Below are positions 1 to 64,000 of a stretch of 64,000 nucleotides of DNA, one piece after another (position 1 is the stretch's first letter; every line of letters begins with the position of its first letter). Both the position numbers and the translations under genes were made by a program. The notes under the pieces were generated by a model. That model had not been told where the DNA came from. It saw only the letters and a list, made by a program, of their open reading frames with translations, and did not search any database. This stretch comes from Pycnococcus provasolii. Taxonomy: Eukaryota > Chlorophyta > Pseudoscourfieldiophyceae > Pseudoscourfieldiales > Pycnococcaceae. The stretch covers positions 62,001-126,000 of the forward strand of contig OW568903.1 in the NCBI GenBank assembly GCA_938743325.2. Direction: 5' to 3'.

Positions 1-270
1 CTGGCACTTGGAAGGGGAGGGTACACCCTGAGTCAGCGGCCCCACTTCCGAACAACGAACGCGAGCTCTAGAAGAGCGTTCGGCGAATCGGCGCCGTTGC
101 CGCCGTAGCGGCGTAGCCAGATAGATTTCAACAAAAAAGAAGGAAGACGAGTGCGAGTGTACTCGAGTGGTGAGGCTCACCAACGCACGCGAGGTGACTC
201 CTGCAGGGGCGGCAATGCCAAGAGCAAGATTGGAGCGCACGGAAATGCAACTGAAACGGGACGAGGACTG

Positions 271-308
271 CCTAACCCTAACCCTAACCCTAACCCTAAC
301 CCTAACCC
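271..308. repeat. Interstitial telomere-type tract (CCCTAA)n
   Basis: About six uninterrupted CCCTAA units (TTAGGG on the other strand). The tract lies in the spacer downstream of the RPS2 3' end, with ordinary unique sequence on both sides, so it is not a chromosome end in this window. Similar tracts recur near 19.4, 43.5, 49.7, 51.8 and 52.5 kb. Bases 1-703 otherwise show no supportable gene, only a GC-rich spacer with a purine-rich stretch near 410-450 and a CACACACGTGTGTG palindrome near 486-500. Confidence 0.85.
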
Positions 309-703
309 ATGAACAACGGGCGACGGGAGTGGGCAAGGGGGGATGGGATCCCAAGAATACTACTCTACGGAATACTGGTTTTCTCTCCCCTGCAGGCTAG
401 GCTGCCAGGGAGAAAGGGAAGGAAAAAGGGGGGGGCTCGGGGGGGGAGCGGAATGAATCAAAGGTTGAATAAGGCGTGTATATACACACACACGTGTGTG
501 TATGGTCTATGCAGATGAAGATCAAATCAACTTTAGGGCGTTGAAAGGAAAAGGAAAAAAGGTCTGTATGTCAATCAGTATTCGCAAATCGTCAACCGTT
601 CGAAAAGACGTTTACACACACGCGCTTTCCAACAAGGTTTCCGTTTTGAGTTTTTTTTTTCTTAGGGGTACGCGACTTTTTTTTGGCTTGAGCAGTGCCT
701 TTT

Positions 704-1537
704 TTACGCGTACGAGCCCTTCTTCGGCGCGCCGAGGAAGTCGCTCCACTCCTGGTACGGCGACTTTGTGAAGCGCGTCTCCTTCCACATGTCAGGCGTC
801 AAGAAGCCGTACGTGCTCGCGAGCGCGTAGAACGTAGCCTTGACGAAGTTGCCAAGCGTGCGTGTGCAGCCGCGACTGCACGTGTAGACGTCCTGAACAC
901 CAGCCATGGCAAGCACCTTCTTGGGCGTGATGGCGGCAACAATACCCGCTCCCTTGGGTGCGGGGATGAGGCGCACGCTGACGCTGCCACACTTTCCGCT
1001 CACCTTGGTGGGAACTGTGTGCGGGTCGCCGATTTTCGAACCCCAGTATCCTCGGCGCACGGGCACGAGCGAGAGCTTCGCGAGGATGATCGAGCCGCGA
1101 ATCGACGTCGCCACCTCCTTGCTGCACTTGACGCCAAGTCCGATGTGTCCGTTGTAGTCGCCGACGACGACGAACGCCTTGAATCGCGTCCTCTGTCCCG
1201 CTCGCGTCTGCTTCTGCACGGGCATGATCTTCATCACTTCATCCTTCAGCGACGGTCCAAGGAAGTTCTCGACAATCTGGTACTCCTTCACGGGCAGACT
1301 GAAGAGGTAGATTTGCTCGAGAGATTTGATTTTTCCCTGTTGAACGAGCCGTCCGAGCTTTGTGCACGGCACCCACCTCTCTTCTTCATCTTTCCCTCCT
1401 CGACGTCCCCCTCGACGGTCCCCACGCCCTCCACGTCGATCTCCACGATCACCACGTCCACCACGACCACCTTCCCCACGTCCAAACCCACGGCCGAAGC
1501 CACCACGACCACCACCACGTTCACCGGAGTCCGCCAT
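704..1537 (-). CDS. RPS2: 40S ribosomal protein S2 (uS5)
   Basis: A 277-residue protein of the small cytosolic ribosomal subunit, where uS5 lies at the mRNA entry channel and supports decoding accuracy. Residues 1-48 are an RGG/DRGDRR-rich basic tail typical of eukaryotic S2. The S5 N-terminal double-stranded-RNA-binding fold follows ([20 protein letters not shown]-like block around 115-135), and then the C-terminal S5 domain ([17 protein letters not shown], about 185-200). The length matches the family. The start is the only ATG before the RGG tail. The gene has no intron, and the region 5' of it carries degenerate telomere-like repeats. Identification is firm from the conserved blocks. Confidence 0.95.
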
Positions 1538-1737
1538 GATATTCGAGTTGCTGCTGCTAAGGTGGTAAAATGAGTTGAATAGGTGTCGGCGGCCTCAAAG
1601 AACAGGGACACGCCGCCGAAGGAGGAAGAGGTATCCCCCCCCATGTGTTGAGTTCACGGGGATGGAATTTTATTTGATCAAACACACATTATTCGGGGTT
1701 TTATTTCAGGTACATAGAATGAGTTTCCAAGAGGGGG

Positions 1738-2372
1738 TTAGTAAAGTTAGGGGTTAGAGGTTAGGGGGTTCGGGGGTTCCTTCAGGTGGGTCGAATGAGT
1801 TTCCAAGAGGAGGAAGGTAGGGGTTAGAGGTTAGGGGGTTCGGGGTTTCCTTCAGGTCGAATGATTTTTCCAAGAGGCTGGAAGGTAGGGGTTAGAGGTT
1901 AGGGGTTTCGGGGGTTCCTTCAGGTGGTCGAATGAGTTTCCAGGAGGGGTTTAGTAAAGTTAGGGGTTAGAGTTTAGGGGTTTCGGGGTTTCCTTCTTTC
2001 TTTCGAGTACATGATTTTCCAAGAGGGGTTAGTAAAGTTAGGGGTTGGGAAATCCTCGGACCCTGATTTTCCAAGAGGGTCCATGGAAGTTAGGGGTTGG
2101 GAAATCCTCGGACCCTGATTTTCCAGGAGGGAGGAAGTTAGGGGTTGGGAAATCCTCGGACCCTCCATGATTTTCCAAGAGGGAGGAGGAAGTCCAAGGG
2201 CATATTAATCCGCCCTTGGGAAGTCACTAGTTAGGGGTTGGGAAATCCTCGGACCCTGATTTTCCAATACAGTAGGGAGGAAGTTAGGGGTTGGGAAATC
2301 CTCGGACCCTCCATGATTTTCCAAGAGGCAAGAGGGAGGAAGTTACTAGTTAGGGGTTGGGAAATCCTCGTA
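1738..2372. repeat. Degenerate tandem repeats, TTAGGGGTTRGR family
   Basis: Two related arrays upstream of RPS2. From about 1738 to 1990 the unit is a roughly 60-80 bp block holding GGGGTTAGAGGTTAGGGG, then TTCGGGGGTTCCTTCAGGT and GAGTTTCCAAGAGG. From about 2030 to 2372 the unit is a 40-70 bp block, AGTTAGGGGTTGGGAAATCC followed by TCGGACCCTGATTTTCC. Each block keeps a TTAGGGG core, like a decayed telomere repeat. Copies differ in length and by point changes, so the arrays look old. No coding potential is visible here. Confidence 0.8.
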
Positions 2373-2449
2373 CTCACGTGATGTCACGATTTCACCTTTT
2401 ATTAGCTTCCCTCCTCGAAGAATCCCCCCACTAGAGGTTCGAGATCAAT

Positions 2450-2740
2450 TTCCGGCCCCACTTTTATAAACTACCTTTGTAGCTTCCTCCCTTCCCCCCT
2501 TCTTCTTTTAAGGTAAGGTAGTCGCCCTTCCCCCCCCACTCACTGGCCACGGGAGTTCACGTCCGGGGTGTTTCCCAGGCGTGTTTCACACACACACGTG
2601 GCCATCAATCAACCCCTTTCATTCATTCATTCTCCTTGTCATTCTCTTTGAAGAACACAACGTCACACACCACACTTCACTTCAATTCACAGATCACTGC
2701 TGTCACTCACATTGTCACTCTTGCTTGAACATATCTCATC
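2450..2740 (+). promoter_or_regulatory. Upstream region of silk-like gene 1
   Basis: The 16-mer TTCCGGCCCCACTTTT (about 2450-2465) recurs at about 4290-4305 in front of the paralogous gene. It is followed in both by pyrimidine-rich sequence, a CA-rich stretch with CACGTG (CACACACACACGTGG here, CACGTGTGTCACACACA there) and CATTCATTC-type leaders. Conservation between the two duplicated upstream regions points to shared regulation, although it may simply reflect recent duplication. No experimental start site can be read from the sequence. Confidence 0.4.
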
Positions 2741-3787
2741 ATGCTTTCTTCTTACTCTTACTCTTATGATGCGCGAGTCCAGAAGAAGAAGTCAATCCCG
2801 CGAGGCATGTTTCTTGTCGTCTCAGTATTGGCGATCACGCTCCTCCAGACATCAAAGTCATACTGTGGGGTCTACGCACAAGAAGAGAACGGGAGTGTCC
2901 TTCCGGCTGAAGTAGGCATTGTGGATGCCGTCAACGGGGAGGACCAAGAAGTCACCCTAGCCACGATGATGATGGCGCCTGGACCGGAGATGGATGACAC
3001 GACTCTGCGCTCGTTCTTTGGTGGACCAGGATTTGGTGGATATGGACGATATGGACCGAGGATGGACCGAGGATATGGACCGATATGGCGGCTGTACGGG
3101 GAGGACCAAGAAGTCACCCTAGCCACGATGATGATGGCGCCTGGACCGGAGATGGATGACACGACTCTGCGCTCGTTCTTTGGTGGTGGACCAGGATTTG
3201 GTGGATATGGACCGCCGCGTAGGCCTCCGTACTACGGCGGAGGAGGTGGGGGTGGTGCCGCTGCGGCAGCTGCCGCCGCTGCTGCTGGCGGAGGAGGAGG
3301 CGGATACGGCGGATACCGACCGTACATGCCTTACTACGGCGGGTACCCTCCCTATTACGGCGGGGGATGGCCCATGCCCTACGGAGGTGGAGGAGGTGGG
3401 GGTGGTGCCGCTGCGGCAGCTGCCGCCGCTGCTGCTGGCGGAGGAGGCGGCGGATACGGCGGACCTGGGTATTACCCTGCGCAACCCGCTCCTTACTACC
3501 CTCCTCCCGTGGTAGGTGGTGGAGGAGGAGGCGGTGGTGCTGGCACCGCTGCCGGTACCGCGACAGCTGGATCATCTGGACGACGCACGGAGATTTCTGG
3601 AATCGGCATCAACCTCTTCCCTTGGGCGCCACCGCCCGATCCATGCGTCAATCTTCGAGGCTTCTACAAATACAACTGCATCACCGAAAACACGGGATCA
3701 ACCGCGGCATCCTCTGCAGGTGCCGCCGGAGCTGGAGGAGGCGGATGGCAAGGACCTGGCGGATACCCTGGTCGTCGTCGCCATTAA
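2741..3787 (+). CDS. Secreted Gly/Ala/Tyr-rich silk-like protein, copy 1
   Basis: A 348-residue protein with a signal sequence: hydrophobic residues 23-38, likely cut after GVYA near residue 47. An acidic segment (EENGSVLPAEVG) and the block EDQEV.LATMMMAPGPEMDDTTLRSFFGG come next, and this block occurs twice. The body is low complexity: GGYGP, PYYGGYPPYYGGGW, and two blocks in which about ten Ala are flanked by Gly runs. The C-terminal domain has two Cys (PDPCVNLRGFYKYNC) and ends GGYPGRRRH. Poly-Ala/Gly/Tyr composition with small terminal domains recalls silks and adhesive or wall glycine-rich proteins; this is an analogy, not demonstrated homology. The internal duplications (2937-3023 with 3099-3186, and 3246-3297 with 3396-3447) are nearly identical in DNA, so they are recent. 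The paralogue follows 750 bp downstream. Confidence 0.8.
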   Translation: MLSSYSYSYDARVQKKKSIPRGMFLVVSVLAITLLQTSKSYCGVYAQEENGSVLPAEVGIVDAVNGEDQEVTLATMMMAPGPEMDDTTLRSFFGGPGFGGYGRYGPRMDRGYGPIWRLYGEDQEVTLATMMMAPGPEMDDTTLRSFFGGGPGFGGYGPPRRPPYYGGGGGGGAAAAAAAAAAGGGGGGYGGYRPYMPYYGGYPPYYGGGWPMPYGGGGGGGGAAAAAAAAAAGGGGGGYGGPGYYPAQPAPYYPPPVVGGGGGGGGAGTAAGTATAGSSGRRTEISGIGINLFPWAPPPDPCVNLRGFYKYNCITENTGSTAASSAGAAGAGGGGWQGPGGYPGRRRH

Positions 3788-3855
3788 ACACCAACAAGTT
3801 CAAGCAGCAGTGGCTGCAAGTTGCAAGTTGCATGCATAATAATGTCGCGTAAAAG

Positions 3856-3860
3856 TGTAA
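3856..3860 (+). terminator. Candidate TGTAA polyadenylation signal
   Basis: TGTAA, the usual chlorophyte poly(A) motif, lies about 70 nt after the stop of silk-like gene 1. The first 50 nt after the stop (ACACCAACAAGTTCAAGCAG...) are nearly identical after both paralogues, which shows the 3' UTR was duplicated with the gene. Confidence 0.4.
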
Positions 3861-4136
3861 AATTACTTTTGCAGAAAATCTCCCCAATAAGTACCTATGA
3901 TGAGGTAGGTGGGCATATATTCCCACTACCTATACGGGTACTATTCGGTCGGGAGTACAATGGCAGCATGGAACCCCCCCTCCATTATTCCTGTTCTATT
4001 GTGAGATAGTGTGATGTCAGCATGTCATGTAATAATTTTCAGCTTCCTTCTGACGGACATGTCTGACCGAATCTCCTTTCTGAAAAATAAAAAAATCCAC
4101 CTGACACCTGAGGACTCGATTCAAGGCAGTTTCAGC

Positions 4137-4292
4137 GAGGGTCCCGGGAAAGCAACCAGGGAGACAAATGGGCGAAGGAAATGGTCGAAGGGGGAAAATA
4201 AAACCGGGAAAGCAACCAGGGAAATGGTCGAAGGGGGGAAATAAAGCCCGGGAAAGCAACCAGGGAAATGGTCGAAGGGGGAAGGGGAAATT
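4137..4292. repeat. Short tandem repeat, GGGAAAGCAACCAGGGAAAT
   Basis: Three imperfect copies of a roughly 40-50 bp unit (GGGAAAGCAACCAGGGA.. AATGGTCGAAGGGGG) between the two silk-like genes. An open frame runs through it only because the repeat lacks stops. It lies just upstream of the conserved promoter 16-mer of gene 2. Confidence 0.75.
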
Positions 4293-4540
4293 CCGGCCCC
4301 ACTTTTTGGTAAAATCACTTCACCCCTTCCCTTGTCGCAGATTCCCAACCACTTCCCCCCTTCCCTTCCCACTCCCCCCAACGTCGTCCGGGGCCCACTT
4401 CCCTCCCCCCCAACACGTGTGTCACACACAACAGGCTTGTCATTCTTCGGGACCCATCAATCAATCAACAAGCTTCTTCATCAACAAGGAGATTCTTCAT
4501 TCACTCGTCTTCTTCATTCTTCACTTACTCACCAGTCATC

Positions 4541-5371
4541 ATGCTTGCTTGTTCTTCCTACTCCTCGTATGCGCCTCAAGGCATCAAGAAGTCAATCTCT
4601 GGCATGATGGTTCTCGTCTTGTATTTGGCGATCACGCTTCTCCAGACATCAACTTCGTCATACTGTGGGGTCTACGCACAAGAAGAGAACGGGAGTGTCC
4701 TTCCGGCTGAAGTAGGCATTGTGGATGCCGTCAACGGGGAGGACCAAGAAGTCGCCCTAGCCACGATGATGATGGCGCCTGGACCGGAGATGGATGACAC
4801 GACTCTGCGCTCGTTCTTTGGTGGTGGACCAGGATTTGGTGGATATGGACCGCCGCGCAGGCCTCCGTACTACGGCGGAGGATACGGCGGATACGGACCG
4901 TACATGCCTTACTACGGCGGATACCCTCCCTATTACGGCGGGGGATGGCCCATGCCCTACTACGGAGGTGGAGGAGGATACGGCGGTGGTGGCGCTTCGG
5001 CAGCTGCCGCCGCTGCTGCTGGCGGCGGTGGCGGTGGCGGTGGCGGACCCGGGTATTACCCTGCGCAACCCGCCCCTTACTACCCTCCTGTAGGTGGTGG
5101 AGGAGGAGGCGCTGGTGCTGGTACTGGCACCGCTACCGCCCAAACTCAGTCTGGTGGACGACGCACGGAGATTGCTGGAATCGGCTTCAACCCCTTCCCT
5201 TGGGCGCCACCGCCTGATCCATGCGTCAATCTTCGAGGCTTCTACAAGTACAACTGCATCGTCGAAAACACAGGATCAACCGCGACAGCCTCTGGAGGTG
5301 CTGCCGGAGCTGGTGGCGGAGGAGGCGGATGGCAAGGACCTGGCGGATACCCTGGTCGTCGTCGCCATTAA
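4541..5371 (+). CDS. Secreted Gly/Ala/Tyr-rich silk-like protein, copy 2
   Basis: A 276-residue paralogue of the preceding gene with the same order of parts: signal sequence (hydrophobic core about 22-38, GVYAQEENGS cleavage region), one EDQEVALATMMMAPGPEMD block, RRPPYYGGGYGGYGPYMPYYG repeats, one Ala7-8 block inside Gly runs, and the two-Cys C-terminal domain (PDPCVNLRGFYKYNC) ending GGYPGRRRH. It lacks the duplicated acidic block and the second poly-Ala block of copy 1, which probably represents the older form. Signal, pro-region and C-terminus are almost identical between the copies, while the middle varies in length, as in repeat-driven structural proteins. Extracellular location is inferred from the signal sequence. 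A TGTAA motif lies at 5512-5516. Confidence 0.8.
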   Translation: MLACSSYSSYAPQGIKKSISGMMVLVLYLAITLLQTSTSSYCGVYAQEENGSVLPAEVGIVDAVNGEDQEVALATMMMAPGPEMDDTTLRSFFGGGPGFGGYGPPRRPPYYGGGYGGYGPYMPYYGGYPPYYGGGWPMPYYGGGGGYGGGGASAAAAAAAGGGGGGGGGPGYYPAQPAPYYPPVGGGGGGAGAGTGTATAQTQSGGRRTEIAGIGFNPFPWAPPPDPCVNLRGFYKYNCIVENTGSTATASGGAAGAGGGGGGWQGPGGYPGRRRH

Positions 5372-5593
5372 ACACCAACAAGTTCAAGCAGCAGTGGCTG
5401 CAAGTTGCAAGTTGCATCGATCGTCGTAAAAACGACCGACAAACAAAAATGTTTTGACCAACAATCAATCTCGAAAAATAAGGAATAAAGAGCAAGATTC
5501 AGTTGTTGTCGTGTAAAAAGTCTGCTGTTAGTAGTTTTACAAAGAAAGAAGAAACAAACATTTCGTGCCTCGAAAAATAAAAATTGCATTCTC

Positions 5594-8500
5594 TTAGCCA
5601 AATGTATCCTCCTGTTCGTCCTCGATGAAGCTGTCATCGTCATCCTCCGCAGTTGCTGCAGCCATCGTATCTTCCACCTCGTTCATCATTTCCACCACGC
5701 TGTTAGCCTCCTCATCGTCCAGTTCATCGTCCAGTTCATCGTCATCATCCAAACCAAAGCTCGCAGCCCTAATCATAGCCGCGTCTTGCGCAGCTTTCGT
5801 TCGTTCCAATTTATCCTCCAGCGGACGTGGCTTTGGAATATCCGCAAATTCTTCCGTTCTCACGCCACCCACGTAGCCATGGGAAACGTCACGAGGCTTC
5901 GTGCTCAACCGCAGCGGATCTTCGCCATCCCAACGACGTGCACGCTCCCACGGACGGCTTGGCATTTGCTTCGGATCATGCAAGCCAACGGAAGGGCCGG
6001 GACGATCCGCCTCCTCGAACCCAATCAACTCCGCAAGCGTGCAGTTGTCCCAACCACTCTCAGGCTCAGGCTGTGCAGCATCCGCCCACTCCGTTCCAGA
6101 TGCCAGTCGCGTCTCGTCACCGTGGAATTGCGAAAAGTCCGGCTTAGGGAACGGAGCACCGGGTGTCGCACGCTTACCACGTCTTGCCACCTCCGCCCAT
6201 CCCCACCGAAGAGGTGGCGGCGGTGGGGCATCCATCGGAGGATGCTTGAAGTCCGACGGACGCCTGCACGACACAAAAGCCTCGAGAGCCGCGAGCATCT
6301 CTGGCGTGTCTTCACCCACCGCAGCCTCCTCTTCGCTGATCTCATCTTTCATGTAGTAGCTCGCACGTGCGTACAGGTAACTGAGCGAATCGCCGTCGTA
6401 AACAGCGGTAAGCCTTCGCGGTCCACCACGGCCAAACCAAGGACCACCCGCCACTTCCGTCGCGCCCTCCATCATCGAGGGCTTGTCGCCGTGCAAGTTC
6501 AGCTGAGCCAGTGCATCTGAAAATGTTTCCATCCGACGCATTTCCGCAAGCGCTTGACCAGCCGCGGATTTTGAGTCACGCGCAGACGCGTCAAGGCGTC
6601 GCACCTCAAACGGGCGCCACGCAAACCCACCCTCTCGAGCACATGCACGGCAAAGGGCCAATGCACGTCGCGTCGCACGATCCACCCATGCGATGCGCTC
6701 GCTCTCGCTGACGCCAAACCATGTCTCGACATCCTCCTCCTCCTGCACTTGCTCCTCCTCCTCCTCCTCCTTCGCAAGCAGCGCATCGGACACATCGCTG
6801 TATTCCTGTGCAAAGTCGTCAACAGCCTGCATGCCAATCCGCTTCAACACCTCCGCCATCGATCGATCCTTCGCAGCTCTCACTCTCGACGTTTCACCAC
6901 CGCGTACCACCTTTCCTTCCACCGTCGGGCAGACGGGAGGAGGTGGACACCCACCCGCTGTGGCAGAAAGGAACCACTGTTCTCGCGCATGACGCTCATC
7001 CAGCACCATCTCATCCGCGCTTGGTGGCGCTTTGCCAACCATAAACACAGTCTCGTAGAAGCCGTAGCTCACATTCTTGTACAGCAGATCCGCGAGCTGC
7101 ATCTGATCCGCAATACCCTCGCGTGCACCCGCATCTTTCACGAGTGCACCGAACGTGTCACCGAGGTTGCGCTCGCTGTACGCACCGCGCGTGCAATCCC
7201 TCAAAAAACGAAGCGCGTCAGGCTTCCAGTCCCAACCATCCACCTGCGGGATGCCAAGATGGAACCACTCCATCTCTCGATCCTTCTCGCGCACCATTGC
7301 CAAGAATTCCTCGCCGCGCATCCGCCTTCGCAGCAAGTCAAACGCCTCCTCGAGCTCGCTCTCGTCGTGGCAGATGATCACCCCAATTTCCTGGTCGAGG
7401 CGACCGGCAAGAGCGGGCAAGATCTCCGCATTGCCCAGTCCTCTGAAGAAACCATCCGTGCCCTTCGTGGAGGTGGCTGTCTGGAAAAGGAAGCTGTCGC
7501 GAATGCGTGCACCCGCGGAAATCTGCACAGGGAATCCCAGGCGGCGTGCCATGCGACGGCACTCGTCGAAGCGCTTACTCTCGTCCAGCGTCGCAAACGA
7601 ACCCGAGCTATGCCACAGGTTTGTTAGGTCCTGCACACTGCTCGATAGATAGCCGTTTGCCAGCGCACGCTCGCGGTGCGGATGCCGAGGGCTGTACAGA
7701 TGCCGCAGCGCCATCGGAGGCTCGTGGTAGCCAGCCTCTTCCAACAGGAGCAGCTCGGCGCACGTGAGGAGCTGATGCGCTTCCCCGTGCGTGATGCGAC
7801 CCTCGCGCGCGTTCATCGCAATCCAAGGAAGGCAGCGCCGCGCGAGCGATGGAATGCGCTCCACCGCGGCCGCCTTGAGAAGACTGCGCATGCTGGCAAA
7901 GCTCGGAACCTCGTTGCATCGCACGCAGAGCTCGGCGGCAATCACGCACACCTCCAGCTCGCTCATCGTCGGCGCAAGGTACGACTCGGGGCTTACCCAC
8001 GCGCCATATACGCGCATCGTCGGCGCAACTCCACCCGCTGGATCCGTCGATCGCTGGCGCGTCGAGAAATTCGCGCGGAACAGGTCCTCGATGTCGCCAT
8101 TCGTGTGAACGGGACGCCAGTAGTACCTCTGCTCTGCAAGCTCCACGTTCGTCGTGAACGGATCGGCGAGGTGAGCACGGTAGCTCGCAGGCATCAGCTC
8201 GCTCGGTGAGGTGGTGTCGAGTGCAGCGTTGCGACTGAGCATGTCGTCAAACTCATCCTTCGCGAGCGAGCCGGTGGGAAGCGCACTCGCAGTTTTCTTG
8301 AGCACGTACTTAGCCCACTCCTGCGCGAACATGAATCCGTCCGGGTCCCACTGCTGGATACCCTCATCCGTGCCGATGATGTACTCGCGCTCCGGGCGGC
8401 TGAGCCAATACCAAGGCTTCATCTTGATTTTCAAGCTCCACTCACGCCCGAGGTCAACCACCTTCTGCTTACCCTCCTCGGTTTCGCACAGCTTGTCGTA

Positions 8501-11500
8501 GAAAGCCTTCACAGCCCTCGGATCCGCCGAGTCGATGCCATTCTCAGCCTCAAAGGTAATCCACGGCGGCGTATCCTTCTCCTTCGACGCCATGTCGACC
8601 TCATCGAACAGAAACGCGGGAAGGTGGTCCCACTCCCCGCGCCACTTGAACGGGTTCGTCAGGCTCATCTCCGCGTCATCCTCCTGCGTCATCGAGTCAC
8701 GCTGCTCCTGCTCTTGCCGCTCGAGCTGTGACTCCCGCATGCGCCGAGGGTCGCTCTCGTGAGGAAGTTGGTGCTCGGCAAAGAAGTGTCCCGTACCGGC
8801 GTAGAGAGGCAGGCTGTTGCGAAGGCGCTCGTCCGATTCCTCGACGTCACGAAGCAGGAACGGATCGCGCTCCAGCAGTGGCTCAATCAGCCGGTACACC
8901 TCCTCGCGATCTTGCACCTCCTCCACGCGGCGCGTCTCCTTGAGCATGCCCTCGGCGTATACGTCGATATAATACTCGTAGTTGTCAGTGGGCAGCCACT
9001 TTGCGGCTCGGTGCTTTGAAAGATGGTCAATCGCCTGCTTCTCGCGCTTGCGCCTACCCTCGAACGAGTTATTCAGCAGGTCGTCGTCGGCGTATAAAAT
9101 CTCACGCACATTCTTCACGCGCTCGCGAAGCTGCCGCGTCGTGTCGTACATGAGGTCAAATGGAATATTCGCCTCAGCCATGTGCTGGCAAAGCTCCTTC
9201 CGAGACATGCGGGCAATCGGACGCTTTAGCGGGATGACGGTCGCGTAGCGCGCCATTCGGAAGTAGTTTTCAATGTTCGGAATTTTGTCCATGAGATTTT
9301 TCGTCAATTCGTCCACCGTTTCGAGGAATTGCTCGTCATCTGACGTGTCGCTTCGCCGCTGTGACGGCGCGCTGCCCAAGAGCTCGTGCATGCGACGCTC
9401 TGCAGGATTTATGGGAAGGCTGAGCAGATTCTCTACGCCGTCCATGCCACCACCAAACGCCTCGCGTGCAGCTCGCATCTCCTCTTCAGCAAGGGCGCTG
9501 TCCAGCACCTCGACTTGCGTATCTGACTTCTTGCCCATTTTCGCACGTGCCGTATCTGCCAACGTCGATGCACCGTCGCTTGCGCCATCCTCATCCTGGT
9601 ATTCAGGCGATGCGGCAATCACCGCGCTAAAAGCCTCAAGGCTACGCTCGTCGGAAAGATCATCCCACTGCCTCGCAAGTGTGTCCAGACGACGCTGCTC
9701 CTTAAGAGCAAGAGACGATGCTCCTGCGGTAGAGTCTGGCACCGCTGCAATAAGTTGATTTTCTCGCTCGAACGCGGCACCCCCGAGCTCCTTGACGCCC
9801 TCGTCACCCGCAAAGTCCTTCTCAAAGTCCTCGTCAAAGTTCTCCTCCTCCTCCTCCTCTTCAAGGTCGTCGTCCTCGTCATACTCGTCTTCATCGTAGC
9901 TCATCTCGACATCGTCGTCGTCATCGAAATCTTCCTCCTCCTCCTCCTCGTCACCAGCCATCTCAGCAAGAAGTTCAGCATCGACATCTTCCTCCTCGAT
10001 ATCGTCGTCGTCGTCGTCGTCAAAAAGAGCATCCTCCGCGTCATCATCTTCGAAATCGTCATCTTCGTCAATGCTGTCAGCCATCAGATCTCCCACGGCT
10101 TCGTCACCTGACGTGGCCAAGCCGTCAGAAGAGTCCTCGCTGTCGTCGGCTGCGCCTCCACCTCCAAAGCCACGGAGCATCGCTTCGTCCGATCCACGTG
10201 CCACCGCCGCGGAGCTGAGCAGGCGCTCACCATCGTCATCAAGCCCATCGTCTTCGTCATCCTCCTCGTCCATCATCATTGATGCCGGTTCACGACTCTT
10301 CTTCTTGCGACGAACACGCATTGTACGAAGGGCTTCCTCCTCCTCTTCCTCCTCCTCCTCGCCTAGTTCCTCGTCGTCCGAATCCATCTCGTCGTCGTCG
10401 TCGTCGTTTTGGCGCTTGACAGCTCGTGCACGCCTACCCACGTCCGTGCGGTCGAAGCCAGATGCAGAAGCTTCACTAAAGCTAACGTCGTCGTCGTCAT
10501 CCTCAAGGTAGGGGCTAATCCTTTCGAGACGTTTCTGTGCAGCACCGCCGTCATCTTCCTTGCCCACAGTCACCTTCGAGCTTCGAGATGCACCACGCCC
10601 ACCCTTCAAGCCGGTTGCCACACCAGCCATATCCTCGAGCTGTGCGTCCTTTTCCTGGCGCACCATCTGAGCGTACTCGCGAAAGAGGCTAATTCGCTGC
10701 GAGCGTTCCTCCGCCTCCGTGTCCGCAGGCTTCTCATCGCCGCGAACGATGCGCAGGTATCGTGCAAGCTCTGGATGACGCGCCGCAAGGGTCTTGCGTT
10801 GCGTCTCCGGTGTCGCGTACTCGTACACAGGTTCGTTCGTCTCCCCGTAGTAGTCTGGCAGGTACGTTCCCTTGTTCTGCGCGCTCGCGAGGATAGGGTC
10901 CACGGGATCAAGCGTAATGTCCTCGGTTTTCGCCTCGAACACCTCTCGAGCGTGCTCGCCGACGTGAACGCGACGCGAACGTTCGAAAATGGCGTTAAAC
11001 GTTGGGCGCATGCGAGGCTTGGCGACCATGCTGCTCACGGCATAGCCGCGCTCCTTCTCCGCCTCGACCGCGGCATCCTGCTTTTCGGCAATCTGCTTGT
11101 CTCGTTCGTACATCAGCGTGAGAATGGTGTTGTGCCGAGTCACCTCCGCCTCAACCTCCTCCCACGGGATGGACAGCTCAAGGCTGCGGTGCAACGCGCC
11201 GTAGTCGCCGTCGGTGCGCCACTTCCTCATCTCCGCATCCTCAGCTTGTATGCGCTCGTTATCAATCAAGTCTCCAACCTCCTCTTCGTCGTCGAGAGGA
11301 TGGCGAGGCATTCCAACGAAGTCCATCGGCGTTTTGAAGGCTGCTTCGTCGTCGCTCAACCCCGGGTCGTTCGCCGACTCGTCGCGCGTCACTTTCGGCC
11401 CGTACGGTGTCACGTCGTGTAGGACGTGCTGATTGTCCCAAGGGCTGGGAGTATTGGCGGACGGATTGCCGACCACTTCGTCGCGTTCCCATGGTTTGAG

Positions 11501-14500
11501 ATTCATCACTAGGTAGTCCTCCTCGGCGTCGTATGCAGAGTGGTACTCGCCGCTCTCAACGTCGTAAAACGATCCGCCTGGAAGCCCTTGCCCAAACACC
11601 AGCCTGCGCGGGCGGAAATCAAAGCCGACGTCGACGCCGTTGTAAATGAGCACGGTATCTGTTGCCGCCGTTTGTTCCTCCTCGGGCAATTCACCCACAC
11701 GCATTCCCTGATCAAGCATCTCACGCTCCAGCGCGATTGTCAGCTCGACGGAAAGGTCGTACATGCTCTCGACGCTCGTCGGATACATCGTGCCATTCTC
11801 AAGAGCCATTTGCCAAACCTTCCACTTCAAGCCAGCGACGCGAGGATCCTCCGCCGCCAGGATCGGGAAGAATACCCAGTCAACGTGCAAGTCAGGCTTG
11901 CGAAGGATGTAATCCACAGGATCGACTGATGCGAGCTGAGCCGCGCGTCTACGCTTCACGAAAGCATGCAGCGCAGGATCCTCTCTCTCGATGCGATCCA
12001 AGTCAACGCGCTCGGGCGGTACGGCACGCTCGGACTCGGGGAGATGCGCGTACTCGAGATTGTAATCGTGCTGTGATAGCGCACCTGGCATCGGCGCCGT
12101 CTTCGGCTTACGGTATGTGCCCGCGAGCATTGGCTCCCACTGTATCTTCTGCATCAGGCGAAGCTCGTCAACGTCGATCGACATGTCACGCGCCATCTCC
12201 AGCTCGTCGATTGTTGGTGGCGCTGAGTTCGCCTCAGCTTCGCGAATGCCATCAATCATCTCCTTCATTTCTCCCACGTCGCCGTTCGCACCAGCATAGG
12301 ACACGGCGGCAACACCGTTGCGGCTCGTTGCACCGTCCGCCGCATTCTGGCCCGCCGGCGTTCCATTTTCACCCGTGTCGTCGACGACGCCGCCGAAGGA
12401 GGCCATGGGCTCCCCGTTTGGCATCAGTGCGCCTTCGTTACCAAGCTGCTTTTCGCGAGCACGGAGCCACCGTTGGAAAAACTTCGCCTCGTACCGGGTG
12501 GTAATTCGATCAATTTCGTTGTAGGTTAGCGGCAGCGGCACCGAGTCGTACGCATCAAGGCGATCTTGAGCATTCGGTAGCGTCCACGAGCCGTCCGTTC
12601 GCTGCTGTGGCATCTCAATGCCCATCGACTCGAGCGTGTCAATCCAGCCCGCATCGCGATTCGTTACGCGTGCCTGAGCCATGGACCAGGGCAGATTGAT
12701 CTTCTCGCGCAGGTCCTTGTACTGATAGCCAGGGTACCCAAAGTCGTAGCTCTTGAAGCTGCGCTCAGCTGCAAACTCGCGGAAGGATACTTCCCGTCCC
12801 GTTTCATCTGGGTTTTGGCCCACCGGGTCAAAGATCCAACCGTCCACGGGAGGAAAGTTGACGACGCGCATGCCGCCATCGTACACGCCGCCATGGGGCA
12901 CGTGCATGGGGTAGTCCCGCCACCCCATGCAGTTGAATCTTGCTCCAACCAGCCGTCCGTAGTGCGACTCCGCGCGATGGTTGGGTGTGCGGTCGCCGCC
13001 TAGCCACGATGTGCACGGCGAGTGCCCTCTGGCATTCTGGAAGTTTAAGAAGGTGTACGGCGAGCTCAGATCCGCGCCATCCTCGGCGCACATCGCCAGC
13101 ACGTCGAGCCACTCTCGGCCGGCGGGCAACCAGTAGTTCTCAATCGGGTTGCACATAGCAGCCTCGATATCTGCGAGAATGCCATACCGCGCGAACAGGT
13201 GCAGCCCACTGCGTCCCTCGGACAGGCATAGCTCCATCGCGCCGTCCCACTGCGGCGTAGTGTCCAGGCGAGCTGCATCGTCGATGAGGCGCTCCGATGG
13301 AACGTGCAGTCCCACCATGCGCTTCGGCGGAGGCATGCTATCTCCCACCCACCCGTCGGGTAGGCGCTCCGTGCCATCGGCTGCTGCGCCATCTCTGGCA
13401 ATGTCGGAAACGTCCATCGATGGTGCGGCGCCACCCGCGCGGTACTGCGCGTGCTTGTGAGCACGCAGTCGCAGCACCTCCGCGCTCGGCTCCGCCATCA
13501 GCTCCTTGCCGATGGTGCGGCAGCGAAAAGCAGCCTGCATCGCTGCGACGGTGTACATCGCCGGGCGGTTGACGCGGCCGTGCACCACCTTATTCTCGTC
13601 GAGGTAAAATTTCGAAAGCAGCACCTCGCCCCAGCTACCCTTCTGCGTCGTGGGTGTCGACAGGTACGCCGCGGCGACGCTCGCACATGCCCCAATCTCC
13701 TCGTGGTGGGTTGCGTGCACGTCGCCGCTGCCGCAGCACATCATCTCCTCCATCAGGATGTTCTGCGTCGCTACGTCGTACGGAAAGTCGAGCGCCTTGT
13801 CGCCGATGAACGGATCGCTGTGATTGAACCAGATCTGGCCGTGCGGGTTCAGCATGCGCTGAACGAGGTAGTCCACCGCCTTGAATCGGCTGCGGCACTC
13901 GCACATCGCCACGGGATTCGTGTGCCTTGGCTGCGGCGCGAGGCCGCTGACGTGACGCATGTGATCGATCTCGTCGTAGCAGCGCGTGACGTCGAGGTCA
14001 TCAGCCATGGCGCGGATCGCGAGCTCGTACACGTCAAGGCTGGGCGTGAATCCCATATCCGATTTTCCTCGCTCGTACCACGCGAATGCCGCGTCTCGCG
14101 CGCCCGCGCCAGCCTGAAAGTAGATCAGCGTCATCGCGTTCCAGACGTCGCCCGGCTCGTAGCCAATGCCCTTCTCGCCGCCACGTCGCTCCGCATCGCG
14201 CATCACAGCCTCGCACGTGAGTTCCGCGCGTCGATAATCGCCTCGCATGACGAGCAGTCGCAAGAGCAGCAGGTACGTGTCCAGCAAGATCATCTCCGAT
14301 GCCCGCGACGCGCGCCTCGTTGCGCTGAGCGTTCCCTTGACGTCGTGATTCACCGCGTACGCGTGCACGAGAGCGTGGTAGACGCGCGATCCAGGTCTCA
14401 TGCGAAGCATTCGCAGCTCCGCGACGCACGCCTCCGCCTCGACGGTGTCCCCGCGCTCCGCCGCATCCGCGAGTCGCGTGACGATGGGGTGTCTGACGTC

Positions 14501-15682
14501 GTCGTCGCCCCACGGCAAAGACGCCTCGTTCGCGCTGACGTTCTGCAGCATGGCACTCCCGCTGCGGGCGAGTGCGAGCGCCATGTCGCGCGCCTGCCGA
14601 ATGTACGGGTGAGCGCCGCCGTACAGGTCGTGCGCGGTTCGCACGACGCCGTCGACGCCGGCGACTGACGCGTGGAGATCCGCGAGATTGGCCTGCGAAT
14701 CTTCTTGCTGGCGTTCTCGTCGCTCTCGACGCAGACGCATGAGTTCAGCGGACTCCTCCGCGAGTCGCCGTGTGCGCTGCTCCGGCGTCTCCTCCTCGAG
14801 TTCTTCGTTGAAGCCTTCGTCGAGGTAGCTTCCATTGCTCTCTTCGTCGTCGTACCCGTCGTTGTAGGCTGCCCAAGCGTCAGCGAACTGCGCGTTGTCA
14901 TCTTCCGACGGCTCGTAGAGAAATTCGTCGTCGTCACCCGAGGATGTTGCTCTCATGAAGTTTGGATTGCCGCTGCTTTGCGTTTGCGCCTGCAGGCTGT
15001 CATCGTCGTCGCCTTCGTCCCACTCGAAGTGCTCGCCTTCGTCCCCATCTTCGTCGTCGACGACGTCGTCGGACTCTTCTTCTGTGTTATCATTTTTCGC
15101 CGTCGAAGCAGCGTCGTCAGAGGGTGTTGCTTTCGACGACGACGACGACGGCGCACGACTATGGCGTCGCTCGCTCGAGCGTCCTCGACGTGCAGCAGCT
15201 GCTCCTGCTGAGTAGCCTGCACCACTGGTTTTGCTTGCAAACATGGTACAGGGCCACGACGACGACGACGCGGCGTGTCCGAGGACTCCATTCCCACTAT
15301 TTCGAGCCACGGAAGCAAGCAGCGAGGAGGGATGACGCCGCGCCCCCCCGTGAGGCGGGGAAGGCAGTGGGCGTGCCCGCGACGCGCCGATGCAAGGAGA
15401 CGACAAGGCGAGATTACCTGCAAAGGCACTACTGCTGCTACCTCCTCCCCCAACTCCTGAGCTACCTCCGCCGCGCATGCCACTATTCTGTGAAACACCC
15501 CCAAGAGAGACACCCCGAGAGACACCACCACCACCTCTGTGTCCATGACGGAGCGGCGAAACACCACGACCCGCTTGACTGCCACCATGGGAGCCACCAC
15601 CACCACCACCGCCACCACCGCGATGACGGAGCGGCGAAACACCCCTCACGCCACCCCTGGGACGAGAAGGAGCGGCGGACAT
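5594..15682 (-). CDS. Giant acidic PPR/SAP protein, PAP1 (pTAC3)-like
   Basis: A single-exon gene of about 3,362 residues from the ATG at 15682. An in-frame ATG at 15919 adds 79 residues encoded partly by a 30-G run, and another at 15244 is possible. Positions below count from 15919. The N-terminus to about 260 is Ser/Gly/Arg-rich and plastid-transit-like. Residues 480-620 are helical PPR-like repeats (PGSRVYHALVHAYAVNHDVKG). Residues 1,800-2,030 are almost all Asp/Glu. Residues 2,230-2,275 form a SAP-like motif (MSRKELCQHMAEANIPFD). Residues 2,640-2,700 (MSELEVCVIAAELCVRCNE) resemble the C-terminal region of Arabidopsis PAP1/pTAC3, a subunit bound to plastid-encoded RNA polymerase. The order PPR, acidic, SAP, C-terminal domain matches pTAC3, but this protein is nearly four times longer. 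A role in plastid transcription is inference. It could instead be an unrelated PPR/SAP protein. Confidence 0.55.
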   Translation of the reverse strand: MSAAPSRPRGGVRGVSPLRHRGGGGGGGGGSHGGSQAGRGVSPLRHGHRGGGGVSRGVSLGGVSQNSGMRGGGSSGVGGGGSSSSAFAGNLALSSPCIGASRARPLPSPPHGGARRHPSSLLASVARNSGNGVLGHAASSSSWPCTMFASKTSGAGYSAGAAAARRGRSSERRHSRAPSSSSSKATPSDDAASTAKNDNTEEESDDVVDDEDGDEGEHFEWDEGDDDDSLQAQTQSSGNPNFMRATSSGDDDEFLYEPSEDDNAQFADAWAAYNDGYDDEESNGSYLDEGFNEELEEETPEQRTRRLAEESAELMRLRRERRERQQEDSQANLADLHASVAGVDGVVRTAHDLYGGAHPYIRQARDMALALARSGSAMLQNVSANEASLPWGDDDVRHPIVTRLADAAERGDTVEAEACVAELRMLRMRPGSRVYHALVHAYAVNHDVKGTLSATRRASRASEMILLDTYLLLLRLLVMRGDYRRAELTCEAVMRDAERRGGEKGIGYEPGDVWNAMTLIYFQAGAGARDAAFAWYERGKSDMGFTPSLDVYELAIRAMADDLDVTRCYDEIDHMRHVSGLAPQPRHTNPVAMCECRSRFKAVDYLVQRMLNPHGQIWFNHSDPFIGDKALDFPYDVATQNILMEEMMCCGSGDVHATHHEEIGACASVAAAYLSTPTTQKGSWGEVLLSKFYLDENKVVHGRVNRPAMYTVAAMQAAFRCRTIGKELMAEPSAEVLRLRAHKHAQYRAGGAAPSMDVSDIARDGAAADGTERLPDGWVGDSMPPPKRMVGLHVPSERLIDDAARLDTTPQWDGAMELCLSEGRSGLHLFARYGILADIEAAMCNPIENYWLPAGREWLDVLAMCAEDGADLSSPYTFLNFQNARGHSPCTSWLGGDRTPNHRAESHYGRLVGARFNCMGWRDYPMHVPHGGVYDGGMRVVNFPPVDGWIFDPVGQNPDETGREVSFREFAAERSFKSYDFGYPGYQYKDLREKINLPWSMAQARVTNRDAGWIDTLESMGIEMPQQRTDGSWTLPNAQDRLDAYDSVPLPLTYNEIDRITTRYEAKFFQRWLRAREKQLGNEGALMPNGEPMASFGGVVDDTGENGTPAGQNAADGATSRNGVAAVSYAGANGDVGEMKEMIDGIREAEANSAPPTIDELEMARDMSIDVDELRLMQKIQWEPMLAGTYRKPKTAPMPGALSQHDYNLEYAHLPESERAVPPERVDLDRIEREDPALHAFVKRRRAAQLASVDPVDYILRKPDLHVDWVFFPILAAEDPRVAGLKWKVWQMALENGTMYPTSVESMYDLSVELTIALEREMLDQGMRVGELPEEEQTAATDTVLIYNGVDVGFDFRPRRLVFGQGLPGGSFYDVESGEYHSAYDAEEDYLVMNLKPWERDEVVGNPSANTPSPWDNQHVLHDVTPYGPKVTRDESANDPGLSDDEAAFKTPMDFVGMPRHPLDDEEEVGDLIDNERIQAEDAEMRKWRTDGDYGALHRSLELSIPWEEVEAEVTRHNTILTLMYERDKQIAEKQDAAVEAEKERGYAVSSMVAKPRMRPTFNAIFERSRRVHVGEHAREVFEAKTEDITLDPVDPILASAQNKGTYLPDYYGETNEPVYEYATPETQRKTLAARHPELARYLRIVRGDEKPADTEAEERSQRISLFREYAQMVRQEKDAQLEDMAGVATGLKGGRGASRSSKVTVGKEDDGGAAQKRLERISPYLEDDDDDVSFSEASASGFDRTDVGRRARAVKRQNDDDDDEMDSDDEELGEEEEEEEEEALRTMRVRRKKKSREPASMMMDEEDDEDDGLDDDGERLLSSAAVARGSDEAMLRGFGGGGAADDSEDSSDGLATSGDEAVGDLMADSIDEDDDFEDDDAEDALFDDDDDDDIEEEDVDAELLAEMAGDEEEEEEDFDDDDDVEMSYDEDEYDEDDDLEEEEEEENFDEDFEKDFAGDEGVKELGGAAFERENQLIAAVPDSTAGASSLALKEQRRLDTLARQWDDLSDERSLEAFSAVIAASPEYQDEDGASDGASTLADTARAKMGKKSDTQVEVLDSALAEEEMRAAREAFGGGMDGVENLLSLPINPAERRMHELLGSAPSQRRSDTSDDEQFLETVDELTKNLMDKIPNIENYFRMARYATVIPLKRPIARMSRKELCQHMAEANIPFDLMYDTTRQLRERVKNVREILYADDDLLNNSFEGRRKREKQAIDHLSKHRAAKWLPTDNYEYYIDVYAEGMLKETRRVEEVQDREEVYRLIEPLLERDPFLLRDVEESDERLRNSLPLYAGTGHFFAEHQLPHESDPRRMRESQLERQEQEQRDSMTQEDDAEMSLTNPFKWRGEWDHLPAFLFDEVDMASKEKDTPPWITFEAENGIDSADPRAVKAFYDKLCETEEGKQKVVDLGREWSLKIKMKPWYWLSRPEREYIIGTDEGIQQWDPDGFMFAQEWAKYVLKKTASALPTGSLAKDEFDDMLSRNAALDTTSPSELMPASYRAHLADPFTTNVELAEQRYYWRPVHTNGDIEDLFRANFSTRQRSTDPAGGVAPTMRVYGAWVSPESYLAPTMSELEVCVIAAELCVRCNEVPSFASMRSLLKAAAVERIPSLARRCLPWIAMNAREGRITHGEAHQLLTCAELLLLEEAGYHEPPMALRHLYSPRHPHRERALANGYLSSSVQDLTNLWHSSGSFATLDESKRFDECRRMARRLGFPVQISAGARIRDSFLFQTATSTKGTDGFFRGLGNAEILPALAGRLDQEIGVIICHDESELEEAFDLLRRRMRGEEFLAMVREKDREMEWFHLGIPQVDGWDWKPDALRFLRDCTRGAYSERNLGDTFGALVKDAGAREGIADQMQLADLLYKNVSYGFYETVFMVGKAPPSADEMVLDERHAREQWFLSATAGGCPPPPVCPTVEGKVVRGGETSRVRAAKDRSMAEVLKRIGMQAVDDFAQEYSDVSDALLAKEEEEEEQVQEEEDVETWFGVSESERIAWVDRATRRALALCRACAREGGFAWRPFEVRRLDASARDSKSAAGQALAEMRRMETFSDALAQLNLHGDKPSMMEGATEVAGGPWFGRGGPRRLTAVYDGDSLSYLYARASYYMKDEISEEEAAVGEDTPEMLAALEAFVSCRRPSDFKHPPMDAPPPPPLRWGWAEVARRGKRATPGAPFPKPDFSQFHGDETRLASGTEWADAAQPEPESGWDNCTLAELIGFEEADRPGPSVGLHDPKQMPSRPWERARRWDGEDPLRLSTKPRDVSHGYVGGVRTEEFADIPKPRPLEDKLERTKAAQDAAMIRAASFGLDDDDELDDELDDEEANSVVEMMNEVEDTMAAATAEDDDDSFIEDEQEDTFG

Positions 15683-15846
15683 GAATGAAGCCGAGCAGAT
15701 AAAAAAAAATAAAAAGGTTTTTGACAAAAGCAAAAGCCGCCGCCAACAAAAAGGAGGGAGGTTTCCAAAAAAGGGAAGGGGGTGCCCCGTGGGGTTTATC
15801 CGAAAACCAAAGCAGACGTCACCCCCCCCCAGGGGAAACCAACCCT

Positions 15847-15847
<1 letters not shown>

Positions 15848-15877
<30 letters not shown>
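15848..15877. repeat. Poly-G run (30 G)
   Basis: An uninterrupted 30-G homopolymer. Read on the minus strand it would encode Pro residues in the extended N-terminus of the giant gene. It is a likely spot for length polymorphism or base-calling error, so I prefer the downstream ATG at 15682. Confidence 0.9.
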
Positions 15878-15878
<1 letters not shown>

Positions 15879-15919
15879 GACCCTGCCTTGCGCTTTTTGG
15901 TGGCATGCGAGCATCCCAC

Positions 15920-16917
15920 TGGGACCCAACCCGGTCACGACCTTGTTGAGCAGCAAGAGCGCGTTCTTCACCTTGATTCTTGAAGAGTCACCTTGGAGAG
16001 GAGGCAAGTTGGCCAGTTGGGAAGGTACGGTACGCCTCAGGCTGTACAGGTAGGTGGTCCTTCTTTTTGTGAGCAGGCGGACACAAAAGCAGGTATTGGC
16101 GTCGCATGCTGGTAAGTTAGTTCTTACCAGATGATCATCGCAGGCATGCTTGGCGTGGAAGATGGCCGAAACGGGAAAGGATCGAAGGAGAAGCGAGGAA
16201 GGCGAACGAAAGACATACTAAGATAGAAGACCTGCTGGTGGAGGAGCCGGCTGTGGATAACCCACGCTACCTACGCAATGCGTGGCTCCCATCACGCATT
16301 TGTGTGGTCTATCCCCTTCCTGTCCTACCTCGCTGGGTTTCCTGCTCGTGGATCCAACGAACGCGCTCGCCCTTAACCTTAGGAACCTTCTTTTTTCTTC
16401 TGAGGCTCACCGACTAGGACCGCTCCTGTTTCTTGTGTGGGACCCCGCCGGACCCTCCCTTGTGACACGCACAGGTCTTCACTTGACGGCTGCTTGCTTT
16501 CGAAATAAATGGGGTGACCTCTTCACGCCACGCGACCCTGAGTGAGTCCGAGTTCAGGTGAGTTCAGGGATTCGCGGGGATCCACGGTGCCCCCAGCCAG
16601 CCAGCCGGATAGGAAGTCGTGTTGGTCGGTTCAAGCACAAGTTCGGGGATACCTACCCTACAGCCTACAGTAAACTTGGCAAAGGGACCTGCCCGAACGA
16701 AGCAGGCCTCCTCACTCAAAGAGAAGAATCCACATGAGTGAATATTGTTTGTCTTCAGGAAAAGTATATCGGTTACAAGAGAAAAAAAAATGTTATTAAG
16801 AATATCTATGGTAGAAGAAATTCTTAAACTTGGGAACAACAGATAGAAGTTGAAACAAAGAAACGTTCGAATCTTGTTGAGAGATCTGATGATGATGATG
16901 TATCAACCTAACCTAAC
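15920..16917. other. Intergenic spacer with one inverted repeat
   Basis: About 1 kb between the giant gene and the GH26-like gene. No conserved protein is seen in either strand's short frames. An 8-bp perfect inverted repeat, CTGGTAAG at 16109-16116 and CTTACCAG at 16123-16130, with a 6-nt loop, could form a small hairpin. The end of the spacer (16,730-16,900) is AT-rich and may be the 3' flank of the GH26-like gene. Confidence 0.5.
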
Positions 16918-18402
16918 CTATGGTGGCGGCCAACTCTGCGCCACATGTGCGCGCAAGGCTGTCGACACTTCGCGCGCACGCTCGAGCGCAGAACCACTAA
17001 GTGGCGTGTACAAAGACCGTTCGAGCTTCGAGCCCGCAAACGAAGACTTCTGGTGCTCCACCACTCCCTGAGGCTCTTCGCCAGACTGCTGCTGCAGCGC
17101 GCCGCCGTACCATGCACGCCAATCCACGACGCGTGGACTCACCTCCCACTCCGCTTTCGCGACATCAAACCACACCATGGCGTGCACTTTACCCGCGTGC
17201 TCTTCGCAGAAGCTCGCGTTGAAGACTTGGCGCCACCACGAACTCTTGATGGCGAGTTCGGCAGACAGCACGACGTCGCTGGCATTTTTCACGAAGTGCA
17301 TGCCACGAAATCCGCCGGTAGGAGAATGCTCGGGAGCGACGAAAAAAGACGCCGTCTCCGCGAGCACGAACGGCTTGTCGTATCTCAGCACGTACGCGTC
17401 CCAGAAGTTGGGCACGTGCATTTCACCTGGATACTGTCCGAAGATCTTATCTTGCATTGCATTCGGTCGCGCCTCAACACCCAGCCACGGCGCAAGCTTG
17501 TTGTCGTGCATGCGAACGGGGTCGGACCATGGCCACGGCGGGTACGAGTACAGCGACAGTCCGACGAAGTCGCAGTGCTCAGGTCCAGGAAAGTACGGCG
17601 CATACGGGTCGTCTTGCGCGTCAAGCACGCCGTCGCCGTTCACGTCGAGCTGTTCCAACGAAATGGCGTCTTGGCTCCCTTTATCGTTGAACGGGTAGCC
17701 GGCACCGTAGTTGGGCGCCCACAGCACTTTCGTCGCATCGTTACGCACTGCGGAGAGCTGTTGAAAAGCCTGCTTGGCGAGCGACGGCTGGCGGCCCCAC
17801 GTGAACCACGACCCGTTCATTTCTGGAAGCGGGCGTATGATGCACCCTCCCGTCAGCCCGCGTTTCGAGAAGTCCTGGCACAGCTTCGCGATCGCCCCAA
17901 ACGCGGAAGCGAGCGTTCCTGTTGCGACGGCGTCGTCCAGTTGTTGTCCGTGTGCGAGTTCGACGGTGACCATGAGTGTTGCGTTGCGCCGTCTCGCCGC
18001 CGCGTGGAAGTCTGCGATTAGGCGCTTCGAGTCCTCGGCGTCGATGGGAACGGACGCGTAAACGTTGAAGAGTCGCACGTTCGGGGGATAGTTCGCGAAG
18101 AGTGCTCCAGGCGTCGGCGCGACACCAACCAAGCACGGTGCAGCACCATGTGGTTGTTCGACTTGATTTTCGTTTCCCGCACAACACTCGCTGGAGCACA
18201 AGAGTGTAATCATGATCATCAACACCACCATCAGTATTTTCAGAGAAGAATGACAAAATGATAACGGCTTTTGACAAGTAAAGGGAAAGGAAGTCGTTGA
18301 GCTCCTCCACATCCTCATCATCCCGTGCTCAATACCACCAACACCACGGCGACGAAAACGCATACCATCCTTACCCATTACCAAGTGCATCGGCAGCGGC
18401 AT
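16918..18402 (-). CDS. GH26-like secreted/anchored beta-mannanase family protein
   Basis: A 494-residue protein from the ATG at 18402. A hydrophobic segment (LKILMVVLMIMITLL, about 56-70) follows a long basic N-terminus, so it is a signal anchor, or a signal peptide if a later Met is used. The catalytic domain has the family's acid/base motif, RPLPEMNGSWFTW (Glu near 192), and a second conserved Glu in KPFVLAETAS near 347, the expected nucleophile. Between them is an EF-hand-like Ca-binding loop, DVNGDGVLDAQDDPYAPYFPG, seen in related GH26-type proteins. GH26 enzymes cut beta-1,4-mannan or related beta-glucans; the substrate here cannot be read from sequence. N-glycosylation sequons (NAT, NGS, NAS) agree with a secretory route. 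The ordinary role would be wall polysaccharide remodelling. Confidence 0.7.
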   Translation of the reverse strand: MPLPMHLVMGKDGMRFRRRGVGGIEHGMMRMWRSSTTSFPFTCQKPLSFCHSSLKILMVVLMIMITLLCSSECCAGNENQVEQPHGAAPCLVGVAPTPGALFANYPPNVRLFNVYASVPIDAEDSKRLIADFHAAARRRNATLMVTVELAHGQQLDDAVATGTLASAFGAIAKLCQDFSKRGLTGGCIIRPLPEMNGSWFTWGRQPSLAKQAFQQLSAVRNDATKVLWAPNYGAGYPFNDKGSQDAISLEQLDVNGDGVLDAQDDPYAPYFPGPEHCDFVGLSLYSYPPWPWSDPVRMHDNKLAPWLGVEARPNAMQDKIFGQYPGEMHVPNFWDAYVLRYDKPFVLAETASFFVAPEHSPTGGFRGMHFVKNASDVVLSAELAIKSSWWRQVFNASFCEEHAGKVHAMVWFDVAKAEWEVSPRVVDWRAWYGGALQQQSGEEPQGVVEHQKSSFAGSKLERSLYTPLSGSALERAREVSTALRAHVAQSWPPP

Positions 18403-19455
18403 CACCAAGAAGTCCAACCAAGAGCGGCTGAAATCACCAAACTACAACAAAAAACGAATGGCCAAAACGGGATGGGATGTGACTGAGCCAGCGCGGAGCA
18501 AACCACTACATGAGAACCAAACACGAAGCTAAATAACCAGGACAATATATTATACAAGCGAGCGAGATTCACCGACAGGGCGAGCACGCCACGCAAAGCA
18601 CGCACGCATCGGTTCCAAATGGAAGTTCCGCATGGACGGCTGGGGAGGGCCCCCAGGTCCAGGTGGGGGGTCTCGGGATCCAAACAGGGGGCCTCACTCC
18701 AGGCTCCAGGGGGGGATCCCTTGTTGGCCAGTCCACGGGGGCGAGTGGTCTTCTTCTCTGGTTGGTGGGTGGGCCCTCTCTCTCGCACTGCACATATGTA
18801 TCGGGCGTGTATCTAAACGGTCTGAGACCACCCGAGGTGGTCTCAGTCTCACCAGATGTCACCTCAATCCGTGCCTGAGAAGGCACACCTGAAAGCGCAT
18901 GCCGCAGGCCAACTTGAAGAGCATTAAAAATGTCTTCCGGTCTTCCCGGTTTACGGAGTATGGGTACGACATCAAGTTGACCTTGTGGACATGAGGCACG
19001 CGGTCTCGTGGAACCGGCGACTACTACGCCGACGTTGCAGATGTTTCCGGGCATAAACCTACAGCGTGCGGTTTGGCCAGGACACAAAAAGACGCACGGC
19101 ATACGCTTTCAAGGACTCAGTGCGCCCGATGGGTTGATGTCGCGCGCTAGTGGCGCTACAACCATTGAAGGCTGGAGTCGTCGACTGCGGCAACGGCGTG
19201 TATGGGCGCCGCCGCCATCGTGAGCGTGCGACCACATAGTGTCGATAATGCGCTCGTGACGGCCTCCAGCCTTAGGGTCGTATGCAACCGTAGTCCTGGT
19301 GCGGTGTGCGACGCAGCCTGAGCCTGACAACGCCAAGCAAGGAGGTGAACAAATTACAAATGTTGTTGTGTTAAAAAATAACCCGAGCCCCAGCTATAAC
19401 CCTAACCCTAACACCCGCTCCCCCCCTCGCCCCATTCGCAAAAAACCAGCTCGCC
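18403..19455. other. Intergenic spacer with a strong hairpin and telomere-like motif
   Basis: About 1 kb between the GH26-like and NC2alpha starts (divergent genes). A 10-bp perfect inverted repeat, CTGAGACCAC at 18822-18831 and GTGGTCTCAG at 18837-18846, with a 5-nt loop, is the clearest structure. An open frame on the minus strand (18569-19102, 177 codons) has no recognisable domain, and I do not call it a gene. CCCTAACCCTAAC at 19397-19411 is a short telomere-type motif about 45 bp before the NC2alpha ATG. Confidence 0.5.
19397..19411. repeat. Short telomere-type motif upstream of NC2alpha
   Basis: Two and a half CCCTAA units within 60 bp of the NC2alpha start codon. In plants such telo-boxes sit in promoters of growth and ribosomal genes. 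Here it may be a promoter element or chance decay of a longer tract. Confidence 0.5.
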
Positions 19456-20172
19456 ATGGCGGGATCCGGCGCACCCTCCTCGGCGGCGGCGGCGGCGGCG
19501 GCGGCGTGTCCCCCCTCGTCCTTTGAAGCCGCGCAGCAGAATCAGAAGTCGTCGGCTGCTCCATCAGGTGGTTCGTTCACGTGCCACCTGCCCTCGAGTA
19601 AAGTTCGTAAAGTTCTTCTAGCGGTGGAGTGGCACAGCGATGCTGGTGGTGGTGCTCCTGGTGGTGGAGGGATGGACCGTGTAGGACGTATGGACTCGTG
19701 TGTGCCTGGTGCAGTTGCTGCTGCTACGCAAGCTCTCATCGAGTCGTTAACCATCGCAGCTGCTCGCATCGCCTCCAAAAGAGGGGATTCTCAGATTTTA
19801 CCAGGACACGTTAAGCAGGCGGTGGATAGTGAAGATGTGTACGCGCTATTTAGGGACGTCGTCGCTGACGCGCCAACCTTGCCTGAACAGGTGGTGGCGG
19901 GGACAGCAGGTGGGGCGAAGAAGACAAAGGGAAAAAATAAGGTGGCGGCGAAAACAACAAACGCAAAGAGAAGGAAAACGCAAACAACTCAGCAGAACGT
20001 CGAACGTGCCAACGATGACGCTCAAGCTGCTCCTGAACCTGCCAACGCCGACGGTGTCGACAATGACGCGTACTACTTTCCCGCCCCCGGCGGTGGCGCT
20101 CTTCTCCCGCAAGAGGCTAGCGACGCAGCACTCGCCAATATGTTTGAAGACGTCGACGACGACTACGACTAG
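19456..20172 (+). CDS. NC2 alpha (DRAP1) histone-fold transcription repressor subunit
   Basis: A 238-residue protein. The histone fold begins CHLPSSKVRKVLLAVEW (about 36-52, corresponding to the PPARIKKIM helix of DRAP1). VGRMDSCVPGAVAAATQALIESL and LPGHVKQAVDSEDVYALFRDVV follow, lining up with VPVIISRALELFLESL and [20 protein letters not shown] of human DRAP1. A basic linker (KKTKGKNKVAAKTT) and an acidic C-terminus ending DDDYD also match that family. NC2alpha pairs with NC2beta (Dr1) to bind TBP on the TATA box and block TFIIA/TFIIB. A Gly-rich insert of about 15 residues (around 54-68) separates the first two helices, which is unusual. NF-YC or POLE4-type histone folds are the alternatives, but the downstream helix and tail favour NC2alpha. 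The stop lies 44 bp from that of the convergent phosphatase. Confidence 0.7.
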   Translation: MAGSGAPSSAAAAAAAACPPSSFEAAQQNQKSSAAPSGGSFTCHLPSSKVRKVLLAVEWHSDAGGGAPGGGGMDRVGRMDSCVPGAVAAATQALIESLTIAAARIASKRGDSQILPGHVKQAVDSEDVYALFRDVVADAPTLPEQVVAGTAGGAKKTKGKNKVAAKTTNAKRRKTQTTQQNVERANDDAQAAPEPANADGVDNDAYYFPAPGGGALLPQEASDAALANMFEDVDDDYD

Positions 20173-20216
20173 AACGCGTGCGTATGTGTCTTATGTGTAT
20201 CAACTGTATGGAAAAT

Positions 20217-21770
20217 TTACACGTTCTTTCGAAACACCGTCGTTCGCACGTCGCGCCCCAGGCCTTCTGCGTCGACGAATATCGTGTCGAAGCGTGACGC
20301 GCGAAGCTCGTGAACGGCGAACCCGTAGTATGCACTTGCGACGTGCAGCTTGTGCTCGTGGCCGACAGCGCCCAACGGCAGGCAGCTCGCGCTTGCACCC
20401 GCCTCACACCGCTTGTCGAAGGCGTGCAGGTCGTAGCCGCCGACGCCATTCACCAGAAAGTGCACGCTGGAACTCGCTCCGCGCGACTCGATGTGCTGAA
20501 CGGTGTGATCGTGGCCGCCGAGGTAAACGAGCGGTGGTCGGTCTGCACGTTGTGCGCGCTCGCTGTGGTCGGCATACTTGCGAATGCGGTAGTCGCGGTG
20601 GAGCATCTCCGCAGCGCTCAGCCCACCTTCGTTCGGCGGCGCGCACGATCGCCGCGTCGCGCTCAGCACAGGCCTGTGTCCCACGACGATCATCCACGGT
20701 GCCGCGCCGTCAGCGCCGGAGGACCAGCGCTCGAGCTCACGCTCGACGTACGCGTTGTGTTCCTCGCTCACCGCGCGCCCCGCGGCGTCGGGGCGATAGC
20801 AGCGGTCGTACATGTGCCTTCGCGTCGAGCCGTCGCCATCCTCCACTCCCGGCATGGAGCCCTCGCCAGCGACAGTGTCGCTGAAAACGAACTGCACAGC
20901 GGCGTTTTTCATGGCGTCGTATGCGTTCGTCCCGCTCTCAGCCGCATCCCCTCTTGCGTTAGCTCGTACGCCGAACCACTGTGCGGGCATACGCCATCGT
21001 CTTCTCTTGTTCGAGCTGCTCGCCGTGTATTGGACCTGAGCACCGACGTCGCCGCAGTGGTCGTGATCTCCGAGCGCCATGAACCAAGGCACGCTGCGTA
21101 GTGCTTGCGCGCCATACACGCTTTCAAAGTTCTGTCTGAATTGCCTTTGCGCGCTATGTTTTTCGACGCCTGTGGGGTAGAAGTTATCGCCAAGTCCAAC
21201 AATAAACGAAGGTCTCAGTGAAGCCGTGACGTTCGCTAACGCCAAGGCGGCGGTACGCGCACCGGCGGTGTTGACCCCAAAGTCACCAATGGAAAAGAAA
21301 CGCAAAACATTATCGTCATCACCATCCGACGACGACGTTGATGAAGCTTCCTTATGAATGTCAACCAACAGAGATGCCAAACGGGCGAACGAAGGAGGAA
21401 GGTTCGGCGCATCAGATGAAGACCACAAGGCAGACGACGACTTTGACGACGACCCAGAAAAAAGAAACAGGAACAAACCGGAAAGCACGAGAATGCCTAT
21501 CAAAGTGTTATACACGCAAGACTTCTTGACCACACCAGGCCAGATCCTGTACAAGATAAAAAAGGGAGAAGGCTTCGACGCGTAAATGTCGTCGAACGAA
21601 GCCATCGCCATGAGGCATCCAAAACCTACTACGAAGGAAGCCGTCCAAGACACGCGAGTCCCTGCAGACGTCAAGGGAAAGCTCCGAACGCGGCGGATGT
21701 TTGGATGGATGTTTTGCGTTCGCCGGATGGCGAGAGCGCCCCGAGGCTCGTGACAAACACCGGAAACCAT
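20217..21770 (-). CDS. Membrane-anchored TRAP-type purple acid phosphatase
   Basis: Up to 517 residues (ATG 21770). ATGs at 21611 and 21605 (MAMASFDDIYA) are equally plausible starts. A transmembrane segment (YNTLIGILVLSGLFLFLFSG) lies about 35 residues after those, giving a signal-anchor topology. The metallophosphoesterase domain carries the ordered metal motifs of tartrate-resistant acid phosphatase: GDFG, GDNFYPTG, MALGDHDHCGD, VVGHRPV and GGHDHTVQH. The family hydrolyses phosphate monoesters at an Fe-Fe or Fe-Zn/Mn centre, usually outside the cytosol, and helps scavenge phosphate. Oddity: the normally invariant Asn of the GNHD motif is Asp (codon GAT). The downstream insert between GDHDH and the final His motifs is longer than in mammalian TRAP. 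The gene is convergent with NC2alpha. Confidence 0.8.
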   Translation of the reverse strand: MVSGVCHEPRGALAIRRTQNIHPNIRRVRSFPLTSAGTRVSWTASFVVGFGCLMAMASFDDIYASKPSPFFILYRIWPGVVKKSCVYNTLIGILVLSGLFLFLFSGSSSKSSSALWSSSDAPNLPPSFARLASLLVDIHKEASSTSSSDGDDDNVLRFFSIGDFGVNTAGARTAALALANVTASLRPSFIVGLGDNFYPTGVEKHSAQRQFRQNFESVYGAQALRSVPWFMALGDHDHCGDVGAQVQYTASSSNKRRRWRMPAQWFGVRANARGDAAESGTNAYDAMKNAAVQFVFSDTVAGEGSMPGVEDGDGSTRRHMYDRCYRPDAAGRAVSEEHNAYVERELERWSSGADGAAPWMIVVGHRPVLSATRRSCAPPNEGGLSAAEMLHRDYRIRKYADHSERAQRADRPPLVYLGGHDHTVQHIESRGASSSVHFLVNGVGGYDLHAFDKRCEAGASASCLPLGAVGHEHKLHVASAYYGFAVHELRASRFDTIFVDAEGLGRDVRTTVFRKNV

Positions 21771-22737
21771 TGATTTTTTTTATAAATCGGGATCCGTCGT
21801 TTAACGCAGTTTCTTTGGGGACTGTTCCTTCTTTCCCTCGGGGGATCCCGCTCGCTCGGCGGGGCACACATGCATGCTCCCCCTCCACCAACAGCGTGTG
21901 GTCTCGCTCACGAAGCCGCGCACACCGCCAACTTCGGGGCAGACCTCCGCATGGCGTACACGCCGCCCAGGCGCCACCAGCCCTGGCACGCGCCACCGCT
22001 CCGCGACGCGAACATCCTAAATAAACCGACTCTTGAAAGCCCGAGTTCGCATTCTATCTATGCTCGCCATTGCATATTATGTGAGGCGCTGGCCCGCGAT
22101 TTACGCGAGGGAGGTCGTCCTTCGACTTGGCCACGGCATTTGATGGAAAACGATTGTGCGAGGCTTTCGTTGGTTAGAACCCATCTGACGCATTGAAGGC
22201 GATGCTTGAGAACGACACTCAACATCATCACAAAGTGCACGAGTACATGAATGTGCTTCTACTACTTGCACTCGAGACAAATCTATACATGGAGTACGAA
22301 GATGACAACTCGGCTGAGGACTTCAAGACATGGTTGCCCAGAAGTATAGCGACGATCATCAACTCATGACGTACAAGATGGTCGTGAGAGCGGGGCAACA
22401 CCTTGCGTTGTACGAAGCTGGAAAGAGAGCGCAAGACGCGCAAGCGATCCGACACGCGCGACAACATCCGCTGCAACGCGGCCGAGGGACTTGGCCGACG
22501 GCTTCGCGCGCATATGAGGGGTGCCATAATTAGGGTATATCATTTTTCTGTCTTTTAGAAGCACGTGTGTATAATAAACTAAAAAAAAATCAAATTAGAG
22601 ATTGTTTTTTCAAATTTATTTATTCATTTTTGGCATGTAAAAGGGATATTTGGTGGTAGTTATTTAGATTAGCACGTGTATGCATGCAAATCAATCACAC
22701 GCCATCCTCCTCCTCATCGTCGTCATCGTCATAATCA
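21771..22737. other. Intergenic spacer with a possible small ORF
   Basis: About 970 bp with no firm gene. A 57-codon frame starts at 22202 on the plus strand (MLENDTQHHHKVHEYMNV) and ends at an in-frame TGA near 22368. Its composition is protein-like, but I find no match and no clear start context. It might be the end of a spliced or decayed gene. The last 180 bp before 22737 are AT-rich, as expected for the 3' flank of the next gene. Confidence 0.3.
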
Positions 22738-25700
22738 TCACAGACTTCCGACGAGATATCTGGACTTGTTCGCCTTCTTGAACACGCCCGATGAATCAGG
22801 CACGATGTTCAGCGGTTCCGCAGCCTCGCCGTTCGCGCGTTTCTCAATGTTCGACATAAGAGCCTGCGAATCCTTGTTGTTCACTGCTTCAATCAGAAGC
22901 AGCTCTCCCTTGTCCCACTTCTCCGCCTCCTTCTCCTTCACAGCCTTGAGAGCTGTGTCTAGACTCCACATCACCTCGAGGTACTTCTTCACCGTCTTCA
23001 GCGCCATCGACGCGTACTTCACGTCAGCGTCGGTGAACTTCTTCGACAGGTTGATCGACGTGCTAAACGCGCGCTCCATAAGAGCTTTCTCGCGCTTGTC
23101 ATCGCATTCCTCTGGCGTCTTCACGCTCGCAAGCTTCTTGCCAAGATTTTTCGCCGGCTTCCCACCGAGCTTGCGCAGGTGGAATCGGAGCACGCCCCAC
23201 AGCTGGTTGGCCATCGCCTTGTTCACCGGGAAGCCGTGAGGAGGTCCAATGTCGTCCGACAAGTCGTTGTCAACGCCCTCAATGGGCATGTTGTGGAAGA
23301 GCGCATCGTCCTCTGGATGAATGTACACGAAGAGCGAGCAGACGAGCGAAATGACAACGTCGGTGGAGTTGCGATACATCTTCATCTCCGAAAACGCCTG
23401 GTTGATAGCATTTGATGTCGCAAATGTGTGCTGTAGAGCAGCGCGAAGCTTGCGGATTTCGGCAGCAGTTTCGAGAACTTGGTGGAATTGCATTTTCTCC
23501 ATCGCAGATTTCCACATGACGTACCCAGAAATTTTCTTCTTCTTTTGCATGAGCCCGAGCTCGTTGCCTGTTGCGTCAGGCTTTTCTGTGATCCTGCCAT
23601 CCGCGAGAGACATGTTCGCCTTCATCTGCGCAGCGTACGCAGCTTGTGCAGCATCCTCAGCCCTTAGTGACATCATGTCCACGCTGCCGATGCCAACACC
23701 GTAGGCGACAGCCAGGTTGTCGAGCGACTCAAGCACTGGCGACATTTCCGCCCTCTCAAATCGCGACAATTTCGAAATTTTCTCGCCCGATTCGACACTA
23801 TCAGTCATCCTGTAGGTGTGCTTCACATGCCTCTCAAGACCCGTCGAAATGACACCCCACACGTAAGTTTCCGTAGATCCTGGCTCCTTCGGCACGTGGA
23901 TCGGCAGGCAGACCACGTCGCTCATCCCCGTCTCGTCCAATCCTGCGCTCACCATGCGCATGCCCTGCTCAAGGCACTGGAAATGGGCAGGAGATTCTAG
24001 GGGCTTGTCAAGAACCACCGGCGTTCCTTCCGGGTTCGGCGGCAGTCCCTTTTTGCACACGAGTGTTTTCCTCATCGGTGCATCCACGTTGTATGAAGGA
24101 CCTTCGTCGTCAAGCTCCACCATCTGCCATACAATGCAAGGCACGTCCGTGGCATCGAAGGGCTGCCCACCACCGTTCGGATCGGTCCAGTAAGACTTGA
24201 AGTTGTCGTAAGCCCTTGAAAGATTATTGTCGAAGTCGGACAGAGTCTTGATGTTATAGAACATGTCATGGTACGATCCCGGGTGAGTCTGTTCTTCGCA
24301 CTGCACTTCGGCATTGGCGAAGGACTTGTCGTCACCTGCCGTTGCCGCATTCAACTTCTGCTGAAGCTCAATGCGACTATTCGTCTCCGCCTCGAGCTCG
24401 GCTTTCAGACGAGCGAGTTCTTCCAGCATCTTGGCGTGCTCGTCCTTGCTTACCGTGCCTTCAGCCGCCATCTTCTGGTCCTTTGCATCTTGCAAAGCCT
24501 TCCGCAACATCTCAATCTCCTTCTGCATGCGATCCATTTCTCCCGCATGAAGCTTTCGTATGCTCTCAGCCTCCGATGCGTCAATCCCCTCGGCCATTTT
24601 TAGGTGCTCTGTCTCGAGTGCTTCGCGCAGCCGCTTGCTCGATTCCTCCAGATCCTTAATTCTCGAGTTACGCTCCTCCAGATCTCCTTGCAGTGCCAAC
24701 AACTCCGCGCGTGCATTCTCCAGATCAATCTCCAGATTTGACATGTCGCGCAGCCTTTGCTCAGCGAGCATGCGCGCGTTGCGCTCCTCCTCCAAAGCCG
24801 CCATCATTTTCTTCAAGCTTTCGTCACCGTCCTTCTTTTCGTCAAGCATTCGTGAAAATTCATCACGTTCAGCCTTCAGCGTCTCCATCAAGGCTTCCAT
24901 GGCTGCGATCTTCTGGCGCAGCAGCTCAGCATCCTCCTCCTCATTCGCCTTTTCGCGGCCGGCAGCCTCGTAGGCACGGATCTGAGCTTCGAGATCAAGA
25001 ATACGCTGGCGCTCCGCGTCAAGTTCGTGCAGCAATTTATCGTGAGCCTCGCTGGCATGCTTTTGCGCCTCCAACAGGGCGATGATTTCATCACGTTCAG
25101 CCTTGATCATTTTCAGCTCGTCGGCGTGCTCCTGCTTCATCGCTTTCATGGCATCTTGTGCCTTCCTCACATTTTCGCGACTTTCATTCAGCTGAGCCAT
25201 AAGACTTTCAATAAGCGCGTCCGATTCAGAAATCATCCTTTTCAATTTGTCAAGCTCATCCGCAAGCTCGGCGTTCATATCACGAATCGTTTCCGTTTGC
25301 TGTTCACGGAAGTCGCCTTGTCTGGCAATAGTCACGTTCAAGTACTTGGCTATCTCAGCCTCAAGTTCATCCTTCTTTTCCTGCAGCTTTGCCAAGCTCG
25401 CCTCAAACATTTGGCGTTTCTGCTGCTCCATGTCATACTCCATCTCCAAGCGAGCCGCCGAGGATATAGCCTCCTCCATCGCCTTTCGAAATTTCGCCTC
25501 CATTTCAGCCATCTGCGCGTCGCGGGAAGCCTGCTGATTCTCCGCAGCAGCAAGTTTAACACCCATTTCCCCGAGTGCCATCTTGAGCTCACTGAGGTGG
25601 AAGTCGAGCTCTGCCGACAGCTCCTCTTGTTCGCGTAGTTGATCGGTCAAATTTTGGACGTAAGCTTGCATGCGCGCCATTTCGGAACGCAACGCGCGCA

Positions 25701-27694
25701 TTAAACCCATCGTCATCTTCAGCTGCGCATTCCGGCAATCATTCACGACTCGAGTCATGTCGAGCTTTTCCTGCATTTCCGCAATCAGCTCGTCTTTCGA
25801 CTTTCCCGCATCAGCCTGCTGCTCTAATTTAAGATTCTCATCCTTAAGCTTTCGTATTTCCGCACGCATTGTTGCCAGGATTTGCCGCAGCCGCTCAAGC
25901 TCCGCATTTTTCTCCTTGAGTTCATCCCGCAGGTCGTTGATAAGGTTCGTCGTCTTCGAGTTGTTCAACTCGTTGACATCTGTTGTTGCGTATGTTAGGT
26001 TAGTCATTGACATTCATTATGCTCCAAGGCTGGTTGGGCGTAAAACTACACTTACTTTTCTGTTGCTTGAGTTGAGCCAACGCATTGGCAAGCTTGCGCT
26101 TCAGAGCCTCGATTTCAGAGCGCAGTGCCATGAACTGTTCACTCGCCTTCTTCTCCGCCTTCTTCATTGCCTCGTCGTGAGCCATGCTCAGGTCGGATAG
26201 CTCCCTGTCGTGCGCCTTGTTCATTTCTTCATGTTGCTTGGTAAGGTTCTCGAGATCTTCAAATGCCTTGGCGGCGTCGCCAATCGCGCTATCGCGCATA
26301 GCAGCGGCAATGGAGTCCGCCTTTTCGAGCGAGTCAACGAAGATGCCGAGCAGGCCCGCTTGAAGGCGAATGAGCGCAAGCGCATCCTCGCGGCCGCGGG
26401 GGAGCACGATCGTCGCATACTTTGCGACGGCTAGAACGGACTTCGCCGCCTCGCCGCTTTCATCGGTGCAGCACAGCGGAACGCCTGGATTGGATATGAC
26501 AGCCTTGCTGCGCGCTCCGCCGGGCGCGCTCGGCCAGCCTCCCGCGCCTGGATTCATGCCAAGGTGGCACTCGAGGCTTGCGTAGTGCAGGCGATCCCAC
26601 ATCTCCTGCACGTTGTCGATGAGCGGGTCGAAGATTGCGGACAGCACGGCAACTTTCTTTCCGTTTCCGAACGGCTCGATGCGAAGGTCGCCGACGATGC
26701 CCGCCGCGAGCTCTCTCGCGTCGGGTATGCGAACGTCGAAGTGCATGTACAGCCACGGTCCAGCGGCGGCCGTCGCGCCTGGCATTCCCGACACCACCGC
26801 GATGGTCGACTGGTTCTCCGCACCCTGGCTCGCGAGCAGCCTTTTGCTTGACGCCCTTTGAATTTGCTCGTCGTTGAAAAAGTACCTCGTCCAGCCGGTG
26901 GGTGCGACCTGAACTCCGACGGAAACGGAGACGGGCGCCATCGTCGCCTCACCGTCGGTGTACACGGTTGCGGTGGACATGGCCCTTGGCGACATCGCGA
27001 CGATTGCGCCGCCAGTCGCGGTCGCGGGTCTCGTCGGCGGCGACATTCCGTCGAGGCCTGTTGTGGTTACGGTCCCTCGCGAGCCGATGGTTGGCGAGGG
27101 TGCGAACGACGACCCATGTTTAGAGCTAGCTCCTCCTCCTCCTCCTCCCCATATGGCAGGAAGCTGTCCGTCCAGAATCGCCGACGCGGGTGCCATGTAT
27201 CCCGCTGTGTGCTGCGTCATCGTGAGCATGGGCAGTCCTGAGTCGTGGTACAGCACACGTCCTTTACGTGCAAGCGCTTCTGTCGCGAGTCGCATACGCG
27301 ATGCCTGAGCCGAACGCGCCGCCTGCTCTGAAGACAGCTGACTGAGCAGCTTATCTGAGTACCTCGAAGTAACCCCATTAACACGCGATGAGAGACCACC
27401 AGCACGACTACTAACACCCCCGAACGGCCCAAACGTCCCAGTAGAAGTCGCACCGAGCCCACCCACGCCGAACCCCGTCGACGGACGCGCGAGTGGCGTT
27501 CGCGACGGAACCTCGGACTCAGGCGCTAGGGTGGAGGACAGTGAGAGGGAGGAGGAGTAGGCATGGTTCATGAGCGAAGACCCACTGGGGATACTGGATG
27601 CACCACCACCACCACCACCACCATCAGCTGCTGCTGCTCGAGGAGAAGACAAACCGGTCGACGGACGGACGCCGCTGTGTGTCCACTGCTCCAT
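22738..27694 (-). CDS. Coiled-coil protein with two GAF-like domains (two exons)
   Basis: Exons 26056-27694 and 22738-25979 on the minus strand join in frame (AAAA|GTAAGT .. CAACAACAG|AT) to give about 1,626 residues from the ATG at 27694. Residues 1-270 are Ser/Gly/Thr-rich and disordered. About 280-478 is a GAF-like alpha/beta domain (LYMHFDVRIPDARELAAG). About 480-1,093 is a nearly unbroken coiled coil (DELKEKNAELERLRQIL). About 1,100-1,306 is a second GAF-like segment (PVVLDKPLESPAHFQC, DVVCLPIHVP, YVWGVISTG). The rest is helical. GAF domains bind small ligands or pair with each other, and the coiled coil suggests a filament or scaffold, perhaps cytoskeletal or ciliary. No family name can be given. 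A possible acidic tail in the +1 frame follows the stop. Confidence 0.75.
25980..26055 (-). other. 76-nt spliceosomal intron in the GAF/coiled-coil gene
   Basis: On the minus strand the intron starts GTAAGTGTAG and ends ACGCAACAACAG, with a branch-point-like TGACTAACC about 25 nt before the AG. Splicing joins two open frames that overlap here and continues the coiled-coil heptads (QLKQQK-N-VNELNNSK). Without splicing, the upstream frame stops within the intron and the downstream one lacks its N-terminal half. Confidence 0.9.
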
Positions 27695-28707
27695 GGCTGC
27701 TGATGAGGAGGGACTGATGCGGGACTGATGGCGGACTGATGGCGGGAGGGGGGGAGGAAGTTCCCCGACCAAATGCGTCGACCAGAGAATTCTTGCAAGA
27801 ATTTCCCCGACCAAATCCCTCGACCAGAACTTGGGGGAGAATTTTCCCCGACCAAATCACTCCTTGAGAGGAATTTTCATCCGGACCAAATGCGTCGACC
27901 AGAGCATTTCCCCTCTGGTCCAGGGACCCCCTTGCAGGGCTGGCTTGCACTTTGCAGGAAAAAATGGGAAAACCGGTCTTCACGGGACCTAATCCCTGGT
28001 TGGAACCAAAGCTGAAGCCTGAAAGCAGTTCGTTGAGGTGGGGCCCACAACTTGCAAGCCGGCAAGCCCTCCCCTGCTCTTGCAAATTCTCTGCTCCCAT
28101 GATGTGATCAACCCCACAGCCTCCAGCCTCCAGCCTCCTGGGGGGCCTCCAGGTCCAGGTATCCTGAAACCGGCCCCTTCTGGTTCTGGAAGAACCAACA
28201 TTGGCTGCAGCCAACCCAGACTCCCACAGGGGCCTGGGAGGCTGGGAGGCTGGGACCAGTACTGGGATGCCACCCGTCCTTTTCCATCAACATGTGTTCA
28301 TGCATGCTTTTAACTTGCAACTTGCAAGTCCATCCGTGCAACTCTCGTGTCCCCTATGTAAGAACTATTCTGTGAATTGGGAAAAGGGGAAGCCCTCTTG
28401 TAAATAGAGAACGACCTGCTGAACCAACTTTAACGGCTGTGGTGGTGCGAGAGCCCCAGGTGCCAGAGGGGTCTCGTGTTCGGGGCTCGACATTGGAGTC
28501 ACGCTGTTTCGGGTTTAGTTAGACATCGACTAACTATTTTGAATTTGTTTTCTCTGTTCGCGAGTGGCATTAGGCCACTTGCAGTAGTAGCATTAGGAGA
28601 AGGGAAAAGTGAAAGTGAAGAAACGTGTCATCAGTGAATTAAGTTAGTTACTCCAGAAAAAAAAAATCAAAACACTTCCCACACCATGGATGACGGTATC
28701 TGTCTTC
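27695..28707. other. Intergenic spacer with CCCCGACCAAAT repeats
   Basis: Between the GAF/coiled-coil start and the aconitase stop. At 27761-27925 a roughly 45-bp unit (TTCCCCGACCAAATGCGTCG, ACCAGAGAATT...) occurs three to four times with variation. The CCCCGACCA core also occurs inside the transposon at 58.4-59.3 kb and near 63.27 kb, so this may be a relic of a related element. The stretch 27,930-28,330 is rich in CTTGCAA and CCAGCCTCC short repeats. No gene is seen. Confidence 0.6.
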
Positions 28708-31700
28708 TCAAATGCTATCGGCGATCTTCTTGTACTCCTCAATTTGGTCAAAGTTGAGGTACCTGTACGTGTCCGATGCATCGTCTCGAAGCTTCTGCCA
28801 AACCTCAAGGTACTCTGCGGGCGTCGGAAGCTTCCCTGTCATCGCCGACACCGCCGCAAGCTCCGCGCTAGCGAGGTACACATTTGCACCCTTACCAAGG
28901 CGATTGGGGAAGTTCCTTGTGCTCGTAGACACAACGGTGGTGTTGTCCTTAACGCGCGCCTGGTTTCCCATGCAGAGCGAGCATCCGGGCATCTCCATGC
29001 GCGCTCCAACTTTTCCAAACGTGGAGTAGTATCCCTCCGCCGTTAGCTGTGCGCTGTCCATCTTCGTCGGGGGTGCAATCCAAAGTCTGGTGGAAAGCTC
29101 GCTGTCGTGTGTCTGCAGCAGCTTGCCAGCAGCGCGGAAGTGTCCAATGTTCGTCATGCAGCTTCCGATGAACACCTCGTCGATCTTGTCGCCCATCACC
29201 TCGCTCAGCAGGCGCGCGTCGTCCGGATCGTTGGGCGCGCACAGCACAGGCTCCTTGAGCTCGTCGAGGTTGATATCGATCGTCGCGGCGTACTCCGCAC
29301 CCTCGTCCGCCTCGAGCAGCGTCGGATTCGCGAGCCAAGCTTCCATGCCCTCAATGCGCCTGCGCATCGTGCGCTCGTCGCCGTAGCCTTCTGCGATCAT
29401 CCATTTCAGCATGGTGATATTCGAGTTGAGGTACTCGATGATCGGCTCCTTGTTCAGCTGGATGGTGCAGCCTGCGGCACTTCGCTCCGCAGACGCGTCG
29501 CTGAGTTCGAAAGCCTGTTCGCACTTCAGGTCGGGCAGGCCCTCAATCTCAAGGATGCGTCCGCTGAAGATATTTTTCTTGCCCGCCTTTGCAACCGTCA
29601 GCAGGCCATTCTTGATTGCGTAGTACGGGATGGCATGCACGAGGTCGCGCAGCGTGATGCCCGGTTGCATAGTGCCCGTGAATCGCACGAGCACGCTCTC
29701 CGGCATGTCGAGCGGCATCACCCCGGTGGCGGCGGCGAATGCGACAAGGCCAGATCCGGCGGGGAACGAGATGCCGATGGGAAAGCGCGTGTGACTGTCG
29801 CCGCCCGTGCCGACGGTGTCAGGCAGCAGCATGCGGTTCAGCCACGAGTGAATGACGCCATCGCCGGGACGCAGAGACACGCCGCCGCGATTGCGGATGA
29901 AATCGGGAAGCGTGTGGTGCGTCACGACGTCAACAGGCTTGGGGTACGCCGCCGTGTGGCAGAACGACTGCATGACGAGGTCGGCGGAGAAACCCAGGCA
30001 CGCGAGGTCCTTCAGCTCGTCGCGCGTCATCGGCCCGGTGGTATCCTGCGATCCCACGCTCGTCATGCGAGGCTCGCAGTACGCCCCCGGCAGAATGCCC
30101 TCGACACCGCACGCCTTTCCAACCATCTTCTGAGCGAGCGTGTACTTCGGCTTTCCCTCGGACGCGGCTGGTGGCGTGGGTTTGCGGAAGAGCCCGGAAT
30201 CCTCCGACATGCCCAGGGAAGCGCGTGCCTTCGTGGTGAGTCCTCGTCCGATGATGAGAGGGATGCGGCCTCCGGCACGAACTTCGTCGAGTATCACGTC
30301 AGTTTTGAGCTCGAAGTTCGTGACGACGTCGTCCGTGCCGTGCGATTTGATGACGCCCTCGTGCGGGAAAATGTCGATGACATCGCCGTACTTGATGTTG
30401 CTCACATCGCACTCGATCGGAAGCGCGCCCGAATCCTCGAGCGTGTTGAAGAAGATGGGCGCGATCTTCCCACCAAGCACGACACCTCCGGTGCGCTTGT
30501 TTGGCACGTTGGGGATGTCTTCTCCCATGAACCAGAGAATCGAGTTCGTCGCTGACTTTCGGCTGGATCCCGTTCCTACGACGTCACCGGCGTACGCGAG
30601 CTGAAATCCTTTTTCTTTGAGTTCGTCAATCTGCGTCATGGCATCGTGGATTCCCTCTCTTGGATTTTTCAGCATAGCGAGAGCGTGCACGGGAATGTCA
30701 GGTCGACTCCAAGCTTCAGTGGCTGGCGACAGGTCGTCCGTGTTCGTCTCGCCGGCTACGAAGAACACCGCGACGGTTATCTTCTCAGGCACCTCCGGTC
30801 GGCCGGTGAACCACTCGCCTTCTGCCCAGCTCTGCATGACGGCCTTTGCCATGACGTTGTTTGCCTTGGCAAGCGCCTCGACGTCGTGGAATGCGTCGAA
30901 CATGAGCGTGGTTGTTTTAAGGGCTGTCGCCGCGGCGTTCGCGACGTCCGCGTCGGCGTCTTCGAGTGCGGCGACGAGCGGCGCGACGTTGTACCCGCCT
31001 TGCATCGTTCCGAGAAGTTGCACCGCCTCGACACGCGTGATGACTGGACACGTGGTATCGCCTTTCGCGACGGCGGCGAGGAATCCCGCCTTGACATAGG
31101 CCGCCTCGTCGACACCGGGCGGGACCCTGTGCGTGAGAAGACTTTTGAGCTCAGACGCTTCGTCTGCGGGCGGATTTTCGAGAAGTTCCACCAACGCAGA
31201 CGTCTGCTTGGCATCCAGAGGGCGAGGCACGACACCCTCCGCCTTGCGCGAAGACACCTACATGTATATGCATAGAAAGAAGTGCGTTGTGAGATTTTAT
31301 GTTTTCATGTATGTGGCAGAAAGAAAGAACACACACCAAAATAAAAAAAAATGTGATTCATGTGAAGAGAAATAAAAAGACAAACATAAAAATCAAAATC
31401 AAAATCAACATAGAACAAGACGTACGTGCGCATCATACTCCGTCGCGAACGTCGACATCATCACGCGTGAATTCATAAAAGGAGCAGCACGTGCTCCTGA
31501 ACCTCGGAACGGAATTCTCTCAGCAGAGCTCACACCACCACTCAGCAGACTGGTAGCGGATCCTCGACAAGATGCTGCCATAGAGTAAAACCTCCCTGAA
31601 AAGATGGCAGATCCCACTGCCACCCCACTGCCACTCCCACCCTGCAAGGAGAGAGAAGCCCATGCACCACGCATGGCACCCAAGGCACGCATGCCACTAC

Positions 31701-31725
31701 TAGAACGCGCTACGGATCCGGACAT
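28708..31725 (-). CDS. acnB: Mitochondrial aconitate hydratase, bacterial B type
   Basis: Exons 31426-31725 and 28708-31257 (minus) encode about 949 residues. Residues 1-100 are a Ser/Arg/Ala-rich presequence nearly free of acidic residues ([20 protein letters not shown]), consistent with mitochondrial import. The rest aligns along its whole length with bacterial AcnB (865 residues in E. coli): a HEAT-like N-terminal domain, the swivel domain ([16 protein letters not shown]) placed before the catalytic domains as only in Acn[16 protein letters not shown], and the Fe-S cluster motif GCSLCMGNQ with a further Cys in [11 protein letters not shown]. It interconverts citrate and isocitrate in the TCA and glyoxylate cycles. 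Most eukaryotic mitochondria use the other (AcnA/ACO2-like) architecture, so this points to gene replacement from bacteria. It is divergent from malate dehydrogenase. Confidence 0.92.
31258..31425 (-). other. 168-nt intron separating presequence from AcnB body
   Basis: On the minus strand: donor GCGCAC|GTACGT and acceptor ATATACATGTAG|GTGTCT, phase 0. The catalytic frame has no ATG of its own near its beginning. It opens directly after the acceptor with GTG preceded by an in-frame TAG, so splicing to the upstream targeting exon is required. The exon-intron layout looks like acquisition of a targeting exon by a bacterial gene. Confidence 0.88.
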
Positions 31726-32391
31726 CTTTCGAGAGAGATTGCCCCTGCTGCCTTGCCGTGCCGTGTGTGTGAGAATGACAAGTTTCGGGGGAGGGCCTCG
31801 AGGGGTCGTCTTTTCCGAGCGTGCTGGCGGCCAAAAGATCCAAAAGCGAACATTCGTCTGACGCGTCAAAAAGAACCCTTGGTGCTTGGGAAGGGAAGAA
31901 GAAGAAGCTTCAAGTTAGGGTTTTAACCAGGCAAAACATTAGGGTTACGGCTAGGGTTACCTCAGTCAGGTTTGGGTTTCTTGGAGAGGCTTTGGCGAGT
32001 CCGGATTCAACTCTCCCCACTTCCTCCTAACCTTAGGAATAAAATATCTACACCTGCCGTCTTCTTACCCAGGCATTAGGGTTTCCGGGGGGAGGGGGCC
32101 TAGGGTTAGGGTTTTTTCTTCTTCTCTGAACTCTTCTTCTACTACCCGTACGATAAACCTTTACGTGGCACCTTTGTTAGACTACGATAGGCATTACGCA
32201 TTAGGGTTTCCGGGGGAGGGGGCTACTCTTTTAGGGTAGGGTTTTGTTTCGTTTTCTTCTTCTTCTTCTGGACGCTTCTGGGCAGTTCTTCTTTTTCCGA
32301 CTTTTCTCCCCCCCCCCCTGCGAGGCCGCCGCTGCCGCCCGGAATCCGCGGAACGCACGGGACCCCGTCATTCTTCACGACGCACCCGTTC
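31726..32391. promoter_or_regulatory. Divergent aconitase/malate dehydrogenase promoter region
   Basis: The 666 bp between two divergent start codons. It holds several telobox-like TTAGGGTTT/TAGGGTTA motifs (about 31914-31960, 32070-32115, 32200-32245). A direct repeat of about 60 bp, CATTAGGGTTTCCGGGGG then TAGGGTT and CTTCTTCTTC, occurs near 32073 and 32200, a period of about 126 bp. A shared bidirectional promoter is plausible. The actual start sites cannot be read. Confidence 0.5.
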
Positions 32392-33510
32392 ATGGACGCC
32401 TCTGGAGGAGCACATCGTTCGCGCTTACACGTACTCGCTGCTCACCTCAATCCTTCCTCTGCCTCTGCCTCCATTACTCCGACTTCGATCCATTCTACAC
32501 CTACATCCTTTCAAGGAAGAATGAAAGGCTTTCAAGTTGCTGTCCTGGGTGCGGCTGGGGGAATCGGACAGCCTTTGAGCCTGCTTTTAAAACTTAACGC
32601 ACGCGTGTCAAAACTTCACCTCTACGATGTCGCGCCAATCACGCCAGGCGTGGGTGTCGACCTCTCGCACTGTGATACCTCGTCAACGTGCGTGGGATTC
32701 GCAGGACAGGATGCTTTAATTCCGTGTCTCACAGGATGCGACCTCGTCATCATACCCGCGGGTGTTCCACGAAAACCGGGCATGACGCGTGACGACCTCT
32801 TCAACATCAACGCGGGAATCGTCAAGACGCTCGTCGAAGGGATCGCAAAGGCGTGCCCCAACGCTTTCGTCGCCATCATCTCCAACCCAGTCAACAGCAC
32901 AGTGCCCATCGCCGCCGAAATCCTCAAGGCGAACGGAGTCTACGACAAAAGGCGACTCTTCGGTGTCACCACGCTCGACGTCGTGCGTGCTCGACGATTT
33001 GTCGCCGAAAAGGCGAACGGCGTCGTGCGACCGGAGGATGTCGACATACCCGTTGTCGGAGGACACGCGGGAAAAACCATCCTGCCGCTCCTCAGCCAGG
33101 TGGCGCCCGCCGGGTGCCTCTCGCAGCTCTCGCAGGCGGACGTGCAGGCGCTCACGGCGCGCATACAGGATGCCGGAACGGAGGTGGTCGAGGCGAAGGC
33201 GGGAGGAGGGTCCGCCACACTGTCCATGGCGTATGCAGCCGCGCAATTCGCCGAGTCGTGCCTTCGTGCACTCAGCGGCGAGTCTGTCGTCGAGTGCGCC
33301 TACGTCGACTCGACGGTCGTCGAAGGACTCAACTTCTTCGCCTCCAAGGTGAAACTTGGACCGACCGGCGCGGAGGAAGTGTTCGGCCTTGGGCCGCTTT
33401 CGCCGTTCGAGCAGGAAGGACTCACGCAGCTTAAGGCGGAACTCAAGGGAAGCATTGACAAGGGAGTTGCGTTCGTCAGCGCTGCCACTGGTGCGCACGC
33501 GAGCGCGTAA
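32392..33510 (+). CDS. Peroxisomal (glyoxysomal) NAD-malate dehydrogenase
   Basis: A 372-residue enzyme interconverting malate and oxaloacetate with NAD. The N-terminus [20 protein letters not shown] holds a textbook PTS2 nonapeptide, RLHVLAAHL at residues 11-19, in the same place as in Arabidopsis PMDH1/2 (RIARISAHL), so import into peroxisomes is expected. The Rossmann loop is [14 protein letters not shown]. The substrate loop is [32 protein letters not shown] follows, and the catalytic His lies in [16 protein letters not shown]. The sequence is close to plant glyoxysomal MDH over its whole length and ends without PTS1. It is divergent from the mitochondrial aconitase, placing two organic-acid cycle genes under one intergenic region. 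The first ATG is used because it carries the targeting signal. Confidence 0.95.
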
Positions 33511-33922
33511 GGGACGGGAATTCTGCGAGGTAGTTTTTTCTTTCTTTTTTAATCACATTTTAATGACAACATTTTTTTCAAATCATAGACCACCACCGTC
33601 ACCACATACACATGGACCGCGACATGGACGACCTCCACCGCGTGTTACCGGGTATCACCAGGTATAGTATCGGCGCATGTATCGAATTTCGAACGGGTGG
33701 TCTTTTGTAGCGCTCAGTGCGCGAGTCGTCTTTAACGGACGACGTTTTTTTTTCCTTCAAAGTTTTGCAGATGATAATTAATATGATACGATTGTTACTT
33801 CTTTGATTTACCCACTTATTTATCTACTATGTACAGTGATGTTTGATTTCAAGAAGAGGAATAAAAGTAAAGCCGCTTTATTTATACACATAGCTAAGAA
33901 CAACACTGTTGATATCATTTTT
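33511..33922. other. Convergent 3' spacer, AT-rich
   Basis: The 412 bp between the malate dehydrogenase stop and the phosphodiesterase stop (convergent genes). The second half is AT-rich with no open frame of note. Only 3' UTR-like sequence is seen. Confidence 0.6.
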
Positions 33923-36900
33923 TTAAAAAAGACTTTTTGTGCTTGATTCAGCACTTTTACGAGGCGACGCAGCACTTTTTGCTGCAACCATCTCGGCATG
34001 ATACGACTCAAGCAAGTTCGTCATGTTGTCGTAGAATATCTGACAAGATGGGAACACTCTTGAGACTGCTCCCCATATGCCATCGACGAAAGTGCTGACG
34101 AAGAAAACTTCACCACCAACGCTAAATCCAGCCTCCATGAAAGGTAAATACGGAACGCCAAGCTCTTTCTCCTTGCTCACCTGCAGCTTCATCTCGTCAG
34201 CCAGCATCGTTGCCCACTTCCGGCTCAGCTCGTCTCCCCTCGTTGGGTTGGAAAGGTCTGCGGCGTGGAGCAGAGACTGCACAACAAGCTCGCGATCCTC
34301 TATGCTCGTATCCTTCAGCGTGTGAGTGTACACCGGCTGCTTCGTCTCAGGATCGGCCGTCGTGACGATTCGCGACTCGAGCATATTCAGGTACTTGTCG
34401 TGACATGACATATCCGTGCCGAGAATTGCCGTGCATACTATGCGCCGGCAAGTTTTGTAGTTTTCCATGGACAGACTACTCAGGATGTTCGTGTTATCGT
34501 CTCTGAGAAGACGCGCCGCGCACGCACTGTGGAAGTTCTCAAGCACGCTATGATCATTGTACGTCATCGCCAGCTCGCTGAACGTGTTGACGTGAAACAA
34601 GTTCGTCGTGCCAGGATGACCCATATCGTGACAGATAGCGGCTGTGAGCAGCGAAAGCACATCGAGGTCGTTGAGCAAAAACGACCGAGGCGGGTAGTCT
34701 TTGTTCTGAGCTTCCCGTATTCTCTTTGCGACAACGCTCGCAATCTGAAAAACTGTCACAGCGTGTTGCCAGTTGTGAAATGGATTATCCTCGTACGCCT
34801 TCATCGTCTCGTACACGAAGCGATACAGAGTGGTTGGGTTCATTTTGGCTCTCCTGACCAGGTCGTGGCGCGCGTACATGTGGCAGACAATCACCACGAG
34901 TTCGAGCGGGCCATAGTCAAGCGCGTTGAACGAGATGTCGTCGATGCTCTCCGGCGCCGGCACAGGCTCAGCTGGTAACTTGATTTCAGAGTCGTCGTCG
35001 AAATTCACCAAAGAAATGTCAAAGCTTCTTGACGTGTCGTATGCAGGCGTGTTATCAGTCAAATCTGCCGAAATGTCGCCTGAGCGAAGCAAGTTCTCAA
35101 CCAAAAGTGACGGGTTTTTACCCGACTTGGCGTCTTTTGAGCTGTCGTTCGATCCGTCTGGGTCACTAGAATCATCTTTATCTTCGCCCATAGCCTTGGC
35201 GTACGCATCGTAAAATGCGGAGGCGTTGCCTCGCGCCTTTGCCTTTTCGAATGCAGATGCATTTGCAATCGCCGACCCAACAACGGCCGAAACGGCGTGA
35301 AGTGCCTCCGCCTCGATTGACCCGATCACCTCAAATGGCGCATAGACGCACATGGCGCCGATTGGCGCATTGTCCTCGTTCACAGCCATGCGGTGAAGCG
35401 GGATTGCGGCGCAGCTTCTCAGTTCATCGCCATCCCACTGTGCAATCCTATGAATGTGCACAAGCTCCATCTTCACGCCTAGCATTGTGCTTCCAGCACT
35501 TGAGATGTCAGAGACGTGCACGATGTCATTCGTAATCATGCAAATTTCGGCGATGCTAAGATTTTCGTACGCGTAATCGACAAGATCGTCGCCGTGCTCG
35601 ATCTGAAGTTTCAACAGCTGAAATGGAATGTCGTTCTCGTAGCTGATGCTGCCAAGCAGAGAAAGGCAGCCATCAATCTCGTCGTTCATCATGACGTGCA
35701 CGATCGCATCCTGCAAGTAATGAGAAATGTTATCAGAAGCCCGTTTTGCGATCACTTCCGCCTGAAGCGTACTGCTCACCGCCTGACTCACTCCGTTCAG
35801 CATCTCGACTCGCTCATGCGTGCGCGCTTCGTCGGCTATGGTCTGTGCGGAGCTGATCACGACAGAGCTCATCGTTGCAAAAGCCTCCAGAACCTTCTGA
35901 TCCGACTCGTTGAATGCCTTGTCATCTCCGATTTTGTTCACGATCTGCAGCACTCCTATGCACTCCTGCTCGACGTTGGCGGCGGCGGGGACATTTCGAC
36001 ATTTCGACATTTCGACGTCAAAGGAGTGGGAAGTGGCGCTTAGTCTCGACGACTTTTTCGTCGCGAGCACAGGCACGCACATCACGCCGACGGTCTTGTA
36101 CCCCGTTGACTTGTCCACCCGGCTGTCAAAGCGCGGGTCTTCGTAGGCATCGAGGACGTTCACCACCTCGCGGTGTGTCGCGCAGTGGCCGGACAGTCCC
36201 CGGTCTGCGGCGATGCGCAGCTCCTGGCCATGGTCGAGCAACGTCCACAGGTACGGCGCGTCGGTCATGTCGTCGTGCATCAGCACGAAGAGGCTGCTCC
36301 GATCGCAGTTCAGCAACTTGCCGCACACGTTCCGGAGCACGCTGAACGCAGCTGCGAAGCCGGTGTCGTGTTCCGACTTACTCTGGATTTGCTCCACCAG
36401 CACGCCGAGCACGGACTTGAGCGCGTCGATGCGCAGCCCGAGCGAGGCGTCGAGCTGCAGGCCCGCGAAGAGGCCGTCCATCATGCTCACGAACTTGAGC
36501 ACGCCCTGCATCTGCGCTTCGTTCGCGACGTTCGCGTCATCGGTGTCTCTCAGGCTGAGTCTCTTCGTGTTCATGCGCAGAAGCTGAGAGCCTGCTGCGC
36601 CGACGCGCCGGCTCGCGTTTCCGGAGTAGGAGTCGCCGGAGCCTCGGCTTCCCGTATCGCTCAAAGCCGGTATGCCCGACTTGCGCCGCACGTTCTGCGT
36701 CGTCGGTATGGACGGCTCAGCGCTGCCGAGAACGATGTCCGGACCGTGGTTCCCACCGCGCGTTCTTTTCGACGGCGTCGTATCTCGACCACCTTCCCCT
36801 CCATTTGCAGTTGCAGTTGCAGTTGCAGTTGCAGTTGGCGTTGGCGTTAAAATCGCCGACAAGTCTCGACTCGGCGCTGGCGCTTGCACGGGGCTTGGCG

Positions 36901-37324
36901 CGACGCTGTTTGATGACTTGGTTGGCGACGCGGGCATGTCGTTCACCTGCTGTGTGCAGCACGAGAGCGCGAGCGCGACAATTTTCGCCGCGTCGTCGGT
37001 GTTGCGTACTCTGAGTCGGTTCGTCGTCGCGGCTTTTCTTCTGTTCGGTTGCTGCAGCACGAGCACAACCTCGTCATCTTGCGTGTATGCCCCGCACGCC
37101 ACCATTTCGGTACTTTTCGACGGAGTTTCTAAAACGGGAACTCTCTTCAAAATGTGCCACGCGATTCGTTGAGACGACCCGGATGACGACGTTTCCGCTC
37201 GAAGTATGCGCTCACTCCACGTACCTCCCACACCAAGGAGCCCTTGCAGCCATCCCTTGCTGTGCAGCGAGACGTTTAGCGAAAGGAGCACCGATGTTGA
37301 AGTCGACGAAGATGACGACGCCAT
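33923..37324 (-). CDS. Tandem-GAF class I cyclic nucleotide phosphodiesterase
   Basis: 1,133 residues from the ATG at 37324; the open frame extends seven codons upstream but only from GTG. The first 300 residues are low complexity, with an eight-fold Ala-Thr run. Two GAF domains follow (about 315-500 with SSLFVLMHDD, and about 515-700), as in PDE2/5/6/10/11, where a GAF binds cGMP or cAMP and controls catalysis. The PDEase I domain (about 800-1,115) has HNWQHAVTVFQ, ICHDMGHPGTTN and LLHAADLSNPT, that is, the metal-binding His and Asp residues. Function: hydrolysis of cyclic nucleotides, probably allosteric. Oddity: where most class I PDEs have the purine-contacting Gln in QVGFID, this protein has FVSTFVD, placing Val at that position. 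The downstream minus-strand neighbour (39.5-43.3 kb) contains a cNMP-binding domain. The 5' flank carries the shared promoter module. Confidence 0.9.
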   Translation of the reverse strand: MASSSSSTSTSVLLSLNVSLHSKGWLQGLLGVGGTWSERILRAETSSSGSSQRIAWHILKRVPVLETPSKSTEMVACGAYTQDDEVVLVLQQPNRRKAATTNRLRVRNTDDAAKIVALALSCCTQQVNDMPASPTKSSNSVAPSPVQAPAPSRDLSAILTPTPTATATATATANGGEGGRDTTPSKRTRGGNHGPDIVLGSAEPSIPTTQNVRRKSGIPALSDTGSRGSGDSYSGNASRRVGAAGSQLLRMNTKRLSLRDTDDANVANEAQMQGVLKFVSMMDGLFAGLQLDASLGLRIDALKSVLGVLVEQIQSKSEHDTGFAAAFSVLRNVCGKLLNCDRSSLFVLMHDDMTDAPYLWTLLDHGQELRIAADRGLSGHCATHREVVNVLDAYEDPRFDSRVDKSTGYKTVGVMCVPVLATKKSSRLSATSHSFDVEMSKCRNVPAAANVEQECIGVLQIVNKIGDDKAFNESDQKVLEAFATMSSVVISSAQTIADEARTHERVEMLNGVSQAVSSTLQAEVIAKRASDNISHYLQDAIVHVMMNDEIDGCLSLLGSISYENDIPFQLLKLQIEHGDDLVDYAYENLSIAEICMITNDIVHVSDISSAGSTMLGVKMELVHIHRIAQWDGDELRSCAAIPLHRMAVNEDNAPIGAMCVYAPFEVIGSIEAEALHAVSAVVGSAIANASAFEKAKARGNASAFYDAYAKAMGEDKDDSSDPDGSNDSSKDAKSGKNPSLLVENLLRSGDISADLTDNTPAYDTSRSFDISLVNFDDDSEIKLPAEPVPAPESIDDISFNALDYGPLELVVIVCHMYARHDLVRRAKMNPTTLYRFVYETMKAYEDNPFHNWQHAVTVFQIASVVAKRIREAQNKDYPPRSFLLNDLDVLSLLTAAICHDMGHPGTTNLFHVNTFSELAMTYNDHSVLENFHSACAARLLRDDNTNILSSLSMENYKTCRRIVCTAILGTDMSCHDKYLNMLESRIVTTADPETKQPVYTHTLKDTSIEDRELVVQSLLHAADLSNPTRGDELSRKWATMLADEMKLQVSKEKELGVPYLPFMEAGFSVGGEVFFVSTFVDGIWGAVSRVFPSCQIFYDNMTNLLESYHAEMVAAKSAASPRKSAESSTKSLF

Positions 37325-37712
37325 ATTTAGAAGGTTTGCACGCACTCAAGCACTTTGAAAGAAGTATGGAGGTGAGCAAATCGCACAACACACACACGCT
37401 TAAGCTGTTCACGACTATCGTTAATTAGCCAGTAAGTAAGCCAGTGCAGTGCAGTGCAGTGCAGTGGCGGAGCGCACACGGTCAGCCGGTGGCGCACCCT
37501 TGAAGCAGTTACAGGGCACACACGAATCAGCTCACACACGCACGCGAGCCAGAGCTCACAGCTCGCACGCACACAAGCAAGCTCACGCACAAAAGTGAGG
37601 CTCACAGCTCACAGCTCACAGACGAAACGAGAGCAAGAGCAAACTCCCTGTAACGCGCCACGGTATCACGAGTGTGTCTCGAACGTCGCTCTCCCGCTCG
37701 CTTAGATACACA

Positions 37713-37767
37713 CGCCCAGTACTGATACACGAGAACTGAGCTGAGTGTGTCTCGAATGTACTTATAG
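37713..37767 (-). promoter_or_regulatory. Shared core promoter module, copy A (phosphodiesterase)
   Basis: On the minus strand, TATAAG (37762-37767) and ACATTCGAG are followed by GTGTATCAGTACTGGGCG (37713-37730) and CTAAGCGAGCG. The 18-mer is identical at 44072-44089 and 52818-52835, both in front of other genes in the same sense. The TATA-to-18-mer distance fits a core promoter with an initiator. It lies about 390 nt before the phosphodiesterase ATG, and the leader between is rich in TGTGAGC repeats. Confidence 0.6.
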
Positions 37768-37774
37768 GTAAGCC

Positions 37775-38020
37775 AACAAGACTTGCACGGCTACGCCGTT
37801 GCTCGTCCTCCGGGAGTGTAAGCTTAACAAGACTCGCACGGCTACGCCGTTGCTCACCCTCCGGGAGTGTAAGCTTAACAAGACTCGACCGGCTACGCCG
37901 TTGCTCGCCCCCTCGAGTGTAAGCTTAACAAGACTCGACCGGCTGCGCCGTTGCTCGCGCTCCGGGAGTGTAAGCTTAACAAGACTCGACCGGCTGCGCC
38001 GTTGCTCACCCTCACCTAAT
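37775..38020. repeat. 51-bp tandem repeat, five copies
   Basis: Units start at 37775, 37826, 37877, 37927 and 37978 (50-51 bp each). The unit is AACAAGACTCGACCGGCTAC, GCCGTTGCTC and CTCCGGGAGTGTAAGCTT. Copies are 85-95% alike by eye, and the last is truncated. Read on the minus strand, boxes from the same family (GGCGTAGCC, GAGTCTTGTT, ACACTC) occur before promoter copies B and C, so these arrays look like part of the upstream promoter module and not a random satellite. Confidence 0.9.
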
Positions 38021-39493
38021 ACGCGCAGACCGCAGCTTAAGCCGCGTGCTTATTTCTTCGTTCCCGGAGCCGCGCTATTAATAAGGTTACGCGTTGTGTT
38101 GAGGTGGTCTGGTCTTCTTGCTTGGCGGAAAGTTGGCGCTATCCTCCTCCTGAAAGTAAAACCTGAAAAGGAAACTTTAGGCGGAGGGAGAGGCTTCTTG
38201 GCGCAGAAAAGCAGAAAAGCTCGTTTCGTTTCCCCTCGTTTTTTTCCAGGCTCCAGGTACACGGTGTGATCCAGGACTGGGATGTAAGCCGTGTTTCTTG
38301 GACTTTGGAGGAAAAACGAAACAACTATCACACATTTGGCTCACACAAGGCGCTGTGGTAGGATTCTACGCTGTGGCCTGTGGTACTCTGTGGGAAACTT
38401 ACTCGCAGTAAAGTGGTTGGTTGGTTGGCGCAAACACGTTCTTCCCATGGCCAATTCTCTCTCAATTCTCTCGATGAATTCTGCATCTGAAGGTGGAAAA
38501 TTCGTCTTGGAAAATTCGTCTTGGAAAATTCGTCTTGGAAAATGAAATTGGAAAATGAAATTGGAAAATTGGCGAAGAAGGAAAGCTGTGCCATGAACTA
38601 TGTACAGTCAGACAGTAGTACTATGAAGGCATGAAATGAAGCAATTGGTGTGTCAATTGGTGTGTCAATTGGTGTGTCAATTGTTATGCTGAATTGGTGT
38701 GCCTTTCAAGATGAAAAAGCGAATATGGCTGACACAGCTCGATGTGTCAGACCTCAAGCTAACACAGTTAAGTTCAATATTAGTGGTTGAGAAGAATAGT
38801 ACGAGAGCACCTCTTATCATAGACTAGTTAGTAGGCTCGTGCATATGAGCGGCGACTGGCGAGGTGGATGGAGGCCAGTAGTAGGAAGGCCACACACAAC
38901 CTGGTAAGTTTCCTGCGAAATTGTGGACCAAACGAATTCTGGTTTCTCTTTTTCTTTCTCACAGGCAGATAATCTTCGCGCAATCTGTCGTTCCGAGTAC
39001 CGAGGATCGAGTACCCGGTAAGCTACCAGACGAAACCCGCGGCCGGGGGAAGGAATGCGTTACAAAGTACCTACTTCAAACCTTAAACCCTATTCCTCCT
39101 TGAGAAAGTCTCCGTCGACGTCGCTGTTTCTTCCGCCTCAGGCGTTATTATTATTGTAGGGCCCTCCGCCTCCGCCTCCGCCTCCGCCTCCGCCGCCGCC
39201 GTCCGCCGTCCGCCGACGCGCGCGCAGAAGCAGAGCCGGAATACGCGTCGCAGAGACGTCTTGTCTTGCAAGCGCGTGTCTTCAGTCTTTTGCTGTGGAG
39301 CTCTTACGTACTTCGGTTCGTCAAACGGTCGTCCAAACACACCATTCTCATTCACCAAGCGCTTATTATGTATGTGCAAGACACTGCTCGTTTCGGAGGT
39401 TCTTTCTTGGGCGCTTGTTGACACTACTGGTTTGTTTCTCTTAAAAAATTATCATTCTCGTAATTTCGTTGTTACTTACGCGCGCACGCGTTA
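38021..39493. other. Intergenic spacer with several microsatellites
   Basis: No supportable gene. There are three 14-bp copies of TTGGAAAATTCGTC around 38500-38540, four CAATTGGTGTGT units around 38640-38685, and a CCTCCG run at 39164-39195. A minus-strand frame at 39083-39424 lacks an ATG and any recognised domain. Confidence 0.5.
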
Positions 39494-42400
39494 CTAGCCT
39501 AGTTGGTGAAGCAGAGAGTCGATCATGTCAATCTGGCTTGCGTGCGCCTCCGCAGGACTCAACGGAGGTCGACGAGCACCAGGCGCTGTTGGAAGAGCGC
39601 TGCCACCGCCAACACCACCACCCGGCGTCGATACCACGACGAGCGCGTCGCCAAAGTGGCGCACCTGGTCCTTCGTGCTACGCAGGCGGTCAAGCAGCGC
39701 GCTTCGGCTCGTCTCTTCTTGCTCGTCGGCGAGGGGCAAGGTGGGACCCGTGTAATACGGCATTGGCGACGGCGCCATCGCCACCGCCGTCGTCGGCGTC
39801 GCGACTGTGGTGCCCCATGTCGCCATGCGCGCGAGCGGAGATGTCGGCTGCGCAGATACCGCTGGCGCCAGGCCTGGATGAGGCGTGCCTCCGGGACCCC
39901 ACGGGCTGGGCGCGTACGACGCAGCCGCCGTGTTCTCTCGCGATGGCACCGAGTAGCCAGCCGGCACACCCATCGCCACCACGCCGGAGTGAGTCACGCC
40001 GGGAGACGCAGGCACTGGTGCTAGCGCGTAAGCCGTCGCGGGAGTCGACGTGGTCAGGGATGCCGCCTCGACAGCCATTGCTGCTGTGGCAGACGTCGAA
40101 GGTGGTGGTTGGTATCCACCTCGTAGTGAAGCAGCCTCACGCTGCGCCTCCTCCAGAGCCAGGCGAAGGCGTGCCGTGTCCTGCTCGAGCTGCACTTGTC
40201 GCGTTCGACTCGCCTCCGCTTCCGACCGCAATTCTTCCTCGGCAAGCGCGGCGGCGAATATGTCGTGCACCTCAGCCGCTCCATCCATGCCTGACATTGG
40301 GGCTGGTGCAGGTGCGACAGCGAGCGCCGCTGTCGTCCGTTGTTTCATGCTGTCCAAGTCAAGCCGGTGAGATTCAGCAAGCTTCTCAAGCTCCGCCTCG
40401 AGCTCGCCGGCGCGCGAGCTCCACGTCTCGACGCTCTTTTTGAGCGATTTTATCAGCGCCGCTGACGAGCCAAGCATCTTCACACGAACATCTGCTCCTC
40501 CAGCCACATCCCCAGAATCCGACGAAGATGTGGTGGGTAACTCGGTGTCGGCGTCTCCACTCTTAGGCTCACGCTGCGTGAGCGTCAGCAAGACCGCCGC
40601 CGGCTTCAACGTAGGACCATCAGCCGCCACAGCTTCCTCCTTGCGTTTGCGCGCAATTTTGCGAAGCTCGTCCAAAACGTCGGGCGCATCCGAGAGTACT
40701 TCGTCGACATCGTTCTTCGCAAACACGAACAAAATGGCATCCCCGCCGTGGCTCACACGCACTGTGGCAGCTCTCGGCTCGCCAAGGACAACTGCAACTT
40801 CACCAAGCACCTCACCTCGTATTGCGGTGTGCAGCAACTTGCCAGGTTTGCGGCCGGATTCGCCGGCACCTAGCACGACATCAAGGCTACCTGAGTCTAC
40901 CACGTACAGCTCAGGATTGTCCGATGTTTGGCCCTGCAGGATGAGCACGCCACCAGCGGGGCAACAATACATTGACGCTTTCTGCGCAAGCCGCTGAATG
41001 AGATCGGAGCGTTCTTTCAGTCCCGCACCGAAGATGGCTGACGCCTCGAGTGTGGCAGCGGCATCCTTGATGTCCGCCGGAGATGTGACGGGTTTTCCGA
41101 CGTTGCGTCTTTCGGCGGAGTTATCGCGCCAGGCGCGCGCCGCAAGCTTCGCCATTGTAGCGCGACGCATAAGCTGAGCGCTTATCTGCGGAGGTGCACG
41201 TGGCGCTGCCATGCTTCCTGCATCGGCATCGACAACCGTCTTCGCTCCTGGCAGGCTCGCTCCGGCGTCGCGTGCAACCCCCTCGAGGGCACCGCAAGCA
41301 GTGAAGACGCGCTTTGCCGCAGCGACAGCCGCCTCGAGGCGTTTGATGTTGTCGTCGCGTGACTTAATGGCGCTTGCGTGCTCCTCGCGCAGCAGGTTTT
41401 CTGTCTTCGCAAGCTTCTCACGCACCTCTTTTAACTGCTTCTCGAGTGTCTCAACACGTTCGGCGCTGGTGTGCTCCGCCTCGTACACTTCTTGCTTGTG
41501 TTTTTCGCGAAGATCTGCCAGCTCCTGCACTAGCGTATCTGCGCGTTCACGTTCACGTTTTTCCGCAGCTTCGCCATCAGCCATCGCAGCTTCCACCTTG
41601 CTATCAGAGCCGCTCGAAGCGTTCTCGAGTGCTTCTTTCACCAAGTTGACGAGCTCTCCCTGCTTGATTTCAGGTAACTTCTCAATCGTATCGCTGCCAA
41701 GGAATCCCATGAAGGGATTCAAGCTCGCGTCGTTTGTCTCGCCGCGACCGCTGGCATTCTTAGCGAGCTCTGCGGCGAGGCCGGTCTGCTCAATGAACGT
41801 CGTGTCGCGACGGGACTTGATCTCACTGGTTCCTGTCATGCTCGGCGCAATTTTCATATGTTCTGGTGCCTCGTACAGCGGGTGTGGGCGAAGCGCCGAG
41901 ACGCTCGTAGCAGGAAGTCTTCCTGAGCCACCCGGCGGGGATCCACCCGCGAACGAAACGGCCGAAGCACGCATGGCCTCCGCCGACGGCGCTGGCGGCG
42001 CTCGCGATGGCGCGCCCACAGCCACGCGCACAGCCTCGATTTCACGTCGCTGCCGACCAACCATTCGGCTGAGGTTATCCCTCTCGGCTCCCACCTTGGC
42101 AGCCTCCACCTGTGCGTCGCTGCGGTCGGAGAGGGCCGTCTCCATCCTAGCCTTGAGACGGACGGCTTCCGTGCCCGCAGCTTCGAGTTCTCTCTCAGCC
42201 GTCGTCTTGTCGTACAGAGCCGTGTCAAGCTCTCGCCTCACCTCAGCAAGCGTGTCCTGCAGCGACGCACGCTCGCGTGCGGCCGTTGCAAGCTCGGCGC
42301 GATGCCCCGATTCTGCTGCATCGAGCTTCTTACGGATGGCATCAGTCTCAGCCTGCGCGGCGCTCACGCCGCTGCTCGCCTTGGCGATCTCTTCGCCGTG

Positions 42401-43267
42401 CTGTCTCCGCATTCGGCTCACCTCGTTCGCATGATCTGACTTCATGCGCTCGATCTCAGCCTCGCTACGCCCGCCTGCGCTGGCCTGCATTGAGTTCATC
42501 GACTCGATGTTATCCATACGCTCCTCCTGCGCCCGTGAAGCGGCGGCACGATACTCCTGCGCATCACGCCGGGAAGCTTCAAGTTCATCCCATAGGCGTG
42601 CAACTTCCTGATCGAGTGCTGAAGTTGACGCTGACGACGAAGATGAGGGCGGTGCAGAAGGCGGTGATGGCTTTGGCGGAGGCGGTGATGGCTTTGATGA
42701 TGCCGGTGGTGGTTTCGGCGGTGCCGGTGGTGGTTTCGGCGGCGCAGGTGGTGCCTTGGGCGGAGCAGGTGGTGTTGGCGGTGTTGACGCTGGTTTTGGC
42801 GGCGGCGGCGGTGGTTTTGCGGCAGCATTCGGCGGCGGCGGTGGTGGCGGTGGCGGCGGAGCCCCAGCCGCGGCTGGTTTTGTCGGTGGCGTCGGCACGG
42901 TCGGTGGCGTCGGCGGCGTCGGCGCGGCCGGCTTGCCTAGGTTCTGCAGACCCTCGAGTGCTTTCTGCGCGTCACTTTTCCCGTGCGCCTGCCTGGTGTG
43001 CGCCTTCGGCGGCGGCGGCGGCGGTGCCCTAGGAACCGGGTTCGGCCTATCATCATCATCATCCTCGTCACTGGACGAGTCTAAGTCTAATGTGCGTACT
43101 TTGAATCCGAGTTTCCCTGACTGAGAAGAAGCCAACGAGAACTTCGAGGAAGATCCAGCTGCTGACGAAGCTGCTGCTGCAGCTACTGATGGAGGACGAG
43201 AAGCCCCAGCAGGTTTCAGCCTACTGTACTGATTAATCTGTAAGGCCGCGAGGAGAGACGGGTCCAT
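39494..43267 (-). CDS. Proline-rich coiled-coil protein with a cNMP-binding domain
   Basis: 1,257 residues from the ATG at 43267 (MDPSLLAALQINQYSRL); a farther upstream ATG would add an unlikely leader. Residues 60-110 are Ser-rich. About 115-235 is proline-rich (APPKPPPAPPKPPP), like a formin FH1 region, but no FH2 domain follows. Long coiled coils occupy about 240-420 and 560-700 (ADTLVQELADLREKHKQEV). About 764-865 is a CRP-type cyclic-nucleotide-binding domain with a well kept phosphate-binding cassette, GEVLGEVAVVLGEPRAATV, including the Glu and Arg that hold the cyclic phosphate and ribose. More coil follows (about 960-1,060), then an Ala/Pro-rich tail. It probably acts as a cAMP/cGMP-responsive scaffold; this is inferred. 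It is the upstream neighbour, on the same strand, of the tandem-GAF phosphodiesterase. Confidence 0.8.
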   Translation of the reverse strand: MDPSLLAALQINQYSRLKPAGASRPPSVAAAAASSAAGSSSKFSLASSQSGKLGFKVRTLDLDSSSDEDDDDDRPNPVPRAPPPPPPKAHTRQAHGKSDAQKALEGLQNLGKPAAPTPPTPPTVPTPPTKPAAAGAPPPPPPPPPPNAAAKPPPPPPKPASTPPTPPAPPKAPPAPPKPPPAPPKPPPASSKPSPPPPKPSPPSAPPSSSSSASTSALDQEVARLWDELEASRRDAQEYRAAASRAQEERMDNIESMNSMQASAGGRSEAEIERMKSDHANEVSRMRRQHGEEIAKASSGVSAAQAETDAIRKKLDAAESGHRAELATAARERASLQDTLAEVRRELDTALYDKTTAERELEAAGTEAVRLKARMETALSDRSDAQVEAAKVGAERDNLSRMVGRQRREIEAVRVAVGAPSRAPPAPSAEAMRASAVSFAGGSPPGGSGRLPATSVSALRPHPLYEAPEHMKIAPSMTGTSEIKSRRDTTFIEQTGLAAELAKNASGRGETNDASLNPFMGFLGSDTIEKLPEIKQGELVNLVKEALENASSGSDSKVEAAMADGEAAEKRERERADTLVQELADLREKHKQEVYEAEHTSAERVETLEKQLKEVREKLAKTENLLREEHASAIKSRDDNIKRLEAAVAAAKRVFTACGALEGVARDAGASLPGAKTVVDADAGSMAAPRAPPQISAQLMRRATMAKLAARAWRDNSAERRNVGKPVTSPADIKDAAATLEASAIFGAGLKERSDLIQRLAQKASMYCCPAGGVLILQGQTSDNPELYVVDSGSLDVVLGAGESGRKPGKLLHTAIRGEVLGEVAVVLGEPRAATVRVSHGGDAILFVFAKNDVDEVLSDAPDVLDELRKIARKRKEEAVAADGPTLKPAAVLLTLTQREPKSGDADTELPTTSSSDSGDVAGGADVRVKMLGSSAALIKSLKKSVETWSSRAGELEAELEKLAESHRLDLDSMKQRTTAALAVAPAPAPMSGMDGAAEVHDIFAAALAEEELRSEAEASRTRQVQLEQDTARLRLALEEAQREAASLRGGYQPPPSTSATAAMAVEAASLTTSTPATAYALAPVPASPGVTHSGVVAMGVPAGYSVPSRENTAAASYAPSPWGPGGTPHPGLAPAVSAQPTSPLARMATWGTTVATPTTAVAMAPSPMPYYTGPTLPLADEQEETSRSALLDRLRSTKDQVRHFGDALVVVSTPGGGVGGGSALPTAPGARRPPLSPAEAHASQIDMIDSLLHQLG

Positions 43268-43547
43268 AGATGCGGGGAAGCAAGTGATGTGTGCAAGAAA
43301 CAGTCGGCCGGCCAGGACAGGACAGGACAGGTTTCGAAATAAATGGCGTGAGAAATGTCGTTCGGCAACAAACCTTTTATGGAGAGGCAAGTTTCACCGG
43401 CACGGGGACCCAACGTTGCTAACCCCTATTCAATTCCAACCCAAGGATTAATATGCCCTTGTCCAACCCAAGGGCATATTTTTTAAAAGCCCGTGGGCTG
43501 GTCCCTCCCGACCATGGGGCCCGTTGTCTCACCCACGCCCTTTTCTC

Positions 43548-43570
43548 CTAACCCTAATGCTAACCCTAAC
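43548..43570. repeat. Short telomere-type motif
   Basis: CCTAACCCTAATGCTAACCC, with three TAACCC-like units, one with a substitution. It lies about 280 bp before the start of the minus-strand cNMP-binding gene. Apart from this and the promoter module, the stretch 43268-43870 shows nothing else. Confidence 0.6.
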
Positions 43571-43876
43571 GCCCGCCCATGCTTTCTAAGGTTAGTTTCT
43601 ACTTTTCTTCCTTTCCCGCTCCCACCTCTGGGAAAATGGGAATTATCGCTCAAGGGAGATATTTGGTCGTGGGTTATCTATCTGCAGGGACCGCCTGATC
43701 TATCGTAGACTATGAATTTTGGTTTGGGTGAGATCCCTGTTTTCCTCCTTGTGAACCGAAAGCTGGCCCCTGGAGGGAATCTTACGCCGAACATTCCCGG
43801 CCCCGTCAGACGGCCCCTTGGAGCACGTGGTTTGGACCCTCGCCCGCGCCATTTCGCATATTTCCCCAGGCAGCAC

Positions 43877-44007
43877 GGGCGAGAACGGCGTAGCCGGACG
43901 AGTCTTGTAACACTCGGGCGAGAACGGCGTAGCCGGGCGAGTCTTGTTGGTGTTAAGCATCCGTGTTCTCGTCTTGTTGGTGTTGGCGAGCAGCGGCTTA
44001 AGCATCC
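43877..44007 (+). repeat. Promoter-associated repeat boxes, set B
   Basis: Two copies of GGGCGAGAACGGCGTAGCC + GGACGAGTCTTGT, then two shorter boxes (TCTTGTTGGTGTT, CGGCTTAAGCATCC). The boxes GGCGTAGCC, GAGTCTTGTT and ACACTC also make up the 51-bp unit at 37.8-38.0 kb read on the minus strand. CGTGTTCTCGTCTTGTTGG is shared with the region at 52.77 kb. Confidence 0.7.
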
Positions 44008-44044
44008 TTCTTAAGGTCTTGTCACGGGATATTACCTTTCGGGA

Positions 44045-44089
44045 TATATATATATTCGAGGAGCTCACCTCGTGTATCAGTACTGGGCG
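44045..44089 (+). promoter_or_regulatory. Shared core promoter module, copy B (MFS transporter)
   Basis: A TATATATATATT box at 44045-44056 is followed 15 nt later by GTGTATCAGTACTGGGCG (44072-44089), then CTAAGCGAGCG as in copy A. A leader of about 320 nt, rich in TGTGCTG/TGTATCTG repeats, precedes the transporter ATG at 44407. Confidence 0.6.
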
Positions 44090-44406
44090 TGCTAAGCGAG
44101 CGAGCAGGCTGTGCTGTGCTGTGCTGTGCTTGTATCTGTGTCTGTATCTGTGGTGTATCTGTGTGTTGCTTGACAACAAGGTTGTGTTGGCTTTGGCTTT
44201 GACTTCACACGGGTGCATCTACCTTCAGGCATCCATCCATCCCTACGCGGCTTGCTTGCGTCGCCATCTGCTTCATCCGTCACTCGTCTTGTCCTGTTGG
44301 CTGGCTGGTTGATTCCTTTTGCATATATCTTTCATATACAGCAAGCAAGCAGATTCGTTGTGCCTGGTTAAAGTTGCAATCACCAACATTCATTCATTCA
44401 TTCAAT

Positions 44407-46251
44407 ATGCTCTTCTTCACAACAACAACGACGACGACGACGGCACAGCAGCAGCAGCAGCAGCTGAGTTTAGCAAGACGACGACGACGACATCATAATC
44501 CTCATCATCCACATGTCTCGTCGTCGTCGTCGTCGTCATCATCCACGCACAATAATGTCGTTGTGTGCCAAGCGTACCAGAGAGCGCAATCATCATCATC
44601 ATCCTCATACGGCATACCCAAGCAGGCAAGAACGCCGCCCCCAGGGTTAAAACCAAAAGCCGCCGCCGTGGGAACCGTGAAGCAGAGAACGGGAACAATG
44701 CGCGTACCTCCCACGGTACTGCCCATACCCACGTCCGAAACCAACAAAACGAAACAAGACGACAACTTTGACGAAGACGCAAACAACGGCGCCGCGTGGA
44801 CGCTCTTCGTTCTCAGCCTCTGCTACGTTCACAACTCCGTCGCAACGTTCGTGCTCCCAGCCATCTTGCCGCAGGTGTCCGCAGACCTGCACCTCACCGA
44901 CGCGCAGGCGGGCGCACTCACAAGCGCACAGGCATTCGCGTACGCCATCGCGCTCATCCCGTGCGGCGCACTCGCTGACGCGCTGGACCGACGCGTGCTC
45001 CTCGCGCTCGCAGTCGGCACGTGGTCACTCGTCACAGCAGGAAGCGGAAACGAACTTGCCGTCAACACATTCGCCACGCTTCTGCTGTCGCGTGCCCTGC
45101 TCGGAATGGCGCAGGGACCGCAGAATCCCGTCGCCTTCTCTCTGCTGCCTGAGCTCTTTCCGAATCGCCGTGCCCTCGCGATCGCCATGTACAACTGCTC
45201 CGTGTACGTAGGGCGAGGCATGAGCGTGCTCTTTGCCGCCGCCATGGTATCCGCGGGTGAGGGAATGAGCGGCACGTCCGATGCCGTGGCGGGAACCACA
45301 AGCAGCCAGGCACTCTGGGTGCCTCTCGAAAATCTTGACCCTGAATCGATGAGCCTGCTGTACATCGTCGGCGATCAGGCGGCTGTGACTCCCGTCTGGC
45401 AGTACGGAACGTACGGCGCGCTGACGGACCTCGCTGTGACGGCGGGATGGCGACACACCCTCGAGATTGTTGGCTTACCAGGTGTCGCACTTGCCGCGCT
45501 GCTCTTCCTCACGGTACGCGATCCGTCCAAGAACGGCGGTGCACGCACGAAAAGAGGACGAGTCGGGGAACAGTCTGCGACTGCGCCGCCGAAAAAGGAG
45601 TCCATTTCATTTCAAGCACTGCGGCAGAGAGCCATGCAGTGCGCAAGCGTAAAACGCTTTCAGAAAATCACACTCGCCGCGGCTTTGAATGACATTGGAT
45701 TCTGGGCTCTCGTCGCTTGGCAGGCAACCTTCTATGAAAGGTGCTTTCCTGAGGAGCATGGGCCGCATTACGCCGCCTGGCTCGTGGCTTGCATCGTCAT
45801 CGGGGGCATCGCCGGAGGCATTGGCGGGGGCGTCGCTGCAGATACGCTGTCAAAGCGCGGCCAACCCGTGCGCCCGCTTCTCGCTGGAGTCACTGCACTT
45901 TCCGCGCCTATGCTGGCCATGTGCCTTCTCGCACCGTCGGCATCGTCGAGCCTAGCCTTCCTGCTTCCAACCATGGCACTTGGCGAGGCGTACCGAGCAC
46001 CGTGCGCCGTTCGTGTGCGTGAGACAAGCCCGCCAGGGCTAGCCTCCACAGCCGCGGCAGTTCATCTTGCCGTGCGAAACATGTCGGGAGCTCTCGGACC
46101 TCTGATGGTGGGTGCGCTCGAAGAACGCGCGGGGCTGGACCTGCGCGTGGCACTGCTGTGCGTAGTACCTCCCCTCTTCTTGGCTAGCGGGCTGGCGTTC
46201 TGGGCGGGAGATGGTCACGGCGACGACGAACACAACGACAGCAATAACTAA
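44407..46251 (+). CDS. Major facilitator superfamily transporter, spinster-like
   Basis: 614 residues from the ATG at 44407. The first 125 residues are basic and rich in Thr, Gln (CAG run) and Ser with no acidic residue near the start, like a plastid or mitochondrial leader. The body has about twelve hydrophobic segments in two halves. After the first helix pair comes the MFS signature loop, GALADALDRR (about residues 190-200). The second half has a matching loop, GGVAADTLSKRGQPVR. The first helix, LFVLSLCYVHNSVATFVLPAIL, and a large central loop resemble the spinster-like/phthalate permease branches. It moves small solutes by proton- or solute-coupled exchange, and the substrate is unknown. 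The upstream promoter carries the shared 18-mer module. No intron is needed. Confidence 0.85.
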   Translation: MLFFTTTTTTTTAQQQQQQLSLARRRRRHHNPHHPHVSSSSSSSSSTHNNVVVCQAYQRAQSSSSSSYGIPKQARTPPPGLKPKAAAVGTVKQRTGTMRVPPTVLPIPTSETNKTKQDDNFDEDANNGAAWTLFVLSLCYVHNSVATFVLPAILPQVSADLHLTDAQAGALTSAQAFAYAIALIPCGALADALDRRVLLALAVGTWSLVTAGSGNELAVNTFATLLLSRALLGMAQGPQNPVAFSLLPELFPNRRALAIAMYNCSVYVGRGMSVLFAAAMVSAGEGMSGTSDAVAGTTSSQALWVPLENLDPESMSLLYIVGDQAAVTPVWQYGTYGALTDLAVTAGWRHTLEIVGLPGVALAALLFLTVRDPSKNGGARTKRGRVGEQSATAPPKKESISFQALRQRAMQCASVKRFQKITLAAALNDIGFWALVAWQATFYERCFPEEHGPHYAAWLVACIVIGGIAGGIGGGVAADTLSKRGQPVRPLLAGVTALSAPMLAMCLLAPSASSSLAFLLPTMALGEAYRAPCAVRVRETSPPGLASTAAAVHLAVRNMSGALGPLMVGALEERAGLDLRVALLCVVPPLFLASGLAFWAGDGHGDDEHNDSNN

Positions 46252-46601
46252 TATTCTAAGATTTGTTTTTCAGTAAATGAGAAAATGTACATTACTTTTG
46301 TCCAACGGCGATCCAATCACACCATTCACATATTCCCCAGCGCGTTTGTACATGGCCTACGATGATGATGGTGACGGTGATGATGATGTATAGTTTCAAC
46401 GAAAATTAAGAATTGTTAAAAAAATGTGTGTTAAAAAATGCGTTAAAAGAGAGCAAAACATGATGAAGAGAAAAAAACAACAACACTCGTGAATCGATTT
46501 CCCAAAAAAGGCTCTCATCTTCTTTTCACCTCCGCCCTCCCTGTATCCGTATGATGCATTCATTCCAAAAAACAAGCCGTCCAATCAAATCAATAAGCGC
46601 G
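46252..46601. other. Convergent 3' spacer, AT-rich
   Basis: The 350 bp between the transporter stop and the stop of the CBM20 gene (convergent). It contains a GATGATGATGGTGA microsatellite near 46360-46390 and AT-rich sequence. No gene is seen. Confidence 0.6.
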
Positions 46602-48395
46602 TCACTTGTCTCCCTTGCTGAATGCATCCGACGCATCCTCAGCCGTCTCCGCAGCCTCGTCGTTCCCTGCAAACGACGTGGCGTTGTTTTCCGCTTGTAT
46701 CAACTTGCTCTTAGAAATTTTATCATTCAGCGCGTCAATGCGCTTCGACACCGTCTCAAGCTTTTCTGCAACCTCCGTCGGATTCTCCGCGGCAGCTTTT
46801 TGCTTCTTCGTTCTGCGGTTAACCTTCTTCACCTTCTTCGTGCTCTTCCTTTTCGGAGCGAGCGCCTCCGTCGAAAGCCAGCTCTGGAATGCATCTCGGT
46901 CTTTGAGCGCAGCGAAAGCCTTCTTACGATCCTCCGCAAAGAGGAGGTTGCGGCCAGCCACGCCTGCGAGGATCGCGACGGCGGCGACCTGCAGAGCTGG
47001 CTCGGCGGCGGCTGCACCCGCCCCGCTTGCCATTTGCAGGAGAACGTCCTCCATGCCCGCCACAGCGCCGATGGTCGCTGCGCCACCCGCGGCGATCGTC
47101 GCCGCCTTCGACACTTGCTCAGGATTTACGTCGGCGAGCTTCTGCTTGAGCTCGCTGGACATGCTGGCAGCCACGTTGACCTTCTCCTCCTTCTCGACAG
47201 CTTCTTCCTCCTTCTCAGGCTCGTCGTCGATAACCGGCTCGAGCCCAGGCTCGGGCTCAGGCTCAGGCTGCTCGGCAGTCACTTCGAGCGGCTCCGGCTC
47301 CGGCTCGGGCTCCGGCTCCGGCTCTGGAGCGACCGGCGCTGGCGCAGGCTCGGACTGAGCAAGTTTGCTTTTCGCGGCGGCGGCGAACAGTTCGTGCGCA
47401 GGATAGCACTCGACGATCGCATCCAAGTCGCGGCCGAGCTGTCCTTTGAGCGGCTGGTCGCCGGTGACCATGATTCGGCGCAGCGACTGCTCTGGCGTCG
47501 TGAACAGTTCGCCATCCTCCGTGATTCCGACGCGAAGCCTCGTGTCCGCCTCCAGCACGCGATTCTCGCCGCACATCCAGAGGAATTCGCCGCTCGCGCT
47601 GCGTCGCACCACCTTGTACTCGACCGCCTCGCCTTCGTGCACGTCCTCGGCGACCGTTGTGGGCAGCGTCGCGCACCAGGTTCCGTCGCCTAGGTCCTCC
47701 ATAACAACGCCGCTCTCCGGGTCCCACGCGCCGAGGCCTGCGTGGTCGCCGACGAGAACGAGTTCCTCGCCAGGTGGGCAGTACCAGTTGACGAAGATTC
47801 TCGCTTCGTGTTCTTCGTCGAAGTTGTCGAAGAGTATGCGCTGGTTGGCGCCAGCCTCCCAGCTGTACGTTCCGTCTCGGCACGCGACGACGACTTTAAA
47901 CTCGCACTCGCTGACGTCCGCCTCGTCGATAGCTATGTCCGCGGACCAGAGGTCGCCGTCGCTCCACGTGAGCGGCAGCGACCGCTGCGGGTCCCACATT
48001 CCCAGCTGGTCGACGTTACCGCAGATTTGCACGTTATCTCCAAACTCGCAAGGGACGTGCACGCAGAAACGCAGCGCCATGTTTTTCCCAGAAACCTCGC
48101 CTTTGTTCTTCGCGGGTGCTGCTTCTGTGCCCCCAAACCGAAACAGCTGCGACTGTTGCTGCTGTGCCGCCGCTTTGGTTTGTGTGCGACGACAAACGAA
48201 CTTCTGAGTTCCTGCTGCCCTGCCAACTCGTCCCATCAAGTGAACTTGCTGCGATCTCGACGACACCGAAGGCACCTGAAGTGGCGTTTTCATCTGAGCG
48301 AACACGGTGGTGGTTGTGTTCTGTTGGAACAAACGCGTCCTCCCTTGAGATGAAAGCGGGTTCCCGTGAAGCTGGCCATACACGTGCCCCGCCAT
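46602..48395 (-). CDS. Plastid-targeted tandem CBM20 starch-binding protein
   Basis: 597 residues. Residues 1-90 are rich in Ser/Thr/Gln/Arg with almost no acid, a probable plastid transit peptide. Two CBM20 domains follow: about 103-200 (VQICGNVDQLGMWDPQRSLPL) and about 202-300 (LVLVGDHAGLGAWDPESGVV). Each has the GN.LG.W starch-site motif and a following Trp/Tyr-rich strand. A Glu-Pro repeat stalk (about 345-405), an Ala-rich hydrophobic segment (about 440-500, possible membrane anchor) and a Lys-rich tail complete it. No catalytic domain is present, so it probably tethers starch or organises starch plates. Chlamydomonas LCI9 (two CBM20 domains, pyrenoid starch) and SAGA proteins are the nearest functional parallels, by architecture only. 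Confidence 0.8.
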   Translation of the reverse strand: MAGHVYGQLHGNPLSSQGRTRLFQQNTTTTVFAQMKTPLQVPSVSSRSQQVHLMGRVGRAAGTQKFVCRRTQTKAAAQQQQSQLFRFGGTEAAPAKNKGEVSGKNMALRFCVHVPCEFGDNVQICGNVDQLGMWDPQRSLPLTWSDGDLWSADIAIDEADVSECEFKVVVACRDGTYSWEAGANQRILFDNFDEEHEARIFVNWYCPPGEELVLVGDHAGLGAWDPESGVVMEDLGDGTWCATLPTTVAEDVHEGEAVEYKVVRRSASGEFLWMCGENRVLEADTRLRVGITEDGELFTTPEQSLRRIMVTGDQPLKGQLGRDLDAIVECYPAHELFAAAAKSKLAQSEPAPAPVAPEPEPEPEPEPEPLEVTAEQPEPEPEPGLEPVIDDEPEKEEEAVEKEEKVNVAASMSSELKQKLADVNPEQVSKAATIAAGGAATIGAVAGMEDVLLQMASGAGAAAAEPALQVAAVAILAGVAGRNLLFAEDRKKAFAALKDRDAFQSWLSTEALAPKRKSTKKVKKVNRRTKKQKAAAENPTEVAEKLETVSKRIDALNDKISKSKLIQAENNATSFAGNDEAAETAEDASDAFSKGDK

Positions 48396-50198
48396 ATTTA
48401 TTACTCACTCGATATTATATTCGCGCTTAGAGAGTGAGTGATACTTTCTTTCTAAAAGTATGAAGTATGAAGTATGAAGTTGAGTTCTTCCTCTCAGAGT
48501 GTTGACTCAACTTGTAAGCTTGTGTTCTTATATCCGCCGACCAGCCGGGACGACGCTAAAGAAGAGCTGTTAACACACAAACTCGTTAACCTCGTCAAGC
48601 TAACAAGCTAACAAGCTAACAAGCCTCTGAACTAATATTAGAATCCGATTCCACTCCGAGCGAGCGAGCCGAGGAGATGAGACGAGAGAAATGTGGATTT
48701 ACAAGATTCTCAAGCAAAGGTTGTAAACAAGTTGCTGTGCAAGGGTAGGAACCCAATAATGTCGGAATGAATATTCGGCGATGATGATCGAAGGGCTGGG
48801 CCACTCCGAATCTCGAGGGGCAATGGGGCCAACTTGACGCGATTCGCCCGACGAAGCCTTCTGGTGAGCGTCTGGGCGTCGGAGCGTCTGGGCCTCGCGA
48901 GCGCGTTCGTGCGCTTCCTGAGACGTTCGGTGAGTGAGAGCTTGCTTCACCACCGCTGAAAATCAGCCAAAAAAAATTGCCAAAAAAAATTCTCAAAAAA
49001 AAATTCCTGAAAAAATTTGCCAGAAAACATTTTGCGGAAAATTTGCGGAAAATTTTGCCAAAATTTGCAAGAAAAAATTTGCCAGAAACCTTTCGCCCAA
49101 AACGTTTTTCAGGGCCCTTTCCATGTGGAATTCTCCCTTCTTATTCGGAGTTTCCATGTGAAGATTTCCATGTGACAATACATGTGTTCTTCGGAGCGAT
49201 TTCCTATTGCGAATTGCGCCAATTACAGTATTTAGGTACGACGAAAACGGCGAATCACACGCGCAAGGAGAAATCAAGGCACCGAAGAAATCTAAGTAAT
49301 TATTATGGTGATATCTCAACCCGCCAATTGGTATCAAGAAAAAAAAATCATAACCTTTTTCCAGGGAAAAAAAATAATTAAAAAAAACAACGTAACGACG
49401 GCAAGACAACGGGTCCAGTTAACCAGCTGGGAGGGAGTGGTCCTCCCTGCAGAATCAGCGACATCGAGTGGCCACCACCACCGAACTAAAGATTTCGATG
49501 TTCAAGAGGCAAAAGGCATGCATTCCGTGATGTCAATCAATAGCCACTGATGCCAACGTTGACAACAATATCAACGTTGACGGTCTTAAGACGTGATGTC
49601 AATCAATTGGCAGGTTCCTTCCGTTGAGAGACTACCTATACCAGATCAAGTCCAGGAAATAGGGAAGGGAGGAGAGCTAACCCTAGCCCTAACCCTAACC
49701 CTAGAAACCCGAACCCTTCCGATCCTCCCTCCACACCTCCAGCAGGTGCCGATGACAAGCGTCGTGACAAGCGTCGTGACAAGCAACGTCCGGACGTGAC
49801 TTGAGCGTCGTGGGTGACAAGCGTCTCGAGAGATGTCGAGGCTCAAGACTCGAGAAGCTCAAGGGCGTGACGCAAGCAACAACAAGCAGTTTCAAGACGC
49901 ATAAGCAACCAAAACAAAAATGCATTTAAGACGCGCGCGCACGCATGTGCACGCACGCGAGGGATTGTGTATGGTTAGCTTGTGAACTTAATTTAAGCAC
50001 GCATGACGCAGTAGTTGTACTTTATGAAGTAAGTCGTCGTTTGGAAAAAAAGAATCGTGAATGCAAAGATCGTCCTGAGCTGTTGGTTCTTCTCTTTCAT
50101 TCTGGAACAAGGAATTCGTTCCACACAAACAAAAACATGTATCTACTTACAAATCTATCTTACAAAAATATTTCAAGGCTCATGAAGATGAAAGATAT
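48396..50198. other. Intergenic region of 1.8 kb, mostly low complexity
   Basis: 48396-48640 is the 5' flank of the CBM20 gene, with ATATAAGAACAC-like sequence on the minus strand and tandem AAGTATGAAGT. 48960-49100 holds AAAAAATTTGCC/AAAAAATTCTC short repeats. 49678-49703 is a telomere-type CCCTAACCCTAACCC tract. ACAAGCGTCGTG occurs twice at about 49750-49785. No gene is supported. Confidence 0.5.
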
Positions 50199-51443
50199 CT
50201 ATTGAAGAATCTCAATCTTCGGCGCGTCGTCGCTGCCGTCGCCGTCGCCGTCGCCGTCGCCGGAGACGTCATCAGCAGAGGACGGCGTATTATCTGATTC
50301 CTCTGCGACATCAACACCGCCGCCGACGCCGCCACCACCACCACCTCCTCCTCCTCCACCGCACTTGTTCTCGCCTCGTGTACCCTCGCATAGATTGCGG
50401 CTAAGCAAATCGTCCTCAGCAGTTGACGACGACTCATCCTCACCATCACGGTCGCTGTCCTCCCCGACGATGGCGAGCTCCATCTTCCGCTTGTCTTCGA
50501 TCGTGAACATGGGAGCAGGCTTCCACTCTCCTGCCGGCGTAACAGCGGCAGCGGTTGAGCTTGACGAAGTCACCGTGCCTCTGCCGTTTCCGCGGAAACC
50601 TTTTCGATTGCGCCGCCGCACGTTGTGAGGGAGCGCCGCGGCAACCTCCGCCGCCCTCGCCATCGCGCTCTGCACGATTTCCGAAACGTAGCCGCCTGTC
50701 GGCGCGGCAACGCTGATGTCCACGACTGTCGGCCCACCGAGACGTGTGCCGATCCACAGATCCGCACTCGACGTGTTCAAGTAGTCTTCGGCGGGCCACT
50801 CGACGACCGCGACGACGTCGTCCATGTTGTTGTTGATGGTCGGGTCTTTAATGCCGTATCCTGCCACCGCCATCGTGCCGCCTGCCCCGCTGCCACTCTG
50901 CGAGCGCGCGACGTGGTCGCGCACGTACGCCTCTGTGAACGACTTCCCGAGCTGCTGCTCGACGCTTTGCACCCTTGCGCCTAGCGTTCGAAAGTCCGCC
51001 TTTGTTCTCTTGGGTACGCGCGGGTGTTTGCGCGTACTGCGTTCGCTCGAATCTGTCTCGCCGTCTTCGGCGGTGCCGTCTGCCGCCGATGATGAGGCCG
51101 ACGCCGACGACGCCGACGACCTTCTTTCCCACGCCGAGCTCGAGCGCGAGCCTGACGACCTCGACCTGCGGTGTGCGGCGGCCGCGGCGGCTCTCTTGAA
51201 CTTGTTGTACACGTTCCTCGCCTGCTCCATATCTCTGAGGACTTGTCTTGTGACTCCGATGGTCAAGACGAGCACGACGAGCGACACGAGCAGGATCCTC
51301 ACTTTCGCCCACGTCCATTTGCGCGGCTCAACCGAGATGACGTGCTGCATGACCACCTTGCAAGTGTCGAGGAATCTGGCATGGTGTTGATTCCTCCGCG
51401 AGAGCGCATCCGCCTGCCTGTTGAGCGCGTGCAGGTTACGCAT
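50199..51443 (-). CDS. Unknown single-pass membrane protein
   Basis: 414 residues from the ATG at 51443; the frame runs 11 codons further upstream but only from GTG. I recognise no family. Residues 1-45 are polar and helical. Residues 48-66 (VRILLVSLVVLVLTIGV) are one clear transmembrane helix. RQVLRDMEQARNVYNKFKR and a long Ser/Arg/Ala-rich stretch come next. A folded-looking part at about 190-290 contains DDVVAVVEWPAEDYLNTS and GGPTVVDISVAAPTGGYV, with a potential beta-rich fold. The C-terminus is acidic and Gly-rich, ending in a DGDGDGDGSDD tract. The basic stretch after the helix suggests it faces the cytosol or stroma. A missed upstream exon cannot be excluded. Confidence 0.6.
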   Translation of the reverse strand: MRNLHALNRQADALSRRNQHHARFLDTCKVVMQHVISVEPRKWTWAKVRILLVSLVVLVLTIGVTRQVLRDMEQARNVYNKFKRAAAAAAHRRSRSSGSRSSSAWERRSSASSASASSSAADGTAEDGETDSSERSTRKHPRVPKRTKADFRTLGARVQSVEQQLGKSFTEAYVRDHVARSQSGSGAGGTMAVAGYGIKDPTINNNMDDVVAVVEWPAEDYLNTSSADLWIGTRLGGPTVVDISVAAPTGGYVSEIVQSAMARAAEVAAALPHNVRRRNRKGFRGNGRGTVTSSSSTAAAVTPAGEWKPAPMFTIEDKRKMELAIVGEDSDRDGEDESSSTAEDDLLSRNLCEGTRGENKCGGGGGGGGGGGVGGGVDVAEESDNTPSSADDVSGDGDGDGDGSDDAPKIEILQ

Positions 51444-51740
51444 CGCCGGCGGATAAAATAAACACACCAAACCCACAACAAGAAGATGATTTGAGTCGCC
51501 TTAAACTCACGACCCGTCGACGGAGTGCAAGACAGAGATATTATTAAATGAGCCTCCTCACAGACAAATAGCACGCTGTTTCTTGTGGAGTGGTGTGAGC
51601 GAGCAAACTCACTATACTAGGGAGAGTCGACTGCCAACACTTACTAGAACTATGAATACACACACACACAAGCACGTGTACACACACACAAACCAACGTT
51701 GCTTATTATCTGATAAGCAACAACGCGTGTACCGTGTTCT

Positions 51741-51783
51741 CTGAGCTGAGCTGAGCTGAGCTGAGCTGAGCTGAGCTGAGCTG
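51741..51783. repeat. GAGCT pentanucleotide microsatellite
   Basis: About eight copies of GAGCT/GCTGA in the 5' flank of the unknown membrane protein. A shorter GAACTGAGCTGAG version lies at promoter copy A. Nearby at 51650-51700 are CA-rich runs. Confidence 0.8.
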
Positions 51784-51840
51784 ACCCAAGTGTGTTTCTT
51801 GCGAATGGCGTCCGATCGCTGCGCCCGAAGAGCAATAGGA

Positions 51841-51939
51841 ACCCTAACCCTAACCCTAACCCTAACCCTAACCCTAACCCTAACCCTAACCCTAACCCTA
51901 ACCCTAATGCCCTAATGCCCTAATGCCCTAATGCCCTAA
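51841..51939. repeat. Interstitial telomere-type tract with derived units
   Basis: Eleven perfect CCCTAA units (51841-51907) run into four copies of the derived octamer TGCCCTAA (to about 51939). This is the longest such tract in the window. The stepwise change from hexamer to octamer suggests local amplification after insertion. It is followed by CCCGCCCTCCTTTTCC repeats and then, from about 52110, by TGGTCAAG repeats. Confidence 0.9.
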
Positions 51940-52119
51940 TTGGCATGCCCTCTTTTTCCTGCCCTCCTTTTCCCGCCCTCCTTTTCCTGCCCTAATTGGC
52001 ACGCCCTCGTTTTCCTGCCCTCCTTTTCCAGTTTTCCTGCCCTTCTTCGTCCGAAGTTCGAACATTCGAAGGGCGAACAAAAGAGGGAGGAAATATGGTA
52101 CATACAGGAATGAATTCCA

Positions 52120-52320
52120 GGCAAGCGAGGTGGGCAAGAAGGGCATGGATGGTCAAGAAGTGCATGGTCAATCGGTGTGGTCAAGTTGGCATAGTGAAGC
52201 GAAGTGGTCAAGTTGGCATGGTCAAGCAGGGCACGGATGGTGACGCGGGTCAAGGAGTGCATGGATAGTGAAGCGAAGTGGTCAAGCAGGGCACGGATGG
52301 TGACGCAATAAGGTGAGGAA
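52120..52320. repeat. GGTCAAG(T/C)-containing short repeats
   Basis: Repeated GGTCAAGTTGGCAT, GGTCAAGCAGGGCACGGATG and GAAGCGAAGTGGTCAAG blocks, each two or more times. The block GTGAAGCGAAGTGGTCAAG occurs at about 52194 and 52269. No coding potential is visible. Confidence 0.7.
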
Positions 52321-52459
52321 TCCAGTCCTCCCAACAGGGTACTCCAAACCCATTCCATTGAAAGCTTTCCATTCCCCTAGGGTAACTCAAACCCATTGGT
52401 CCCATAAAGGTTAAACTGGGAAGGGGAAACCACCTCTCACCCGAACCCGAATCGCTCGC

Positions 52460-52499
52460 TAACCCTAACCCTAACCCTAACCCTAACCCTAACCCTAAC
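52460..52499. repeat. Interstitial telomere-type tract
   Basis: Six and a half TAACCC units followed by two copies of GCTCGCCGAACCCTAAC-like sequence. It is about 560 bp upstream of the wall-protein ATG. Confidence 0.9.
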
Positions 52500-52710
52500 G
52501 CTCGCCGAACCCTAACGCTCGCCGAACCCTTTCCCGTTGGGGACCCGGCGCCGACGAGCAGGTTCGGAAGGGCATTGATTTGAACCTCCCCCCCGGCCCC
52601 CCCCACACCTGGGGGGCCGCGGCTCTTTCGTCGCCATTCGCAACATCACATCCACAATCGGCTGCACACGCACGCACACGTGTCTTGTCACGTCGGTGAG
52701 GCTCAGTGAC

Positions 52711-52790
52711 TCTCGAGTCTTGTTGAGCCTCCTTACACTCGGGTGTGCTCGCAACGGCTTAAGTAGCCGTGTTCTCGTCTTGTTGGATTA
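52711..52790 (+). repeat. Promoter-associated repeat boxes, set C
   Basis: Contains CGAGTCTTGTTGAG, TTACACTCGGG, GCAACGGCTTAAG and GCCGTGTTCTCGTCTTGTTGG, each recognisable in sets A or B. It lies immediately upstream of promoter copy C. Confidence 0.6.
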
Positions 52791-52801
52791 AGTTGAATAA
52801 G

Positions 52802-52835
52802 TATATTCAGCTCGTGTGTGTATCAGTACTGGGCG
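52802..52835 (+). promoter_or_regulatory. Shared core promoter module, copy C (wall protein)
   Basis: TATATT (52802-52807) is followed by GTGTATCAGTACTGGGCG (52818-52835). The leader, 52836-53055, is close to that of copy A over about 200 bp: GAGACACACTCG, GATACCGTGG, GCTCTCGTTTCGT, repeated TGTGAGC and GTGCGTGAGCTTGCTTG are shared in the same order. Confidence 0.6.
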
Positions 52836-53055
52836 AGCGACAGTCGAGACACATTCGAGACACACTCGAGCTCGGGATACCGTGGCCAGCGTGTTACTTG
52901 CTTTGGCTCTCGTTTCGTGCGTGAGCTGGCTGTGAGCTGTGAGCTGTGAGCCGCGCTGCTTGGCTTGCTTGTGTGCGTGAGCTTGCTTGCTTGCCCGCTC
53001 GGCTGAGACTGAGAGCTCTTAAGAGACGGCTCGTTCGTGTGCGTGGCTCGACAAC

Positions 53056-53317
53056 ATGCTCACAAGGCGATGCTTGCCTTGTCAACGGCCACTTCTTCCT
53101 TCAAGGTTATCTTTCTCGCTATGGTCTCGCTTTATGGTTGTGCTACTTGGCTTGCTGGTTTTACAGAGCGGCTTTATTGGCTTACCGCATTCCTCAGTTC
53201 CTATGCTCGTTTCTGCGGCGTCTCCTGCGGCCTTCTCATCTTCTCAAGAAACAGAGTCAGCCTTCTACGGAATTACGATCCTGCCGCCTCCACCACCACC
53301 ACCTCCTCCACCACCAC

Positions 53318-53348
<31 letters not shown>

Positions 53349-53715
53349 TCCACCGCCGCCGCCGCCTTCGCCACCGCCACCGCCGCCGAGCCCGCCGCCG
53401 CCTCTGCCGACTTGGCCGACGTCGCCACCGCCGCCGTCGCCACCGCCGCCGCCCTCGCCGCCGCCCTCGCCGCCACCGCCGCCGCCGCCTGAACCGCCGT
53501 CGCCGTCGCCGCCGCCAAGCCCGCCGCCATCAAGCATGCCGAGATTCCTTGGCGTCAAGTTCGAAGTCGACGACGAACGGCTCACGGCGAGCATACAAGT
53601 GCTACTCCACAGGCCGGGGTACGTGTCGTACGCGCTCGTCGAAAAGGACGCGTCAAGTGCCACCGTCAAGGCGGACGCGAAACTGCTCACGGAGGGCGGA
53701 TTCTGCGACAACCCG

Positions 53716-53755
<40 letters not shown>

Positions 53756-56700
53756 CGCCGCCACCGTTACCGCCGAGTCCGCCGCCCGCGCCGCCGCCGG
53801 TCGCGACAAGACGCAGGAACCTGCTCACGCACAAAACAGTCGAGCACTGCCCACCACCCACGCCCAATCCGCCGCCACCGCCACCGCCGAACCCCGACAT
53901 CGCGTCAAAGAAAAGAAGGAGGCGGCAACTACTAGGCTGGATGCTACCGGCGTCGTCGGCAAAAGCCAGTGCCGGGAGAACTCTGCTCAATGCGCAGCTG
54001 TGCGTGTGCGCGCCGCCACCCAGAGCGCCATACCCGCCAGATGCGCCTCGCATGGCTGCTCGCAAACGAAGGCGTGCGCGATCACTGCTGCAGGAAAATG
54101 AGTCGTGCCTTTGCCCTTCGCCGCCGCCACCGCCCCTCCCAGTCAGCGCGCGCAGACGCCGAGCTATGCTGCAACTCTCTTGCGCGGCGAACTGCGCATA
54201 CCAGGGCCCGCCACTCTGCCCTTGTCCATCGCCGCCGCCAAGCCCACCGCCGCCTCCTGGGCCGTGCAAATATCCACCACCCCCTCCACCACCACCGAGT
54301 CCGCCACCGCCACCAATCTCGCCAAGCCCGCCGCCTCCGCCGCCCTCGCCGCCACCGCCCTCGCCGCCGCCAAGTCCGCCCCCCGGCACACCGAGCCCGC
54401 CACCGCCACCGTTTCCGCCGTTTCTTCCTCAGTCCAAGGGGCAGTCGTGCTTCTGCCCAAGCCCGCCACCTCCGCCGCCGAGACCGAGTCCGCCGCCACC
54501 TCCTCCACCGCCGCCGTCGCCGTCGCCGCCGCCGTCGCCGACAGCGCCGCCGCCACCACCACCCGCACCATGCAGACCGGCATTGCCACCGCCGTGGCTT
54601 CCTTACGACCCGCTTGCAACGCGACGGAGGCGAGTGCTCGGAGACGCCATCTTCTCCGACTGCTTTCCTCCTCCACCCGCTGGAGCGCCCAGGAGTCCGC
54701 CGCCGCCGTCGCCACCGCCGCCAACCTTCCCGCCGCCTCCATGCACGCCTCTGTTCGTGATCTCACCCGGTGGCTGGAACAATCCGTGGGGTGCGCGCCG
54801 GCTTCTCGACTGCCCACCGCCACCGGCTTCGCCGCCGCCTCCAAGCCCGCCGCCTCCAAGCCCGCCTCCAACATGGCCTGGATCGGGCAGCAGAAGACTG
54901 CTCTCCGCGAAGGATTCGTGCGTTTGCCAGTGCTCGGCAAGCGGCAAGTTTCTTGCAGGAAGCCTCGTGCAAATCGAATCGGCGCTCAGGAGAGCATTCA
55001 GCACGCGTGCGAGGGAGGATGCGTACTACGGCGCAACAAAAGTGGGTGCCCTGCGGCGCAAGATTTTTTACCAGCTCTTCCTGGCATCTGACGACGGCAT
55101 GGGGTCGAGTGGCACGGCAGACATTTCGCTTTACCCTACTGCGGTAGTGGCGAACTTTATGCCACCTCCACAGCCACCGAATCCGCCACCACCGCCGCCG
55201 CCGCCGCCGAGTCCACCTCCAAGTCCACCTCCGCCGCCGCCGCCGCCAAGCCCGCCGCCGTTACCGCCTCCTCCGCCGAGTCCGCCGCCAAGCCCTTGCA
55301 CGGCAACTGGAAACTGCCCACCTCCTCCGCCACGCCCGCCGCCTCCGCCAAGCCCGCCGCCTTTGCCACCTCCCCCCCCTCCCCCGCCTCCTCCCCCGCC
55401 GCCGCCGCCAAGTCCGCCACCGAGCCCGCCGCCGCCGAGCCCGCCGCCGAGCCCGCCGCCGCAACCGCCGCCGCCAAGTCCACCACCTCCACCTCCACCT
55501 CCACCATCACCGCCACCGCCACCTCCGTCTCCACCTCCTCCGCCACCGCCGCCTCCTCCACCTCCGTCTCCCCCTCCTCCCCCTCCATCCCCTCCTCCAC
55601 CGAGTCCGCCGCCGCCGCCGCCGAGCCCGCCACCCAAAGAGTCGCCGTCGCCTTTGGGGGCGCTCGATCCAACGGGCACTTCAGGACCATACCCATTCGT
55701 TGGCGTCATCGCTTCTTTGTTCGTCATATCAGTCCTCGCTGTACTTGTGATTCGTCGTCGACGCCACTCTGCACGCGTGCATGACGAGACGAAAGACGCG
55801 AAGGGTGGAGGTTATGATAAGGGCGACGAGGCACTTCGCTTGCGTGTGGCCGAACTCGAGGCGAAGCTGATGCGAGTGTCTCAGGAGAAGGACAAGGATA
55901 ACAATGGCGGCGCAGACGGCGCATTGGCTGCTGCCATCGCTATTGCGTCTTCCCCTGCAAAGGAGGACGAGGAGGAGGACGTCACTGATGGTGAGCAGGT
56001 AGATATGATTGTCGACGAGCTGCTTTCGGAAGTTGTGAACGAAACGACGGCAATCATCCCGCAGCCCTCCCTGGCCACGGAGAACAACGAGTCCGTGGAC
56101 AATGAACAGGCGCCGCCCGCCGAGTCCGAGGGTCGCGCTAGTATGTACGCCACCCCAGACTCCGCTACGAAGGAGCCAATCACAGCGGAGGAGTACGAGG
56201 CTGAGCTTGAGGCTGCTCGGCGGCAAATGGAGGAAGAACGTCTGCGTATGGAGGCGGAGCGCAAGCAGCTACGCGAACTTATCGAGCGTGAACGTTTACG
56301 CATGGAACAAGACGACGTCAAGGCTGCAGAGGAGAAAGCGAAGAGCCCGGATCACACACCCAGAAGCGCTGAGAAGAACATTCCCTCATTCGCGGCACCG
56401 CCGGAGCACTTCATGGGAGTTGACGACAGCATTGACATGTCCAAGCTCCCACGCGCCGACCCAGAACCAGCAAATCTGGATGCGATGGTGAGTGACGTGC
56501 TCGGCTTTGCGTCCGGATTTAAACCAACTGCGCAGCCGCCGCAACCACCGCCTTCAGCAGATGAAGACTCGGCTCCTTTGGATCCTCACCTGATGTCCCT
56601 TCCGACGGATGATGAGCTCACGCCAATGAGGGCACCGCCTTCTCGTCCCGACTCCGCGTCGATGCTGTCATGGAGGAATCATGATCGACCGCCATCTCCT

Positions 56701-58053
56701 CTCGACGCGTCTCTCATGTCCCTGCCTGGCGAGGAGGAAGGAAAGCTGGACATGCCGTCGCCAAATCAAGTTAGGCGGCGTCCACAGTCCGCCGCAGCAC
56801 GTTCTGTCGCGACCTCGTCACGACCCTCGAGTGCTGCGCATTCCATTCTCACGGACGACGACGCGGCAGATCTTGCGAGCGAATCGAGCTTTGGGGAAGC
56901 GACTGCCACATCGCCGGCGCGTCCTTCCTCTGCGATTTCCAAGACATCGGAGGGTGTCGCAAGCGAGTTAACGTTGACCCGCACCACATCTCCTACACGA
57001 CCGTCCTCTGCACTTGCAGCCGTCCCCGAATCTTCGGTTCTTCGAACGTCCACTTCAGCATGGGGCACGCCGCCTAAGGTGAAGTCGCCCGAAGAACTGG
57101 AGGCGGAGGCAAGGCGAGAAGAAGAGAGACGGCAAAAGGAAGAAGAGAAGCGGCTAAGGGAGCAGGAGGAGAAGCGGCGAAGGGAGCAGGAAGAAGAGGA
57201 GGAGCGAAAGCGGGAGGAGGCGGCTGCCGCCGCAGCAGAGTATGCAAGTCAGGCTGCCGCCGCCGCGTCGAATCGCATCGATGAGGAGCTGACGCGCTAC
57301 AGATCGCGTCTCCGCAACCTCCGCCCGTCGACAGCCGCAGCTTCGTCAGCCGCGGCGACGAGCGGCGATGCCGATGCCGTCGACGGCGATCTTGGCCTTG
57401 CCCGGCAGCGCCTGTTCGGTGGGCGCTCCGCGGACACCACCGGCGAATCAGCACTGCGTTCGCGCGTCGCTCGCATCAGGGATGGTGCGTCGACATCATC
57501 TTCGCCGAGGCGTCCAGCTACCACCTCAACCACCGTCGCCGCGCCACCACCAAACACGTCGACGTGGGCGTCAAGCGCGGCGGCGAAAGAGCTTGCAGAG
57601 ATGCGACGAAAGCTCGTCCAGCCAGAAGGACCGGCTGGCTACAGCGGCGAGATTATGAGCACGCATGCCCCGTCCGTTGTCGAGCCCCATGCCGCGCCCA
57701 ATCCGTCGGAGCGGTTGAGTGCACGACGTGGCGGCAGGCGCGTGATTGGAGGCGTGGAGCTTGACCGGTATGCGACAACTGCTGATGCTGGCGAGCACAC
57801 AAACACCATCACGGCTCCCAGCTCGGCTGTGAGCTCATCTCGCAGCTCCGCCCCGCTCAGTGGGAAGGCGGCGGCTGCATTGCTTCGGCTTGGCATCATG
57901 CCAAGTGCACAAAGTACAGGCGATGCCGCATTACCGACGACGGACAGCCGGAGTCCTCCGGGGTCGCAGCCCGTCAGTCCGCGTGAAGACGAGGAGGGCC
58001 GCGTCGAGTACGTGCCGTCGACGAGGGCGAAAAAATGGCTTCAAACATTGTAA
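53056..58053 (+). CDS. Giant hydroxyproline-rich-type membrane protein
   Basis: 1,665 residues, one exon. A signal sequence (MVVLLGLLVLQSGFIGL, about 27-43) is followed by polyproline (S)PPPP blocks, which dominate to residue about 865 and are the kind hydroxylated and glycosylated in algal walls. Between them lie small folded parts: about 160-220 (FLGVKFEVDDERLTASIQVL) and about 620-690 with several Cys. Seven basic RR..L(L)-type sites occur near residues 251, 290, 340, 368, 525, 582 and 613, most just before a short Cys-containing stretch. A transmembrane helix (about 879-898, VIASLFVISVLAVLVI) is followed by RRRR, so the 765-residue tail is cytosolic. The tail has two charged coiled coils (about 1,045-1,100 and 1,345-1,400) and a motif, LD.(H/S)LMSLP, used twice. 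It could link wall and cytoskeleton. No kinase or pherophorin domain is seen. Confidence 0.75.
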
Positions 58054-58438
58054 CAGAAGAACTATAATACACACATTCATTCAACATTTTATTTGGGAGA
58101 ACTGAGCTCTTGAAAGAGAGAAGTAAGTCTTCCGCCGGCTCAGATGTCGGGTCGGCCCACTGGGCCGGCGACGCCTTTTTTAATTCCACGAATGAATCTG
58201 TTCAATGGAAAAAAAAGGAGGGATTCGCGGCGGGCGGGGAAATACTCCACGTCCACGTGCAAGGATCGTGTCTTCACTGTCTTCGTGACTTAACAGCTTC
58301 GTGACTTAACAGTTAAATGAGAAAGGTAATTGCTTATTAACACTTAAAAAATTAACGTCAAATGTTGAAATTTATGTCATTTATGTCAACTTGGTGTCGA
58401 CTTCTTCTCACTGCGGAGGACAACGCGGTTTCCAAAAG

Positions 58439-58668
58439 GCTGGGTACGCGCTAAAGCCCCCCCTTAAGGCGGCCAAAACCCTAATCGTCCATAGCTCACG
58501 TTGTACCAACCTCCAGTCGGAAAAAACTATCGGAAAAACTCGGGCAACTGTTGCCGGAGTTTTCCCGATATTTCTTTTCTTGATCTGATTGGAAAATAAA
58601 ATCTTCCCCGTAGTAAAAAAAAGTCTGGTCGGGACTTAGGTCGGGGAGGGACCGAATAATAGGTCGGG

Positions 58669-58710
<42 letters not shown>

Positions 58711-59252
58711 CCCCCACCCTAACCCACCATGCCGGCGCCATGGCGTCGTCGCCGGCGCTAGTGGCGCGCGTAGTGGCGCAGTCTGTGGTGCGCAGTGGTG
58801 TGCCTGGCTGCCTGGCTGACTGTTCAGGTGCACGTGAGCCTCTTGTAAGACTATTGTGTAACATCATCAACAACATCTTACCGCATCCTTAAGGTCACCC
58901 ACTCTCCCTTAAGGTCGCCTTCCCCCTCCATGTTGATGTAATGTGAAAGATGTTGTTACATGTTCTTACATGAGTGTCTCAAACGTTGTCACAGGGCAGC
59001 CGGTAAGCCAGGACAACAGTCAGGCGCCACAGACTGCGCCACTACGCACGCCACTAGCGCCGGCGACGACGCCATGGCGCCGGCATGGCGAGCAAACATA
59101 ATTTCCCTCCCCGACCATTTTCCCCGACCAGGGATCTTGGTTCCCTTTCCGACCATTGTCCCCGACTAGGGGGTGGTATCAGAAAATCCGAATTCCCCCC
59201 CCCTTTTGGCCAAAACGGGGCCAAATAGGGGGGGCTTTAGCGCGTACCCAGC
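58439..59252. mobile_element. Non-autonomous TIR DNA transposon (MITE/foldback type)
   Basis: An 814-bp element bounded by perfect 25-bp terminal inverted repeats (58439-58463 and 59228-59252, beginning GCTGGGTACGCGCTAAAG and ending in seven C). It is flanked by a 6-bp direct repeat, CAAAAG (58433-58438 and 59253-59258), the target site duplication. A second internal inverted pair, 58727-58788 with 59027-59088, matches at 61 of 62 positions. No transposase frame is inside. The arms carry GGTCGGGGAGGGA-type motifs, and the left arm holds a 38-C run. The family is unknown to me. The high arm identity suggests recent activity or foldback maintenance. Confidence 0.85.
58670..58707. repeat. Poly-C run (38 C) within the transposon
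   Basis: An uninterrupted 38-C run in the left arm. The right arm has only short C runs at the matching place. It is probably unstable in length and hard to sequence. Confidence 0.9.
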
Positions 59253-59258
59253 CAAAAG

Positions 59259-60199
59259 TCGGTTTACAAGAGACAACTTAAAGACAATGACTTGTTTAAG
59301 TGTTCCCCAAGAAAATCCTCAAACCAAATAATTGCTTTGGAAGTCGTCGCCAAAAGAATTATTTCCTGCCGAGCATTCGTTCGTCAAAGGCATATCATCA
59401 GGATTAAACACCTTTATTAAAGAATCTTGTGTTGCGCGCTTGTACGTATGCAACTTCGCAAACTTGTCTCGAATGATGGTTTGGGACCTTGTTAAGCTCT
59501 AGTTGGTGACGCCAAGTGTGTATAACACGTCAGACCGATACGCTCAAGGGTTGCATTTCAGGTGGCAGTGCCGCAAACGCTTCGTCGTGACCGTTCTTGT
59601 TGCTCGTGCCGCCGCGGCTAACGCCCACACGCAAGCTGCAGTTCAGGCTGGACGACTCCACCGGCACGTGCCTTCTTCAGGAAGGGGGCTAAGAGTTTAA
59701 TGGTGGCCGCGCGGTGGTCATAACCCGGGCACCGGCTCTTCTCCCGCGCGATTAATTTTTTTCCGGCGGCCGCCGCCGCGCCATGATCAATGCTGTCGAG
59801 GCGACTATGCGAAGGCGACGGAGGAAACGGGATCTGCTGGCTTGCTCCCAGTGCACCTGTAATCAGGCCTAAAAAAAAAAGAACGAAAGAAACAGGCCCG
59901 CCGCCATGGCCCATGGAGGAGGAGGGAGGGGCCCGCCTGACTGAAGGAAGGGCCCGCCCCTCAGGCCTCAGATGGAAATGTTCCTATCACCCCACGAGGA
60001 CAACCCAACCAACAGCGTATCCCCAGAAGGCTTTTTGCAGCCTTCCCTTTGGAAAACTGGTTTGCGCCGCATCTCTCAGCAGCGCAGCGCGCATATCATC
60101 AGCAGCGATCTGCATCTGCATCAGCGCGCGCGATAATCTCTTGCACACCAACCACCTCCTTATTAAGAGTGCCACCTCGTTGTCTTAAGTGTCGCAATA
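59259..60199. other. Intergenic spacer before the nucleotide-sugar transporter
   Basis: About 940 bp. No gene is supported; short frames on both strands lack recognisable domains. The last 250 bp are the likely promoter and 5' UTR of the transporter. Confidence 0.5.
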
Positions 60200-61662
60200 A
60201 TGGCGTCAACTTCGCTGTCGTCGTTGTTTGCGTCAAACACGAAGACGTTCGCGGCGGTCCTATTAACCGTCTTAACTTGCTCGCAAGGCCTTTTGATGGA
60301 AGGGTCCAAGGTGCGTTTGAAGTTTGGGTTTGGTGTGGTGTGGTTAACGGCTTGGTGTGGTGTGGTGTGGCGACGGCGTGCGGGTTCGGCGGTGGTGGAG
60401 TTGGGTTCTATGGGCTTCGCACGTGTTTGTTTGTGTGAACGGATCAATGTCCGCGCAGTGCAGTGCAGGGAGCCTCAGTAGCCACTGCCACTACTGCTAG
60501 GGAGTGAGCGGCCTTGCATAGACAGACGTCTTGTTGTTCTGGTGGTTTCTTTGTGGTTGGTGGTGACGGCGTCGCACTGGCGTCTAGGGCAATGAAGGTG
60601 GTGCTGGCGCGTTGCGTGCGTGCGTCGTCGTCGGCGGCGGGGCGGTCGCTTGTGGCCACCCAACCTTAAAGAGAGAGAGAGGGAGGGAGCACGTTTGGCT
60701 TGCTGACACGACTCAACATCACATCACAGGAGAATGGCAAGTACCCGTACAACGTTGGCAGCGTGCCGTTCTTATCGGAGTTCACCAAGCTGTGCTTCAG
60801 CGCGTTCATGCTATCAAAAGCGCTGAGGAGCGGCGAGAGAGTCAACATGACGACGCAGACATCCAGCATATTACTCTTTCCCATCCCCTCGATCATCTAC
60901 GTCGTGCACAACAACGTGCAGTTCTACATCATGAACTACGTTGACGCAGCAACGTACCAGATCTTGGGCAACCTGAAGATCGTCACCACGGGCGTACTGT
61001 TCTACCTCTTCTTGAATAAGCCGCTGTCGAAGCCGCAGTGGATGGCGATCGTACTGCTCACCGTCGGCGCAACCATGAGCCAGGTGAAGGGCTGCGGCGA
61101 CAGCGTCTTCTCGTGGCCCATCCAAGGGTACCTGTTTGGCATCTTGAGCGCATTCTTGAGCGCGTTTGCGGGCATATACACGGAGTTTCTGCTGAAGAAG
61201 AACAACGACAACCTGTACTGGCAGAACGTGCAGCTCTACGGGTTCGGCGCGCTGTTCAACATGCTGCGCCTCATGTACGACTTCGGCCCGCTGTCGTTCC
61301 TGTCGGAGCTGACGCGAGGGTTCAACTACGTCGTGTGGCTGATCATCGCGAACTTCGCGTTCGCCGGCTTGATGATCAGCTGGATTCAGAAGTACGCCGA
61401 CTCCATCCTTAAGGTGTACGCGACGTCGAGCGCCATGTTCATCACCGCGGTCATCTCCATCGCGCTCTTCGGCCTCGAGCCGTCGTTGCAGCTGTTCCTG
61501 GGCATCATCACCGCCACCATTTCGCTGCTGCTGTACTACCTGCCGCTCGCTCCCGCGAGCGCGGCGCCGGTGGTGACGGTTCGCAGCCGCGAGAAGATCG
61601 TCGGCGGTGGTTCGTCGTCGTCGTTGGACGAAGAGACGGGCAAGAAGAACAGCGAGGACTAG
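60200..61662 (+). CDS. Golgi nucleotide-sugar transporter (SLC35A-like), two exons
   Basis: Exons 60200-60310 and 60730-61662 join in phase 0 (TCCAAG|GTGCGT .. CATCACAG|GAGAAT) to give 347 residues. The joined N-terminus, LLMEGSK-ENGKYPYNVGSV, recreates the family's conserved start, in which the first helix is followed by a short loop and the EF.KL helix. About ten hydrophobic segments follow, including NVQFYIMNYVDAATYQIL and NLKIVTTGVLFYLF. FAGIYTEFLLKKN and DSILKVYATSSAMFITAV match the CMP-sialic acid/UDP-sugar transporter signatures. It exchanges a cytosolic nucleotide sugar for the nucleoside monophosphate across the Golgi or ER membrane. The exact sugar is unknown; UDP-galactose is a fair guess for an alga. 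It is convergent with the MAP kinase gene, 190 bp between stops. Confidence 0.9.
60311..60729 (+). other. 419-nt intron in the nucleotide-sugar transporter gene
   Basis: Donor AAG|GTGCGT, acceptor CATCACATCACAG|GAG, with a CTCAAC branch-like site about 15-20 nt before the AG. The intron is rich in GTGTGG repeats near its start. The coding frame on both sides is kept by removing it. Confidence 0.88.
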
Positions 61663-61851
61663 TGATTGCACGAGTACAAAAAAACCGAGTAATTATTATT
61701 TTCTTCGCGCGACCAACGATTTTACACACACACACTCAACACACAAAATGTCAACGGCATTCGAGCAACAAACAGCGGGCGTCTGCGTTTGACGATGATT
61801 GGTATCTTTTATTTTTCGTGGATCCTTTTTTTCCTCAGGCGCTCAGCGGCT

Positions 61852-62973
61852 TCACCCAACCACCCCTTGCCTCGCCGCTCGCTGCAGGTCCCGCTCGCGT
61901 GCACGTCGGCGCAGCTCCTTTTTCCGGCGCACGATTTCGCTGTACAGCGAGTCGCGGTACTCCGCAACGGAGTACTTGACGTCGTCGCTGATGGGCAGCG
62001 TGATGGAGTGTTCGCATATGGGCTCGTCGGCGGGCGAGTGGAACTGCGAGACGAACGGGTGTCGCAGCGCCTCCTCCGCGGTCAACCGTTTGTCTGGCGA
62101 GAACGTGAGCAGGCGAGAGATGAGGTCGATGGCGTCCGGCGGCGCGTTCGGGAACATCTCCGCGAAGCCCCGTCCTTCGGGGTACGGCAGGGGCGGCAGG
62201 CCCTGCAGCATCGTCGCGGCGAAGCTGCTGTTGATGGCGGCGATGTCCTGTGCGGTTGGTTTTCCCGTCCACTCCATGAGTTTGTCGAGCTGGTTCATCG
62301 TGCTGCTTCCCTTGAAGATGGGTTCACCTTTGAGAAGTTCGCCAAGGATGCACCCTGACGACCACATGTCCGCGGCGAACTGGTACTTGTGCGAGCCCAG
62401 GAGGATTTCCGGCGCACGGTACCAGCGTGTGGCGACGTAGTCTGTGAGTACGAGGCTGGGGTTTCCTGCGTGTTCCTGCTCGAGCATGGAGACGCTGCGC
62501 GCGAGTCCAAAGTCCGCCACCTTGACTTGGCACTCGCTGTTAAGCAGGAGGTTCGACGGTTTGATGTCGCGGTGAAGCAGTGATGCGCTGTGCATGTACT
62601 TGAGGCACCTGAAGAGCTGGTACATGATATATCGCAGGTGAATTTCTTCCAAGATGTTCGCACGTATGACAGCGTGCAAGTCCGTCTCCTGGTACTCGAA
62701 CACGAGGTAGATATCACGGTCGTTCTCCGCCTTCAGCACGTTCAGGAGACGGATGATATTATCGTGGTTATTCAGTTCTTGCAGGAACATAATCTCACGG
62801 AACGTACGTTGCGCATCGGTCGCATTTTGAAACGCGTCGAAAATCTTCTTCAAAGCCACCGTCTCACGCGAACGCTTGTCTAACGCTTTCCACACGATAC
62901 CGTACGCACCCTTCCCCAACTTCTGCTGAATCTCGTACTTCTTCAAAACGTGCTTGTCAATCTCCTCGGACAT
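61852..62973 (-). CDS. ERK7/MAPK15-like MAP kinase
   Basis: A 373-residue Ser/Thr kinase. The ATP loop is GKGAYG (about 19-24) with Lys in VALKKI. The catalytic loop is HRDIKPSN, followed by DFGLA. The activation lip is TDYVATRWYRAPE (about 176-188), and CMGC features follow (DMWSSGCILGELLKGEPIF). The N-terminus, VLKKYEIQQKLGKGAYGIVWKA, and the sequence after the lip resemble ERK7/MAPK15, which acts at basal bodies and cilia. The activation motif is TDY where animal MAPK15 has TEY. TDY is common in plant group D MAPKs, but the rest fits ERK7 better. The C-terminal tail is short, ending in an Arg-rich helix (about 345-365), without the long tail of vertebrate MAPK15. The first ATG is used (MSEEIDKHVLKKYEI). 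Confidence 0.88.
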   Translation of the reverse strand: MSEEIDKHVLKKYEIQQKLGKGAYGIVWKALDKRSRETVALKKIFDAFQNATDAQRTFREIMFLQELNNHDNIIRLLNVLKAENDRDIYLVFEYQETDLHAVIRANILEEIHLRYIMYQLFRCLKYMHSASLLHRDIKPSNLLLNSECQVKVADFGLARSVSMLEQEHAGNPSLVLTDYVATRWYRAPEILLGSHKYQFAADMWSSGCILGELLKGEPIFKGSSTMNQLDKLMEWTGKPTAQDIAAINSSFAATMLQGLPPLPYPEGRGFAEMFPNAPPDAIDLISRLLTFSPDKRLTAEEALRHPFVSQFHSPADEPICEHSITLPISDDVKYSVAEYRDSLYSEIVRRKKELRRRARERDLQRAARQGVVG

Positions 62974-64000
62974 GATGAAACTGCAGTGAATGAATGAAGA
63001 CCTATAACTATGAGCACTAACTACGACGAAGACTACGACGAAGACTATCTATCCTGAGAAGACTGACTCACCTAGTTAACGGCACACAATATAGCTATTC
63101 CCTATTAAGAGTAGATACGCAGACACACAAGCGCACAAATGACGGAGGCAGAATGACGCAGGTACCTGGATGGAGTGCCAGGGGGCGCAGAGCGTCGTCG
63201 GGTCAAACACACCAGACGTTTTCGGTCAAACGAAAAAAAGGCAAATGGGGTGGGCCCATCCCGTGGTCGGGGATTTTGGTCGGGGATTTTAGTCGGGGGG
63301 GGGAAGAACAGGGTCGGGCAGTCTGGGACGCCTCGACCAACACTCTGTTTCTTTCCCATTCGCAGTCCGGGAATTCTACATATCTGTCAAATACTCTTTT
63401 CCCACGGCACTCCCTCCGACAGTCCGTCCGAGTTCGGTCTGGGACGCCTCGCTCTCCCCAGTGCGGGCCCAGGCACCAGGGAACTCTTCCTGCGCCCCGA
63501 CGGGTTCCCCTCCCTGGATTTCATCCCGAGACTTCGACTTTGTAAAATCTCAACCTGGTTACCCCAGGGGGGAATTTATTTCAGCGCCTGTGTGGTCTAT
63601 GGCCTGTTGTGTGTGAAGTCAACTTCTGCAAGTATTTCTCAAGTGGTTGGTTGGGTTGGGTCCTGGATCAGTGGTGGGCAAACTTATCACACGCAGACAG
63701 TTCTACGATAGGGTGGCTTGGTATGGTTGTGTTGGGTTGGGTTGTGTTTTTTCCCCTTTTTTCGCCCTTTTTGGGTGGGGTTGGAACTGCCCGTTGGTAG
63801 ACGTCGTCGCCTCGTGGGAACTTGGAACTCGAAGAGAACGTGCTTGGCGTGCTGAACAGGCGTGAAACTTGAAAGGGGTCCGAAGTCACATCCCCTCCCG
63901 GCTCCCGCAGGTCCCTCCCGCTGCCACTGCGAATCTTCTCCCGAAGCAATACTAATGACCCTATAGCCTGGTCTACCAGGCAATAATGATGTCACGTTGT
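62974..64000. other. Terminal spacer with GGTCGGGG repeats
   Basis: About 1 kb with no supportable gene. 63274-63300 has three GGTCGGGGATTTT-like units like those in the transposon arms and near 27.8 kb. GTCTGGGACGCCTCG occurs twice (about 63320 and 63438). The last 300 bp are GT-rich on the plus strand (TTGGGTTGGG). Confidence 0.5.

Follow-up and report, generated by a model that had tools for sequence, protein, structure and literature searches.

A dispersed mosaic cassette within putative AUG-free 5' leaders of unrelated genes in Pycnococcus provasolii

Three identical 18-mers ahead of unrelated genes

What kind of element places the same 18 nucleotides, GTGTATCAGTACTGGGCG, in front of three genes with unrelated products? 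The window analysed here is the 64-kb stretch C43:62001-126000 of a genome of 32.3 Mb in 46 contigs. In keeping with a green alga, the best PDB matches of an antenna protein are Lhca3 chains from the green lineage, and 51 matches to the antenna family were counted. It contains three exact copies of this 18-mer (A, B and C; Table 1), and no further match was found in it at up to three mismatches. Shuffled versions of the window held 0.03 matches on average, and three matches were reached in none of 100 shuffles. The original prediction had read the 18-mer as part of a TATA plus initiator core promoter, possibly spread as a cassette, and its description of the DNA held well: the three copies match exactly, A and B both contain CTCGTGTATCAG and CTAAGCGAGCG as continuations, and the gap between 18-mer and ATG, given as 220-390 nt, measured 388 (A), 317 (B) and 220 nt (C). 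A TATA-like stretch starts about 16-36 nt before each 18-mer; counted from the A of the CAG core, the distance is 37-43 nt in A, 28-34 nt in B and 23 nt in C. As to the genes themselves, a Pfam scan recovered the phosphodiesterase (with a GAF domain) and the MFS transporter, while the "wall protein" was a guess: the product is Pro-rich and has no Pfam match. Pairwise comparison revealed that similarity around the 18-mer spans about 390-440 nt in the longest pairs, far beyond the repeat initially noticed.

Table 1. Position of the cassettes, their blocks, the ATG-free stretches and the genes in the window
Feature	Position	Strand	Remarks
18-mer copy A	37713-37730	-	ahead of phosphodiesterase gene; exact match
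Cassette A	37528..38004	-	tandem U boxes, T block, 18-mer, D block, downstream leader blocks
Cassette A, U array	37768-38013	-	
Cassette A, T block	37738-37760	-	
Cassette A, D block	37657-37669	-	
Sense-ATG-free stretch, phosphodiesterase	37325..38332	-	nearest upstream ATG at -1011
PDEase_I + GAF protein gene	33923..37324	-	Pfam
18-mer copy B	44072-44089	+	ahead of MFS gene; exact match
Cassette B	43883..44115	+	U boxes, TATA-like run, 18-mer, CTAAGCGAGCG; D block not found
Sense-ATG-free stretch, MFS	43715..44406	+	nearest upstream ATG at -695
MFS transporter gene	44407..46251	+	Pfam
18-mer copy C	52818-52835	+	ahead of Pro-rich protein gene; exact match
Cassette C	52713..52990	+	U boxes, short TATA-like block, 18-mer, D block, downstream leader blocks
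Cassette C, D block	52874-52886	+	1 mismatch
Sense-ATG-free stretch, Pro-rich protein	52300..53055	+	nearest upstream ATG at -759
Large Pro-rich protein gene	53056..58053	+	no Pfam match

A mosaic module and its distribution in the genome

The genome contains 8 exact copies of the 18-mer and 18 matches at up to two mismatches, and a reversed control pattern gave none. In 17 of these 18 matches the 18-mer belongs to a longer mosaic module; the other, L015, is a chance match and was left out of the 17-locus counts below. Toward the gene, the blocks are ordered as U boxes, T, I, K, D and further leader stretches. U consists of tandem boxes around CGAGTCTTGTTGG and AACGGCTTAAGCAGCCG, with the box motif TCTTGTTG; T is a TATA-like block around GTATATTCGAGACACACTCAGCTC; I is the 18-mer, with its palindromic core CAGTACTG; K is CTAAGCGAGCG and D is GTGATACCGTGGC, downstream of which lie stretches such as TTACAGGAAG and TCTTGCTCTCGTTTCGT. 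All 69 U-box matches have the orientation of their cassette, and at one locus (C44:52053-52390) eight box matches follow one another. Block order is mostly preserved among loci, with individual blocks missing or exchanged: the C5 and C36 loci carry U and T followed by a different shared block, without the 18-mer, this alternative block having one more, weaker match on C26, and further loci carry a shorter or wider form of the 18-mer.

Outside the window, products of cassette genes matched PWWP, UDPGP family, cNMP-binding, LRR, PP2C, EF-hand, S1/P1 nuclease and ion channel domains, with weak ubiquitin-like and PH matches, and the remaining scanned cassette genes gave no clear domain match. Several of the products resemble signalling proteins, an observation for which we claim no enrichment, as the comparison lacked a background set. 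FYG(I/V)TIL occurs near the start of both the Pro-rich product in the window and a protein at C43:257k, and the two may be paralogues. In 27 of the 30 loci that were read, the first ATG past the cassette opens the longest downstream ORF, in line with the predicted spread cassette facing the next gene ahead of unrelated genes; the other three (C38_178, C32_126 and C23_111) have no clear gene downstream, and ATGs in between. No clearly antisense copy was seen among the 30 loci.

Pooled searches yielded 39 cassette loci, a lower bound. Twelve of them fall on C1-C34; the other 27 are on C35-C44, which make up at most 4.03 of 32.33 Mb, or about 12% of the genome (the sizes of C39 and C40 being bounded by their neighbours). 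This corresponds to a binomial p of 3e-16 for loci that are not independent and for searches whose seeding, partly from C43, may favour its near relatives. Seventeen loci lie on C41-C44, which together measure 1.24 Mb, and the U-box pattern alone placed 18 of 25 loci on C35-C44. The D block at one mismatch gave 38 matches against 21 in the control, 7 of the 38 belonging to the family and the others being mostly chance; only 1 of the 31 matches outside the family falls on C35-C44, so that chance matches lack the small-chromosome bias. Within the pool of 39, C39:56k, C40:264k and C44:52k were not read as sequence (the first two entered solely by similarity to the downstream leader), and six loci were seen as 1-kb pieces only. 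Both ends of C43 and of C44 bear TTAGGG-type telomere repeats, which makes these two contigs whole small chromosomes.

Local duplication was rejected as the source of the copies, since the nearest neighbour shares the chromosome in just 4 of 36 cases (p 0.17). A viral origin was rejected as well: the exact 18-mer occurs in one viral contig (L115), which is near the estimated chance for so large a collection, and this stretch, mostly the 18-mer, reached a sequence-model score of 16.3 bits with respect to 13.4 for the chance match L015, while a U-box scan produced single 14-mer matches among the matches listed. Two close pairs stand ahead of different genes, namely C41_136/C41_160 (89% over 284 nt) and C38_338/C22_554 (91% over 261 nt). 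Together with the dispersed, mosaic and tandemly expanding structure and the excess on small chromosomes, such pairs would suit a functionless repeat, either a non-autonomous mobile element or one driven by recombination, that leaders happen to tolerate. We regard this explanation as rather unlikely, considering that no clearly antisense copy appeared, with the gene unassignable in only three loci, and that the order of the blocks is largely kept.

ATG avoidance and the position of the transcript start

A transcript start at the 18-mer implies that ATG is avoided downstream of it and normal upstream, and the avoidance was observed on both sides. Between the 18-mer and the start codon, 17 loci contain no ATG in 3906 nt, where 41 were expected, together with 53 CAT, and the lowest ATG count among 300 shuffled sets was 31. 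On the upstream side, the 400 nt next to the 18-mer have 7 ATG against 58 expected and 81 CAT in the same loci, the nearest 250 nt being free of ATG. More generally, the last 400 nt before the start codons of 25 cassette genes hold 6 ATG against 117 expected (CAT, 147 against 131), making ATG the most depleted of the 64 triplets, followed by TAG at 0.39 of expectation. Farther upstream, 21 ATG were counted at 400-600 nt, where 43 were expected, and 133 at 600-1000 nt, with an expectation of 127. By comparison, 19 other genes have 69 ATG against 82 expected in their last 400 nt, and in these only about the final 200 nt are depleted. Cassette genes (n=25) have their nearest upstream ATG at a median distance of 672 nt, the others (n=19) at 186 nt (p 8e-7); for the nearest CAT the medians are 48 versus 23 nt (p 0.03), a control that is not perfectly flat. 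Relative to expectation, the cassette genes show ATG at 0.06, CAT at 1.12, GTG at 1.57, TTG at 1.29 and CTG at 0.62. Strand-specific loss of ATG with GTG and TTG raised is the pattern expected of a 5' leader, and the cassette genes show it. According to the accessible part of PMC7889888, annotated 5' UTRs of 478 eukaryotes likewise show AUG depleted and GUG and UUG raised.

Because shared ancestry could mimic a loss of ATG, variant sites and mutually dissimilar segments were considered separately; the cassette copies are related and many of the ATG counts thus not independent, a kinship that these two tests address in part. Variant sites in the aligned parts of the cassette create ATG 0 times, CAT 40 times and each of 16 other triplets 30-113 times. 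In 30 mutually dissimilar 150-nt segments directly upstream of the cassette we counted 10 ATG against 36 expected, 26 segments having none and 4 containing some. Beyond about 150 nt upstream of the cassette ATG becomes more frequent again, and at 300-350 nt it has nearly regained the background level. The ATG-free stretch extends beyond the farthest box found in 20 of 26 genes and does not do so in 6. Two choices favour the leader reading: the window gene at 60807, with one weak box and its nearest ATG at -74, was dropped (26 to 25 genes), and the three loci with intervening ATGs were omitted from the upstream ATG profiles. A translated leader was ruled out by in-frame stops close upstream of the start codons (median distance, 51 nt in 25 genes), indicating that the leader is non-coding.

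As the strand-specific loss of ATG continues about 150 nt beyond the boxes, the main transcript start would lie upstream of the cassette, and we consider it highly probable, judging from sequence, that the cassette sits inside a transcribed leader with no core promoter at the 18-mer. For the phosphodiesterase gene, the transcript should start within the ATG-free stretch listed in Table 1. A core promoter, as originally predicted, would have TBP on the TATA-like block, the start at CAGTACTG and the tandem boxes as transcription-factor sites. Such promoters resemble the cassette in having a TATA-like block upstream of a conserved short core; indeed, of the 17 copies 16 have the block ahead of the 18-mer, several of them with a spacing of about 30 nt, the core is palindromic and the cassette is sense to the gene wherever a gene can be assigned. 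In TATA plus initiator core promoters, however, the spacing from TATA to start is fixed at about 30 nt, whereas in the cassette it varies between 23 and 44 nt over the 17 copies, one of which (C14_419) lacks the T block, and the 18-mer is found at up to two mismatches in 10 of 16 T-block loci and is absent from the other 6. Moreover, the avoidance of ATG does not begin at the core and reaches far upstream, past the boxes into unrelated DNA. This part of the original prediction is therefore unsupported and judged improbable, although a secondary start at the 18-mer could still occur. Telomere-like CCCTAA repeats were discarded as start markers, their position being inconsistent.

What was copied and how it may act

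Of 33 loci, 30 have upstream segments that are dissimilar to one another; hence, what was copied resembles the middle part of a leader and not a promoter, and most likely the cassette passed between unrelated genes while their promoters stayed behind. The sequence comparisons support the copying itself, the orientation toward the gene, the mosaic make-up, the bias among chromosomes and the position within the leader. The explanation that best covers the whole, which we hold to be somewhat better than even, combines a dispersed leader cassette, promoters that were not copied, AUG-free leaders and action on RNA. According to this explanation, the cassette would occupy 5' leaders that are AUG-free and unusually long, in genes with nothing else in common, and what spread among these genes would be the cassette and not a promoter, the smallest chromosomes having received it most often. 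The start of transcription would lie upstream, in gene-specific DNA, scanning ribosomal subunits would traverse the cassette and selection would remove new AUGs. The CUUGUUG boxes and the 18-mer would be putative protein-binding sites in the mRNA, setting translation or stability of a small regulon.

Control at the RNA level through box-binding proteins is favoured because the family lies in leaders and in one orientation where the gene is assignable, and this position suggests action on RNA with a likelihood a little short of even. An RNA fold gives no such indication: the sense-strand mean z was -0.40 and -0.19 (n=17), near zero on both strands, and five cassette loci had no Rfam match at gathering score, so that the cassette showed neither a folding energy lower than that of shuffled controls nor an Rfam match, either of which would mark a structured cis-regulatory RNA. 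Pairing with 18S rRNA was rejected; of the four blocks tried, U and T gave 10-nt matches that were equalled in 9 and 5 of 200 shuffles, and I and D gave nothing. The missing folding signal, together with box arrays and a palindromic core that resemble protein sites on DNA, would also suit a DNA-level element within the leader, either an enhancer or a secondary start downstream of the main one, with an inert copy in the mRNA. We give this alternative roughly one chance in a few, since an enhancer would need neither confinement to leaders nor one orientation at assignable genes. The most specific form of the RNA-level explanation is put forward tentatively: a portable 5'-leader cassette of about 40 mosaic modules, most of them on the smallest chromosomes, that passed between unrelated genes independently of promoters, from which selection keeps AUGs away, and which together make up an RNA-level regulon gaining genes by leader transfer.

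Introner elements of green algae are short repeats copied into many genes and spliced out. They are like the cassette as short repeats spread to many genes of a green alga, whereas the avoidance of ATG suggests that the cassette stays in the mRNA. Mobile promoters share with it the idea of a regulatory stretch copied ahead of unrelated genes, but in this genome it is apparently a part downstream of the promoter that was copied, in view of the dissimilar upstream segments. The accessible part of PMC2323293 describes the SIDER1 and SIDER2 retroposons of Leishmania, with 785 and 1073 copies, located in 3' UTRs, bearing retroposon hallmarks and shown to act on mRNA. Both SIDERs and the cassette, with its 39 loci, are dispersed, degenerate repeats in untranslated regions of many unrelated genes; the cassette differs in having about 40 copies, in 5' leaders, and the likeness is one of dispersion and placement, its function being putative. 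A literature search, mostly broad and covering few subscription papers, found no earlier report of such a family, so that its novelty is provisional.

In Chlamydomonas, uORFs are abundant, according to the accessible part of PMC4751561, and AUG-free leaders of such length would be notable by comparison, if transcript data agree. The case also illustrates that counting one triplet against its reverse complement can move the place where a transcript is inferred to start, even when RNA data are lacking. The bias toward small chromosomes is a clue to the copying process. If leaders move, and not promoters, a few hundred copied bases could bring unrelated genes under common post-transcriptional control.

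Cassettes and repeats

The longest array of U boxes observed, the tandem boxes at the gene-distal side of the cassette, comprised eight consecutive pattern matches on a small chromosome (C44). On C43, the chromosome holding the window, the genes of two large low-complexity proteins both carry the cassette, and the two products have FYG(I/V)TIL in common near their N-terminal start. CCCTAA telomere-type repeats were observed in the window at three interstitial sites, distant from the chromosome ends.

Other genes of the alga

The window of this green alga also encodes an aconitase with Aconitase_B_N and Aconitase_2_N domains, a type (AcnB) usually regarded as bacterial. Antenna-protein genes form two clusters on contig C31, with an identical score in 12 rows of the genome search. 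The 18S rRNA gene on contig C2 contains a group I intron, which matches Rfam family RF00028 at 71.5 bits.

Coordinates of the features described
Feature	Sequence	Position (strand)
Longest U-box array	C44	52053-52390
Low-complexity protein genes	window	53056-58053 (+)
	C43 (locus L043)	257k
CCCTAA repeats	window	271-308, 51840-51907, 52459-52499
Aconitase gene	window	28708-31257 (-)
Antenna-protein clusters	C31 (G000)	133072-142609, 360395-366434
Group I intron	C2 (locus L236)	760-1105 of the locus
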